Origin: Saprospiraceae bacterium
GTDB taxonomy: Bacteria > Bacteroidota > Bacteroidia > Chitinophagales > Saprospiraceae
Assembly: GCA_020631105.1 (NCBI GenBank)
Contig: JAHDHW010000026.1
Coordinates: 1-41,666, forward strand
DNA length: 41,666 nt
Reading direction: 5' to 3'
Below, one piece after another: positions 1-41,666 of this stretch. Every line of letters begins with the position of its first letter. Positions within the stretch are counted from its first letter, which is position 1. The translations under genes and the position numbers were made by a program. Under the pieces are notes generated by a model. It saw nothing but the letters and a program-made list of their open reading frames with translations. It did not search any database and had not been told where the DNA came from.

Positions 1-290
1 ATATACTTCACAGTATATTCTATTCTTGCTTTCCAACAGTGTCAATGAACTTTTTTCGAATTAACAAACAAATAGATGCTTCAACATTATTTGTTATATT
101 TTTTCGATTTTATCTTAAAACAACGAAGTGTTTTCAATTTAATACCCATTTCTTTTAAACGGGCAGGCAAAGATAAAACTTGTATTCCATTCTACAAAAC
201 TTTTGATCAAAAAAAATTAAGTTTTTCGCAAGTTTTTTTGACCACTCTTTTCTACCACTTTAGTGCTTCATTAAGCACCTCTCCGAATGG
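1..290 (-). promoter_or_regulatory. Probable rRNA operon leader (transcribed leftward off the window)
   Basis: No protein gene is supported here. On the minus strand the region lies downstream of two strong-looking promoters. Near the left edge (positions 50 to 40) it contains GTTCATTGACA, which resembles the boxA-type antitermination element conserved in Bacteroidota rRNA leaders. A 6-bp hairpin (GTGCTT/AAGCAC, 263-278) falls just after the upstream start site. The tandem promoters, boxA-like site and absence of an ORF fit the 5' leader of a 16S-23S-5S operon beginning just outside the window. The 16S sequence itself is not visible, so the assignment is inferred. Confidence 0.65.
168..198 (-). 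promoter_or_regulatory. Downstream tandem promoter (P2) of the putative rrn operon
   Basis: Minus-strand TTTG (198-195), a 19-nt spacer, then TATCTTTG (175-168): a full match in both elements and in spacing to the primary sigma-factor promoter of Bacteroidota. Predicted start is near 161, inside the transcript from P1. Confidence 0.75.
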
Positions 291-295
291 GGTCG

Positions 296-326
296 CAAAG
301 GTATATGCTCGGATCGGTTTTTACAA
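296..326 (-). promoter_or_regulatory. Upstream tandem promoter (P1) of the putative rrn operon
   Basis: Read on the minus strand, a -33 TTG (326-324) is followed after 20 nt by TACCTTTG (303-296), a perfect match to the Bacteroidota -7 consensus TAnnTTTG. Predicted start is near 289. It points left, towards P2 and the boxA-like leader. Confidence 0.65.
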
Positions 327-576
327 GTGTTTTGGAGATAAAAATTTTATTTTTGAGAAATCTTTTAAACATCAAATAATTTCTAAAACGATAATTATTT
401 GGCGAACCTAAATTTATGGCTATTACATATATGGAAAGTCTTTTCTTCACCGTAGAGATAAAGGAAAACAAGCGCATAATCCATCTTTAATTTTTTTAAG
501 CAAAAACAAGCTTGACTCACAATTTATTAGGAATTATCTCCCTTTAGGCCGACTGGCAATATGGATCAAAGGGCGT

Positions 577-592
577 CCCGATTCAAATCGGG
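577..592. repeat. Intergenic palindrome (CCCGATT-CA-AATCGGG)
   Basis: A perfect 7-bp inverted repeat with a 2-nt centre, much more GC-rich than its surroundings, embedded in a longer stretch with GGATCA on both sides (563-568 and 597-602). It superficially resembles a tRNA T-arm, but no acceptor or D-arm can be built around it. It may be a REP-like intergenic palindrome. No second copy was noticed in this window. Confidence 0.4.
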
Positions 593-657
593 AAAGGATC
601 AGCGAATAATAAAAAAACAAAAGCCATTTGATTTGTGTTTGGAGCCTAGAAATCATT

Positions 658-665
658 TATTTTTG
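658..665 (+). promoter_or_regulatory. serC: Possible -7 promoter element of serC
   Basis: TATTTTTG matches TAnnTTTG and lies 45 nt before the serC start. The nearest upstream TTTG boxes give spacers of 16 or 22 nt, not the usual 19 or so, so this is tentative. Confidence 0.35.
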
Positions 666-709
666 TAGTGCATTAAATTAAGAACCTTTCATCAATCAAA
701 TCATTATTA

Positions 710-1801
710 ATGGAATTCGTAAGTAAGAAAATCAAAAAGCACAATTTTTTTGCAGGACCAGCAATACTTCCCGCTCCAGTACTTGAAGAGGCTGCAAGAG
801 CTATCCAAGACTTTGAGGGAATGGGCTTATCAATACTTGAGATCTCGCACCGAAGTAAACAGTTTGAATCGGTCATGAATGAAGCAGAGGAGTTAACCCG
901 ATCTCTTCTTGGGCTAACCGATGATTATGCGGTATTATTCTTAACAGGTGGTGCGAGCAGTCAGTTTTATATGTCTGCTATGAACCTACTTCCACAGGAT
1001 GGTAAAGCCGGATATGTGAATACCGGAGCATGGTCAACAAAAGCAATTAAGGAAGCGAAACTATTTGGACAGATTTCTGAGGTTGCCAGCTCAGTAGATA
1101 CAAACTTTAACTACATTCCAAAGGGATATGATATTGACGAAGATTTCACCTTTCTTCACGTAACGAGTAATAACACGATTTTTGGTACTCAATTCCAATC
1201 TTTCCCTGAAACTAATGTACCATTAGTATGTGATATGTCATCTGACATTTTCAGCCGTCCTTTGGATATAAACAGATTTGGAATGATTTACGCTGGCGCT
1301 CAAAAGAATTTAGGGCCTGCCGGGGTAACTTTAGTGATCATCAGAAAAGACATGCTAGGAAAGGTAGATCGAGCCATCCCAACTATGCTTGACTATAATA
1401 CTCATATCAAGAAACAATCTGCTTTTAATACTCCACCAGCTTATCCTATATATGTGAGTATGTTAACTATGCGTTGGTTGAAAGCCAATGGAGGTTTAAG
1501 TGCAATGGAGGCTAAGAACAAGGAAAAGGCTGCATTACTTTATAAAGAGATTGACGAAAATCCGTTATTCAAAGGCACTGCTGCCAAGGAAGACCGATCA
1601 TTAATGAATGTAACTTTCGTTATGAATCAGGAAGCATTGCAAGATGATTTTATGAAAGCTTGTGAAGCAGAAGGATGCGTTGGGGTGAAAGGGCACCGCT
1701 CAGTGGGTGGTTTTCGGGCATCTATATATAATGCAATGCCGATTGAAAGTGTTGAGGTGCTTGTACAAGTAATGCGCCGATTTGCAGAGCAACATGCCTA
1801 A
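710..1801 (+). CDS. serC: Phosphoserine aminotransferase
   Basis: SerC is the class V PLP-dependent aminotransferase that converts 3-phosphohydroxypyruvate and glutamate to O-phosphoserine and 2-oxoglutarate in serine synthesis; it also acts in pyridoxal phosphate synthesis in some bacteria. The 363-residue length is normal for the family. The N-terminus has the characteristic NFFAGPAILP segment, the middle has LFLTGGASSQF, and the PLP lysine is K199 in AGAQKNLGPAG. The C-terminal part has the GHRSVGGFRAS substrate-phosphate segment. The first ATG gives a family-like N-terminus. The neighbouring metallopeptidase starts 16 nt downstream, suggesting co-transcription. No serA is visible next to it. 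Confidence 0.97.
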   Translation: MEFVSKKIKKHNFFAGPAILPAPVLEEAARAIQDFEGMGLSILEISHRSKQFESVMNEAEELTRSLLGLTDDYAVLFLTGGASSQFYMSAMNLLPQDGKAGYVNTGAWSTKAIKEAKLFGQISEVASSVDTNFNYIPKGYDIDEDFTFLHVTSNNTIFGTQFQSFPETNVPLVCDMSSDIFSRPLDINRFGMIYAGAQKNLGPAGVTLVIIRKDMLGKVDRAIPTMLDYNTHIKKQSAFNTPPAYPIYVSMLTMRWLKANGGLSAMEAKNKEKAALLYKEIDENPLFKGTAAKEDRSLMNVTFVMNQEALQDDFMKACEAEGCVGVKGHRSVGGFRASIYNAMPIESVEVLVQVMRRFAEQHA

Positions 1802-1817
1802 AGCATAAAATTCAAGC

Positions 1818-2558
1818 ATGGCCAAAGCTGAACAGACTTTTCTTGACATTGATGGAAAAAGGATCCCTATTAAAATTTACAGGGAGTGGCGAAATAATGT
1901 CCGGGTGTCAATGGGTAAGAAGTCCGTCATACTCCGAATGCCCACCATGATGAATAGTACTCAACAGCAGCAGCAAATAAATTGGGCGACAGACTGGGTC
2001 AGACAAGAGTTAGGCAAAAACGAAGCGCTTCAAAAACGATATATCCCTAAGGATTATCAGACAGGAGATATTATAGTAGTCGGAGAGCGTAAATACACGC
2101 TACATGTTGCTGACTCTACAGACCGAAAGACGCATAGTGCGCGACTTGCAAATGGCGTCATTTATCTTGAAATGAATGCGGATGACACACCGGATCATTT
2201 ATTAAAAAGTAAAAAGCATTTAATCAGTCGTATTGTGGGGCAAGACTTTTTACCAAGTATAAGTCGTCGGGTAAACGAGCTGAACAGGTTATATTTTCAG
2301 AAGCCGATCAAGCAGGTTCGGCTAAAATACAATCGTTCAAACTGGGGAAGCTGTTCAACTCAAGGGAATGTCAATTTATCTACTCGTTTGTTATTTGCTC
2401 CAGATGATGTGATTGACTATGTCATCATTCATGAGTTGGCGCATTTAATTGAAATGAATCATTCGCCCAGATTTTGGCGAATTGTACAACAAGCGATGCC
2501 TGATTATAAAGGAAAGGAAGCCTGGCTAAAGCAATACGGTCCAAGTTGCGATTTCTAA
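1818..2558 (+). CDS. YgjP-like (DUF45) zinc metallopeptidase family protein
   Basis: A 246-residue cytosolic protein of the YgjP/WbuZ-type M48-related family. The zinc site is clear: H205-E206-L-A-H209 with a third ligand H215 in EMNHSPRFW. The upstream KYNRSNWGSCS segment is the other family signature. No signal peptide or membrane segment is present. The start lies 16 nt after the serC stop, so the two genes probably share a transcript, and the gene ends just before a strong hairpin. The biological substrate of the family is poorly established. Identification of the family is firm; a specific function cannot be assigned. Confidence 0.9.
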   Translation: MAKAEQTFLDIDGKRIPIKIYREWRNNVRVSMGKKSVILRMPTMMNSTQQQQQINWATDWVRQELGKNEALQKRYIPKDYQTGDIIVVGERKYTLHVADSTDRKTHSARLANGVIYLEMNADDTPDHLLKSKKHLISRIVGQDFLPSISRRVNELNRLYFQKPIKQVRLKYNRSNWGSCSTQGNVNLSTRLLFAPDDVIDYVIIHELAHLIEMNHSPRFWRIVQQAMPDYKGKEAWLKQYGPSCDF

Positions 2559-2563
2559 AAAAG

Positions 2564-2598
2564 AAAGGCGATAACCAATGGTTATCGCCTTTTTATTT
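2564..2598. terminator. Bidirectional Rho-independent terminator
   Basis: AAAGGCGATAACCA (2564-2577) is the exact complement of 2579-2592. A T-rich tract follows on the plus strand and an A-rich tract precedes it, giving a U-tract on the minus transcript. It sits between the convergent metallopeptidase gene and rplI and can serve both. Confidence 0.85.
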
Positions 2599-2618
2599 TT
2601 ATTCGATGTTATCGAGTA

Positions 2619-3065
2619 TTACTCTTCTACAACTTCGATTTCAATTTCCTGTACCACATCTGGGTGGAAAGTAAGGATAGCCTTGTGCGTTCCAAGGTTT
2701 TTCACTTCTTCAGGAATATCAATTTTCTTGCGAGCTATTTCGATATCGAATTGATCTTTAAGTGCTTGTGCAACTTGAATACTAGTTACACTACCGAAGA
2801 TTTTACCACTAGTACCAGCTTTGGCGCCGATTTTAAGGGCTTGATCCTGGATTTTAGCGGCCATTGCCTGGTATTCACCAACTTTAGCAGCTTCAACCGC
2901 AGCTTCATCTTCTTTAAGTTTGTCAAGGCGTTCGCGATTTTTATCATTAGCGATAATAGCCATGCCTTGAGGAATAAGGTAGTTACGACCATAACCGTTC
3001 TTAACGGTTACGATTTCGTGCTTATCTCCTACCTTAGCAATATCTTTTAAAAGGATAATTTCCAT
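2619..3065 (-). CDS. rplI: 50S ribosomal protein L9
   Basis: bL9 binds 23S rRNA near the base of the L1 stalk. The 148-residue length is normal. The N-terminal domain carries the diagnostic MEIILLKDIAKVGDK and GYGRNYLIPQGMA segments, followed by the long connecting helix (about residues 40-75) and the C-terminal domain with GKIFGSVTS. It is the last gene of the rpsF-rpsR-rplI operon, 34 nt after rpsR, and is followed by the shared terminator. Confidence 0.97.
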   Translation of the reverse strand: MEIILLKDIAKVGDKHEIVTVKNGYGRNYLIPQGMAIIANDKNRERLDKLKEDEAAVEAAKVGEYQAMAAKIQDQALKIGAKAGTSGKIFGSVTSIQVAQALKDQFDIEIARKKIDIPEEVKNLGTHKAILTFHPDVVQEIEIEVVEE

Positions 3066-3099
3066 TTCTAAAAAATTTAAGAGATTAAAAAAATGGTCC

Positions 3100-3366
3100 T
3101 TACTTCAACAAATCAGTTACGTAAGGTAGGATAGCAAGGTGGCGTGCGCGTTTGATGGCAGTAGCGACTTTGCGTTGGTATTTCAAAGAGTTACCAGTGA
3201 TACGGCGAGGTAAGATTTTACCTTGAGCGTTAATAAACTGGATTAAAAAATCTGAATCTTTATAATCAATATGCTTGATCCCAAATCGACGGAAACGGCA
3301 GTATTTTTTGCGGTTTTGACCAATATTAGGATTACTTAAGAATTTAATATCATCTCTAGAAGCCAT
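3100..3366 (-). CDS. rpsR: 30S ribosomal protein S18
   Basis: bS18 (88 residues) pairs with bS6 on the 30S platform. The C-terminal [16 protein letters not shown] segment and the basic tail are diagnostic. It lies 29 nt after rpsF and 34 nt before rplI. No ssb gene is inserted between rpsF and rpsR, unlike in many Firmicutes. Confidence 0.97.
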
Positions 3367-3395
3367 GATGTTTTACTTTTTTTGTGAACAATGAA

Positions 3396-3869
3396 TTATT
3401 CTTCTTCCTCTGCTACAGCAACAGGAGCTGGTTTTGCTTCAGCTTTAGGTGCTGCTTTTTTAGCAGGCGCCTTTTTAGCTTCGTTTCTACCTTTACCTTT
3501 GCTATCCTTGTCTTTATCTTTACTTTTTGATTTTTTGCCGATTAGGCCATTGCGTTTGTCCTCGTTGTATTTTACACCATACTTGTCCAAGGCAACTGTC
3601 AAAAAGCGCATGATACGCTCATCCCGTCGTAGGGATAATTCAAAGTTTGTGAGCATCTCTCCAGTTTCAACCTGGAACTCAACACAGTAATACACACCAG
3701 AGGTGCGGTTATTAATTGGATAAGCCAATTGGCGTAATCCCATCTCATCCACATAAACGATGGTACCACCAGCATTGGTCAGCGCATCGATATAGGTCTG
3801 AGCTGTCGCTTTTATCTCATCGCCCGACAGTACTGGATCTACGATGAAAGTTACTTCGTATTGCTTCAT
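3396..3869 (-). CDS. rpsF: 30S ribosomal protein S6 with a long charged C-terminal tail
   Basis: bS6 partner of S18 on the 30S platform. Residues 1-100 form the normal S6 fold (MKQYEVTFIVDP start, MGLRQLAYPI, RRDERIMRFLTV). Residues 105-157 are an added low-complexity tail: a K/D/S-rich stretch (KSKSKDKDKDSKGKG), then an A/K/P-rich stretch, then an acidic EEEE end. E. coli S6 is also extended by an acidic, glutamate-rich tail, but here the extension is mainly basic and alanine-rich. First gene of the operon, with a consensus promoter about 35 nt upstream. Confidence 0.96.
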   Translation of the reverse strand: MKQYEVTFIVDPVLSGDEIKATAQTYIDALTNAGGTIVYVDEMGLRQLAYPINNRTSGVYYCVEFQVETGEMLTNFELSLRRDERIMRFLTVALDKYGVKYNEDKRNGLIGKKSKSKDKDKDSKGKGRNEAKKAPAKKAAPKAEAKPAPVAVAEEEE

Positions 3870-3909
3870 TAATTAGAAGTATTTAGGTTAATAATAATTA
3901 AAACGGGTG

Positions 3910-3940
3910 CAAAGGTACATTATAATCGGTCAAAATCAAA
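3910..3940 (-). promoter_or_regulatory. Promoter of the rpsF-rpsR-rplI operon
   Basis: Minus-strand TTTG (3940-3937), a 19-nt spacer, TACCTTTG (3917-3910): a full match to the Bacteroidota housekeeping promoter. The predicted start near 3903 gives a leader of about 34 nt before the rpsF ATG. Confidence 0.85.
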
Positions 3941-4015
3941 ATGATAAAGGCCATTGAAAGCTGATTATCTCCAAAAAAGGATATCAAAATAGCCTTTCAA
4001 GCCCTAATCAACAAG

Positions 4016-4049
4016 AATGGGCCTTGATCACCATAGATCAAGGCCCATT
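4016..4049 (-). terminator. Strong hairpin downstream of the MORN-caspase gene
   Basis: AATGGGCCTTGATC (4016-4029) is perfectly complementary to 4036-4049, with a 6-nt loop. It begins 30 nt after the stop codon of the minus-strand caspase gene. There is no clean U-tract on that strand, so it may be a 3'-stabilising hairpin or an imperfect terminator. Confidence 0.6.
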
Positions 4050-4078
4050 CAATATTATTTATATTTAGCTACTGCTAA

Positions 4079-5566
4079 TCAACGTAGCACCGAAACGGTC
4101 ATATTCCGATCATAGTCTCCCTGAATAACCGGAGATTGCTGGTTTGCGGTGTAATCCATTACATTCCCAGCGATGAATTGATACAATTCCTGAACGGTTA
4201 CAATACTATCATAATCGCGATCAGCTTCCCCTTTAAGTCCTCGCAAGAGAAAATGACTAAATACTCCTTGTCGAAGTCCGGTGGATTCGAGGGAGGTTTC
4301 TCCCGATTTTGAGGAAAGAATCAGTGCTGTTCCAGGGGCTGCTTGAGCCAGCGAATTATAATAATTCTTAAGAGTATTATCAATCATACCTTTAGCATTA
4401 AACATACTTCCAGAGTGGCAGGCGTCCGCGATAAACAGTTTATACTTGGCAGTACTATTATTAAACAAGCTACTTACTTCTGAATGGAGTAGTTTATTAT
4501 TCTCTCCATCAAAATCAATCGGCAGGAAAGATCCCTCCAGACCATGGCCTGAGTAATACATTAAGATTAGGTCATTAGGCCCAGCTTTGCCAAAGACATC
4601 ATTCATTGCTACGAGGATATTATCTTTAGTCGCAGCGTCATCGATTAATATTTTGATCTGTTCATCTTTTAATGCTCCACCTTCCGGGCTTTTTAAGAAT
4701 GCATACATACGGTAGGCATCATCATCTGTGTATTGCAAAGGTTGCATATGTTTGTAAGAAGATACTCCGACAACTACTGCCCATACTTTCATCTCTTTAG
4801 CCTCTTCGACCTGATAATATTCCTCTGAATCTTCTATGATTACATTTTCTGTAACATTCTGAATCATAGATTGATTGTAGCTTTTTCCCTGATAGGTACC
4901 AGCTCTCCAGATGCCTTCAATAACTTTTCCATCAAGCATATACATTGTTCCAACTCCATCAAAACTTCCTTCTGCCCAGGTGCCTTCATACCAGTTGCCA
5001 TCAGAATAATGACATACACCGTGTCCTGTAGGTTTGCCTGCGAAAAACTGGCCTTCATATTTTGCTTTACCTCCTTTATATATGTATACGCCTTCGCCGG
5101 CCTGGCAATCGCCACTAATACACCCCTCACTTCCGTCAACATTAAACAAGTGACCAATGTAAGCACCATTATGCCAAAGTCCGGTCACTTTATCTCCTGC
5201 TCTTTTATAATGAACACCTCTACCATGGCAGAAATTATTTCGAAACATTCCAACATATTTTTCGCCAGAGGCAAAATACCATGTACCGAAACCTGTCATT
5301 TCTCCATTGACAAAATTACCCTCATACTTACTCCCATCAACATACTCTAATACACCAACCCCATCAAAGCAATCACCATGTGCACATCCTACACGTGGCT
5401 TCATTGCTTTAGCAGTTACACTAGCATGACTCGATTGCCCTTTAGCAATCATCATGGGTTCTTCGCCTTTGTGTGCAAAAATAAAATCCTGATTGTTCTG
5501 GCTGTAAAGGTTGCCTGAAATGACAAGAAAAGTGAATAGGACTAAGAGTGTTCGATAGTGTTTCAT
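4079..5566 (-). CDS. Secreted MORN-repeat caspase-like (C14 family) peptidase
   Basis: A 495-residue protein with a Sec signal peptide (about 1-22, ending LYSQ). Residues 61-230 hold about six MORN-type repeats of the KYEGNFVNG / NWYEGTWAEG kind. Two C-x-x-G-D-C units (61-66 and 149-154) each open a block of repeats, suggesting an internal duplication. Residues 258-495 form a caspase-fold peptidase: WAVVVGVSSY start, catalytic histidine H341 in YYSGHG, catalytic cysteine C383 in IADACHSG. Both catalytic residues are present, so it is probably active. No T9SS sorting domain is seen, so the mature protein is probably periplasmic or otherwise exported. Its substrate and role are unknown. It appears to be transcribed alone: a terminator lies upstream and a hairpin downstream. 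Confidence 0.9.
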   Translation of the reverse strand: MKHYRTLLVLFTFLVISGNLYSQNNQDFIFAHKGEEPMMIAKGQSSHASVTAKAMKPRVGCAHGDCFDGVGVLEYVDGSKYEGNFVNGEMTGFGTWYFASGEKYVGMFRNNFCHGRGVHYKRAGDKVTGLWHNGAYIGHLFNVDGSEGCISGDCQAGEGVYIYKGGKAKYEGQFFAGKPTGHGVCHYSDGNWYEGTWAEGSFDGVGTMYMLDGKVIEGIWRAGTYQGKSYNQSMIQNVTENVIIEDSEEYYQVEEAKEMKVWAVVVGVSSYKHMQPLQYTDDDAYRMYAFLKSPEGGALKDEQIKILIDDAATKDNILVAMNDVFGKAGPNDLILMYYSGHGLEGSFLPIDFDGENNKLLHSEVSSLFNNSTAKYKLFIADACHSGSMFNAKGMIDNTLKNYYNSLAQAAPGTALILSSKSGETSLESTGLRQGVFSHFLLRGLKGEADRDYDSIVTVQELYQFIAGNVMDYTANQQSPVIQGDYDRNMTVSVLR

Positions 5567-5598
5567 TTATATTCAAAGTTTTGCTAATGAAACAATAT

Positions 5599-5606
5599 CA
5601 AAAATA
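5599..5606 (-). promoter_or_regulatory. Possible -7 element of the MORN-caspase gene
   Basis: Minus-strand TATTTTTG matches TAnnTTTG and would start transcription about 26 nt before the ATG. No matching TTTG box was found at the expected distance. Confidence 0.3.
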
Positions 5607-5716
5607 TTACCAAAATTTTAATATGTTGTGTTTGAACACCGTATGTATTATGTTATTTGGTGATGTTTAAGCAGAAAATATATAAATTAAATTATATGTT
5701 ACAAACCCTTCTTCTC

Positions 5717-5754
5717 ATAAAAAAATAAGCCTCCTCTACAATGTAGAAGAGGCT
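5717..5754 (-). terminator. Rho-independent terminator of the kinase/LytTR unit
   Basis: On the minus strand a 13-bp stem with one mismatch (5754-5742 with 5740-5728) is followed by TTATTTTTTTATG, a good U-tract. It lies about 190 nt downstream of the last LytTR gene. Confidence 0.85.
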
Positions 5755-5942
5755 ACCCCATAACCAATTATAACAGTTTATCAGAAAACCATTAGAAAAT
5801 TCTTTATTGAAATCGATTAAATCGGTAGATATTCCGGGATATGTGACAGTATTTCAGGATGTATGAAAATAACAGAATATTTAAAAAAAAATTCTCAGAG
5901 GTGATATAAGGTCTTTTAAAGGTGATATATCCAGCTCAAAAG

Positions 5943-6626
5943 CTAAATAACATCTAATTGGTCAAGAAAAGGCTTTCTAAACTTTCTGCCAATGGGCAAA
6001 CTTGCTCCATGCACTTCGACTCGGTTCGTTTTGATATTAATACCCTCAATTTTATCCGCATTCACAATAAAAGCTCGATGGATTTGAATAAAATTTTGTC
6101 CCAGATACTGTTGCTTCAGATTAGTCAGAGAGCTCTTTATCGAAACCTCTTTATCATCCGCTTTTATAATACAGTAATTACCAACCGACTTAATCCAATG
6201 GATATCACTATATTTTAAGCGAATAGTATCTTTTCCTTTCTTAAAGAGGAAGAAGTTTCTTGAATCATCAAAGTAAACATCAATAGCTCCAGAGAGCGTT
6301 TTAAAGTCAAAAGGTTTGACAAGAAAAGCAAGCAGGTTTTCTTGTTTTGCTTGTTCGTAGATCAGCCCTTCATCGGGTTCTGCAATGTAAACTAAAGGCG
6401 TTGCAGTGCTTGTAAGATGTTTTCCAAATTCGATGCCATCGCCTTTTTCAATGATAGTAGTCTTTATAATAAAAAGATCAACTCTATTGGAATTCAGATA
6501 AAGACGTGCAGCCTCAAATTCTCTAAAAACTTTAATCTCCACCCTACCCCATTTTTTAAGGGCAATCCTAAGCGATGAAGCAAAGGAGCTATCATTTTCT
6601 ATTATTAATATGTTTATGAGAGGCAT
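5943..6626 (-). CDS. LytTR DNA-binding protein with a degenerate receiver domain
   Basis: A 227-residue protein with the two-domain layout of a LytTR response regulator. Residues 1-120 align with a receiver: NILIIENDSS start and the conserved lysine K104 in LVKPF. However, the phospho-acceptor position is K55 (in VDLFIIKTTI), where the neighbouring paralogue has D52, and the switch threonine is replaced by A82. Residues about 127-227 are a LytTR DNA-binding domain (IRLKYSDIHWIKSVGNYC, FIQIHRAFIVN). It is therefore unlikely to be controlled by ordinary Asp phosphorylation. It lies 130 nt downstream of the intact paralogue on the same strand and is followed by the terminator, so it is probably part of the kinase unit. 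Confidence 0.88.
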   Translation of the reverse strand: MPLINILIIENDSSFASSLRIALKKWGRVEIKVFREFEAARLYLNSNRVDLFIIKTTIIEKGDGIEFGKHLTSTATPLVYIAEPDEGLIYEQAKQENLLAFLVKPFDFKTLSGAIDVYFDDSRNFFLFKKGKDTIRLKYSDIHWIKSVGNYCIIKADDKEVSIKSSLTNLKQQYLGQNFIQIHRAFIVNADKIEGINIKTNRVEVHGASLPIGRKFRKPFLDQLDVI

Positions 6627-6756
6627 AGTTTACGAAATATTCGTACGTTGACAAGCAACGAAGCTAAAATCTTCATTATAATTCCAATACTACAGGGGAT
6701 ATAAAACATCCCTTAGGTGATAAAAACGGCTATTATTGGGAAAAACGAATAATAAG

Positions 6757-7473
6757 CTAGTAATCTGCTCCGGATATCGTCTTAAGCAGTCCTGATCGAA
6801 ACTTTGGCCCGATAGGAATAGAGGCCTCTTTAATTTGTAATTCAGAGGTTGAGGATACTAAATCTACTTTTTTGATATTCACTACAAATTTCTTGTGGGC
6901 CCGGACTAAATAAGGCACACTAATTTTCTTTTCAATTTTGGAAAGCGACATCTTAGTTACGAACCTTTTTCCATCAAGTTGAATACTGATATAATTTCCT
7001 TCTGCCTCAATCCATAGAATATCTTCAAAATCAATCCTACGAAGTGCGTCATTTTGTTTAACAAAAAAGCTATTATCCTTTATGCCTTCCTGACTGTCTT
7101 CCCGATCATTATCAAATTCAATTCTTTGTACTCTATCAATATAACTCTGCAATGTTATTTTGTCAAAAGGCTTAACTAAAAAACCTGAATGGTTAATATG
7201 CATTGCTGTACGGTACGTTTTATCATCATTCATCCCAGTAATAAAAATGACCGGAATATTTCGCTCTTGTAGCACAGAAGCAATGTCAATCCCAGAAAGC
7301 TCACTATTCAAATTTACATCCAAGATTACCAAATCAACCGATTCAGCATTTACTCGTTTTAGTGCATCTTCCGGATTATCCAGCAACATGAGATCTTTGT
7401 AACCCAGCGAATTTAGCTGCATTTCAAGGTCAAGCGCAAAAGAAAAATCGTCTTCAACGATTAATATATTCAT
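6757..7473 (-). CDS. LytTR-family response regulator (intact receiver)
   Basis: A 238-residue AlgR/LytR-type response regulator. The receiver (1-118) has the acidic pocket E7/D8/D9, phospho-acceptor D52 in LVILDVNL, T79 in FITG and K101 in LVKPFD, all canonical. The LytTR DNA-binding domain occupies about 135-238 (RRIDFEDILWIEAEGNYIS, YLVRAHKKFVVN, IPIGPKFR). Gene order suggests it receives phosphate from the histidine kinase encoded 98 nt upstream on the same strand. The target genes cannot be read from sequence. The downstream pseudo-receiver protein is its closest relative in this window and could compete or heterodimerise with it. Confidence 0.93.
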   Translation of the reverse strand: MNILIVEDDFSFALDLEMQLNSLGYKDLMLLDNPEDALKRVNAESVDLVILDVNLNSELSGIDIASVLQERNIPVIFITGMNDDKTYRTAMHINHSGFLVKPFDKITLQSYIDRVQRIEFDNDREDSQEGIKDNSFFVKQNDALRRIDFEDILWIEAEGNYISIQLDGKRFVTKMSLSKIEKKISVPYLVRAHKKFVVNIKKVDLVSSTSELQIKEASIPIGPKFRSGLLKTISGADY

Positions 7474-7571
7474 CGTTCTGTTTTTTGTAGCGCTTCGGGA
7501 AATAAGTGTTATTAATTAATGCAATTTAGTCAAAAAAATAAAAACAATGTATTTACGTTAGAATATTTGTT

Positions 7572-10500
7572 TTAAATCCTAGACTCCTCTCCCCATTTCT
7601 TTTTTTCATACTCCATAACCGATGGTAAAATCAAGACTACGCGGGTAAGTTGATCAGACTTGCGTTCGATTCTTAGTCCACCATCACTTAGCTGGAGTAA
7701 ATCTTTACACAGCTTTAAGCCTAAACCAGGTAATATATTCTGTTCATCTTCAAGCCCATCATGATTAAAACTAGCGATAACTTTTTCGGAAATTGCTTTA
7801 CCGCTATTTTCGACAACCAAAATTATTTTATCAAAATTCCGTTTTGCAGTGATCGATAATTGCCCGCGATCATTAGTGTATTTCACTGCATTATCTATAA
7901 TATTCCTTAGAATAGTATGAAGTATATTTTCGTCGAAATAAGTTCGGAGCGTTGCTTGAATATCCACATCCAAATCCAAAAGCTTATAGGCTACTGAAGC
8001 TTTATAGAGTTGTAAGGTTTCTTTGACAATTGGTTCAAGGCTTAAAATTTTCGGCTTAATTTGCAATTGGTTTTTATGCATTAATGTCCAACTCAACAGA
8101 TTATCAATAAGCTTTGACATATTAACCGAGGACTTACTCATCACTACCCCCAATTTCCTGATATCCTGATATCGCTCGTACCTAATCAAATAATTCAAAC
8201 GTTCTGACATATTCCCTATCCCTTCGATAGGAGTCTTTAGATCATGAGCAATTAGAGAGAATAATTTATCCTTAAATGCATTAGCCTTCTCTAGTTCTTT
8301 TTTCTGTTTTTCTATGGTCTGCGTTCGCTGAATTACCTGAACGGTAAGTTCATCTGCTTGTCTACGGAGTTGTAATGTGCGGTATCTAATTATACCCGCA
8401 ATTAAAAGCCCAAGTAAAATGATCATAAATATTAAAAACCAGCGAGTCAAATAAAAAGGTTTCGCATGTTCAATAGCCATTACAGTAGCTTCACTCCAAG
8501 CACCGTGTTTTGTTAAACCTTTTATTTCCAATTGAAAACTACCATAAGGAATTTGACTTATGTTGATGGCACTTTCATTGGCTATCGTCCAGTTTTCTTC
8601 TAAACCTTTAATCCGATATTTATAGACCTGTTTAGTTTTATCTAAGCTATATTCTGGAAAAGAAAAATCGACTTTAAACGTTTTTAGCTGATCCTTCAAG
8701 TAGAGGGCCTTTGACTCGTTAAATGCCTCAAAATGATTTTCGTATGTTCCTCTTTCTACATTTAAAACTTCTAGATTTGTAATAATTGGACTTAAATCAG
8801 AAGGTACTTCAGCATCTAAAAAATCAGCAGGATGAAAAGTTGTAATACCATTCAACCCTCCAAAGTATATCCGCCCCTTTTTATCTTTAAAAAAAGAAGT
8901 ACGATTAAATTCGTTATGCGCAAGTCCGTCTTTTTCGTAGAAATTCCGAAAAACGTTATTCGTTCTATCATATCGCATCAGGCCACTATTGGAAGATATC
9001 CATAAGTATTCAAAGTCATCTTCAAAAATAGCATGAACGGAAAGATCCGATAGCCCATCCAACCTTGTAAAATGTTGAACAGAATCTATCTTACGGTTCC
9101 AGGAAATCAAGCCATCGCTAATGGTACCAATCCAAAAAAGTCCATCAGTGTCTTCATATATATAATTCAACTTATCAGAAGGCAAGTGATTATGATGTGC
9201 TTTTACTTCACCTTCTCCATTCATTAAGAACAATCCACTTGAGGTACAAATCCAAATTCCTTGTTCATTTTCATAAAAATGGCGAACATGAGTATGCTCT
9301 AAATCGGAAAAATGGCTTTGATATGGAATTTTCTTGAAGGCACGTTTATCAGTATCAAAATAAAGGATTCCCTGGTCCGTCCCTACCCACAGGCGATCTC
9401 TCCGATCTATAAAAGGTATATAAAAATCTCCTGGAATATCCTCCTCATTTGGCCGAATAAAAGCGTTGATTATTTCTTTTAGATTCCCATTTTTATCTAA
9501 GTTATAAAGCTCTTTACCATGCTTACCCAAATAAATATTTTCTTCATCGCTCGCAAGGCCATAACCATAATAGTATTTGCTTGATCTTAGCTTTATAGAT
9601 TCAAAGTTAGAAAGGCTATCCCAATCAAGTTCTACTACTCCCCGATAAGTCGCAACCAGTAAATTGCCATTAGCAAGAGAAGTAATACCTCTTGTACTGT
9701 AAGCAGGAAAACCGTTATGCAAAAGTTTGGTAAATCGATTAGGTTCAACCGCAAGTAGGATTAATCCTCTGGAATCATTTTCTCCGGACATCACCCAAGT
9801 AAGATTATCAGAGAATGCACCTATCTTTATGGACTTATCATCATCGGGAGCCCCCAGATAACTTCTGAGATCGTATTTTAATTTTCCCAATTTATCAAAA
9901 ACCAGGATTCCTTTATAGGTATCCATCCAAAGATCTCCTTCAGGTGATTCTTTCACTCTGGGCGCATCCTGCATTATCCAGCTATACTCCATTGGTATTA
10001 AATCAAAAAAGGACCGGAGTGTATCGTTTTGCTTTTTAAAGCGCAATATTGGTTTTACATTTTCAGTAGAGTTTTCATCTAACTGAAAGCCCTGAATCCA
10101 AAGAGTACCGTCTTCACTCACCCATTGATCCGTAATATATGCATCAACTAAAATTGAGTTTGTAAGATTTTTTTTCGCATCTAAGCTGTGGACAGTATTA
10201 CGATTGGCTACATAAACTCTGTTTTCCAGATCCGTAGTAATGGCAAAGACAGGTCCTTTCAAGCCCTCATATTCTTTTTGAAATACTCCATCATAAGTCC
10301 AAATCTCTCCATTCGACAATCCAAACCAAATCATATAATTAGCATCTTGGTGAATGGTACTTATCTTGTCTTTTAAGAAAGGAGCGTCTTTAAATCGATC
10401 GGAAAAAGTTTTTATTATTCCGGAAACAGGATTGAAGAGCAGAATATTTTTAAACTCTGGTCCTTCATCAAGAAGATAGGTGCTTAGTTCGGCTTGAGAG

Positions 10501-10799
10501 AGCCAGAGTTCACCATTTACATCTTCATTAATTTGATTTATCGAAATCTCATTCGAGGTTTCAATAGTATCTATCTGAAAATAATCAAACTGCTCTCCAT
10601 CATATCTATTAATAAAGTTAGATGTGGATAACCAAACAAAGCCTTTTTGATCCTGGTACACACATTTAATATAGTTACTACTTAAGCCATGTTCAACACC
10701 AATCCATTCTTTTGTAACTATATACTCCTGACTTAAACCAACACTGGCTGTTAGTCCGTATAAAAGAAGTGTAAATAGGAGAGTTTTATAGTTTTTCAT
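7572..10799 (-). CDS. Reg_prop/Y_Y_Y-type sensor histidine kinase
   Basis: A 1075-residue sensor. Signal peptide about 1-23 (ending GLSQ); periplasmic seven-bladed-type two-component-regulator propeller repeats from about 35 to 690 (recurring DxxGxxWxGT / GLS-type motifs, for example EDTDGLFWIGT); a Y_Y_Y domain about 700-770 (KYRIKGLEENW); one transmembrane helix about 785-806; a coiled linker; and a HisKA domain with H852 in LIAHDLKTPIEG. The HATPase domain has the N-box RNIIDNAVKYT near 965 and a G-box LPGLGLKL near 1022. Unlike the well-known Bacteroides hybrid two-component systems it ends after the ATPase domain, with no fused receiver or AraC domain. Its output is probably the LytTR regulator(s) encoded downstream. 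The ligand is unknown. Confidence 0.93.
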   Translation of the reverse strand: MKNYKTLLFTLLLYGLTASVGLSQEYIVTKEWIGVEHGLSSNYIKCVYQDQKGFVWLSTSNFINRYDGEQFDYFQIDTIETSNEISINQINEDVNGELWLSQAELSTYLLDEGPEFKNILLFNPVSGIIKTFSDRFKDAPFLKDKISTIHQDANYMIWFGLSNGEIWTYDGVFQKEYEGLKGPVFAITTDLENRVYVANRNTVHSLDAKKNLTNSILVDAYITDQWVSEDGTLWIQGFQLDENSTENVKPILRFKKQNDTLRSFFDLIPMEYSWIMQDAPRVKESPEGDLWMDTYKGILVFDKLGKLKYDLRSYLGAPDDDKSIKIGAFSDNLTWVMSGENDSRGLILLAVEPNRFTKLLHNGFPAYSTRGITSLANGNLLVATYRGVVELDWDSLSNFESIKLRSSKYYYGYGLASDEENIYLGKHGKELYNLDKNGNLKEIINAFIRPNEEDIPGDFYIPFIDRRDRLWVGTDQGILYFDTDKRAFKKIPYQSHFSDLEHTHVRHFYENEQGIWICTSSGLFLMNGEGEVKAHHNHLPSDKLNYIYEDTDGLFWIGTISDGLISWNRKIDSVQHFTRLDGLSDLSVHAIFEDDFEYLWISSNSGLMRYDRTNNVFRNFYEKDGLAHNEFNRTSFFKDKKGRIYFGGLNGITTFHPADFLDAEVPSDLSPIITNLEVLNVERGTYENHFEAFNESKALYLKDQLKTFKVDFSFPEYSLDKTKQVYKYRIKGLEENWTIANESAINISQIPYGSFQLEIKGLTKHGAWSEATVMAIEHAKPFYLTRWFLIFMIILLGLLIAGIIRYRTLQLRRQADELTVQVIQRTQTIEKQKKELEKANAFKDKLFSLIAHDLKTPIEGIGNMSERLNYLIRYERYQDIRKLGVVMSKSSVNMSKLIDNLLSWTLMHKNQLQIKPKILSLEPIVKETLQLYKASVAYKLLDLDVDIQATLRTYFDENILHTILRNIIDNAVKYTNDRGQLSITAKRNFDKIILVVENSGKAISEKVIASFNHDGLEDEQNILPGLGLKLCKDLLQLSDGGLRIERKSDQLTRVVLILPSVMEYEKKKWGEESRI

Positions 10800-11135
10800 T
10801 AAGTTCGTGGGCCTTACTTATAAAATAAGCCTCTAAAATCTAGACTAGACCTTAGATGAAAAGTAACGATATTCGGAATACCTTAGCTTTTCCTTAAGAA
10901 AATTTAAAAACAAACTCTCTAAAGAAATAGAATAATAATTGGCGAAAACCATCATTTCACAATGTAAATTGCGCACTCTGCTCGTAATGCGCAACTTCTA
11001 CAAAGAGAAAAGGCAGAAAAAATATTTTATAGAATTCTAATACTTTTTTTGATTTATCATGCTATTTAAGTGCTCCAAATCCTTGAATTTGTATCTTATC
11101 GCATTATTTGAAATTAAAGGAAACACCATCATTTA
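10800..11135. other. Divergent intergenic region between the histidine kinase and the APH-like gene
   Basis: A 336-nt AT-rich gap with no supportable gene. It must hold promoters in both directions, but no full TTTG-N19-TAnnTTTG match was found. One dyad (10969-10994) is visible. Confidence 0.5.
10969..10994. promoter_or_regulatory. Dyad-symmetric site, possible operator
   Basis: TTGCGCA (10969-10975) and TGCGCAA (10988-10994) are perfect 7-bp inverted arms separated by 12 nt, in otherwise AT-rich DNA between divergent genes. TGTA and TACA sequences flank the arms, slightly out of register. The half-site spacing suits a dimeric regulator. It does not look like the direct-repeat sites typical of LytTR proteins. 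Confidence 0.35.
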
Positions 11136-12155
11136 ATGGACTATACAAAGATAATCACTCATGCATGGACGGCTTATGATTACTCCAGGCCCATACATCG
11201 AATTACTGATATTAGCGCAATGGTTTCTACTAACCATGTCTACAAAATACGCCTGAAAGATCGAGAGAACATCATAGCAAAGCTATCCTATTTCGGAAAA
11301 TATGACCACTTCGTTCAGGATCATACCATCATTAATGTACTGTCCAACAACTTGCCTGTACGTTATGAAAACTTACTATCCCGTGCTTTAATGAAAAAAG
11401 ACCAACTCTTTTTTCATCGATATCTAGATGATGATATTGATGTCTGGGTAGTTTTTTATCGACCTATTCAAATTAGACACCGCCTTCCGGCGCGCTTAGA
11501 AACCAAACACATTGAAACCCTTGGAAAGGAATTTGCAAAATTCCATAAAGCCTGTCATTTAATTAGACATACCCTACCCCATCCATCAAAGGATATGACG
11601 ACCGATATCACTGACTTGCTAAAAAATGTAGATCGAGATTTTAAAGATTATGCAGAGGACATTCGAAAGCATTGTGATCGTTTTTTGGTTAACACGCATG
11701 CGATCAATTATTATGGTTTCGATAAGATTCCGGTCTTTGTAGATTGGAACATCGGTAACTTTTCTATTACCGCATCTGGCAAATTCTTTTCGAGATGGGA
11801 TTACGATTGGTTTCGAATGAGCTCAAGGATCGTAGATTTTTATTTTATTAGTCGTGTGGTCTCAGATGTTGGAGACCGTACAAGTTTTACTTATAATTGC
11901 AGTACCTTAATGGAAGATCGCTTTTTGATATTCCTAAAAAAATATCATGAAGTTTTTCCACTAACTCGTCCTGAAGTGTTATTCATTAAAGAAGCATACC
12001 GCTTCTTCTTATTGAATTACGTAGTAAGAGAGGGAATTTATTTCTTCCGACCAGATTTTGCCAAACAATTACAAGCTGATGTTTTCAATGAACATTTGAA
12101 AACCATGGATGACATTTTCGATGTAGATCGACTACTGCATGCATTGGATTTGTAA
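11136..12155 (+). CDS. APH-like (protein-kinase-fold) phosphotransferase, divergent
   Basis: A 339-residue cytosolic protein resembling the aminoglycoside phosphotransferase/choline kinase superfamily. Candidate ATP-site lysine K49 (IIAKLSYFG) follows an N-terminal beta-rich lobe. The catalytic loop is FVDWNIGNFS, giving catalytic D203 and N208, and the metal-binding region is RWDYDWF (D222/D224). The usual histidine before the catalytic aspartate (HGD in the family) is replaced by F-V, so the motif is atypical. The substrate cannot be inferred. The next gene encodes a HAD phosphatase-fold protein on the same strand 59 nt downstream, suggesting related functions. Confidence 0.7.
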   Translation: MDYTKIITHAWTAYDYSRPIHRITDISAMVSTNHVYKIRLKDRENIIAKLSYFGKYDHFVQDHTIINVLSNNLPVRYENLLSRALMKKDQLFFHRYLDDDIDVWVVFYRPIQIRHRLPARLETKHIETLGKEFAKFHKACHLIRHTLPHPSKDMTTDITDLLKNVDRDFKDYAEDIRKHCDRFLVNTHAINYYGFDKIPVFVDWNIGNFSITASGKFFSRWDYDWFRMSSRIVDFYFISRVVSDVGDRTSFTYNCSTLMEDRFLIFLKKYHEVFPLTRPEVLFIKEAYRFFLLNYVVREGIYFFRPDFAKQLQADVFNEHLKTMDDIFDVDRLLHALDL

Positions 12156-12214
12156 TTCATGGAATTATTTATTCCAGACTTACTATTTTCTAACTTTTAT
12201 TAAATTCTTCCATT

Positions 12215-13060
12215 TTGCAAATTGAGTCTTTTTTAGATGTTGCCCATAATTTTAAAGTAATCTTTTTGGATTCCTACGGAGTAGTCAAAAACCATCGCGG
12301 CTTGATCCCGGGAGTCTCAAAAGTCATCAATCAACTTCGAGATGCCGGAAAAGTGATTCGCATTCTTACTAATGATGCATCCAGAAGTCCTCAACGTCAA
12401 TCCGAGCGTTTTGCGGAGCAAGGTTTAACGGGCATTCATGCAGACGAGATTGTCACCTCAGGCATGATGGCCAAATTATTCCTTGAGCAAAAAGTCTTAA
12501 GTGGTCAGGTCGCTTATCTCGGAACAGAAGCTGCTGCACAATATATTCTGGACGCTGCATTAAATCCAATACCTGTCAGTGAACTTGACATGGAAAACCT
12601 TGATGATATTACTGCAATGGTTTTTCTTGATGATGAAGGTTTTGATTGGAACCGGGATATCAACAAAACCGTAAATCTCATGCGCAAGAAAAACATCCCG
12701 GCCATTTTAGCAAACAGCGATAAGCTTTACCCCGTCTCTAAAAACAATGTATCCATTGCAACCGGAGGGATTGCAAAATTGGTAGAAAGTATTCTTGGTC
12801 GTAAGTTTATTCACTTCGGCAAACCGGACTCCCAAATGTTTAATTATGCCTTTGAACAAATCAATCAAGCAGGCAAATATGATCGATCAGATATATTGAT
12901 GGTCGGAGACACTTTACATACTGACATCCTCGGAGGTAATAAGTTTGGGGTACGAACTGCGCTCGTTTTATCCGGAAATACCAAGCCAGACAATGCAGAG
13001 GTAAAGATTAACTCTTCAGGAGTCATCCCGGATTACATTTGTAACAGTATCGTAGACTAA
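12215..13060 (+). CDS. NagD-like (HAD class IIA) hydrolase with an atypical motif I
   Basis: A 281-residue HAD-superfamily protein. Motif I is FLDSYGVV with nucleophile D19; the +2 acid/base aspartate of ordinary HAD phosphatases is replaced by Y21. Motif II is ILTNDAS, the class IIA cap lies between, and motifs III/IV are HFGKPDSQMF and LMVGDTLHTDILGG. No in-frame ATG exists near the 5' end. A TTG at 12215 is the likely start, since it retains the full N-terminal strand before motif I. The gene follows the APH-like kinase and may be co-transcribed with it. Whether it is a competent phosphatase is uncertain given Y21. Confidence 0.85.
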   Translation: MQIESFLDVAHNFKVIFLDSYGVVKNHRGLIPGVSKVINQLRDAGKVIRILTNDASRSPQRQSERFAEQGLTGIHADEIVTSGMMAKLFLEQKVLSGQVAYLGTEAAAQYILDAALNPIPVSELDMENLDDITAMVFLDDEGFDWNRDINKTVNLMRKKNIPAILANSDKLYPVSKNNVSIATGGIAKLVESILGRKFIHFGKPDSQMFNYAFEQINQAGKYDRSDILMVGDTLHTDILGGNKFGVRTALVLSGNTKPDNAEVKINSSGVIPDYICNSIVD

Positions 13061-13156
13061 AGCGCCATATAAAATTGCAGCATTTAGATTTGTTGCTTCG
13101 ATGGTAAACTCCTCCGTCAAAGGGGCCAAATAATACCCCTACTCCAATACCATATA

Positions 13157-15895
13157 CTATCGTATCAAACTTATTTTAAACGCTTTACTCGCACCATCAA
13201 TATTTACTTGAAGAAAATAGAGTCCTGCTGATAATCCTAATCGCTCTAAGTCCAGAGCAACCAAATGATCTCCACTGCCTTGTAATCCGCCCGCATCACC
13301 AAATACTTCTATTAGCTGTCCAGTCAACGAATACAACTCTAGTCTAACATTGGCAGACGTTGGTAAACGGTATTGTACGGACAATTGATCTTTTACCGGA
13401 TTTGGAAAGACTCTTACTTTGTGTATCTGCTCGATGTCCACTGTTGAGGAGATAAAGTCATAAACGGCAATCAGTGTATCTGCCTGAGTCAGCGAAATCG
13501 TTGTTCTTTTTGCGAGTGAATCTGCGATGATATTTCCAGCAGTGCTTTCCCAATGACTAAAGAAATATTCATCTTCGTACTCATCAAAAGCTTTCGTTTT
13601 GATTCTGTTTTCCATTCCTCCGAAGTATTCTCCGGTCCATGGGAAACTTTCTATATCCAAAGTATTAAAATCAATTTCCGCTACGCTATCCGGAGCGGTC
13701 AACAAAGTAACGGAGTAAGGCCCGTTCAATTCATCATAACACTCCAAAGCACCATCATCTAAGAGCTCACAACGCTGATTGATAAAGTCCTTCAGTTGCT
13801 CGACATTATCTTTCCAGCCATCGTATGTTCCGCCCCATCTTTCGATTTGTCTTGGCATTTCCGGATCAATCACATCCAGCATTCGATCAAGGGTGCTGAT
13901 CATATTTTCACAAGTGTATACGGTATTCATTAAATCCGCGTATCTACCATAATACAAATTTCGGAAGGTCTCATTTTCCTCCAGTAATTTCAGGAAGATT
14001 TTTTCATGTCGTCCAACATCTCCATCTCCCAAATCAGCTCCATTAGCTGCATAATTATCATAGATCCCCTGGCAGATATCATCCCAATCCGTATCACAGC
14101 AATAGGGATCGTCATTAATCGTCAAGGCAAAAATGCTATCCGTGGGAGGATAGGGACTTGAGCCATTCTGTACAGTATTACAAGAAAAAGGATCCAGAGG
14201 GTCTCCTGATCCAAAAAATACATCCATATAGTCTCCTATCACTTCAAGGTCACAAGGATCTGCATCCGGATTAGTATTCGGAACACCACTATAGTTGATA
14301 TAATAATCAAAGGTTGCATCCAAATCCCAAAGAATATAACCCCATTTTTTATGGTCACCATCAGGATTCCGCCCTCTCCACCATCCGGTGTTATAATTCA
14401 ACCAATCGGAAGCAACTACATTGAGGTTAACAATCATATAATCTATCAAACTCAATACATTCAGGCTATCTGTAACCACCTCATAATTTGCGGAATCGCT
14501 CATGTCATTGTTAAGCACAAAATCACGAAAATTCACCCAGTCGATCAAAGCCTGTTGCCCACCATATTCAATTTCTGTGGTTCCCCAGGTACTAAGATAT
14601 TGAATATCATACTTTCCCTGATCATAATACTCATCGGTATAATCATGATCAACTGGTCGTTCTCGCATACCGTATACTCCCCAATACTGGCCATTAAGAA
14701 AAAGTACAACTCGCTCTACTGCTCTCAAGTCTAGCTCCATCCCGCCTTCCTGAGAAAGCGTTTGTACATATTCATCCCGAATATGTGCACTACCCTGATG
14801 GGCCGCATCATTAATGGCCGGATAGTTATCATCCCCTGAATTCCGGAACATAAACTTTTGATATTCATCTCGGTCAGAGTAAGAAAACAAAGGTGCATTG
14901 ACCGCTTTGGAATATCCCATCTCATCCCTCGAAATCCAATCCAAACTTCGGTGAGGTAATACCCAGGAATCTTGTCCATGCCGATTTAAACTTCCAAACG
15001 AAGTGGCTTCCAACTCTCTGTTCGTATTAAAGTACTCAAGGGAGCCAATCGGAATCAAAGCCCCCTCTCCATTGGCTAAAGAAACGACCTGATCTGCAGC
15101 TACCGAGAATACTGCCAGGCTAAAAGTCTCATCAATAAAATAAGTTCGAAAGGTCATTTTACCAGGCAAGATCGTTGGGTCATTACTAAAGACCCTTGCC
15201 TTAACCACTGTAGTGGTATCAATCTGTATTGCATTAGAATATATAGGAGAACTGGTAGTTGGATTAGTCCCATCCAAGGTATAGTGCAAAGTAGAATTAG
15301 GAAGATTATTAATGATGCCTACAACCTGTGAACCTTCATAGAAGCCAGCCTCTAAGCTTAGTTCAGGCGTTGTAGTATACCCAATAAATTTTGGTGCTGC
15401 GTCATTGGAAGTACCTGGTGTTGGTTGCGTACAAATCCTCCATTCTGAAGCTCCGTCCGTTATTCGACAACGAGAATGTTCTACCAATGTCAAATCCATT
15501 GTATAGGATTCTAAAATTTCTTCATCAGCATTTGCCAGGACGATGAAGTCATTTCCAGTGGTCTGCGCGAGCTTGAAATTTGTATGGTACTCTCCATTAA
15601 CGACTTTATCGCGACCAGAGCACCAAAAGGTAAGAAAGCCTCCAGCTGGCAAAAAAGTACCTTCCGGAATCTCCCACTTTCCGGGGTTAGATTCTTTATC
15701 ACTAATGTACCAACCACTAATATTTACGGTACTGCTACCGGCATTATAAATTTCAATCCAGTCTTCAGTTCTATCAAAACTGTCATAGAAACTATTCAGA
15801 TTAGAGGCTGAATATTCATTAATTACCACTTGGGCAGGCAAAATATTTATCCCAATAAACAATAAGGAAAAGATAAGAGCAATGCGAGTCATCAT
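13157..15895 (-). CDS. T9SS-secreted CotH-type protein kinase with lamin-tail domain
   Basis: A 912-residue exported protein. Order: signal peptide (about 1-21); lamin-tail domain about 22-160 (EDWIEIYNAGS, ISGWYISD); chitobiase/hexosaminidase C-terminal-like domain about 172-250 (LHYTLDGTNPT); CotH kinase domain about 335-720; a beta-rich stretch; and a type A T9SS sorting domain about 825-912 (VRVFPNPVKDQ, AGLYFLQV). CotH proteins are atypical kinases that phosphorylate spore-coat or secreted proteins. The two conserved active-site areas are visible: SDWLNYN (D497) and ILWDLDATFD (D524/D526). A roughly 85-residue Cys-rich insert (540-625, with DPYCCDTDWDDIC) follows the metal motif. It is the last gene of the DUF4956-HlyD-TolC cluster, 129 nt after the TolC-like gene. 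Confidence 0.92.
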   Translation of the reverse strand: MMTRIALIFSLLFIGINILPAQVVINEYSASNLNSFYDSFDRTEDWIEIYNAGSSTVNISGWYISDKESNPGKWEIPEGTFLPAGGFLTFWCSGRDKVVNGEYHTNFKLAQTTGNDFIVLANADEEILESYTMDLTLVEHSRCRITDGASEWRICTQPTPGTSNDAAPKFIGYTTTPELSLEAGFYEGSQVVGIINNLPNSTLHYTLDGTNPTTSSPIYSNAIQIDTTTVVKARVFSNDPTILPGKMTFRTYFIDETFSLAVFSVAADQVVSLANGEGALIPIGSLEYFNTNRELEATSFGSLNRHGQDSWVLPHRSLDWISRDEMGYSKAVNAPLFSYSDRDEYQKFMFRNSGDDNYPAINDAAHQGSAHIRDEYVQTLSQEGGMELDLRAVERVVLFLNGQYWGVYGMRERPVDHDYTDEYYDQGKYDIQYLSTWGTTEIEYGGQQALIDWVNFRDFVLNNDMSDSANYEVVTDSLNVLSLIDYMIVNLNVVASDWLNYNTGWWRGRNPDGDHKKWGYILWDLDATFDYYINYSGVPNTNPDADPCDLEVIGDYMDVFFGSGDPLDPFSCNTVQNGSSPYPPTDSIFALTINDDPYCCDTDWDDICQGIYDNYAANGADLGDGDVGRHEKIFLKLLEENETFRNLYYGRYADLMNTVYTCENMISTLDRMLDVIDPEMPRQIERWGGTYDGWKDNVEQLKDFINQRCELLDDGALECYDELNGPYSVTLLTAPDSVAEIDFNTLDIESFPWTGEYFGGMENRIKTKAFDEYEDEYFFSHWESTAGNIIADSLAKRTTISLTQADTLIAVYDFISSTVDIEQIHKVRVFPNPVKDQLSVQYRLPTSANVRLELYSLTGQLIEVFGDAGGLQGSGDHLVALDLERLGLSAGLYFLQVNIDGASKAFKISLIR

Positions 15896-15931
15896 ATTAC
15901 AATAGGTATAATAGTTAATCTTAAAAAAGAG

Positions 15932-15966
15932 GATGGTCGAAAAGGCCTGATTTTGAAAAGACCATC
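15932..15966 (-). other. Intercistronic hairpin between the TolC-like and CotH genes
   Basis: GATGGTC (15932-15938) pairs with GACCATC (15960-15966) across a 21-nt loop, in the 129-nt gap before the CotH gene. There is no U-tract, so it is more likely an mRNA-processing or stability element than a terminator. The CotH gene could also have its own promoter here, but no consensus match was found. Confidence 0.35.
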
Positions 15967-16024
15967 GACTAATAAATATCCCTTCTTAAAGGTAATAGGA
16001 TTATTAACTGAACGTCGGATTTAC

Positions 16025-17284
16025 TTAACGGAAAGATTGCCTGGCATCTGACAGATAGTTAATTGAATTGGAGGAATGAAGCATTCCTTTTAGTGAGAGT
16101 AGTTCTAAGTAGCGAAAACAAGCAGCCTCTTCCAGTCGTCGAACATCTCTTTCTTGCTTGAGCATAATTGACTGCAACTGCAAGAGTGTTAGTGGCGAAA
16201 CACCTGATGTCTTTTTATATTTCTCTAAAGTATCGGCGTATTTGCTCGTCTCAATTTGCGCTTTCAATAGCTGATAGGCTTGCCAGATTTGATCAAATTT
16301 TTGATAAGCTTTCTTTACATCTTCTTCCCACTCCAGGATCAATAAAGAAAGTTGAAATACTTCATCTGCTCGTTCTAATTGAGCTTCATTAATTTCTACA
16401 CGATTATTTGATTTAGTAGGAATCATAAATCCAAGTCCAAACGAAAATTCTCTTGCAAAGGATAAGTTGTCCCGTCCTGCATACTTCGCTTGAGCAAATT
16501 CTAAAATACGCCGACTTTCGGCACGCTCCATTTCATATTCTAACTGTGCAGCATTCACCTCTAACTCCTGCATAGCGATCTCCGTTATCTGAGCAGTATC
16601 CGCCATTACTTCTTCTAAAACAGACCTCATCGTTTCTAAACTGATCCAGCCTTCTTTTTCCAACTCAAGACTTGAGACTTCTGTAATATCCGGTAGTAAG
16701 TTTTCAATAATAACCTCTCGCTGTAATTGCAATTGCAATTGTTCTTGAGCTAGTTCTTGCAAATCTTCCTCAACTTTTAATAAAGAGGTAATATCTAGCT
16801 GAGGTGCATTCACAGCATTTTTTTGATAGACCGTTCGCTGGTCTTCGAGAATAATCTTTTTGTCGGCCAATGCCGAAATAGCGGCATCGAGGTAATACCA
16901 TTCTGCCAAATATTCGTACCGATCTATTTGTTCTTGTTCATCTAACAACCTTGTTTTTAGCTCATAATGCTGCAGATTATTATTGGTAATTCGATCTTGC
17001 ACCCTTCGGCTTTCGCGGGAATTAAAACGCATTCTAAAGAGATATTCCTGCCGCCCCAGTTCCATTTCATCGCTTTCGGTACGCAGTTCTATTTCTTCAA
17101 CAAAAGGCATGGATTGATTTTCGGTTTGAAGAAAATCAATGTTCTTTTGAAGCAAAGCTCGAGATACAGATGATCGGTTCGCCTTCAATATATCCTCCGG
17201 AGTTACCCGTTGCTGCGCGTGCAAATCAGCGAATAAAAGAAAGAAACCAAGAAAAGTAAACAGGTAAGATATCCGGTAATACAT
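16025..17284 (-). CDS. TolC-family outer-membrane efflux-type protein
   Basis: A 419-residue protein with a signal peptide (about 1-24, ending LHAQ). The rest is almost entirely long, heptad-like, Q/E/L-rich helices (for example LQELAQEQLQLQLQREV) interrupted by short segments, as in TolC-type outer-membrane channel protomers. The late helix GVSPLTLLQLQSIMLKQERD resembles the conserved TolC C-terminal helix. It lacks some family conservation, so it is a divergent member. It starts 8 nt after the stop of the HlyD-type adaptor gene, a tight operon link. Confidence 0.8.
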   Translation of the reverse strand: MYYRISYLFTFLGFFLLFADLHAQQRVTPEDILKANRSSVSRALLQKNIDFLQTENQSMPFVEEIELRTESDEMELGRQEYLFRMRFNSRESRRVQDRITNNNLQHYELKTRLLDEQEQIDRYEYLAEWYYLDAAISALADKKIILEDQRTVYQKNAVNAPQLDITSLLKVEEDLQELAQEQLQLQLQREVIIENLLPDITEVSSLELEKEGWISLETMRSVLEEVMADTAQITEIAMQELEVNAAQLEYEMERAESRRILEFAQAKYAGRDNLSFAREFSFGLGFMIPTKSNNRVEINEAQLERADEVFQLSLLILEWEEDVKKAYQKFDQIWQAYQLLKAQIETSKYADTLEKYKKTSGVSPLTLLQLQSIMLKQERDVRRLEEAACFRYLELLSLKGMLHSSNSINYLSDARQSFR

Positions 17285-17292
17285 TTGCCGTA

Positions 17293-18393
17293 TTAATTAT
17301 CCAATCGAACAGTTGATTCTATTTTTTTCTCCCGCTTTTTATCAGTTTGCCCAAAAACAGTAAACCAGGAAGCGAGTGAATTATCTGATTCCCAATTATT
17401 AGAATTAAGCATTACTTTTTCTTTTTGCAAAAACGGATTCTGCCGGGGAATTCTGATCAGGACCTCTCGGCCATAGGTTTTTATCTCGGGCATTTTCCTT
17501 AGTCGCTCCGGAATTTCTACAATCCTCGAACCTAATCCAATCACCACTCCTTCTATGGTTTGCTCCGGATGCAAAGTTGACGAAACCATGAGGCTATCTC
17601 CTTCCTGTACTTGCAAAATCAAACTTTCATGTACATATCCTTTCACCAATGTTGGCCGACGTTCATAGAAATTGATCAGGGTCGAAAAAGATGAAATATT
17701 CTCCCCTTCCTTGCAAAGAATGTTACCAATGATCCCATCCGTCGGTGCCAGGATAGCTAGCTTCTGCTGCTCTTTTTCATAAAAATCAATTTCGTTTTGA
17801 ATACGCTCCTGTAACAACTTAGTTGGTGTGCGGAGTGCCCGTAACTCATTCTGCAATTGATTAATTTCCAAATTAATCGGATCTGAAACCAATTGAATTT
17901 GTTGCTGAAGACTCGCTATTTTCAACAAAGCAGGATTTGCGGTCGAATCAACCGTCGTTCCTTTGAAGCTTTGCAAATCCTCCAGTAATTTTTTGTTGTA
18001 TTCCATAGTCGCTTCGAGGCGCTGAATCTCCGCTTCCAGCTCCGCAACCTTGGTAGAACGCCGCAACTTCAACTGGCTAATCCGGTCCATAATTGTTTGC
18101 TGCTGCTGACGATTCTCGACCTCCAGTTGAACCAAATCAGTATTCGCATTATCAATCTTAAAGTCAATAGCATCTTGCTTCACTTCCATCAATAGTGCTC
18201 CCTTGGTAACAGCCTGCCCTGGGGTAACCAAAATCTTAGATACCAGTACTGGCTTATCATGGTTAAGCTCTGTTTCTTTATTCTCCGCAAACCCATAAAA
18301 AAAAGCGGATGATTGGTTGAAACCAACATTCATCTTGTACAAAAAGTAGCACAAAGGAATAGCAAGAAAGTATAAAATATTAATACGTTTCAT
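17293..18393 (-). CDS. HlyD-family periplasmic adaptor (membrane fusion protein)
   Basis: A 366-residue adaptor. An N-terminal membrane anchor (about 5-20) is followed by the first half of a biotinyl-lipoyl domain (about 48-75, KILVTPGQAVTKGALLMEV), a long alpha-helical coiled-coil hairpin (about 78-215), the second lipoyl half (LAILAPTDGIIGNILCKEGE, about 218-245) and a beta-barrel domain (VKGYVHESLILQVQEGDSL). Such proteins link an inner-membrane transporter to a TolC channel. Here the downstream gene is TolC-like (8 nt apart), but no ABC, RND or MFS pump is nearby. The only inner-membrane partner in the cluster is the DUF4956 protein encoded 17 nt upstream. Confidence 0.9.
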   Translation of the reverse strand: MKRINILYFLAIPLCYFLYKMNVGFNQSSAFFYGFAENKETELNHDKPVLVSKILVTPGQAVTKGALLMEVKQDAIDFKIDNANTDLVQLEVENRQQQQTIMDRISQLKLRRSTKVAELEAEIQRLEATMEYNKKLLEDLQSFKGTTVDSTANPALLKIASLQQQIQLVSDPINLEINQLQNELRALRTPTKLLQERIQNEIDFYEKEQQKLAILAPTDGIIGNILCKEGENISSFSTLINFYERRPTLVKGYVHESLILQVQEGDSLMVSSTLHPEQTIEGVVIGLGSRIVEIPERLRKMPEIKTYGREVLIRIPRQNPFLQKEKVMLNSNNWESDNSLASWFTVFGQTDKKREKKIESTVRLDN

Positions 18394-18410
18394 ATTCTGT
18401 ATACCTTAGC

Positions 18411-19106
18411 TTAAATTTGTGGGTTAGCATTATTTTGAAAAAGAAGGCTTAACACTTTAAGTGCTTCGAATGTCTTTAGCTCAGACACCAAATGTCCTCC
18501 CCTCGAAGAATCCTTTAATTTTATTCGGTACTCATAGAGTAAAATATTTTCCTTTTTCTCACTTGGAAAAACTTTATAACTCACCAGCACATAACTTTTG
18601 CAATACGTACTCAATAATTTCTCCAACTCTGGAAACTCATCATAGTCTCTAGGCACTTCGATCCGCAAGGTACCTACCAATGATTTCTTGGGGCTAAAAG
18701 GTGACAAACGCAATAAGAAGGCTGTGAGGCAAAAGCTCACTGTCCCGACAATCGCAATCGTAAAACCAAATACACCACAAGCTATTCCCGCAGCAATTGC
18801 CCCAAACATAAAAACAATATTCCTGGGATTACGAACAGTTGTTCGAAATCGAATAATTGATAAAGCACCCAGCATCCCAAGTCCTCTGGCAACACTATCT
18901 CCTATCGCTTGAATAATCATCGCCGCAACGATTGTAATTAGAATAATTGCCTGTAGAAAATGATTAGGTCGATCTACTCCCCGGGTGGTTTTTTCGTAGG
19001 TAAACGCAATTAGTATCCCCAGCGCTAAAGCACAAAGCACGGTAAACAAAATCGCAACGAATGTTGGATTATCTGAATTATATTGTAGTGACGAAAGGTC
19101 AAACAT
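18411..19106 (-). CDS. DUF4956 family integral membrane protein
   Basis: A 231-residue protein if translation begins at the ATG at 19106 (MFDLSSLQYN); the frame stays open upstream to an ATG at 19250, adding 48 residues with no membrane or family features, so the shorter start is preferred. Four hydrophobic segments lie at about 12-35, 50-66, 97-114 and 116-133. The diagnostic DUF4956 segment GALSIIRFRTTVRNPRN follows the second, and a roughly 95-residue soluble C-terminal domain ends the protein. DUF4956 genes are known neighbours of VTC-type polyphosphate polymerase and CotH genes in other bacteria. No VTC gene is present here. First gene of the cluster with the HlyD adaptor, TolC and CotH. 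Function unknown. Confidence 0.85.
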   Translation of the reverse strand: MFDLSSLQYNSDNPTFVAILFTVLCALALGILIAFTYEKTTRGVDRPNHFLQAIILITIVAAMIIQAIGDSVARGLGMLGALSIIRFRTTVRNPRNIVFMFGAIAAGIACGVFGFTIAIVGTVSFCLTAFLLRLSPFSPKKSLVGTLRIEVPRDYDEFPELEKLLSTYCKSYVLVSYKVFPSEKKENILLYEYRIKLKDSSRGGHLVSELKTFEALKVLSLLFQNNANPQI

Positions 19107-19525
19107 AGTTACGTCTTGCGTAAAGTTAAAATTAAGAAATTGTAAAGTAAAGATAAAGTCTGGAAGTTCATCTTTATTTATGCTATGTGTTTTGCAAATT
19201 TTGTTTTTAAAAGCTAAAAAGCTTTTGGCAAAGTACATTGTACGCTTCACACGTAAGCGAACTACAGTTAAAAATCACGCTTCAGTAGCTTTAGATGCTT
19301 CATATACTTGTAGTGCTAGCAGTAAAGCTTTGCTAAATCTCTCTTAAAGCGTACCTTTGACCTTGGAATATAATTGAACGAATAAACCTTTTTGGTGTAT
19401 ACCTGTTGTGTGTTTTACCAATTGTAGCCAGCAAGAGTCCTCGTCTAAATATGAAGTTATAATAGATTATTACATATATTTCGAATATTGGACTTTCAAC
19501 AATCTAACAGAATAAATAATACCGT
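19107..19525. other. Divergent intergenic region between DUF4956 and HMG-CoA synthase genes
   Basis: It contains the possible longer 5' extension of the DUF4956 frame (19107-19250), a consensus plus-strand promoter (19329-19359) and a roughly 160-nt leader ahead of the HMG-CoA synthase gene. An AGCTTTA/TAAAGCT inverted repeat (19287-19293, 19323-19329) abuts the -33 box. No clear minus-strand promoter was found. Confidence 0.5.
19329..19359 (+). promoter_or_regulatory. Promoter of the HMG-CoA synthase gene
   Basis: TTTG (19329-19332), a 19-nt spacer, TACCTTTG (19352-19359): a perfect Bacteroidota promoter. A start near 19366 leaves a leader of about 160 nt before the ATG at 19526, longer than those of the other genes here. 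Confidence 0.8.
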
Positions 19526-21070
19526 ATGAATTCAGTAGCTGCTCAAAATGTCGGCATCGACGATATGGCCCTTTATATTCCTAGTCTTTATTTACCGATC
19601 GAAACCTTAGCTCAGGAGCGGGGTATTCCGTTCGAAAAACTAAACAAAGGCTTAGGTTTGGATAAAATGGCTATTCCTGACGTACATGAAGACGCTGCTA
19701 CAATGGCTGCAAATGTAGTATCCGAACTTATCGAAAGAAATAAACTTGACCCAAGATCTATCGGAAGAATATACCTTGGTACAGAATCTGCCCTGGACGG
19801 TGCAAAACCTACTGCCACTTATGTTTTGGAGATGCTACGTCGCAAATACAAAGCGGACTACGGCGTGGACTGCTTGCAAAATTGCGATGTTGTAGATTTG
19901 ACTTTTGCCTGTGTGGGAGGTGTCGATGCATTACATAACACCCTGGATTGGGTACGAAATAAAGAGGGTCGAATCGGAATTGTGGTTTGTTCTGACTTTG
20001 CAAAATATGAATTAGCATCTACTGGCGAATATACTCAGGGTGCAGGAGCCATCGGAATGATTGTCAGACATAACCCTCGTCTACTCCGTATCGATGATAA
20101 CTTTGGTATCGCCACACAGGGAGTCCATGACTTCTTTAAACCTAAGCGAACATTTGATAAGCGAAGCGTAGTCGAAGAAGTCCTCAAGCTGGCAGGCATG
20201 GAACACCTTAATGCAGAAGAGATTTTGTCTAAACTTCCGGAAAGCCTGCAAGTCTCTGGTATTCTCGATGATAATGATTCCAAACTTGCGCTACATAAAG
20301 ACACGCCTATTTTTGATGGTCCCTACTCTAATCAAACTTACCAAAATAGAATTCGAGAAGCTTTTGAAGATTTTCGGCGACAACAGATCGAAGCCAATAA
20401 TCTTTCAGAGCAAGAGCCTTTACTGAGACGATGGGAACGATTAATTTTCCATCTGCCATATGCAGCACATGGTCGAAGGATTGCTTCTGAAATATATATG
20501 ATAGAACTAAAGCACAGAGGAGAATGGAGTGACTTCGCAAAAAAATACGAGCTTCAGGAACCACAAGCCGAAGATTTCGAAGACAAAGCTGCCTTTGATA
20601 AAGCTTATGGCTCCTTCTTAAGAGCGGTAACAAAAACGGATGCTTATCGACAATTTTCCAAAGAAAAATTACACAAAGCAGAAGCGACTTCTAGTCAAGT
20701 CGGCAATATGTACGCTTGTTCTATCTTTCTTGCATTGATGGGAACACTCGAAGCCGACTATCTTGAAGACACTAACTTAAATGGTAAATCCTTTGGCTGT
20801 CTTGGCTACGGAAGCGGTTCGAAATCAAAAGTCTTTGAAGTACATATCCAACCAGCATGGAAAACGGTAGTTGCTCAATTTAATATCCAACAAAAACTGG
20901 ATGCTCGAACAGCTATTGATTATCCAACTTATGAATCTCTACACCGAATGACTCAAAAAGAAAGTGTACTGACGCCTACTTCTGAATTCCGATTAGATCG
21001 CATTTCTACAGAAGAGCTGCGCAATGGTGCCCGATATTACAGTTGGGCCACTTCTGAAGTAAAAGTTTAA
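19526..21070 (+). CDS. Hydroxymethylglutaryl-CoA synthase
   Basis: Condenses acetyl-CoA with acetoacetyl-CoA to HMG-CoA, the committed entry to the mevalonate route to isoprenoids. The 514-residue protein has thiolase-fold features: E87 in IYLGTESALDGAKP, acyl-accepting C129 in DLTFACVGGVDA, H309 in FHLPYAAHGRR, and the GYGSGSKSKVFEV segment near the C-terminus. It is longer than the roughly 390-residue enzymes of Gram-positive cocci, with an extended region around 205-300. The gene would usually be called mvaS. A consensus promoter lies upstream; the decarboxylase gene follows after 67 nt on the same strand. No other mevalonate gene is present in the window. Confidence 0.93.
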   Translation: MNSVAAQNVGIDDMALYIPSLYLPIETLAQERGIPFEKLNKGLGLDKMAIPDVHEDAATMAANVVSELIERNKLDPRSIGRIYLGTESALDGAKPTATYVLEMLRRKYKADYGVDCLQNCDVVDLTFACVGGVDALHNTLDWVRNKEGRIGIVVCSDFAKYELASTGEYTQGAGAIGMIVRHNPRLLRIDDNFGIATQGVHDFFKPKRTFDKRSVVEEVLKLAGMEHLNAEEILSKLPESLQVSGILDDNDSKLALHKDTPIFDGPYSNQTYQNRIREAFEDFRRQQIEANNLSEQEPLLRRWERLIFHLPYAAHGRRIASEIYMIELKHRGEWSDFAKKYELQEPQAEDFEDKAAFDKAYGSFLRAVTKTDAYRQFSKEKLHKAEATSSQVGNMYACSIFLALMGTLEADYLEDTNLNGKSFGCLGYGSGSKSKVFEVHIQPAWKTVVAQFNIQQKLDARTAIDYPTYESLHRMTQKESVLTPTSEFRLDRISTEELRNGARYYSWATSEVKV

Positions 21071-21137
21071 GATTCTACCGATTCACTTTATTGTTTTTTC
21101 GAAGAACTAAATTTATAAGCTTTTGTACCTTGCAGGT

Positions 21138-22580
21138 ATGAATGCAGAAGAATTTAGAAGTCATGCTCATCGCTTAGTCGACTGGATGGCAGACTATATG
21201 ACCAATGTCGAAAAATATCCGGTAAAATCACAAGTAAACCCTGGTGACATTTTCCAGCAAATCCCTGAGTCAGCTCCTGAATCCAGTGAATCTATGGAGC
21301 AAATTTTTCAGGATTTCGAAAAGATCATTATGCCAGGTATTACGCACTGGCAAAGTCCAAACTACTACGCTTACTTCACTGCTAACACCAGCCCACCTTC
21401 TATCCTCGCAGAAATGCTGACTTCGACCATCGCTGCCCAATGTATGAAATGGGAAACCTCCCCGGCTGCAGCAGAGTTAGAAGAACGCGTAATGAATTGG
21501 CTACGTGATGCAATGGGTATTCCAAGCAATTGGGTCGGTGTGATTCAGGATACCGCCTCTACCGCTACCCTCGCGGCCATCGTTTCAGCGCGGGAACGAT
21601 CAGCGAATTATCAAATAAACGAAAGCGGTTACGAAGGTTACACCAACTTTCGGGTGTACTGTTCTTCGCAGACGCATTCCTCCATTGAGAAAGGCGCTAA
21701 AATCGCAGGAATCGGAAGAAAAAATGTGGTAAAGGTTGCGGTAGATGAATCCTTAGCTATGCAACCCGAAGCACTAGAAAAAGCTATTCAAAAAGACATC
21801 GCCGCTGGCCTAAAACCACTCTGTGTGATCTCAGCTACCGGCACTACCGGCACCACTGCCATGGATCCGTTGTCTCCAATTGCTGACATTTGTGAACGCT
21901 ATAATATCTGGCTCCATGTAGATGCCGCTTATGCAGGTTCTGCTATGCTCCTGCCAGAATATCAACATTATTTAGAAGGAATTGAAAAGGCCGATAGCTA
22001 CGTTTTCAATCCGCATAAATGGCTCTTCACTAATTTCGATTGTACTGCATATTTTGTTAAAGACCAGAAGGCATTGTTGCGCACTTTCGAGATTCTCCCA
22101 GAGTATCTAAAAACAAAAACGGATGGTCAGGTTAATAATTATTGCGACTGGGGTATTCCATTAGGTCGACGATTCAGGGCATTAAAACTTTGGTTTGTAT
22201 TGCGTTCCTATGGCCTGGAAGGCATTCGCAAAAAATTGCGTCATCATATCGAAATTACCAAATGGCTCGAGCAACAAATCCTGGATCATAATCATTATTC
22301 GCTGACGGCTCCGCGATCGCTGAATTTGGTTTGCTTCCACTACGTTCCGCGTCAAGGCGCTGACAAAGACCTGGTTAACACTATTAATGAAACCTTACTC
22401 CATCGCATCAATGCTACCGGAAAAGCCTATCTTACTCATACAAAAGTTGATGGTTGGTATACTCTACGTATGGTCGTTGCGCAAACGAATGTTGAACAAA
22501 GGCATGTAGAACAAACTTGGGAATTGATCCAAAAACTAGCACCGGAAATCTCAAGGGAATTAGATACACAAACGTCCTAA
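21138..22580 (+). CDS. PLP-dependent group II decarboxylase (aromatic amino acid decarboxylase-like)
   Basis: A 480-residue fold-type I PLP enzyme of the aromatic-L-amino-acid/glutamate decarboxylase family. The start chosen is the ATG at 21138 (MNAEEFRSHAHRLVDWMADY); an upstream TTG at 21123 would add only five residues. Hallmarks: HWQSPNYYAYF near the N-terminus, the GTTGTTAMDPL segment, LHVDAAYAGSAML, and the PLP lysine K294 in NPHKWLF. It resembles tyrosine/tryptophan/DOPA decarboxylases more than GadB, but the substrate cannot be fixed from sequence. It is probably cytosolic. It follows HMG-CoA synthase by 67 nt and precedes the lipoprotein gene by 10 nt. Confidence 0.92.
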   Translation: MNAEEFRSHAHRLVDWMADYMTNVEKYPVKSQVNPGDIFQQIPESAPESSESMEQIFQDFEKIIMPGITHWQSPNYYAYFTANTSPPSILAEMLTSTIAAQCMKWETSPAAAELEERVMNWLRDAMGIPSNWVGVIQDTASTATLAAIVSARERSANYQINESGYEGYTNFRVYCSSQTHSSIEKGAKIAGIGRKNVVKVAVDESLAMQPEALEKAIQKDIAAGLKPLCVISATGTTGTTAMDPLSPIADICERYNIWLHVDAAYAGSAMLLPEYQHYLEGIEKADSYVFNPHKWLFTNFDCTAYFVKDQKALLRTFEILPEYLKTKTDGQVNNYCDWGIPLGRRFRALKLWFVLRSYGLEGIRKKLRHHIEITKWLEQQILDHNHYSLTAPRSLNLVCFHYVPRQGADKDLVNTINETLLHRINATGKAYLTHTKVDGWYTLRMVVAQTNVEQRHVEQTWELIQKLAPEISRELDTQTS

Positions 22581-22590
22581 ATATTATCTT

Positions 22591-22962
22591 ATGAAAAATA
22601 TGAAGTACCTCTTTTTTCTGTCTTTATTTATCACAATCGCTTCCTGTGCCAGCTTGATGAATTCAACGAAAGATACCGGAGCGGTAAAGGATAAAACATT
22701 CAAAGGAATGTTCACTTATATGGCGGATGCCAATATGTTTTTTCCCTGCGACGGCAGTAAACGAATGCCCGTAGTAATGTCTGGCGAATACTTGACTTTG
22801 GAAAGAAGATATACGGCCTTGTCAAAAGGTAATGGGGAACGTATCTACACTCATCTTGAGGGTTACACAAAAGAGGTACCCGCGATGGAAGGTAATAGCA
22901 AAGAGCTTGCTATCGTCGTCACGAAAGTTATTGAGGTTAACGACGGGAAAAGTTGCGAATAA
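22591..22962 (+). CDS. Small lipoprotein with an NlpE C-terminal-like domain
   Basis: A 123-residue protein with a lipoprotein signal peptide: hydrophobic stretch FFLSLFITIAS followed by lipobox cysteine C19. After a short linker the mature part has FKGMFTYMADANMFFPCDG, MSGEYLTLERRYTAL and a downstream HLEGYTKEVPAMEG. This pattern resembles the domain seen in NlpE-like envelope-stress/copper lipoproteins and related uncharacterised lipoproteins. An alternative ATG lies three codons downstream. The gene starts 10 nt after the decarboxylase stop and is probably co-transcribed. The family link is from pattern memory only. Confidence 0.75.
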   Translation: MKNMKYLFFLSLFITIASCASLMNSTKDTGAVKDKTFKGMFTYMADANMFFPCDGSKRMPVVMSGEYLTLERRYTALSKGNGERIYTHLEGYTKEVPAMEGNSKELAIVVTKVIEVNDGKSCE

Positions 22963-23019
22963 TATATAAGGTCATAAGTATAAGCATACCAATAAATTTT
23001 TAATCGTAGTTTAATTGGA

Positions 23020-24054
23020 TTACATAATCGGGCATTTAACCTTCGTTGCTTTACGATAGTTCTTTTCCATTTTAATCACTTTCACAATAGAAACTTCAGG
23101 TCCTCCTTTTCCACGGCTCGCAGCAGTCCATTGAGAAATATTTACATCATAGGAAAAAGCAACGTGCCATGTTTCGTAATCAAACCTAACGGAAGCAACA
23201 ATCGCATCTGCTCCAGCTAAATCATTTTCAACATGCCATCGAAGCCATGCACCAAAGTATACATAGTATAAAGGCTTGCGTGGTGTGTTATGGTAAGTCT
23301 TAAATCGAGCAAAACTTCCCATGGTAATCTCTTTGTGTGGTCCCTGGTCAACAAAAATAAAGTTTGGCTTAATGTCAAAACCATCCGCCAGCTTCAGGCT
23401 TGCGCCACCGTGAACGGTTAGCTTACGATATAAGATATGCTGACGATCAGCATCATCCCGGTTATCAAAAGAAACGATAGGTTTATTTAAATGAAAAGCA
23501 GAAGCTCCGAGATAAAAAGAGTTATAACGATCTATTCTTTGAAACCAGCCAATCCCTGCTGACATGTCCCAATAATTAATATTGCTTCGTAAGCTTTCAC
23601 TACTTAAGGCAGCGATCTGCTCAAATGCTTCAATCTTTGTATAGTCTACACTATTATTTACCAAGCTATTCTGTACACCAAAAGAAATAAAACTTCGACC
23701 TCTTCTATCAAGTGCTCGCAAGTAAGACATTGCAAAGCCTGCAGATTTTGTTGAAAAGTTAAGATCTCCTGCACGGTCTGAGTATAATTGTAAACCTCCT
23801 GAAAGGAAGTCACGTGATCCAAAACCTTTAAGCTTCATATCCATAGAACCAATTACTGTTTTATAGCCATTCGTAACATCATTCCATTGCGAACGTGCAT
23901 TAGCTATAAAACGCATATCTCCATCGAATAATCCAGTCATAGCCGGATTAAGCAATGTAGGTGACGCATGAACATGCGAAAGGTGAATATCCTGAGCCTT
24001 GAGATTCCAAGCCCCCAATATTAATAGGATTACAAATAGTAGATTCAATTTCAT
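23020..24054 (-). CDS. PorP/SprF family type IX secretion membrane protein
   Basis: A 344-residue outer-membrane beta-barrel-type protein with a signal peptide (about 1-20, ending LKAQ). The mature start DIHLSHVHASPTLLNPAMTG and the following MRFIANARSQW are typical of the PorP/SprF family. Alternating beta strands fill the rest (for example SGGLQLYSDRAGDL). SprF-type proteins are encoded next to, and required by, large T9SS type B substrates such as SprB. The 4746-residue T9SS substrate gene lies immediately upstream on the same strand, with a 599-nt gap. The gene faces the lipoprotein gene across 57 nt without an obvious terminator. Confidence 0.92.
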   Translation of the reverse strand: MKLNLLFVILLILGAWNLKAQDIHLSHVHASPTLLNPAMTGLFDGDMRFIANARSQWNDVTNGYKTVIGSMDMKLKGFGSRDFLSGGLQLYSDRAGDLNFSTKSAGFAMSYLRALDRRGRSFISFGVQNSLVNNSVDYTKIEAFEQIAALSSESLRSNINYWDMSAGIGWFQRIDRYNSFYLGASAFHLNKPIVSFDNRDDADRQHILYRKLTVHGGASLKLADGFDIKPNFIFVDQGPHKEITMGSFARFKTYHNTPRKPLYYVYFGAWLRWHVENDLAGADAIVASVRFDYETWHVAFSYDVNISQWTAASRGKGGPEVSIVKVIKMEKNYRKATKVKCPIM

Positions 24055-24541
24055 GGTTTGGTTGTTAGTCTGGAGGGGTGGGTGTTCGTAAAGTTCTGGC
24101 GGGAGGAAGACGGGGAGTCTAAAGAGGGGTAATAATTATACTAGAATAACAGCAAAAACAACGCCATTACGCCCAAAAATTGGTGTCACAGTACACTTTC
24201 TATTCAATTTTTGTGTTAAAATTCACAAGAATGAACCAATATTTTAAATATGTGACATTGATAAATTTATTATTTCAACATAAGCCTAGCTTTTTAGGCA
24301 AAAACAAAATATTTCTGTGAATTGATCCCGCAGGGCCAGCATTTAGCCCTCTAGTAATCAAAGTCCATTCTGAACTAATATAAGATTCGCATTGACTTAG
24401 AATTATTTAAGAATACATATATATAAGCAAATACAAAGAATGAGATCGCAGGTTGATATGACCTTTGCCATATACTTATACCCTAAAAGTCGTGTCATAC
24501 TTTCTATTCCCTACTTATATACTGTTGAGATAAATAAAATT

Positions 24542-24562
24542 AATGGTAAGAGACTTACCGTT
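24542..24562 (-). terminator. Hairpin downstream of the giant adhesin gene
   Basis: Minus-strand AACGGTAAG-TCT-CTTACCATT, a 9-bp stem with one G-T pair and a 3-nt loop, followed by AATTTTATTTAT. It begins about 90 nt after the adhesin stop codon and could terminate that transcript or lie in the porP leader. Confidence 0.5.
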
Positions 24563-24617
24563 ATAGATGAGATTGGTTTAGTTTTTTGTAATTCAAGGTT
24601 ATACCTTAGTATATAGA

Positions 24618-24646
24618 CAAATGTATTGCCAGCTCTGCGAAACAAA
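24618..24646 (-). promoter_or_regulatory. Possible promoter of porP/sprF
   Basis: Minus-strand TTTG (24646-24643), a 17-nt spacer and TACATTTG (24625-24618), lying right after the adhesin stop codon. It would give porP its own transcript with a leader of about 550 nt. The spacing is short and the hairpin at 24542-24562 is downstream, so this is weak. Confidence 0.3.
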
Positions 24647-24653
24647 TCACTTT

Positions 24654-27600
24654 TTAGTGTATTAATGTGACATTGCCTACTTTCATAAATGGTTCTGATC
24701 CGTCTCCCCTACAATTCCCCAGGATGTAGTAAACATAAACACCAGGATTTAAAACTTCCCCTCGGAAAGTACCATCCCATTTTATAGAAGGATCATTGGT
24801 TTCAAATACTTTCTCTCCCCAGCGATTAAATACACGTATGGTATGTACATCTACATTTTCATACCAGATCTCCCAGTGATCTCCATAACCTCCGCTTTGC
24901 GGGAAGATCACGTTATTCACTTCTACCGTTCCGAATTCACAGCCTTCTTGTACACGAAGCGTGATCACATCTTCATCCGGGCACCCTAAGCCGTTTTCGG
25001 CAGTTACGTAATAAGATGTGGTCGTTTGTGGCATTACATCAATATTTGAACAGCCATTACAGAGTAAATTGCCATCCATGTCATACCAATTGATTATCGC
25101 AGAAGTATCATTAACGCTAGCAGCAAGTGTTACACTATCCCCGAATACGGACTCAACATCTGATTCAACTTCCAGAAGAGGTCTAGGTTCAACAACAACT
25201 GTAACTTCCATTACTTCAATACCATCATCACATAACCCCTGATAACTAACCGTATAAGTGGTTGTCTCACTTGGAGAAGCTATTGGATCCAGGCAATCTT
25301 CACAGCTCAAATCAGTTGTAGGGAACCAGCTAACTTCTACTGTTTCTGATCCGGTAAGGAAAAGCTGAACTTCCTCGCCTTCACATATTACGGCACCATC
25401 ACCTTCCAGCCAAAGTTGTTCATAAACTAAAAGCTCAGTAATCACCACGCTATCACAGGCATTATCCGCATCAAAATGTTCAACGAATTGACCGCTTTCG
25501 AATTGATATGCACCATCAAGCCAAATACTATCGCCTTCACACATGGTAAACTCCTGAAAGGACTCGACTATATCTCCTCCCAGTGTTAACTCCGTAACAA
25601 GAATACTATCACAACCACTTACTGTTTGTAGCGTGTCATAGTAGAAGCCTGCATCCGTTTGATAATTATCATAAATCAAGATACTATCTCCTGCACAAAC
25701 CATTAACTCCATAGGCGTTTGCTCGCTTGGAATTACTGTTAATTCAACGGTAATTAAACTATCACAGCCAAAGCTGTTTATGTATTGCTCGGTGTAGGTA
25801 CCGCTTGCTACTTGGTCTGCTCCAGCAAAGTAATAACTATCGCCTTCACATATCGTTACCATCCACGAAGTATCGGTAGCAGGGAGGACCGTTAGTTCCG
25901 TCACATAAACACTATCACAACCTGCAGTAGTGGTATATTCATCTGTGAAGACTCCTGAACTTGTTTGCCAGGCTCCTCCTGCAAAAATCGCATCGCCTTC
26001 ACATATTACCGTATCTCTGTAAAAATCATAAGCCGGACTTACAATGATTGAATAATGTACAATACTATCACAACCATATTGTGTCTGTAGAGTATCCGTA
26101 TAAACACCGGTTTCACTCTGCCAGTCTCCCGCAACGAAAATGCTATCCCCTTCACAGAAGGCGAAATTCCTATCTAATTCATATTCCGGATGATAATCCA
26201 GGGTAAGAAAAACAATACTATCACACGAACTTCCGATCGCAATGGTATCCGAATAAACCCCAGGGTCGGAGATATAACTATCATTAAACCATAAGCTATC
26301 ACCAGGGCAAACGTATGCATTCGTAAATGCTGGTTCTGACTGATATATATTCAGATTGATTGTTATAAGGCTATCGCAAGTATTTTGTCCAGTAAGGGTT
26401 TGAGTATAGGTGCCCGCTACTGTTTCTGGATTACCAAATATCATTGCCGTATCACCAGGACAGATAGTAATATTTTCAACAGTACTGACAATGTCTAACA
26501 ATTGTAGTTCAATATTCCAAATACTATCACAGCCAAATTCATTAGTGTAAACTTCTGAATACACTCCCTCACTAGTTTCAAAATTACCATTTACCCAGAT
26601 TCCATCTCCAGGACATAAAACCACCAGACTATCTTGTGAAGACACCGGATGTACGGAAAGATAAGTAACGACTATACTATCACAACCCGTTGAAGAAACA
26701 TAAGCATTCGCCCAGCTTGCATCGTCAAAGTAGGTTGTTCCCATATAATTATCTCCTGAACACAGGTCGATTACTATGGTGTCATTAAAACTTTCAATAA
26801 GCTGAATATTGGTAACAACAATACTATCACAACCATAAGTGGATTGTAATGAATCCGTCCAAAGTGTATCACTTTCGTACACAATTCCTTCAAAGGCTTG
26901 TCCAAGACATAGTTGAATATCATTCTGCTCTATAGTAGGCTCATGTACAATTACTGCATAATTTCTTAAACTATCACAACCTGCCTGCGACAACAAACTA
27001 TCTACCCAGATACTGTCTTGATAATAAACCACACCATTTAAGGAATCGCCATAACAGACATGATCGACCTCAAAAAACTCGAAAGCATCAATAACTAATA
27101 ATTCAAAAGTTACGGTACTATCACAACCGTTTTCGCCGACTAATACTTCTGTATATGTCCCTGTAGTATTATATACATTTGAACCTATGGTGACTTGCTG
27201 TCCGGAACATATAGTATCCCTTAGCAAAGTATCCTGTGGTAAAGCGATTTGAACAATTATGGTTTCCAGACTATCGCAACCTGCTGTAGAAGCATATTGA
27301 TTTGTCCAGGTAGAATCTGCAAAGTAAGGTATCCCGGCATATAAATCTCCATAACACAAGTCTACCTGAATGGTGTCCGTAAAGTTATCGATCAGGAAGA
27401 GATTTGTTGTCACGATACTATCGCAACCAAAAATGGTCTGTAAAGAATCTACAAAGGTTGTATCCGTAGTATAAATTATACCTTGATAGGCCTGACCTAA
27501 ACAAAGCTCCACATTTTGATCTTGAACCACAGGATCATGATAGTCAATAAAAGTATTTACGATACTATCACAACCATTGGCATTTATCAAACTATCAATC

Positions 27601-30600
27601 AATAAGGTATCACCACTAAATAACTGCCCTTCGAATAATTCGCCCACACAAAGATCAACCGTAATATTAATTTGCCCAGCATCTAATACTAAGAGGTTAA
27701 ACACAACGGTACTATCACAACCGTTAACTCCCGTCAAGGTTTCTGTATAAGTACCTGTAGCAGAATAGGTATTACCGCCGATGACCACTTCATTTCCGGC
27801 ACAAATCGTATCACTCAATATAGTGTCCTGCGGTAAAGCAACCTGAACGATTGTCGTTTCCAGACTATCGCAACCCGCCATGGATACAAATTGATTTGTC
27901 CAGGTAGTATCCGAGAAATAATTTATGCCGTCATAAGGTTGACCATAGCATAAGTCTACACGAATAGTATCCGTAAAGTCATTAATCAAAGTCAGACTTC
28001 TGTTTACGATACTATCACAACCATAAACCGTTTGCAGAGAATCTACAAAGGTTGTATCCGATGTATAAACTACACCTTGATAAGCTTGCCCAAAACAAAG
28101 CTGAACTTCCTGATCTTGAATTACCGGATCATGATAATCAATAAAGGTATTTACGATACTATCACAACCGTATATATTCACTAAACTATCTATCAATAAA
28201 GTATCACCACCAAATACCTGCCCTTCAAATAACTCGCCCACACAAAGGTCAACTGTAATATTCACCTGATCCGGATCAACTACCAAAAGATTAAGCACAA
28301 CGGTACTATCACAACCGTTTACACCTGTCAGCGTTTCCGTATAAGTACCTGTAGCAGAATAGGTATTACCACCAATGACCACTTCATCTCCGGCGCATAT
28401 CGTATCACTCAACATTGTGTCTTGCAATAAAGCAACTTGGATTATGGTCGTTTCTAAACTATCACAACCCGCTACAGAGGTGTATTGATTTGTCCAGGTA
28501 GAGTCCGCAAAATAACTTACTCCACTATAAAGCTCACCATAACAAAGGTCAACTCTTATGGTATCTGTAAAATCATTAATTAAGGTAAGATTTCGCTGTA
28601 CGATACTATCACAGCCAAAGCTTGTTTGCAAAGAATCTATAAAGGTAGTATCCGATGTATAAACAATCCCCTGATAAGCTTGCCCAAAACAAAGCTGAAC
28701 TTCCTGACTTTCAATTACCGGATCATGGTAATCAATAAAGGTGTTTACGATACTATCACAACCATTAGCATTTATCAAACTATCAACCAATAAGGTATCG
28801 CCACTAAATAACTGCCCTTCAAATAATTCGCCCACACATAGATCAACAGTAACATTAGTTAAATCATTATCGAGTACTACTAAGCTAAGGACAACGGTAC
28901 TATCACAACCATTAACTCCGGTAAAAGATTCGGTATAACTACCTGGGTTTGTTATATTCTGAACACCAAATTCATAAGTATCTCCAAAGCAAATAGTGTC
29001 TGTAAAATTGACCAGGACTTCAGGGGCAACAATTATTTGAGTTTCATGAATACTATCACAACCTGCTATACTGGAATAAGTAACTGTCCAAGTTGTATCG
29101 CTAAAATAATTTATACCTTGATAAGCGTCTCCAGAACACAGATCAACTGTAAGCGTCTGAAAATATTCCGGGTTAACAGTAATATTAGTATGTACAATAC
29201 TATCACAGCCATTAATACTCAATAGAGAGTCCACCAAGCTTGTATCAGCAGTATAAAAAACACCTTGATAGGCATCTCCTTCACAAATACTCACGGGGAC
29301 TGTCTCTTCATAGAATGGCAGTATATTTAGCTGTAAAGCTACAATACTGTCACAGCCTAAGACGGAGCTCAGCGTATCATAATAAATACCTTCGTCTGAT
29401 ATTACATTGCCTGCAAAGAGTAAAGAATCTCCTGTACAAATAGTTTCCTCCAACTGTGTAGGGGCAATCGGTGAAATAACAATTAACTGAGCTTCATTAC
29501 TAATTACATTACAGAAAGGATCCGTCAATGTTGAAGGATCATTCGAGACCAGGCAACGATACCATCCGGCATCTTGTGCTGTAGCCTGCGAGATTTGTAA
29601 TGTGCTGATAATTGCTCCAAAGATGTTTGACCATTCCTGACCATCCGCACTATACTGCCATTGATAAACTGGTGTAGTATATCCCGAGGTAATGGTCACT
29701 TCAAAACTTACCGGCTCTAACTCACAAACCGTGTTGTCAGGGCCGACCATTGATTCAGCCTCCGGTCCACAGCCGATCACTGTAATTTCCTGGGTGATCG
29801 TTGTTTCATTCCCACAATTATCTACTGCTGTCCAAACACGAGAGATCGTGTAAGAGTCAATACATATACCGGGGTTGCTCGTCTCTTCAAAATTAACGGT
29901 GACATCTGAATCACAATTATCAATCGCTTCCGGATCTTCAACCGCAGGAATAGAATCACAATCAACGGTAATATCTTGCGGGAAGCTTAAAAATTCTGGA
30001 AGTTCATTATCCTGAACAGTTATATTCTGAACGGTTGTGGCCGTATTTCCACAAAGATCACTAGCCACCCATGTCCTAATAATCAGGTAACTATCCGCAC
30101 AGTCTCCGTCATAAATAGCTTCATCAAAATCAATCGTTACCTCTCCTCCACACTCATCAGTTGCTTCCACTAAATCCGGATCAGGAATCGCACCACATAC
30201 TACAGTAGCATGCGCTGGTTCATTCAAAAATACCGGAGGAGTAATATCCTCTACATTTATCTCTTGGGTAAATATGGTAACATTAGCACATTCATCAGTA
30301 GCGGTCCAAATACGTTGAATGGTATAATTCCCTGGACAGCCATTAGAAATACTGTCTGTTGTTAATTCAAGTATTACATCCGCACTACAAATATCACTTA
30401 CTTGCGGAGCAACCACTTCCGGAACCTGTCCACAGGTAATTGTAGTATCAATGAACACACCGGATATAACCGGAGCTATCGTATCAATTACTGTTATGGT
30501 CTGAATTTGTTCTGTGGTATTTCCACAGGCGTCAGCCAAAAACCAGGTTCTGGTAATTACCTGTCCATTCGGACAGCCTGGGTCAACAACAGTACTATCA

Positions 30601-33600
30601 GAGAAATCTACTGTTCCAGGGTTTGAGGTACAATTATCAAATACATTATTTGCAGTCCCTGTGATTACCAGGTCATTCGGATCTTGTCCACACTGTAATG
30701 TTATATCCTCCGGAATATCAAAAGTAGGTGCGACGGTATCAATCAAACTAATGACTTGGGTATCACTCATTATATTACCACACCCATCTGCCAATGACCA
30801 GGTTCGGTAAATAGAAATATTATTCGCACAATCCGGATCAACTTCAACAATATCCGTATAGCTTGCCTCACCTACGCTCGATGCGCAGCCATCTACTTCA
30901 TCGGTAACATCCCCCGTAAAAGTCAAATCCGTAATATCTGTATCACAGGCCAAGGTAATATCAGCCGGCACCGTAAAGACTGGTGCGATGGTATCTAATA
31001 AGGTGATTGTTTGCATCCCAGTCTGGACATTACCGCAAGCATCGCTTAAGGTCCAGGTACGAATGAAATAAGTTGAACTTTGACAATCTCCACCTACGAA
31101 CATACTATCCGCATAAGTTGCTGTACCATTTAATGGAGTACATCCATCCGCTTCATTCGTCACCATACCAGTAAATGCCAGATCAGTTATATCCTGATCA
31201 CAGGTAATAGTAACATCATCTGGCAGGGTAAAACTAGGAGCAATAGTGTCGACTACGGTAATGACCTGTAAGCCATTTGCAACATTCCCACAGCTATCTG
31301 CAATTGACCAAGTACGGTAAACCCAGGTATTAGCAGCACAATTATCATCTACAACAACACTATCCGCATAGGTAATACTTCCAGTACTACCACAATTATC
31401 CCATACCGCCGAGGGCTCCCCAACTATTAATAAATCATTCGGGTCTTCTTCACAGGTAATAGTAATATCAACTGGCAGTGTAAACACAGGATTAATAGTA
31501 TCCAGTATTTCAATGGTTTGAATATCAATACTTGTATTACCGCAAGCATCTACCAAAATCCAGGTACGACTAATCACTGCTGAACTTCCACAATTATTTT
31601 CACCATCTACGACATCGTTATATGTAACTACGACAGCTCCATCACAATTATCCGTTGGAAAATCTACATTGCCCGTAAGGCTTGTAGAAGCATCATAGGT
31701 ACATGATTCATCAAGATATAGTGTTATATCTTCGGGTGCAGTAAATTGAGGTGCAATCGTATCTATCAGAGTAATAAACTGTGAACCGCTCACCGTATTT
31801 CCACAGGCATCCGAAACAATCCAGCTTCGCTCAAAAGTTCCTGTACCATTACAATCCGTAAGGCCATTAAGATCGTCATTATAAACGATGGTAAAATCAG
31901 TAGGACAATTATCACTAATCACACTTACTGAACCAATAGAATTGGTAGAAGTATCAATCAAACAATTAATATCAACATATAAAGTGGTATCTACAGGGAA
32001 AATAACTGAAGGTGCAATGGTATCCAGTACTGTTATAGTCTGTACACCCGTAGCGATATTTCCGCAAACATCTGTCAATTCCCAAACCCTCAATAAAACA
32101 CCTGAGCCATTACATTCTCCCAACCCTGAAAAATCATCGGTGTATTCGATAGTAACTGGATTACCACAATTGTCCTGAACATCTGTTACCACGCCAGTAC
32201 TGGTCGATGTGGTATCTAAACCACACGAACTATCTAAGAACACGGTCAGGTCATCCGGCATTGTAAATGTCGGCGCCAAAGTATCCACTACATTAACTAA
32301 CTGTGTACCTTCACTCAAATTACCACAATCATCAATTACCGTCCATGTTCTTGTAAAACTTCCAGTACTATTACAGCCAACTAATCCAGTAAAGTCATCT
32401 ACATAACTTACGGTTAAATTATTATCACAATTATCCGTAGCATCAACGACCCCGCCAATTGCAAGGACACTGGTATCTAATGCACATTGTACATCCACAT
32501 ATACGGTAGCATCACTTGGCGTTGTAAAGGTTGGTGCAATGGTATCTGCCACCGTGATTAACTGCTCACCGGAAATACTATTTCCACATTCATCGGAAAC
32601 CATCCAGATACGAACGAAGGTCCCTGTATTATTACAGCCAGAGAGGCCACTAAAGTCATCGGTATAAGTAGTTGTAACATTTGCGGTACAATTATCTCCG
32701 CCAGTTGTGGCTACTCCGGTATTCGCAGTGGTCGTATCTAGTCCGCAACTCAGGTCAAAGTAAACCGTTGCGTCAGCAGGTATATCTAATGAAGGCGTGA
32801 TAGTATCCTGTACGGTAATGGTCTGCACCCCCTCAACACTATTTCCACATTCATCACTAATCGTCCAGGTACGTAATATAGTCCCGGTATTATTACAATC
32901 ATTTAACCCAGAAAAATCATCTGCATAATTTACAGTTGGATCCGAGGTACAATTATCATTAACTGCATTTGCTCCCCCTACGGTAGCTAAAGACAAGTCA
33001 AGTCCACATGTCTCATCAAGATAAACTATGGTATCGGAAGGAATTACAAAGCCTGGCTGAATCGTATCCAGGACCATTATAAACTGTTCATGCTGTGAAG
33101 TATTCCCACATAAATCAGAGATCGTCCAAACCCGAATTAATACTCCTGTGTTATTACACTCTGTTAATCCGGTAAAATCATCTACATACTGAACATCAAC
33201 AGCATTTCCACAATTATCTATAATGTCGGTTACTGCTCCAATATTTGTGATGGAGGTATCCATTTCACAATTAACATCTAAATACAAAGTAACATCGTCC
33301 GGCGTAGTATAAGTCGGCGCAATTGTATCTAATACCGTTATCAATTGTTCCCCAATTGTCTCATTACCACAGGCATCACTCACGGTCCAGGTACGTATAA
33401 ACGAACCACTATTATTACAGCCAGTTAATCCCGCGAAATCATCAATATAAGTAACTAATACATCATTGCTACAATTATCGACTGCATCTACCACTCCTCC
33501 AATCGCTATAATACTTGTATCTAAATTACATTGTGCATCAATATATACAGTGGCATCGCTCGGCACAGAAAAAGTCGGCGCAATCGTATCCATTACTGTA

Positions 33601-36600
33601 ATGAATTGTTCGCCGCTTACACTATTCCCACATTCATCCGAAACTATCCAGGTTCGAACAAAAGTGCCTGTACTATTACACCCTCCTAATCCTGTCAGGT
33701 CATCCACATAAGAAGTCGTAACGTTGGGAGTACAATTATCCCCTCCGGTAGTTGCCACTCCAGTACTGATCGCTGAGGTATCAAGACTACAGGCATTATC
33801 AAAATAAACAGTGACATCTGTTGGTACGGAAAGCGTTGGTGTGATGGTATCTTGTACCGTGATTGATTGCTCTCCTGTAAAACTATTACCGCAATCATCG
33901 GTGATGGTCCAGGTCCGAATTACGGTCCCGGTATTATTACACTCTGTTAATCCGGAAAAGTCATCAGTATAATTTACAAGTGGATCGTTAGAGCAATTAT
34001 CATTTATATTACTTGCCCCTCCAATTGTAGTTAAAGAAAGATCCAGCCCACATGTACCGTCTAAATAAATTATCGTATCAGATGGAATACTAAAAGTTGG
34101 TTGTATAGTATCCAACACCGTAATCATTTGTTCAAACGATGAAGTATTTCCACATACATCGGAGATAGTCCATGTTCTGATTAAAGTCCCGGTATTATTA
34201 CATTCTGCTAATCCGGAAAAATCATCCACATACTGAACATCAACTGTATTTCCACAATTATCCGCTACACCCGTAACTTCTCCTGTATTATTGGTGGTAG
34301 TATCCAAGCCACAACTATTATCCAGGTATACCGTAATGTCATCCGGTGTATTATACGTTGGCGCAATTGAATCAACAACTGTAATCAGTTGCTCCCCATT
34401 AGTAAAATTGCCACAGGCATCACTAACCGTCCAGGTGCGTATAAAACTCCCTGTACTATTACACCCGCTGAGTCCAGCAAAATCATCTGTGTAGGTAACC
34501 GTCAAATCATTTGTACAGTTATCGTTGGCATCTACCACTCCTCCCGTCGCTATTATACTAGTGTCCAACAAGCATTGAGCATCAATATAAACGGTTGCAT
34601 CAGTCGGTGTCGTAAAGGTTGGTGCAATCGTATCCAGCACCGTTATGATTTGTTCTCCAGTGGCCATATTCCCACAGTCATCCGCCACAATCCAGGTTCG
34701 AACAAAAGTACCGGTACCATTACACTCTGTTAGACCATCAAGTTCATCAACATAGCTTATATTTAGCGTAGCTGTACAATTATCATCACTGGAAACGGGA
34801 GCTCCAGTATTCGCTATTGTTGTATCAAGACTACATCCGGGTTCAAAGTAAACGGTAGCATCATTCGGTAATTCGAAAGTTGGCGTAATGGTATCTCTAA
34901 CAATTATATTTTGAGTACCCGTTGCTACGTTTCCGCATTCGTCTGTAACTGTCCAGGTACGAACGACTGTCCCTGTATTATTACAACCCGTTAAACCTTG
35001 CAGGTCATCAGAATAAGTAATTTCAACATCTGCCGGGCAATTATCCGTAGCATCTGTTATGGTGATATCCGTAGTCGAAAGGTCAAATCCACACTGAACA
35101 TCCAGAAAAATTTCAGTATCTGCTGGCGGGGTAAAAGTAGGTGATATAGTATCAATGACTGTTATACTTTGAATGCCGCTTGCTACATTCCCACAAGGAT
35201 CCGTTACTGTCCAGGTTCTTGAAAAAGTACCGGTACCGTTACAGCCGGTTAGACCATCAAAGTTATCCGTATAGCTTACTAAAATATCCGCACCGCAGTT
35301 GTCATTAGTTAAGTCTATTCCACCTAAGTCTGAGACGGTTGTATCTAATGTACATTGAGCACTGATATAAACAACAGCATCCTCCGGCAGTACATATTGC
35401 GGAGCGATAGTGTCCACAAGTGTTATTATTTGTTCGCTGATTCTTACGTTTCCGCAGGCATCAGCTACGCTCCAGGTACGGATGATCGTACCGGTTTCAC
35501 TACATTCCGTTAGTCCGCTTGCATCATCAGTATATGATACCTGAAAATCATTTGCACAAGCGTCAGATACTACAGTAGGCGCGCCAATCACTGCAGAATC
35601 TGTATTTACCTGACAATCATCATCCAGATACAAGGTTACGTTTTCAGGGCTTGTAAAGATCGGCGCAATAGTATCAATCACTTCGATCGTCTGTACCATG
35701 GAATTAATATTACCACAGGCATCACTCAATGTCCAGGTTCGTTCGATAGTAAAAGTATGTTCACAGGCAGGTGTCCCACTTATTACGTCTGTATAAGTAG
35801 GTGTTCCAATATTACTATCGCAATCATCAGAAACATTAGTAGTTGTTCCTGTAATCAAAAGGTCCTCCGGATCAAGATCACAAGAAATCGTAATATCCTC
35901 CGGGAGATCAAATACCGGTGGCGTAGTATCTTCTAAGATTATAATTTGATCCTGTGAAAAAACATTCCCACAATCATCAGCAAGCATCCAGGTACGGACT
36001 ATTCTAGTCGAGCCATTACAAGGCGTATTTTCTTCTATAACATCTGTATAAGTAGCTTCCCCCGTTACACTTTGACAGCCATCGGTCTCTCCGGTTGCAT
36101 CTCCCGTTAAATTCAAATCATTAGGATCCTGACTACAGTCAAGTGTTATATCTGCTGGTGTCGTAAAGCTAGGAACAATATTATCGACAATAGTAATCTC
36201 CTGGACTCTGGAAGAAGCATTGCCACAGGCATCCGTTAGGGTCCAGGTTCGATTAATTTTTGAGGAGCCATCACAATAATTAGCAGTGATAAATTCATCT
36301 TCATATTCTAAAAGTCCTACAAATTGATAACAGTTGTCCGATTCATCACTGATTTCTCCGGTAATATTCAAATCATCCGGATCATCTTCACAACTAATAG
36401 TTACATCCGAAGGAGGAGTAAAGGTTGGTGCCTTGTTATCTTCTAAAGTGATGATTTGAACAATCGAGGTATCATTACCACAATCATCTGACAAATACCA
36501 GGTTCGCTCAATATAGCCAGCACCTTCACATGGTGTATCCGTAAAATAATTATCCGAATATGTTGCCTCTCCAATATTGGTGCTACAGTCATCTGCTTCC

Positions 36601-38894
36601 TCCGTCGCATCTCCGGTTAATACTAAAATATCTGGATTTTGATTACAATTAATCGTTACATCCGGAGGTGCAATAAAAGAAGGCGGCGTGGTATCTACTA
36701 AGGTGATCACCTGTAATTCAATTGCAGTATTCCCACAATCATCCGTGATGCTCCAGGTTCGATTTACTATGGAAGAACCATTACAAGGTGAATTGGGTAT
36801 TACTACATCAGTATAAACCGCTATATCAAGATTGGGATCGCAATTATCCGCAGCATTGCTGGTATTACCCGTAATATTTAGATCGTCTATATCCGTACTA
36901 CAATCCAGGGTAATATCCGCTGGCTGTTCAAATGTAGGAGGTGTTGTATCTTGTAAATAAATGTTCTGAACAAGCACCGTAATATTCCCACAGGCATCCG
37001 TTAGGGTCCAGGTTCGTTCGACAATTAACTCTCCATCACATAATCCATCCGTTATTAGTACATCTGTAGATACTGCTTCACCAATCCCCGGATCACAGCT
37101 GTCATATTCATCCAGTACATCACCGGTCAGGGTCAAGTCCGTATAATCTGCTTCGCAATCTATAGTTATATCTGAAGGTACCGTAAAGGTAGGTGGATCG
37201 TCATCGATAATTACTGTAGTAACTGCTCCATCTGGCCCTTCATCCGCACAAGGATACTGAATCACATAAATTGTATCATATGCTGTACAACCATTAGAAG
37301 GTCTTGTAACCTCAAGATAATACCAACCTGGCTCTGTTACATCAACCTCCTGAAGTGTTGAACTATAACCATTAGGGCCCGTCCAGAAATATTCCATCCC
37401 ATTTTCTCCAGCTACCAGGTGTGCTAATACATTATCACATCCATAAATAGGGTCAGCAGTTATATAAGCATCAGGAGGTATCGTATCAGCCTCTACAATA
37501 AAGGTATCCATTACCCCCGTACACCCTTGAATAGGCGAAGCAGTCAGGATATACATCCCCGGCTCATCTACTGTGATTGATTCCGCAAATGGATCAGAGG
37601 TAATATTACCATTAGGTGTAGTCCAGTGATAAAAAGCATTTGTAACCAGGCTATCCGCCTGTAAAGTTGCTTCAGGATATGCACAACTTATATTTTCACC
37701 AATAATTTCCGCTGGAGCATACGATATGGCTACAAATGGATAAGGCCCACTAAAATCTTTTAGTTGGGCTGTAAATGAATTAGAAGCTCTAGTCTTGAAA
37801 ACAACATTACTAAATGGTAATTCACAAGAATTGCCATCATTAACAATGGCGACATCAATCCCAAATTCTGTCAGGTTGAGCCCCATTTCAAGAAATTGAT
37901 TATTATGATACACATCCGAGAAATCTCCGCCCGGATCTAGCGTTCCCCAAGGTGGAGCTTCCGAAAAATCAGGGTTTCCTAAAGCACAACCAAATCCATT
38001 TCCGGTAGGAGGGACAATATCTGCATATCCGTATTGAGAGCTATTCGCTGCCCCGTCGAATTCCGCACCAAAATCAAAAGTTGCGGGATTTACATTATTA
38101 TAATCATCTCGACTCACCCAAACTCTCACTTCAAATTCGGGAGCACTAGTGGTAGACATGGAAGCTGTAATAATCAAATCCCCTACCCCTACAATATTTC
38201 CAGCACTATCAAACTCCCAGGCCGTATGTCCTTCTTCATCCCCCGCAGAGCCAAAAGTGTTCGCTACTTCATCATAATTAATAGGCAATGCATATATCTC
38301 TGCATCAAAATAGCTATCTCCAGTATTGCTTACACGGCTAAACCCTAACATGATCCAAAGGTCATCATTAATGGTAGATCCATCTCTTCTCATGTGTACG
38401 TAGGAGTCGATCAGATCGTTTTTTGGTGTCACATTCTGAGGGCCTGTAGCCCAAATAGCTGGATCTTCACCATTTTTACTAGCCGAGGTATAACTTGTTA
38501 TATCTGTATTACCAGGGCCACCATAGAAGTCGCGGATATAAGTAGCATCCAGCCATCGGACGCCATTGATTATTGAGTTATTGGGTTGGGATCCCTTTAG
38601 AGAAAAGGGGACATTTGAGCCCGACATGTAGACATTTCGCATCATCCAGGCATTCGTCGTATCTATAACGCCTATTCCATAACCCAGGGATGCTCTTCCA
38701 TTAAACCAATCGTCAGTATTTTCCCCAAAACCTGCGTTATTACCGTGATCAGAGATATTAGAGTAGACATCTGCATCTATTCCAAAGCTGGCTGCCTCGC
38801 AGCCATTTTGTAACGTTTGGGAGTGTGACAAGACTGGCGTCAACACTAAAACCCCTATAATTACCCCTAACCATAACAATTTGTACAAGTTCAA
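24654..38894 (-). CDS. Giant T9SS-secreted repeat adhesin (SprB-like, 4746 residues)
   Basis: A very large cell-surface protein. Order: signal peptide (about 1-26, ending SHSQ); a unique N-terminal domain to about 400; two Ig/PKD-like modules to about 560 (MYILTASPIQGC, WYYLEVTRPSNGC); about 29 HYR-like modules, about 563-3040, each with a DTxAPxF start and a W-T-x-D-x-C-G-N core; an Ig-like module about 3045-3140 (YQWQYSADGQEW, AGWYRCLVSND); about 27 short modules of 47-52 residues with an IC-x-GD start and a GCDS core, about 3143-4490; two more Ig-like modules; and a type B T9SS C-terminal domain (FNRWGEKVFET, WDGTFRGE, NPGVYVYYI). The product is expected to be secreted by T9SS and tethered outside the cell, with a role in adhesion or gliding inferred from SprB. 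A PorP/SprF partner gene lies downstream. The frame is intact across 14.2 kb. Confidence 0.93.
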   Translation of the reverse strand: MNLYKLLWLGVIIGVLVLTPVLSHSQTLQNGCEAASFGIDADVYSNISDHGNNAGFGENTDDWFNGRASLGYGIGVIDTTNAWMMRNVYMSGSNVPFSLKGSQPNNSIINGVRWLDATYIRDFYGGPGNTDITSYTSASKNGEDPAIWATGPQNVTPKNDLIDSYVHMRRDGSTINDDLWIMLGFSRVSNTGDSYFDAEIYALPINYDEVANTFGSAGDEEGHTAWEFDSAGNIVGVGDLIITASMSTTSAPEFEVRVWVSRDDYNNVNPATFDFGAEFDGAANSSQYGYADIVPPTGNGFGCALGNPDFSEAPPWGTLDPGGDFSDVYHNNQFLEMGLNLTEFGIDVAIVNDGNSCELPFSNVVFKTRASNSFTAQLKDFSGPYPFVAISYAPAEIIGENISCAYPEATLQADSLVTNAFYHWTTPNGNITSDPFAESITVDEPGMYILTASPIQGCTGVMDTFIVEADTIPPDAYITADPIYGCDNVLAHLVAGENGMEYFWTGPNGYSSTLQEVDVTEPGWYYLEVTRPSNGCTAYDTIYVIQYPCADEGPDGAVTTVIIDDDPPTFTVPSDITIDCEADYTDLTLTGDVLDEYDSCDPGIGEAVSTDVLITDGLCDGELIVERTWTLTDACGNITVLVQNIYLQDTTPPTFEQPADITLDCSTDIDDLNITGNTSNAADNCDPNLDIAVYTDVVIPNSPCNGSSIVNRTWSITDDCGNTAIELQVITLVDTTPPSFIAPPDVTINCNQNPDILVLTGDATEEADDCSTNIGEATYSDNYFTDTPCEGAGYIERTWYLSDDCGNDTSIVQIITLEDNKAPTFTPPSDVTISCEDDPDDLNITGEISDESDNCYQFVGLLEYEDEFITANYCDGSSKINRTWTLTDACGNASSRVQEITIVDNIVPSFTTPADITLDCSQDPNDLNLTGDATGETDGCQSVTGEATYTDVIEENTPCNGSTRIVRTWMLADDCGNVFSQDQIIILEDTTPPVFDLPEDITISCDLDPEDLLITGTTTNVSDDCDSNIGTPTYTDVISGTPACEHTFTIERTWTLSDACGNINSMVQTIEVIDTIAPIFTSPENVTLYLDDDCQVNTDSAVIGAPTVVSDACANDFQVSYTDDASGLTECSETGTIIRTWSVADACGNVRISEQIITLVDTIAPQYVLPEDAVVYISAQCTLDTTVSDLGGIDLTNDNCGADILVSYTDNFDGLTGCNGTGTFSRTWTVTDPCGNVASGIQSITVIDTISPTFTPPADTEIFLDVQCGFDLSTTDITITDATDNCPADVEITYSDDLQGLTGCNNTGTVVRTWTVTDECGNVATGTQNIIVRDTITPTFELPNDATVYFEPGCSLDTTIANTGAPVSSDDNCTATLNISYVDELDGLTECNGTGTFVRTWIVADDCGNMATGEQIITVLDTIAPTFTTPTDATVYIDAQCLLDTSIIATGGVVDANDNCTNDLTVTYTDDFAGLSGCNSTGSFIRTWTVSDACGNFTNGEQLITVVDSIAPTYNTPDDITVYLDNSCGLDTTTNNTGEVTGVADNCGNTVDVQYVDDFSGLAECNNTGTLIRTWTISDVCGNTSSFEQMITVLDTIQPTFSIPSDTIIYLDGTCGLDLSLTTIGGASNINDNCSNDPLVNYTDDFSGLTECNNTGTVIRTWTITDDCGNSFTGEQSITVQDTITPTLSVPTDVTVYFDNACSLDTSAISTGVATTGGDNCTPNVTTSYVDDLTGLGGCNSTGTFVRTWIVSDECGNSVSGEQFITVMDTIAPTFSVPSDATVYIDAQCNLDTSIIAIGGVVDAVDNCSNDVLVTYIDDFAGLTGCNNSGSFIRTWTVSDACGNETIGEQLITVLDTIAPTYTTPDDVTLYLDVNCEMDTSITNIGAVTDIIDNCGNAVDVQYVDDFTGLTECNNTGVLIRVWTISDLCGNTSQHEQFIMVLDTIQPGFVIPSDTIVYLDETCGLDLSLATVGGANAVNDNCTSDPTVNYADDFSGLNDCNNTGTILRTWTISDECGNSVEGVQTITVQDTITPSLDIPADATVYFDLSCGLDTTTANTGVATTGGDNCTANVTTTYTDDFSGLSGCNNTGTFVRIWMVSDECGNSISGEQLITVADTIAPTFTTPSDATVYVDVQCALDTSVLAIGGVVDATDNCDNNLTVSYVDDFTGLVGCNSTGSFTRTWTVIDDCGNLSEGTQLVNVVDTLAPTFTMPDDLTVFLDSSCGLDTTSTSTGVVTDVQDNCGNPVTIEYTDDFSGLGECNGSGVLLRVWELTDVCGNIATGVQTITVLDTIAPSVIFPVDTTLYVDINCLIDTSTNSIGSVSVISDNCPTDFTIVYNDDLNGLTDCNGTGTFERSWIVSDACGNTVSGSQFITLIDTIAPQFTAPEDITLYLDESCTYDASTSLTGNVDFPTDNCDGAVVVTYNDVVDGENNCGSSAVISRTWILVDACGNTSIDIQTIEILDTINPVFTLPVDITITCEEDPNDLLIVGEPSAVWDNCGSTGSITYADSVVVDDNCAANTWVYRTWSIADSCGNVANGLQVITVVDTIAPSFTLPDDVTITCDQDITDLAFTGMVTNEADGCTPLNGTATYADSMFVGGDCQSSTYFIRTWTLSDACGNVQTGMQTITLLDTIAPVFTVPADITLACDTDITDLTFTGDVTDEVDGCASSVGEASYTDIVEVDPDCANNISIYRTWSLADGCGNIMSDTQVISLIDTVAPTFDIPEDITLQCGQDPNDLVITGTANNVFDNCTSNPGTVDFSDSTVVDPGCPNGQVITRTWFLADACGNTTEQIQTITVIDTIAPVISGVFIDTTITCGQVPEVVAPQVSDICSADVILELTTDSISNGCPGNYTIQRIWTATDECANVTIFTQEINVEDITPPVFLNEPAHATVVCGAIPDPDLVEATDECGGEVTIDFDEAIYDGDCADSYLIIRTWVASDLCGNTATTVQNITVQDNELPEFLSFPQDITVDCDSIPAVEDPEAIDNCDSDVTVNFEETSNPGICIDSYTISRVWTAVDNCGNETTITQEITVIGCGPEAESMVGPDNTVCELEPVSFEVTITSGYTTPVYQWQYSADGQEWSNIFGAIISTLQISQATAQDAGWYRCLVSNDPSTLTDPFCNVISNEAQLIVISPIAPTQLEETICTGDSLLFAGNVISDEGIYYDTLSSVLGCDSIVALQLNILPFYEETVPVSICEGDAYQGVFYTADTSLVDSLLSINGCDSIVHTNITVNPEYFQTLTVDLCSGDAYQGINYFSDTTWTVTYSSIAGCDSIHETQIIVAPEVLVNFTDTICFGDTYEFGVQNITNPGSYTESFTGVNGCDSTVVLSLVVLDNDLTNVTVDLCVGELFEGQLFSGDTLLVDSLINANGCDSIVNTFIDYHDPVIESQEVQLCFGQAYQGIVYTSDTTFIDSLQTSFGCDSIVQRNLTLINDFTDTIRVDLCYGELYSGVSYFADSTWTNQYTSVAGCDSLETTIIQVALLQDTMLSDTICAGDEVVIGGNTYSATGTYTETLTGVNGCDSTVVLNLLVVDPDQVNITVDLCVGELFEGQVFGGDTLLIDSLVNIYGCDSIVNTFIDYHDPVIQDQEVQLCFGQAYQGVVYTSDTTFVDSLQTVYGCDSIVNRSLTLINDFTDTIRVDLCYGQPYDGINYFSDTTWTNQFVSMAGCDSLETTIVQVALPQDTILSDTICAGNEVVIGGNTYSATGTYTETLTGVNGCDSTVVFNLLVLDAGQINITVDLCVGELFEGQLFSGDTLLIDSLINANGCDSIVNTFIDYHDPVVQDQNVELCLGQAYQGIIYTTDTTFVDSLQTIFGCDSIVTTNLFLIDNFTDTIQVDLCYGDLYAGIPYFADSTWTNQYASTAGCDSLETIIVQIALPQDTLLRDTICSGQQVTIGSNVYNTTGTYTEVLVGENGCDSTVTFELLVIDAFEFFEVDHVCYGDSLNGVVYYQDSIWVDSLLSQAGCDSLRNYAVIVHEPTIEQNDIQLCLGQAFEGIVYESDTLWTDSLQSTYGCDSIVVTNIQLIESFNDTIVIDLCSGDNYMGTTYFDDASWANAYVSSTGCDSIVVTYLSVHPVSSQDSLVVLCPGDGIWVNGNFETSEGVYSEVYTNEFGCDSIWNIELQLLDIVSTVENITICPGDTAMIFGNPETVAGTYTQTLTGQNTCDSLITINLNIYQSEPAFTNAYVCPGDSLWFNDSYISDPGVYSDTIAIGSSCDSIVFLTLDYHPEYELDRNFAFCEGDSIFVAGDWQSETGVYTDTLQTQYGCDSIVHYSIIVSPAYDFYRDTVICEGDAIFAGGAWQTSSGVFTDEYTTTAGCDSVYVTELTVLPATDTSWMVTICEGDSYYFAGADQVASGTYTEQYINSFGCDSLITVELTVIPSEQTPMELMVCAGDSILIYDNYQTDAGFYYDTLQTVSGCDSILVTELTLGGDIVESFQEFTMCEGDSIWLDGAYQFESGQFVEHFDADNACDSVVITELLVYEQLWLEGDGAVICEGEEVQLFLTGSETVEVSWFPTTDLSCEDCLDPIASPSETTTYTVSYQGLCDDGIEVMEVTVVVEPRPLLEVESDVESVFGDSVTLAASVNDTSAIINWYDMDGNLLCNGCSNIDVMPQTTTSYYVTAENGLGCPDEDVITLRVQEGCEFGTVEVNNVIFPQSGGYGDHWEIWYENVDVHTIRVFNRWGEKVFETNDPSIKWDGTFRGEVLNPGVYVYYILGNCRGDGSEPFMKVGNVTLIH
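27090..28870 (-). repeat. Higher-order tandem repeat of C-D-S modules (594-nt period)
   Basis: Three tandem copies of a four-module block. The landmark gatactatcacaacc falls at 27561, 28155 and 28749, exactly 594 nt (198 codons) apart. Each block reads: DLCVGELFEGQ module, QLCFGQAYQG module, DLCYGxxYxG module, DTICAGxxVxIG module. Less similar relatives flank the block on both sides. Confidence 0.9.
29460..37205 (-). repeat. HYR-like module array plus Ig-like module of the giant adhesin
   Basis: About 29 HYR-like modules of about 65-87 residues. Two subtypes are clear: a short type with DITxxCxxDPxDLxxTG at both ends of the array (modules 1-6 and 23-26, with three further variants 27-29) and a longer type with a VYxDxxCxLDT start in the middle (modules 7-22). 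Most carry four cysteines, suggesting intramodule disulfides. The array ends in an Ig-like module at about 29460-29750. Confidence 0.85.
31759..34891 (-). repeat. Higher-order tandem repeat of HYR modules (261-nt unit, 1044-nt period)
   Basis: Twelve consecutive HYR modules inside the giant gene are each exactly 261 nt (87 codons); module starts read by the recurring gtatc step at 34891, 34630, 34369, 34108, 33847 and onward. Similar modules recur every fourth unit: the same position falls at 34891, 33847, 32803 and 31759, a constant 1044 nt (348 codons). For example, modules with VYIDAQC recur at every fourth place. Flanking modules are 85-87 codons and less regular. Confidence 0.9.
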
Positions 38895-39122
38895 ATCATT
38901 GAATTTGTTTAGTTACACAATCGAAGACATAGGAATTTTCGGTTACTGTAATGGGAGGAAATACATAACTGGTTTTACATCAACAGATAAGAGGGCAACA
39001 TCTATACCAAGAATGGCCTTTTCAGGTACTTTAATCACCTAAAAAGTCAATAACAATAAATACCTTTTATCAACAGAGATGGTTAGAAAAAAAATACTAA
39101 ACAAAATGCTGTCACAAAAATC

Positions 39123-39141
39123 CGAATCACATTTTGATTCG
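39123..39141. promoter_or_regulatory. Dyad-symmetric site between divergent surface-protein genes
   Basis: CGAATCA (39123-39129) and TGATTCG (39135-39141) form a perfect 7-bp inverted repeat around CATTT. Its position between two divergent envelope genes makes an operator plausible, but no regulator can be assigned. Confidence 0.3.
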
Positions 39142-39224
39142 TAAGTATGACAATTCAATTCGTCATTGATAGGTTAGAAATCAAAGTTTATCGAAAAAGC
39201 AAAAACATAAACTATACACTAAGT

Positions 39225-39232
39225 TAACTTTG
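39225..39232 (+). promoter_or_regulatory. -7 promoter element of the outer-membrane barrel gene
   Basis: TAACTTTG matches TAnnTTTG; a start near 39239 would give a leader of about 28 nt. No TTTG box sits at the expected upstream distance, so the -33 element is weak or absent. Confidence 0.5.
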
Positions 39233-39267
39233 CACTGTACCATTTCATTCAGCCAAAAAATTAAAGT

Positions 39268-41666
39268 ATGAAACAATTCTCCATCCTATTTTTATTAACC
39301 TTTATTAGTTTACAAGCCCTTGCTCAAACAGCAAGTATTAAGGGGCAACTTCAAGACGAAGCGGAGCAACCTGTTGGTTTTGCGAATATTGCCCTTTATA
39401 GCGCTACTGACAGTAGCTTAGTTAAAGTCGAAACCAGTGATGAAGCAGGCGTATTCAACATTCAGGGGCTTAGTGCCGGGACTTATTTTCTGGAAGCTTC
39501 CTTTGTCGGTGTCGGTAATGTTCGCAAAAACGACCTCACGCTTACAGATGGTCAATTATTAGATTTAGAAATCATAAGTTTTGGCGACAGCGGAATCGAA
39601 CTAAACGAAGTGACCGTAACAGCGCGTAGAGCGATGGTCGAAGTAAAACCTGACCGAACAGTATTCAATGTACAGGGTACAATTAACTCCGCAGGCTCTG
39701 ATGCCGTTAGCCTTTTACGAAAAGCGCCTGGTGTAACTGTTGACAATAATGACAACATTAATGTATTAGGACGTTCAGGAGTACTGCTTTATATCGACGG
39801 TAAGCGTTTACCTTTAAACGGAGATGATTTAAGTAATTATCTTAAAAACCTCCCCGCAGAGCAAATAGATCGAATAGATATTATCACCAACCCAGGTGCA
39901 AAATATGAAGCAGAAGGAAATGCCGGAATCATTGACATTCGTCTAAAGCGAGATAAAAGCCATGGCACAAATGGAACAGTAAGTGGTTCCTTTAGTCAAG
40001 GTGAACTCCCTCAAATGAATGGTAATATTAGCCTCAACCATCGCAATAAAAACATGAATGTTTTTGCAACTGTAGGAGGCGGTGATTATGAGCGGTTCAA
40101 TAGCATGGTTTTCCAAAGTTTCCAAAATGGTTTGTTTCTCGATGAAACCAACTATATGAATAATTTCTCTGAGAATTTAAACTACCGAGTTGGAGCTGAT
40201 TTCTTTGTTGCTCCTAACCATACTGTAGGTTTACTAATCGGAGGCAACTACTCTGATGGAGGAATGAGTTCAACGAATAACATTGGTATTTATAATCAAG
40301 GTTCTATCACTGAATTAGACAGCTTACTAATCGCAAACTCTGATGCAAACTGGTCAAACAACCAAAACACTTTTAATATTAATTATCGCTTTAATAATAA
40401 AAAAGGTAAATCCATCAATGTTGACCTTGATTATGGAGTGTATGATACCGAGCGAACAAGATTGCAACCAAATCGATATTATAAAGATGCTTCTGAAGAA
40501 ATACTCTTAACAGAAGTAATCAACACTTTCGATACGCCAACCAAGATTGACATTTACACTGGTAAGTTTGATTATGAAGACAACCTTGCAGGAGGTCGAC
40601 TGGGATTAGGCGTTAAGTACAGCCGTGTAGAATCTAATAATGTATTCTTGTTCTTTGATCGAATCAACGGAGAAGACTTTCAGAATAATAGAAATTCCAA
40701 CATCTTCGATTATGATGAAAATGTCTATGCTGCTTACGTCAGCTATAATCGTCCGATCAATCAGAAGTGGAATTTCTCGGCGGGCTTACGTTCAGAGTAT
40801 ACCGATATTTTAGGCAACCTTCAACCATTTCTTGAAGAACTTCAAGAACCACCAGTTGATACAAGCTACATTAGTTTCTTCCCAAGTCTTGGGTTGACTT
40901 ACCAGGCTGCTCCTATGCATTCTTTCTCGCTGAACTACGGCCGCAGAATTAATCGCCCGGACTATAACGTCCTGAACCCATTTAACAATCAGTTGAGTCA
41001 ATTATCTTATGAAAAAGGGAATCCATTTTTATTCCCGGAGATCGTTAATAATATTGAATTGGGTTACACCTGGCAATATCGTTACAATTTCAAAATTGGA
41101 TATAGTCTGACGACCGATCAGATCACTCGTTTGATTGCTCCGGACGAGGTTGATCCGAGGGCAGGATTTATCACCTGGGCTAATTTATCCACCCAGGAAG
41201 TCTGGTCCGGTAATATTAGTGCGCCAATACAATTGGCTAAAAAATGGAATGCCTACTTCAATGTAAGTGCATCTTACATTGATAATCAAGCAGACTATGG
41301 CGATGGTGCAGTTGTTGATGTACAGGCCTTTACCTATAGCATTTTCCAGCAGCACACCTTCAACTTACCCTGGAAGCTCACTGGTGAAATTTCCGGATAT
41401 TATGCAGGACCTGGTGTTTGGGGAGGAGTATTTGAATACGAATCTAGCTGGGCATTGAATATTGGCTTGCAACGCAAGTTCTTCAATGATCAACTTAACG
41501 TCCGGATCAGTGCAAATGATTTGTTCTATGAATCCGGCTGGGATGGTGAATCCTCATTTAACGGTTTAGTTTCACTTGGATCTGGTAGATGGGATAGTCG
41601 TCGTGTAGGAGTAAGTCTTAGCTATAACTTTGGAAACCAAAATGTAAAATCTCGTAAGCGCAGAAC
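39268..41666 (+). CDS. TonB-dependent-receptor-like outer-membrane beta-barrel protein (partial at 3' end)
   Basis: The frame opens at ATG 39268 and stays open to the window edge, 799 codons. Order: signal peptide (about 1-20, ending ALAQ); a carboxypeptidase-regulatory-like/CNA-B type domain about 23-105 (SIKGQLQDEAEQPVGFANI); a plug-like domain about 112-230 (LNEVTVTARR, DAVSLLRKAPGVTV, GVLLYIDGKRL, IDRIDIITNPGAKYEAEG); then a long barrel with alternating strands, including FSLNYGRRINRPDYNVLNPF. This is the outer-membrane beta-barrel (OMP_b-brl_3) type common in Bacteroidota. The last visible residues (SLSYNFGNQNVKSRKRR) look like the usual end of this family, so perhaps only 10-20 residues are missing. 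The ligand is unknown; no SusD partner is visible. Confidence 0.92.
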   Translation, partial: MKQFSILFLLTFISLQALAQTASIKGQLQDEAEQPVGFANIALYSATDSSLVKVETSDEAGVFNIQGLSAGTYFLEASFVGVGNVRKNDLTLTDGQLLDLEIISFGDSGIELNEVTVTARRAMVEVKPDRTVFNVQGTINSAGSDAVSLLRKAPGVTVDNNDNINVLGRSGVLLYIDGKRLPLNGDDLSNYLKNLPAEQIDRIDIITNPGAKYEAEGNAGIIDIRLKRDKSHGTNGTVSGSFSQGELPQMNGNISLNHRNKNMNVFATVGGGDYERFNSMVFQSFQNGLFLDETNYMNNFSENLNYRVGADFFVAPNHTVGLLIGGNYSDGGMSSTNNIGIYNQGSITELDSLLIANSDANWSNNQNTFNINYRFNNKKGKSINVDLDYGVYDTERTRLQPNRYYKDASEEILLTEVINTFDTPTKIDIYTGKFDYEDNLAGGRLGLGVKYSRVESNNVFLFFDRINGEDFQNNRNSNIFDYDENVYAAYVSYNRPINQKWNFSAGLRSEYTDILGNLQPFLEELQEPPVDTSYISFFPSLGLTYQAAPMHSFSLNYGRRINRPDYNVLNPFNNQLSQLSYEKGNPFLFPEIVNNIELGYTWQYRYNFKIGYSLTTDQITRLIAPDEVDPRAGFITWANLSTQEVWSGNISAPIQLAKKWNAYFNVSASYIDNQADYGDGAVVDVQAFTYSIFQQHTFNLPWKLTGEISGYYAGPGVWGGVFEYESSWALNIGLQRKFFNDQLNVRISANDLFYESGWDGESSFNGLVSLGSGRWDSRRVGVSLSYNFGNQNVKSRKRR

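Follow-up and report, generated by a model that had tools for sequence, protein, structure and literature searches.

Streptococci, clostridia, and bifidobacteria carry a VTC-DUF4956-CotH gene group next to Pel clusters, according to the available part of one study (PMC7112168). In yeast, the VTC complex couples synthesis to translocation via a channel lined with basic residues, as set out in the accessible portion of a second paper (PMC9911596). How polyphosphate crosses an outer membrane is an open question; the available text of work from 2023 on the polyphosphate pseudo-capsule of gonococci allows that other gene products are possibly involved in translocation (PMC10237660). A paper on a Zetaproteobacteria stalk cluster mentions CotH, and the words VTC, HlyD, and TolC do not occur in the part of it that was available (PMC8250860). 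Within open-licence literature, DUF4956 turned up in the full text of three papers, and we found no paper containing three of the terms DUF4956, MgtC, CotH, VTC domain, polyphosphate polymerase, and periplasmic adaptor. Phrase searches for polyphosphate export or secretion yielded four papers, none of which, judged from its title and opening of the abstract, deals with bacterial export.

The window analyzed here, a 41,666-nt stretch of a Saprospiraceae bacterium (contig JAHDHW010000026.1), carries four minus-strand genes. The first encodes a DUF4956 inner-membrane protein (18411–19106; 231 aa, ATG at 19106; PF16316 E 3e-14), followed after 17 nt by a HlyD-type periplasmic adaptor (17293–18393; 366 aa; Pfam HlyD_D23 and HlyD_3), after a further 8 nt by a TolC-fold outer-membrane channel (16025–17284; 419 aa, assigned by fold match), and after 129 nt by a CotH-domain secreted protein (13157–15895; 912 aa) with LTD, chitobiase-C-like, and CotH domains and a T9SS sorting tail. 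ORF coordinates bear out this order and spacing as given in an earlier note on this DNA. We consider it an evenly balanced proposition that DUF4956, HlyD, and TolC form a trans-envelope conduit without a pump, in which DUF4956 is the inner-membrane subunit and polyphosphate the most likely export.

Related loci were taken mostly from best-scoring matches (of the genome-collection loci, the best 80 of 303 were kept), and the resulting tallies are not random samples. The count of 163 comprises DUF4956 ORFs of distinct sequence and leaves out L085; L306 and L309, identical to L305 and L308, were dropped, and a draw centred on G153 (titled Thermoanaerobaculia), which was Bacteroidota again, was excluded from counts. 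For 121 of the 163 DUF4956 genes, HlyD and TolC genes lay no more than six ORFs away in the same orientation, and 116 of these 121 showed the immediate order DUF4956-HlyD-TolC. Together with an overlap of exactly 4 nt at 11 of the 41 HlyD-TolC junctions of the first set, this indicates that the gene order is not due to chance. The DUF4956, HlyD, and TolC-like genes are one co-inherited cassette. Part of it is missing beside the close orthologues L157 and L091, which a contig end does not explain. One relative of the cassette occurs in Neolewinella agarilytica DSM 24740, a named strain that is in culture.

For the DUF4956 tree, 162 rows were thinned to 105, and a quick 99-row version also omitted the contig-end rows L161, L040, and L303 and the very long L294, L312, and L292. 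In the latter, a branch with an SH-aLRT of 97 set HlyD-linked DUF4956 apart from the rest, with L157, which is without HlyD, falling on the HlyD-linked side. This grouping is consistent with a single origin. Mirror-tree correlations over the 116 cassettes were 0.85, 0.81, and 0.78, values that carry no species-tree control. Mutual information over the same cassettes detected no DUF4956-HlyD covariation above five shuffled pairings (maximum z 5.8 vs 5.6–6.2). Maximum z reached 7.8 for HlyD-TolC (5.3–5.7 shuffled) and 6.8 for DUF4956-TolC (5.3–5.9 shuffled), excesses that may reflect shared ancestry.

The DUF4956 protein scored 53.5 bits against PF16316, above the gathering cut-off of 30.6. It had been taken for a four-helix protein; the structural model instead has five helices and a ferredoxin-like C-terminal domain (pTM 0.58). 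Fold searches listed no membrane-domain match, a kind of match the tool barely tests, and the MgtC C-terminal structure 2lqj ranked only 49th (E 0.028) among many ferredoxin-like matches. MgtC membership was rejected on the Pfam score for MgtC/SapB (PF02308), which at 16.8 bits falls below the cut-off of 31.4. R86 and R88 are present in 98–100% of both DUF4956 types compared, and R95 is basic in the HlyD-linked type. G69 and D70, at a turn between TM2 and TM3 that is predicted to face the periplasm, show conservation in the HlyD-linked type alone.

The adaptor exceeded the Pfam cut-offs for HlyD_D23 (30.7 bits vs 30) and HlyD_3 (25.3 vs 22.2), and its profile matched HlyD, EmrA, and MacA structures. 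A single hydrophobic segment is present at its N terminus, and the C-terminal block GSRIVEIPERLRK...KTYGRE is strongly conserved. The TolC-like protein had no Pfam match at E 0.01 and no NCBIfam match at 0.1, and its profile, compared with PDB sequences before the fold search was run, returned four irrelevant chains only. Its model (pLDDT 88) upheld the TolC label, with E. coli TolC as the best Foldseek match (E 7.6e-13, TM 0.63/0.55).

The earlier note had tentatively placed DUF4956 where a pump would normally stand, and the conserved cassette and the rest of the genome both favor that placement. No ABC, RND, or MFS gene adjoins the window cassette, just as had been stated. The genome has five further HlyD-like genes, of which four adjoin a pump gene (ABC, MacB, or RND); the remaining one adjoins a gene for an OEP channel, and its available flank contains no pump. 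One alternative is that the adaptor and channel serve a pump encoded elsewhere, with DUF4956 acting merely to regulate or scaffold. MgtC-like proteins can have such functions, and a TolC protein can work in trans with a pump; the ligand-type ferredoxin-like domain predicted for DUF4956 and the weak MgtC match would suit such a role. Against it, the cassette adaptor is far from the genome's five other HlyD-like proteins (485 vs ≤67 bits), and 27 DUF4956 genes have VTC as their partner at loci without a called HlyD or TolC. Nor was any recurrent pump family found beside cassettes among 183 of the 184 immediate neighbors (one of the 69 opposite-strand neighbors, L143, was left out), as judged from the 25 commonest families per list; the 25 commonest families of 60 upstream neighbors include a single ABC_tran. 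We regard this alternative as distinctly improbable. In L326, L328, and L330, VTC-DUF4956 comes after another HlyD-like adaptor, which is distant (hhalign probability 96.6) and had no Pfam adaptor match.

The earlier note also described the system as having no VTC gene. This holds at the window locus, where a Pfam scan of the window found no VTC or pump gene adjoining the cassette and the only VTC match of the genome lies on a different contig. It fails among relatives: at 19 HlyD-linked loci, mostly Fibrobacterota, the cluster also includes a gene for a VTC polyphosphate polymerase, and a "VTC-free system" was rejected on that ground. Thirteen of the 15 HlyD-linked cassettes from the phylum of L151 (labelled Fibrobacterota) read DUF4956-HlyD-TolC-VTC, three of them with a propeller gene between HlyD and TolC; in the same phylum, L310 has VTC with TolC not called and L303 is cut by a contig end. 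VTC-linked cassettes further include L146, L151, L169, L289, and L324, the last with a Pfam OEP channel. The relatives' VTC sequences keep the core residues (23 invariant columns in 12 sequences), and their profile matched yeast Vtc4 structures (E 1.5e-17); a single-protein search against the PDB was uninformative. In Neolewinella agarilytica (L154) the VTC slot is occupied by PPK1, which adjoins only 1 of 121 cassettes. The presence of VTC in 19 relatives points to polyphosphate, not nucleotide, as the exported species.

A Bacteroidota branch may nonetheless have kept the conduit and now export another anionic polymer, a lipid, or a small molecule, leaving VTC as a mark of ancestry. VTC linkage, which requires one change within the HlyD-linked side of the tree, is absent from the 58-row group holding the window. 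Across genomes, cassette and VTC were not associated, VTC being found in 30 of 59 genomes with the cassette and 51 of 91 without (Fisher p 0.62); the 59 HlyD-linked genomes were hand-picked at ≥138 bits, and with two fragments added VTC was found in 31 of 61. VTC acting in trans as a general rule in the window's family was rejected on this result. Nine cassettes of f24, a different family within the window's phylum, lack both VTC and CotH nearby, and all four that were scanned end in a short-chain dehydrogenase, which takes the VTC slot. A change of cargo accords less well with the PPK1 gene adjoining the Neolewinella cassette, with the unchanged R86, R88, and R95, and with CotH or LTD genes, which stay near the cassette in both the VTC-linked branch and the window's branch. 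On balance we think such a change fairly unlikely.

Conservation of a four-gene order, as expected in the earlier note, stands for DUF4956-HlyD-TolC and fails for CotH, which is outside the fixed order. The link itself is real, with CotH within six ORFs of 37 of the 121 cassettes, and it is optional, requiring 15 changes on the DUF4956 tree; a "four-gene operon" was accordingly rejected. In the window gene the CotH domain scored 91.1 bits (cut-off 23.8), and D497, W498, N502, D524, and D526 were invariant in an alignment of 10 sequences (window + 9). In the available part of one study, D228 and D251 are the catalytic aspartates of B. subtilis CotH, and the question of where spore-coat CotH obtains its ATP is termed unanswered (PMC7821199). 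The window CotH matched no solved CotH chain by which its invariant aspartates could be equated with these. This neighbor, and the unanswered ATP source, lend some appeal to the original proposal of a conduit for ATP or another nucleotide, with which secreted CotH would phosphorylate surface proteins. However, 84 of the 121 cassettes, some of them truncated by a contig end, have no CotH nearby, and the enzymes that recur in the cluster are polymerases of polyphosphate rather than carriers of nucleotides. We consider nucleotide supply highly improbable.

Our best reading of the polyphosphate conduit is as a branch of the VTC-DUF4956-CotH system. By analogy with yeast VTC, a cytoplasmic polymerase (VTC or, in Neolewinella, perhaps PPK1) would feed polyphosphate into DUF4956, which would act as the membrane translocator with the basic R86/R88 cluster at its predicted cytoplasmic mouth. 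The driving force would be polymer synthesis and not a pump that hydrolyzes ATP. HlyD and TolC would lengthen the path across the periplasm and outer membrane, and the secreted CotH and LTD proteins may work on the exported polymer or together with it. Linkage to the polymerase gene has been lost in the window's clade; because VTC is unlinked there and shows no genome-wide association, the cargo proposed for that clade derives from descent only. The fuller hypothesis, that synthesis-driven polyphosphate export via DUF4956-HlyD-TolC provides surface polyphosphate as the phosphoryl donor for secreted CotH kinases, we judge unlikely. If true, one gene cluster would both export polyphosphate, as a dedicated system, and supply the energy for phosphorylation outside the cell. 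The three-gene cassette would amount to a tripartite envelope machine lacking a classical pump and would bear on the outer-membrane crossing of polyphosphate, and with a cultured relative in hand both this crossing and the ATP source of CotH can be tested by gene removal.

Compared with known systems, the locus shares DUF4956 and a CotH gene with the VTC-DUF4956-CotH group, and VTC only in the 19 VTC-linked relatives. It differs in adding a HlyD adaptor and TolC channel, in occurring in bacteria with an outer membrane, and in the unlinked VTC of the window's clade. MgtC/SapB proteins may resemble DUF4956 in the predicted multi-helix membrane part and ACT/ferredoxin-like C-terminal domain, and differ in Pfam score and gene partners. 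The likeness to the yeast VTC complex, as far as the available account of it goes, lies in the core residues of the relatives' polymerases and in a proposed membrane path, lined with basic residues, next to the polymerase; unlike that complex, polymerase and membrane part are separate genes, DUF4956 has no sequence match to the VTC chains, and the putative path would extend across two membranes. MacAB-TolC, AcrAB-TolC, and HlyBD-TolC likewise combine a HlyD-type adaptor with a TolC-fold channel, whereas the cassette has DUF4956 in the position of an adjoining ABC, RND, or MFS pump gene.

All four minus-strand genes claimed in the earlier note were found in the window, with the positions and gaps it had given. 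The DUF4956 gene encodes 231 aa from an ATG at 19106. It, HlyD and CotH have Pfam matches above cut-off; Pfam and NCBIfam searches with the third gene returned zero matches. The TolC-like label of that gene is upheld by an AlphaFold2 model (pLDDT 88) whose top PDB match is E. coli TolC (Foldseek E 7.6e-13). The description of DUF4956 as a four-helix protein is wrong, since the membrane part of its predicted model (pLDDT 77, pTM 0.58) consists of five helices; the C-terminal domain is ferredoxin-like and resembled NikR, ACT-type and other ferredoxin-like domains in a fold search. The genome carrying the window is a 6.0 Mb draft with Saprospiraceae MAGs as its closest named relatives.

Elsewhere in the window, a 4746-aa ORF (24654-38894) carries HYR-like domains together with a CHU_C T9SS signal and probably encodes a giant T9SS surface protein; a PorP/SprF gene (23020-24054) follows it. 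A caspase-domain protein with MORN repeats is encoded at 4079-5566. Promoter-like motifs of the Bacteroidetes-type consensus occurred 6 times in the window versus 2.3 expected. One lies upstream of an HMG-CoA-synthase-like gene at 19329-19359 (+), and in the window scan no such motif preceded DUF4956 on the minus strand.

The DUF4956-HlyD-TolC cassette is real, conserved and without a pump gene. The window’s family has DUF4956 relatives in 108 of 150 genomes, its phylum in 60 of 395, the phylum of locus L151 (Fibrobacterota by its title) in 117 of 167 and that of L169 (Desulfobacterota by its title) in 5 of 247; gene neighbourhoods were fetched for a selection of these relatives only. HlyD and TolC lie downstream in 95 of 99 close orthologues, the four exceptions being two contig ends (L108, L161) and two real absences (L157, L091). 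HlyD and TolC lie on the same strand, at most six ORFs away, for 121 of 163 distinct DUF4956 ORFs, 116 of them in the immediate order DUF4956-HlyD-TolC. A further 27 have VTC, the polyphosphate polymerase family, beside them without HlyD (15 also with CotH), six have CotH alone nearby, five have none of HlyD, TolC, VTC or CotH, and four have HlyD with TolC uncalled. In one of these four (L324) the slot holds a Pfam OEP protein and another (L303) is truncated where its contig stops, leaving L310 and L091.

That no pump is present, as the earlier note had stated, agrees with a scan of 183 of the 184 immediate neighbours (same strand: 55 downstream, 60 upstream; opposite strand: 68): among the 25 commonest families per list no recurrent pump family appeared, and one ABC_tran was the sole pump-type match. 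As a control, an ABC, MacB or RND gene adjoins four of the five other HlyD-like genes in the window’s genome; the fifth (L367) has an OEP gene beside it and no pump within the flank covered. The cassette HlyD profile scores the window gene at 485 bits and these five at 67 bits or less.

A quick tree built from 105 thinned DUF4956 rows requires four changes of the HlyD label. On a 99-row tree, from which contig-end and very long rows were removed, the HlyD-linked rows (those with HlyD nearby) plus L157 form one side of a branch with SH-aLRT 97. Within this group there is one change of VTC linkage but 15 of CotH linkage; the conserved order comprises the trio, with CotH as an optional neighbour. 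The group that includes the window (58 rows, support 98) has zero linked VTC. The simplest history on this unrooted tree would be a single arrival of HlyD and TolC beside a VTC-DUF4956-CotH ancestor, followed by one loss of VTC linkage in the window’s group. Pairwise distances of DUF4956, HlyD and TolC correlate across 116 cassettes (r 0.78-0.85, without species-tree control). One MAG titled Thermoanaerobaculia (G153, locus L164) draws the same genomes as the window’s own phylum and may therefore be mistitled or misbinned.

Three loci of the window’s phylum that lack the cassette carry a different protein of ~355 aa before VTC-DUF4956 (L326:5945-7012, L328:9572-10630, L330:8673-9737). It has no Pfam adaptor match and is HlyD-like by profile comparison (hhalign probability 96.6, E 5.8e-10, 207 columns). 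This adaptor family is distinct, and adaptors appear to have joined VTC-DUF4956 at least twice. A beta-propeller gene with SdiA-regulated and Phytase-like matches above cut-off follows DUF4956 in the same loci (L326:8438-9211, L328:7374-8168, L330:6448-7206). Propeller-like stretches below the Pfam cut-off occur in the phylum of L151, fused to HlyD (L297:5556-7769) or between HlyD and TolC (L295:8712-9668); no propeller match was obtained for L298, whose HlyD is long.

CotH accounts for 17 and LTD for 16 of the 55 downstream same-strand neighbours, and for 7 and 11, respectively, of the 60 upstream. In the window’s genome, 13 CotH matches, two of them within the window’s CotH gene, correspond to about a dozen genes, and by a rough estimate such a number in 6 Mb would rarely place one beside a cassette by chance. 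D497, D524 and D526 are invariant across ten cassette-linked CotH proteins; a search for a solved CotH chain on which to place the B. subtilis catalytic residues gave no match. The same genome holds a second DUF4956 gene with 25% identity; the 1007-aa protein encoded after it combines a beta-helix with a weak CotH domain (L033:8669-12378, G000:C237), and several related loci in the family also have VTC nearby. The genome’s polyphosphate kinase (PPK1) gene and another CotH gene, on opposite strands, are ~1.8 kb apart (L176:1-5582, G000:C197).

The earlier note’s picture of a VTC-free cluster holds beside the window gene but not among relatives, where VTC (PF09359) shares the cluster with 19 HlyD-linked DUF4956 genes. 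Of 15 HlyD-linked cassettes retrieved from L151’s phylum, 14 have VTC, the other (L303) being the one truncated by its contig. Thirteen have the order DUF4956-HlyD-TolC-VTC, three of them with a further gene inserted between HlyD and TolC, and L310 has VTC with TolC uncalled. VTC directly follows TolC in L146 (titled Chitinivibrionales), L151 (Chitinispirillaceae) and L169 (Desulfobacterales), the last also with CotH upstream. In L289 the order is HlyD, TolC, VTC, CotH, DUF4956; in L324, of the window’s phylum, VTC follows the channel gene. Besides these 19, L293 has TolC, VTC and HlyD together and is from the same MAG as L161, whose contig ends with the DUF4956 gene. PPK1 occupies the VTC slot in Neolewinella agarilytica (L154).

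Other observations weigh against polyphosphate or against contact. The window’s genome has one PPK1 match and a single VTC match, the latter on a different contig, next to riboflavin and glycosyltransferase genes. Across 150 family genomes, 30 of 59 with HlyD-linked DUF4956 have VTC versus 51 of 91 without (p 0.62); VTC in trans is therefore not this family’s general partner. In the family coded f24, all nine cassettes (L315, L317-L323, L325) lack VTC and CotH nearby; the next gene encodes 238-261 aa and was a short-chain dehydrogenase in all four scanned. A DUF6580 gene precedes the cassette in L315. Covariation between DUF4956 and HlyD was no stronger than in shuffled pairings, so no direct contact is seen by this measure.

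Our best reading is that the cassette forms an outer-membrane-crossing branch of the VTC-DUF4956-CotH system. Gene order and history argue fairly well for a conduit, and polyphosphate is the leading candidate for its cargo, moderately supported in VTC-linked lineages and weakly in the window’s own. That CotH uses exported polyphosphate is our conjecture.

An alignment of 12 VTC sequences has 23 invariant columns, including R94/R96, E109/K111, R176, R188, E231/K233 and K259 (numbered by row L151:9189-10067), which we take to be the Vtc4 catalytic residues, consistent with the alignment to yeast Vtc4 structures (E 1.5e-17). DUF4956 R86 and R88 are 98-100% conserved in either type compared, HlyD-linked (124 rows) or VTC/CotH-linked (33 rows); R95, G69, D70, Q52 and T40 are nearly invariant in the HlyD-linked type only (the alignment began at an upstream start and 44 was subtracted from residue numbers). 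The positive-inside rule would place R86-R95 on the cytoplasmic side of the membrane and G69-D70 on the periplasmic side. For yeast VTC, passages of PMC9911596 describe polyphosphate as made in the cytosol and fed into a basic-lined membrane channel.
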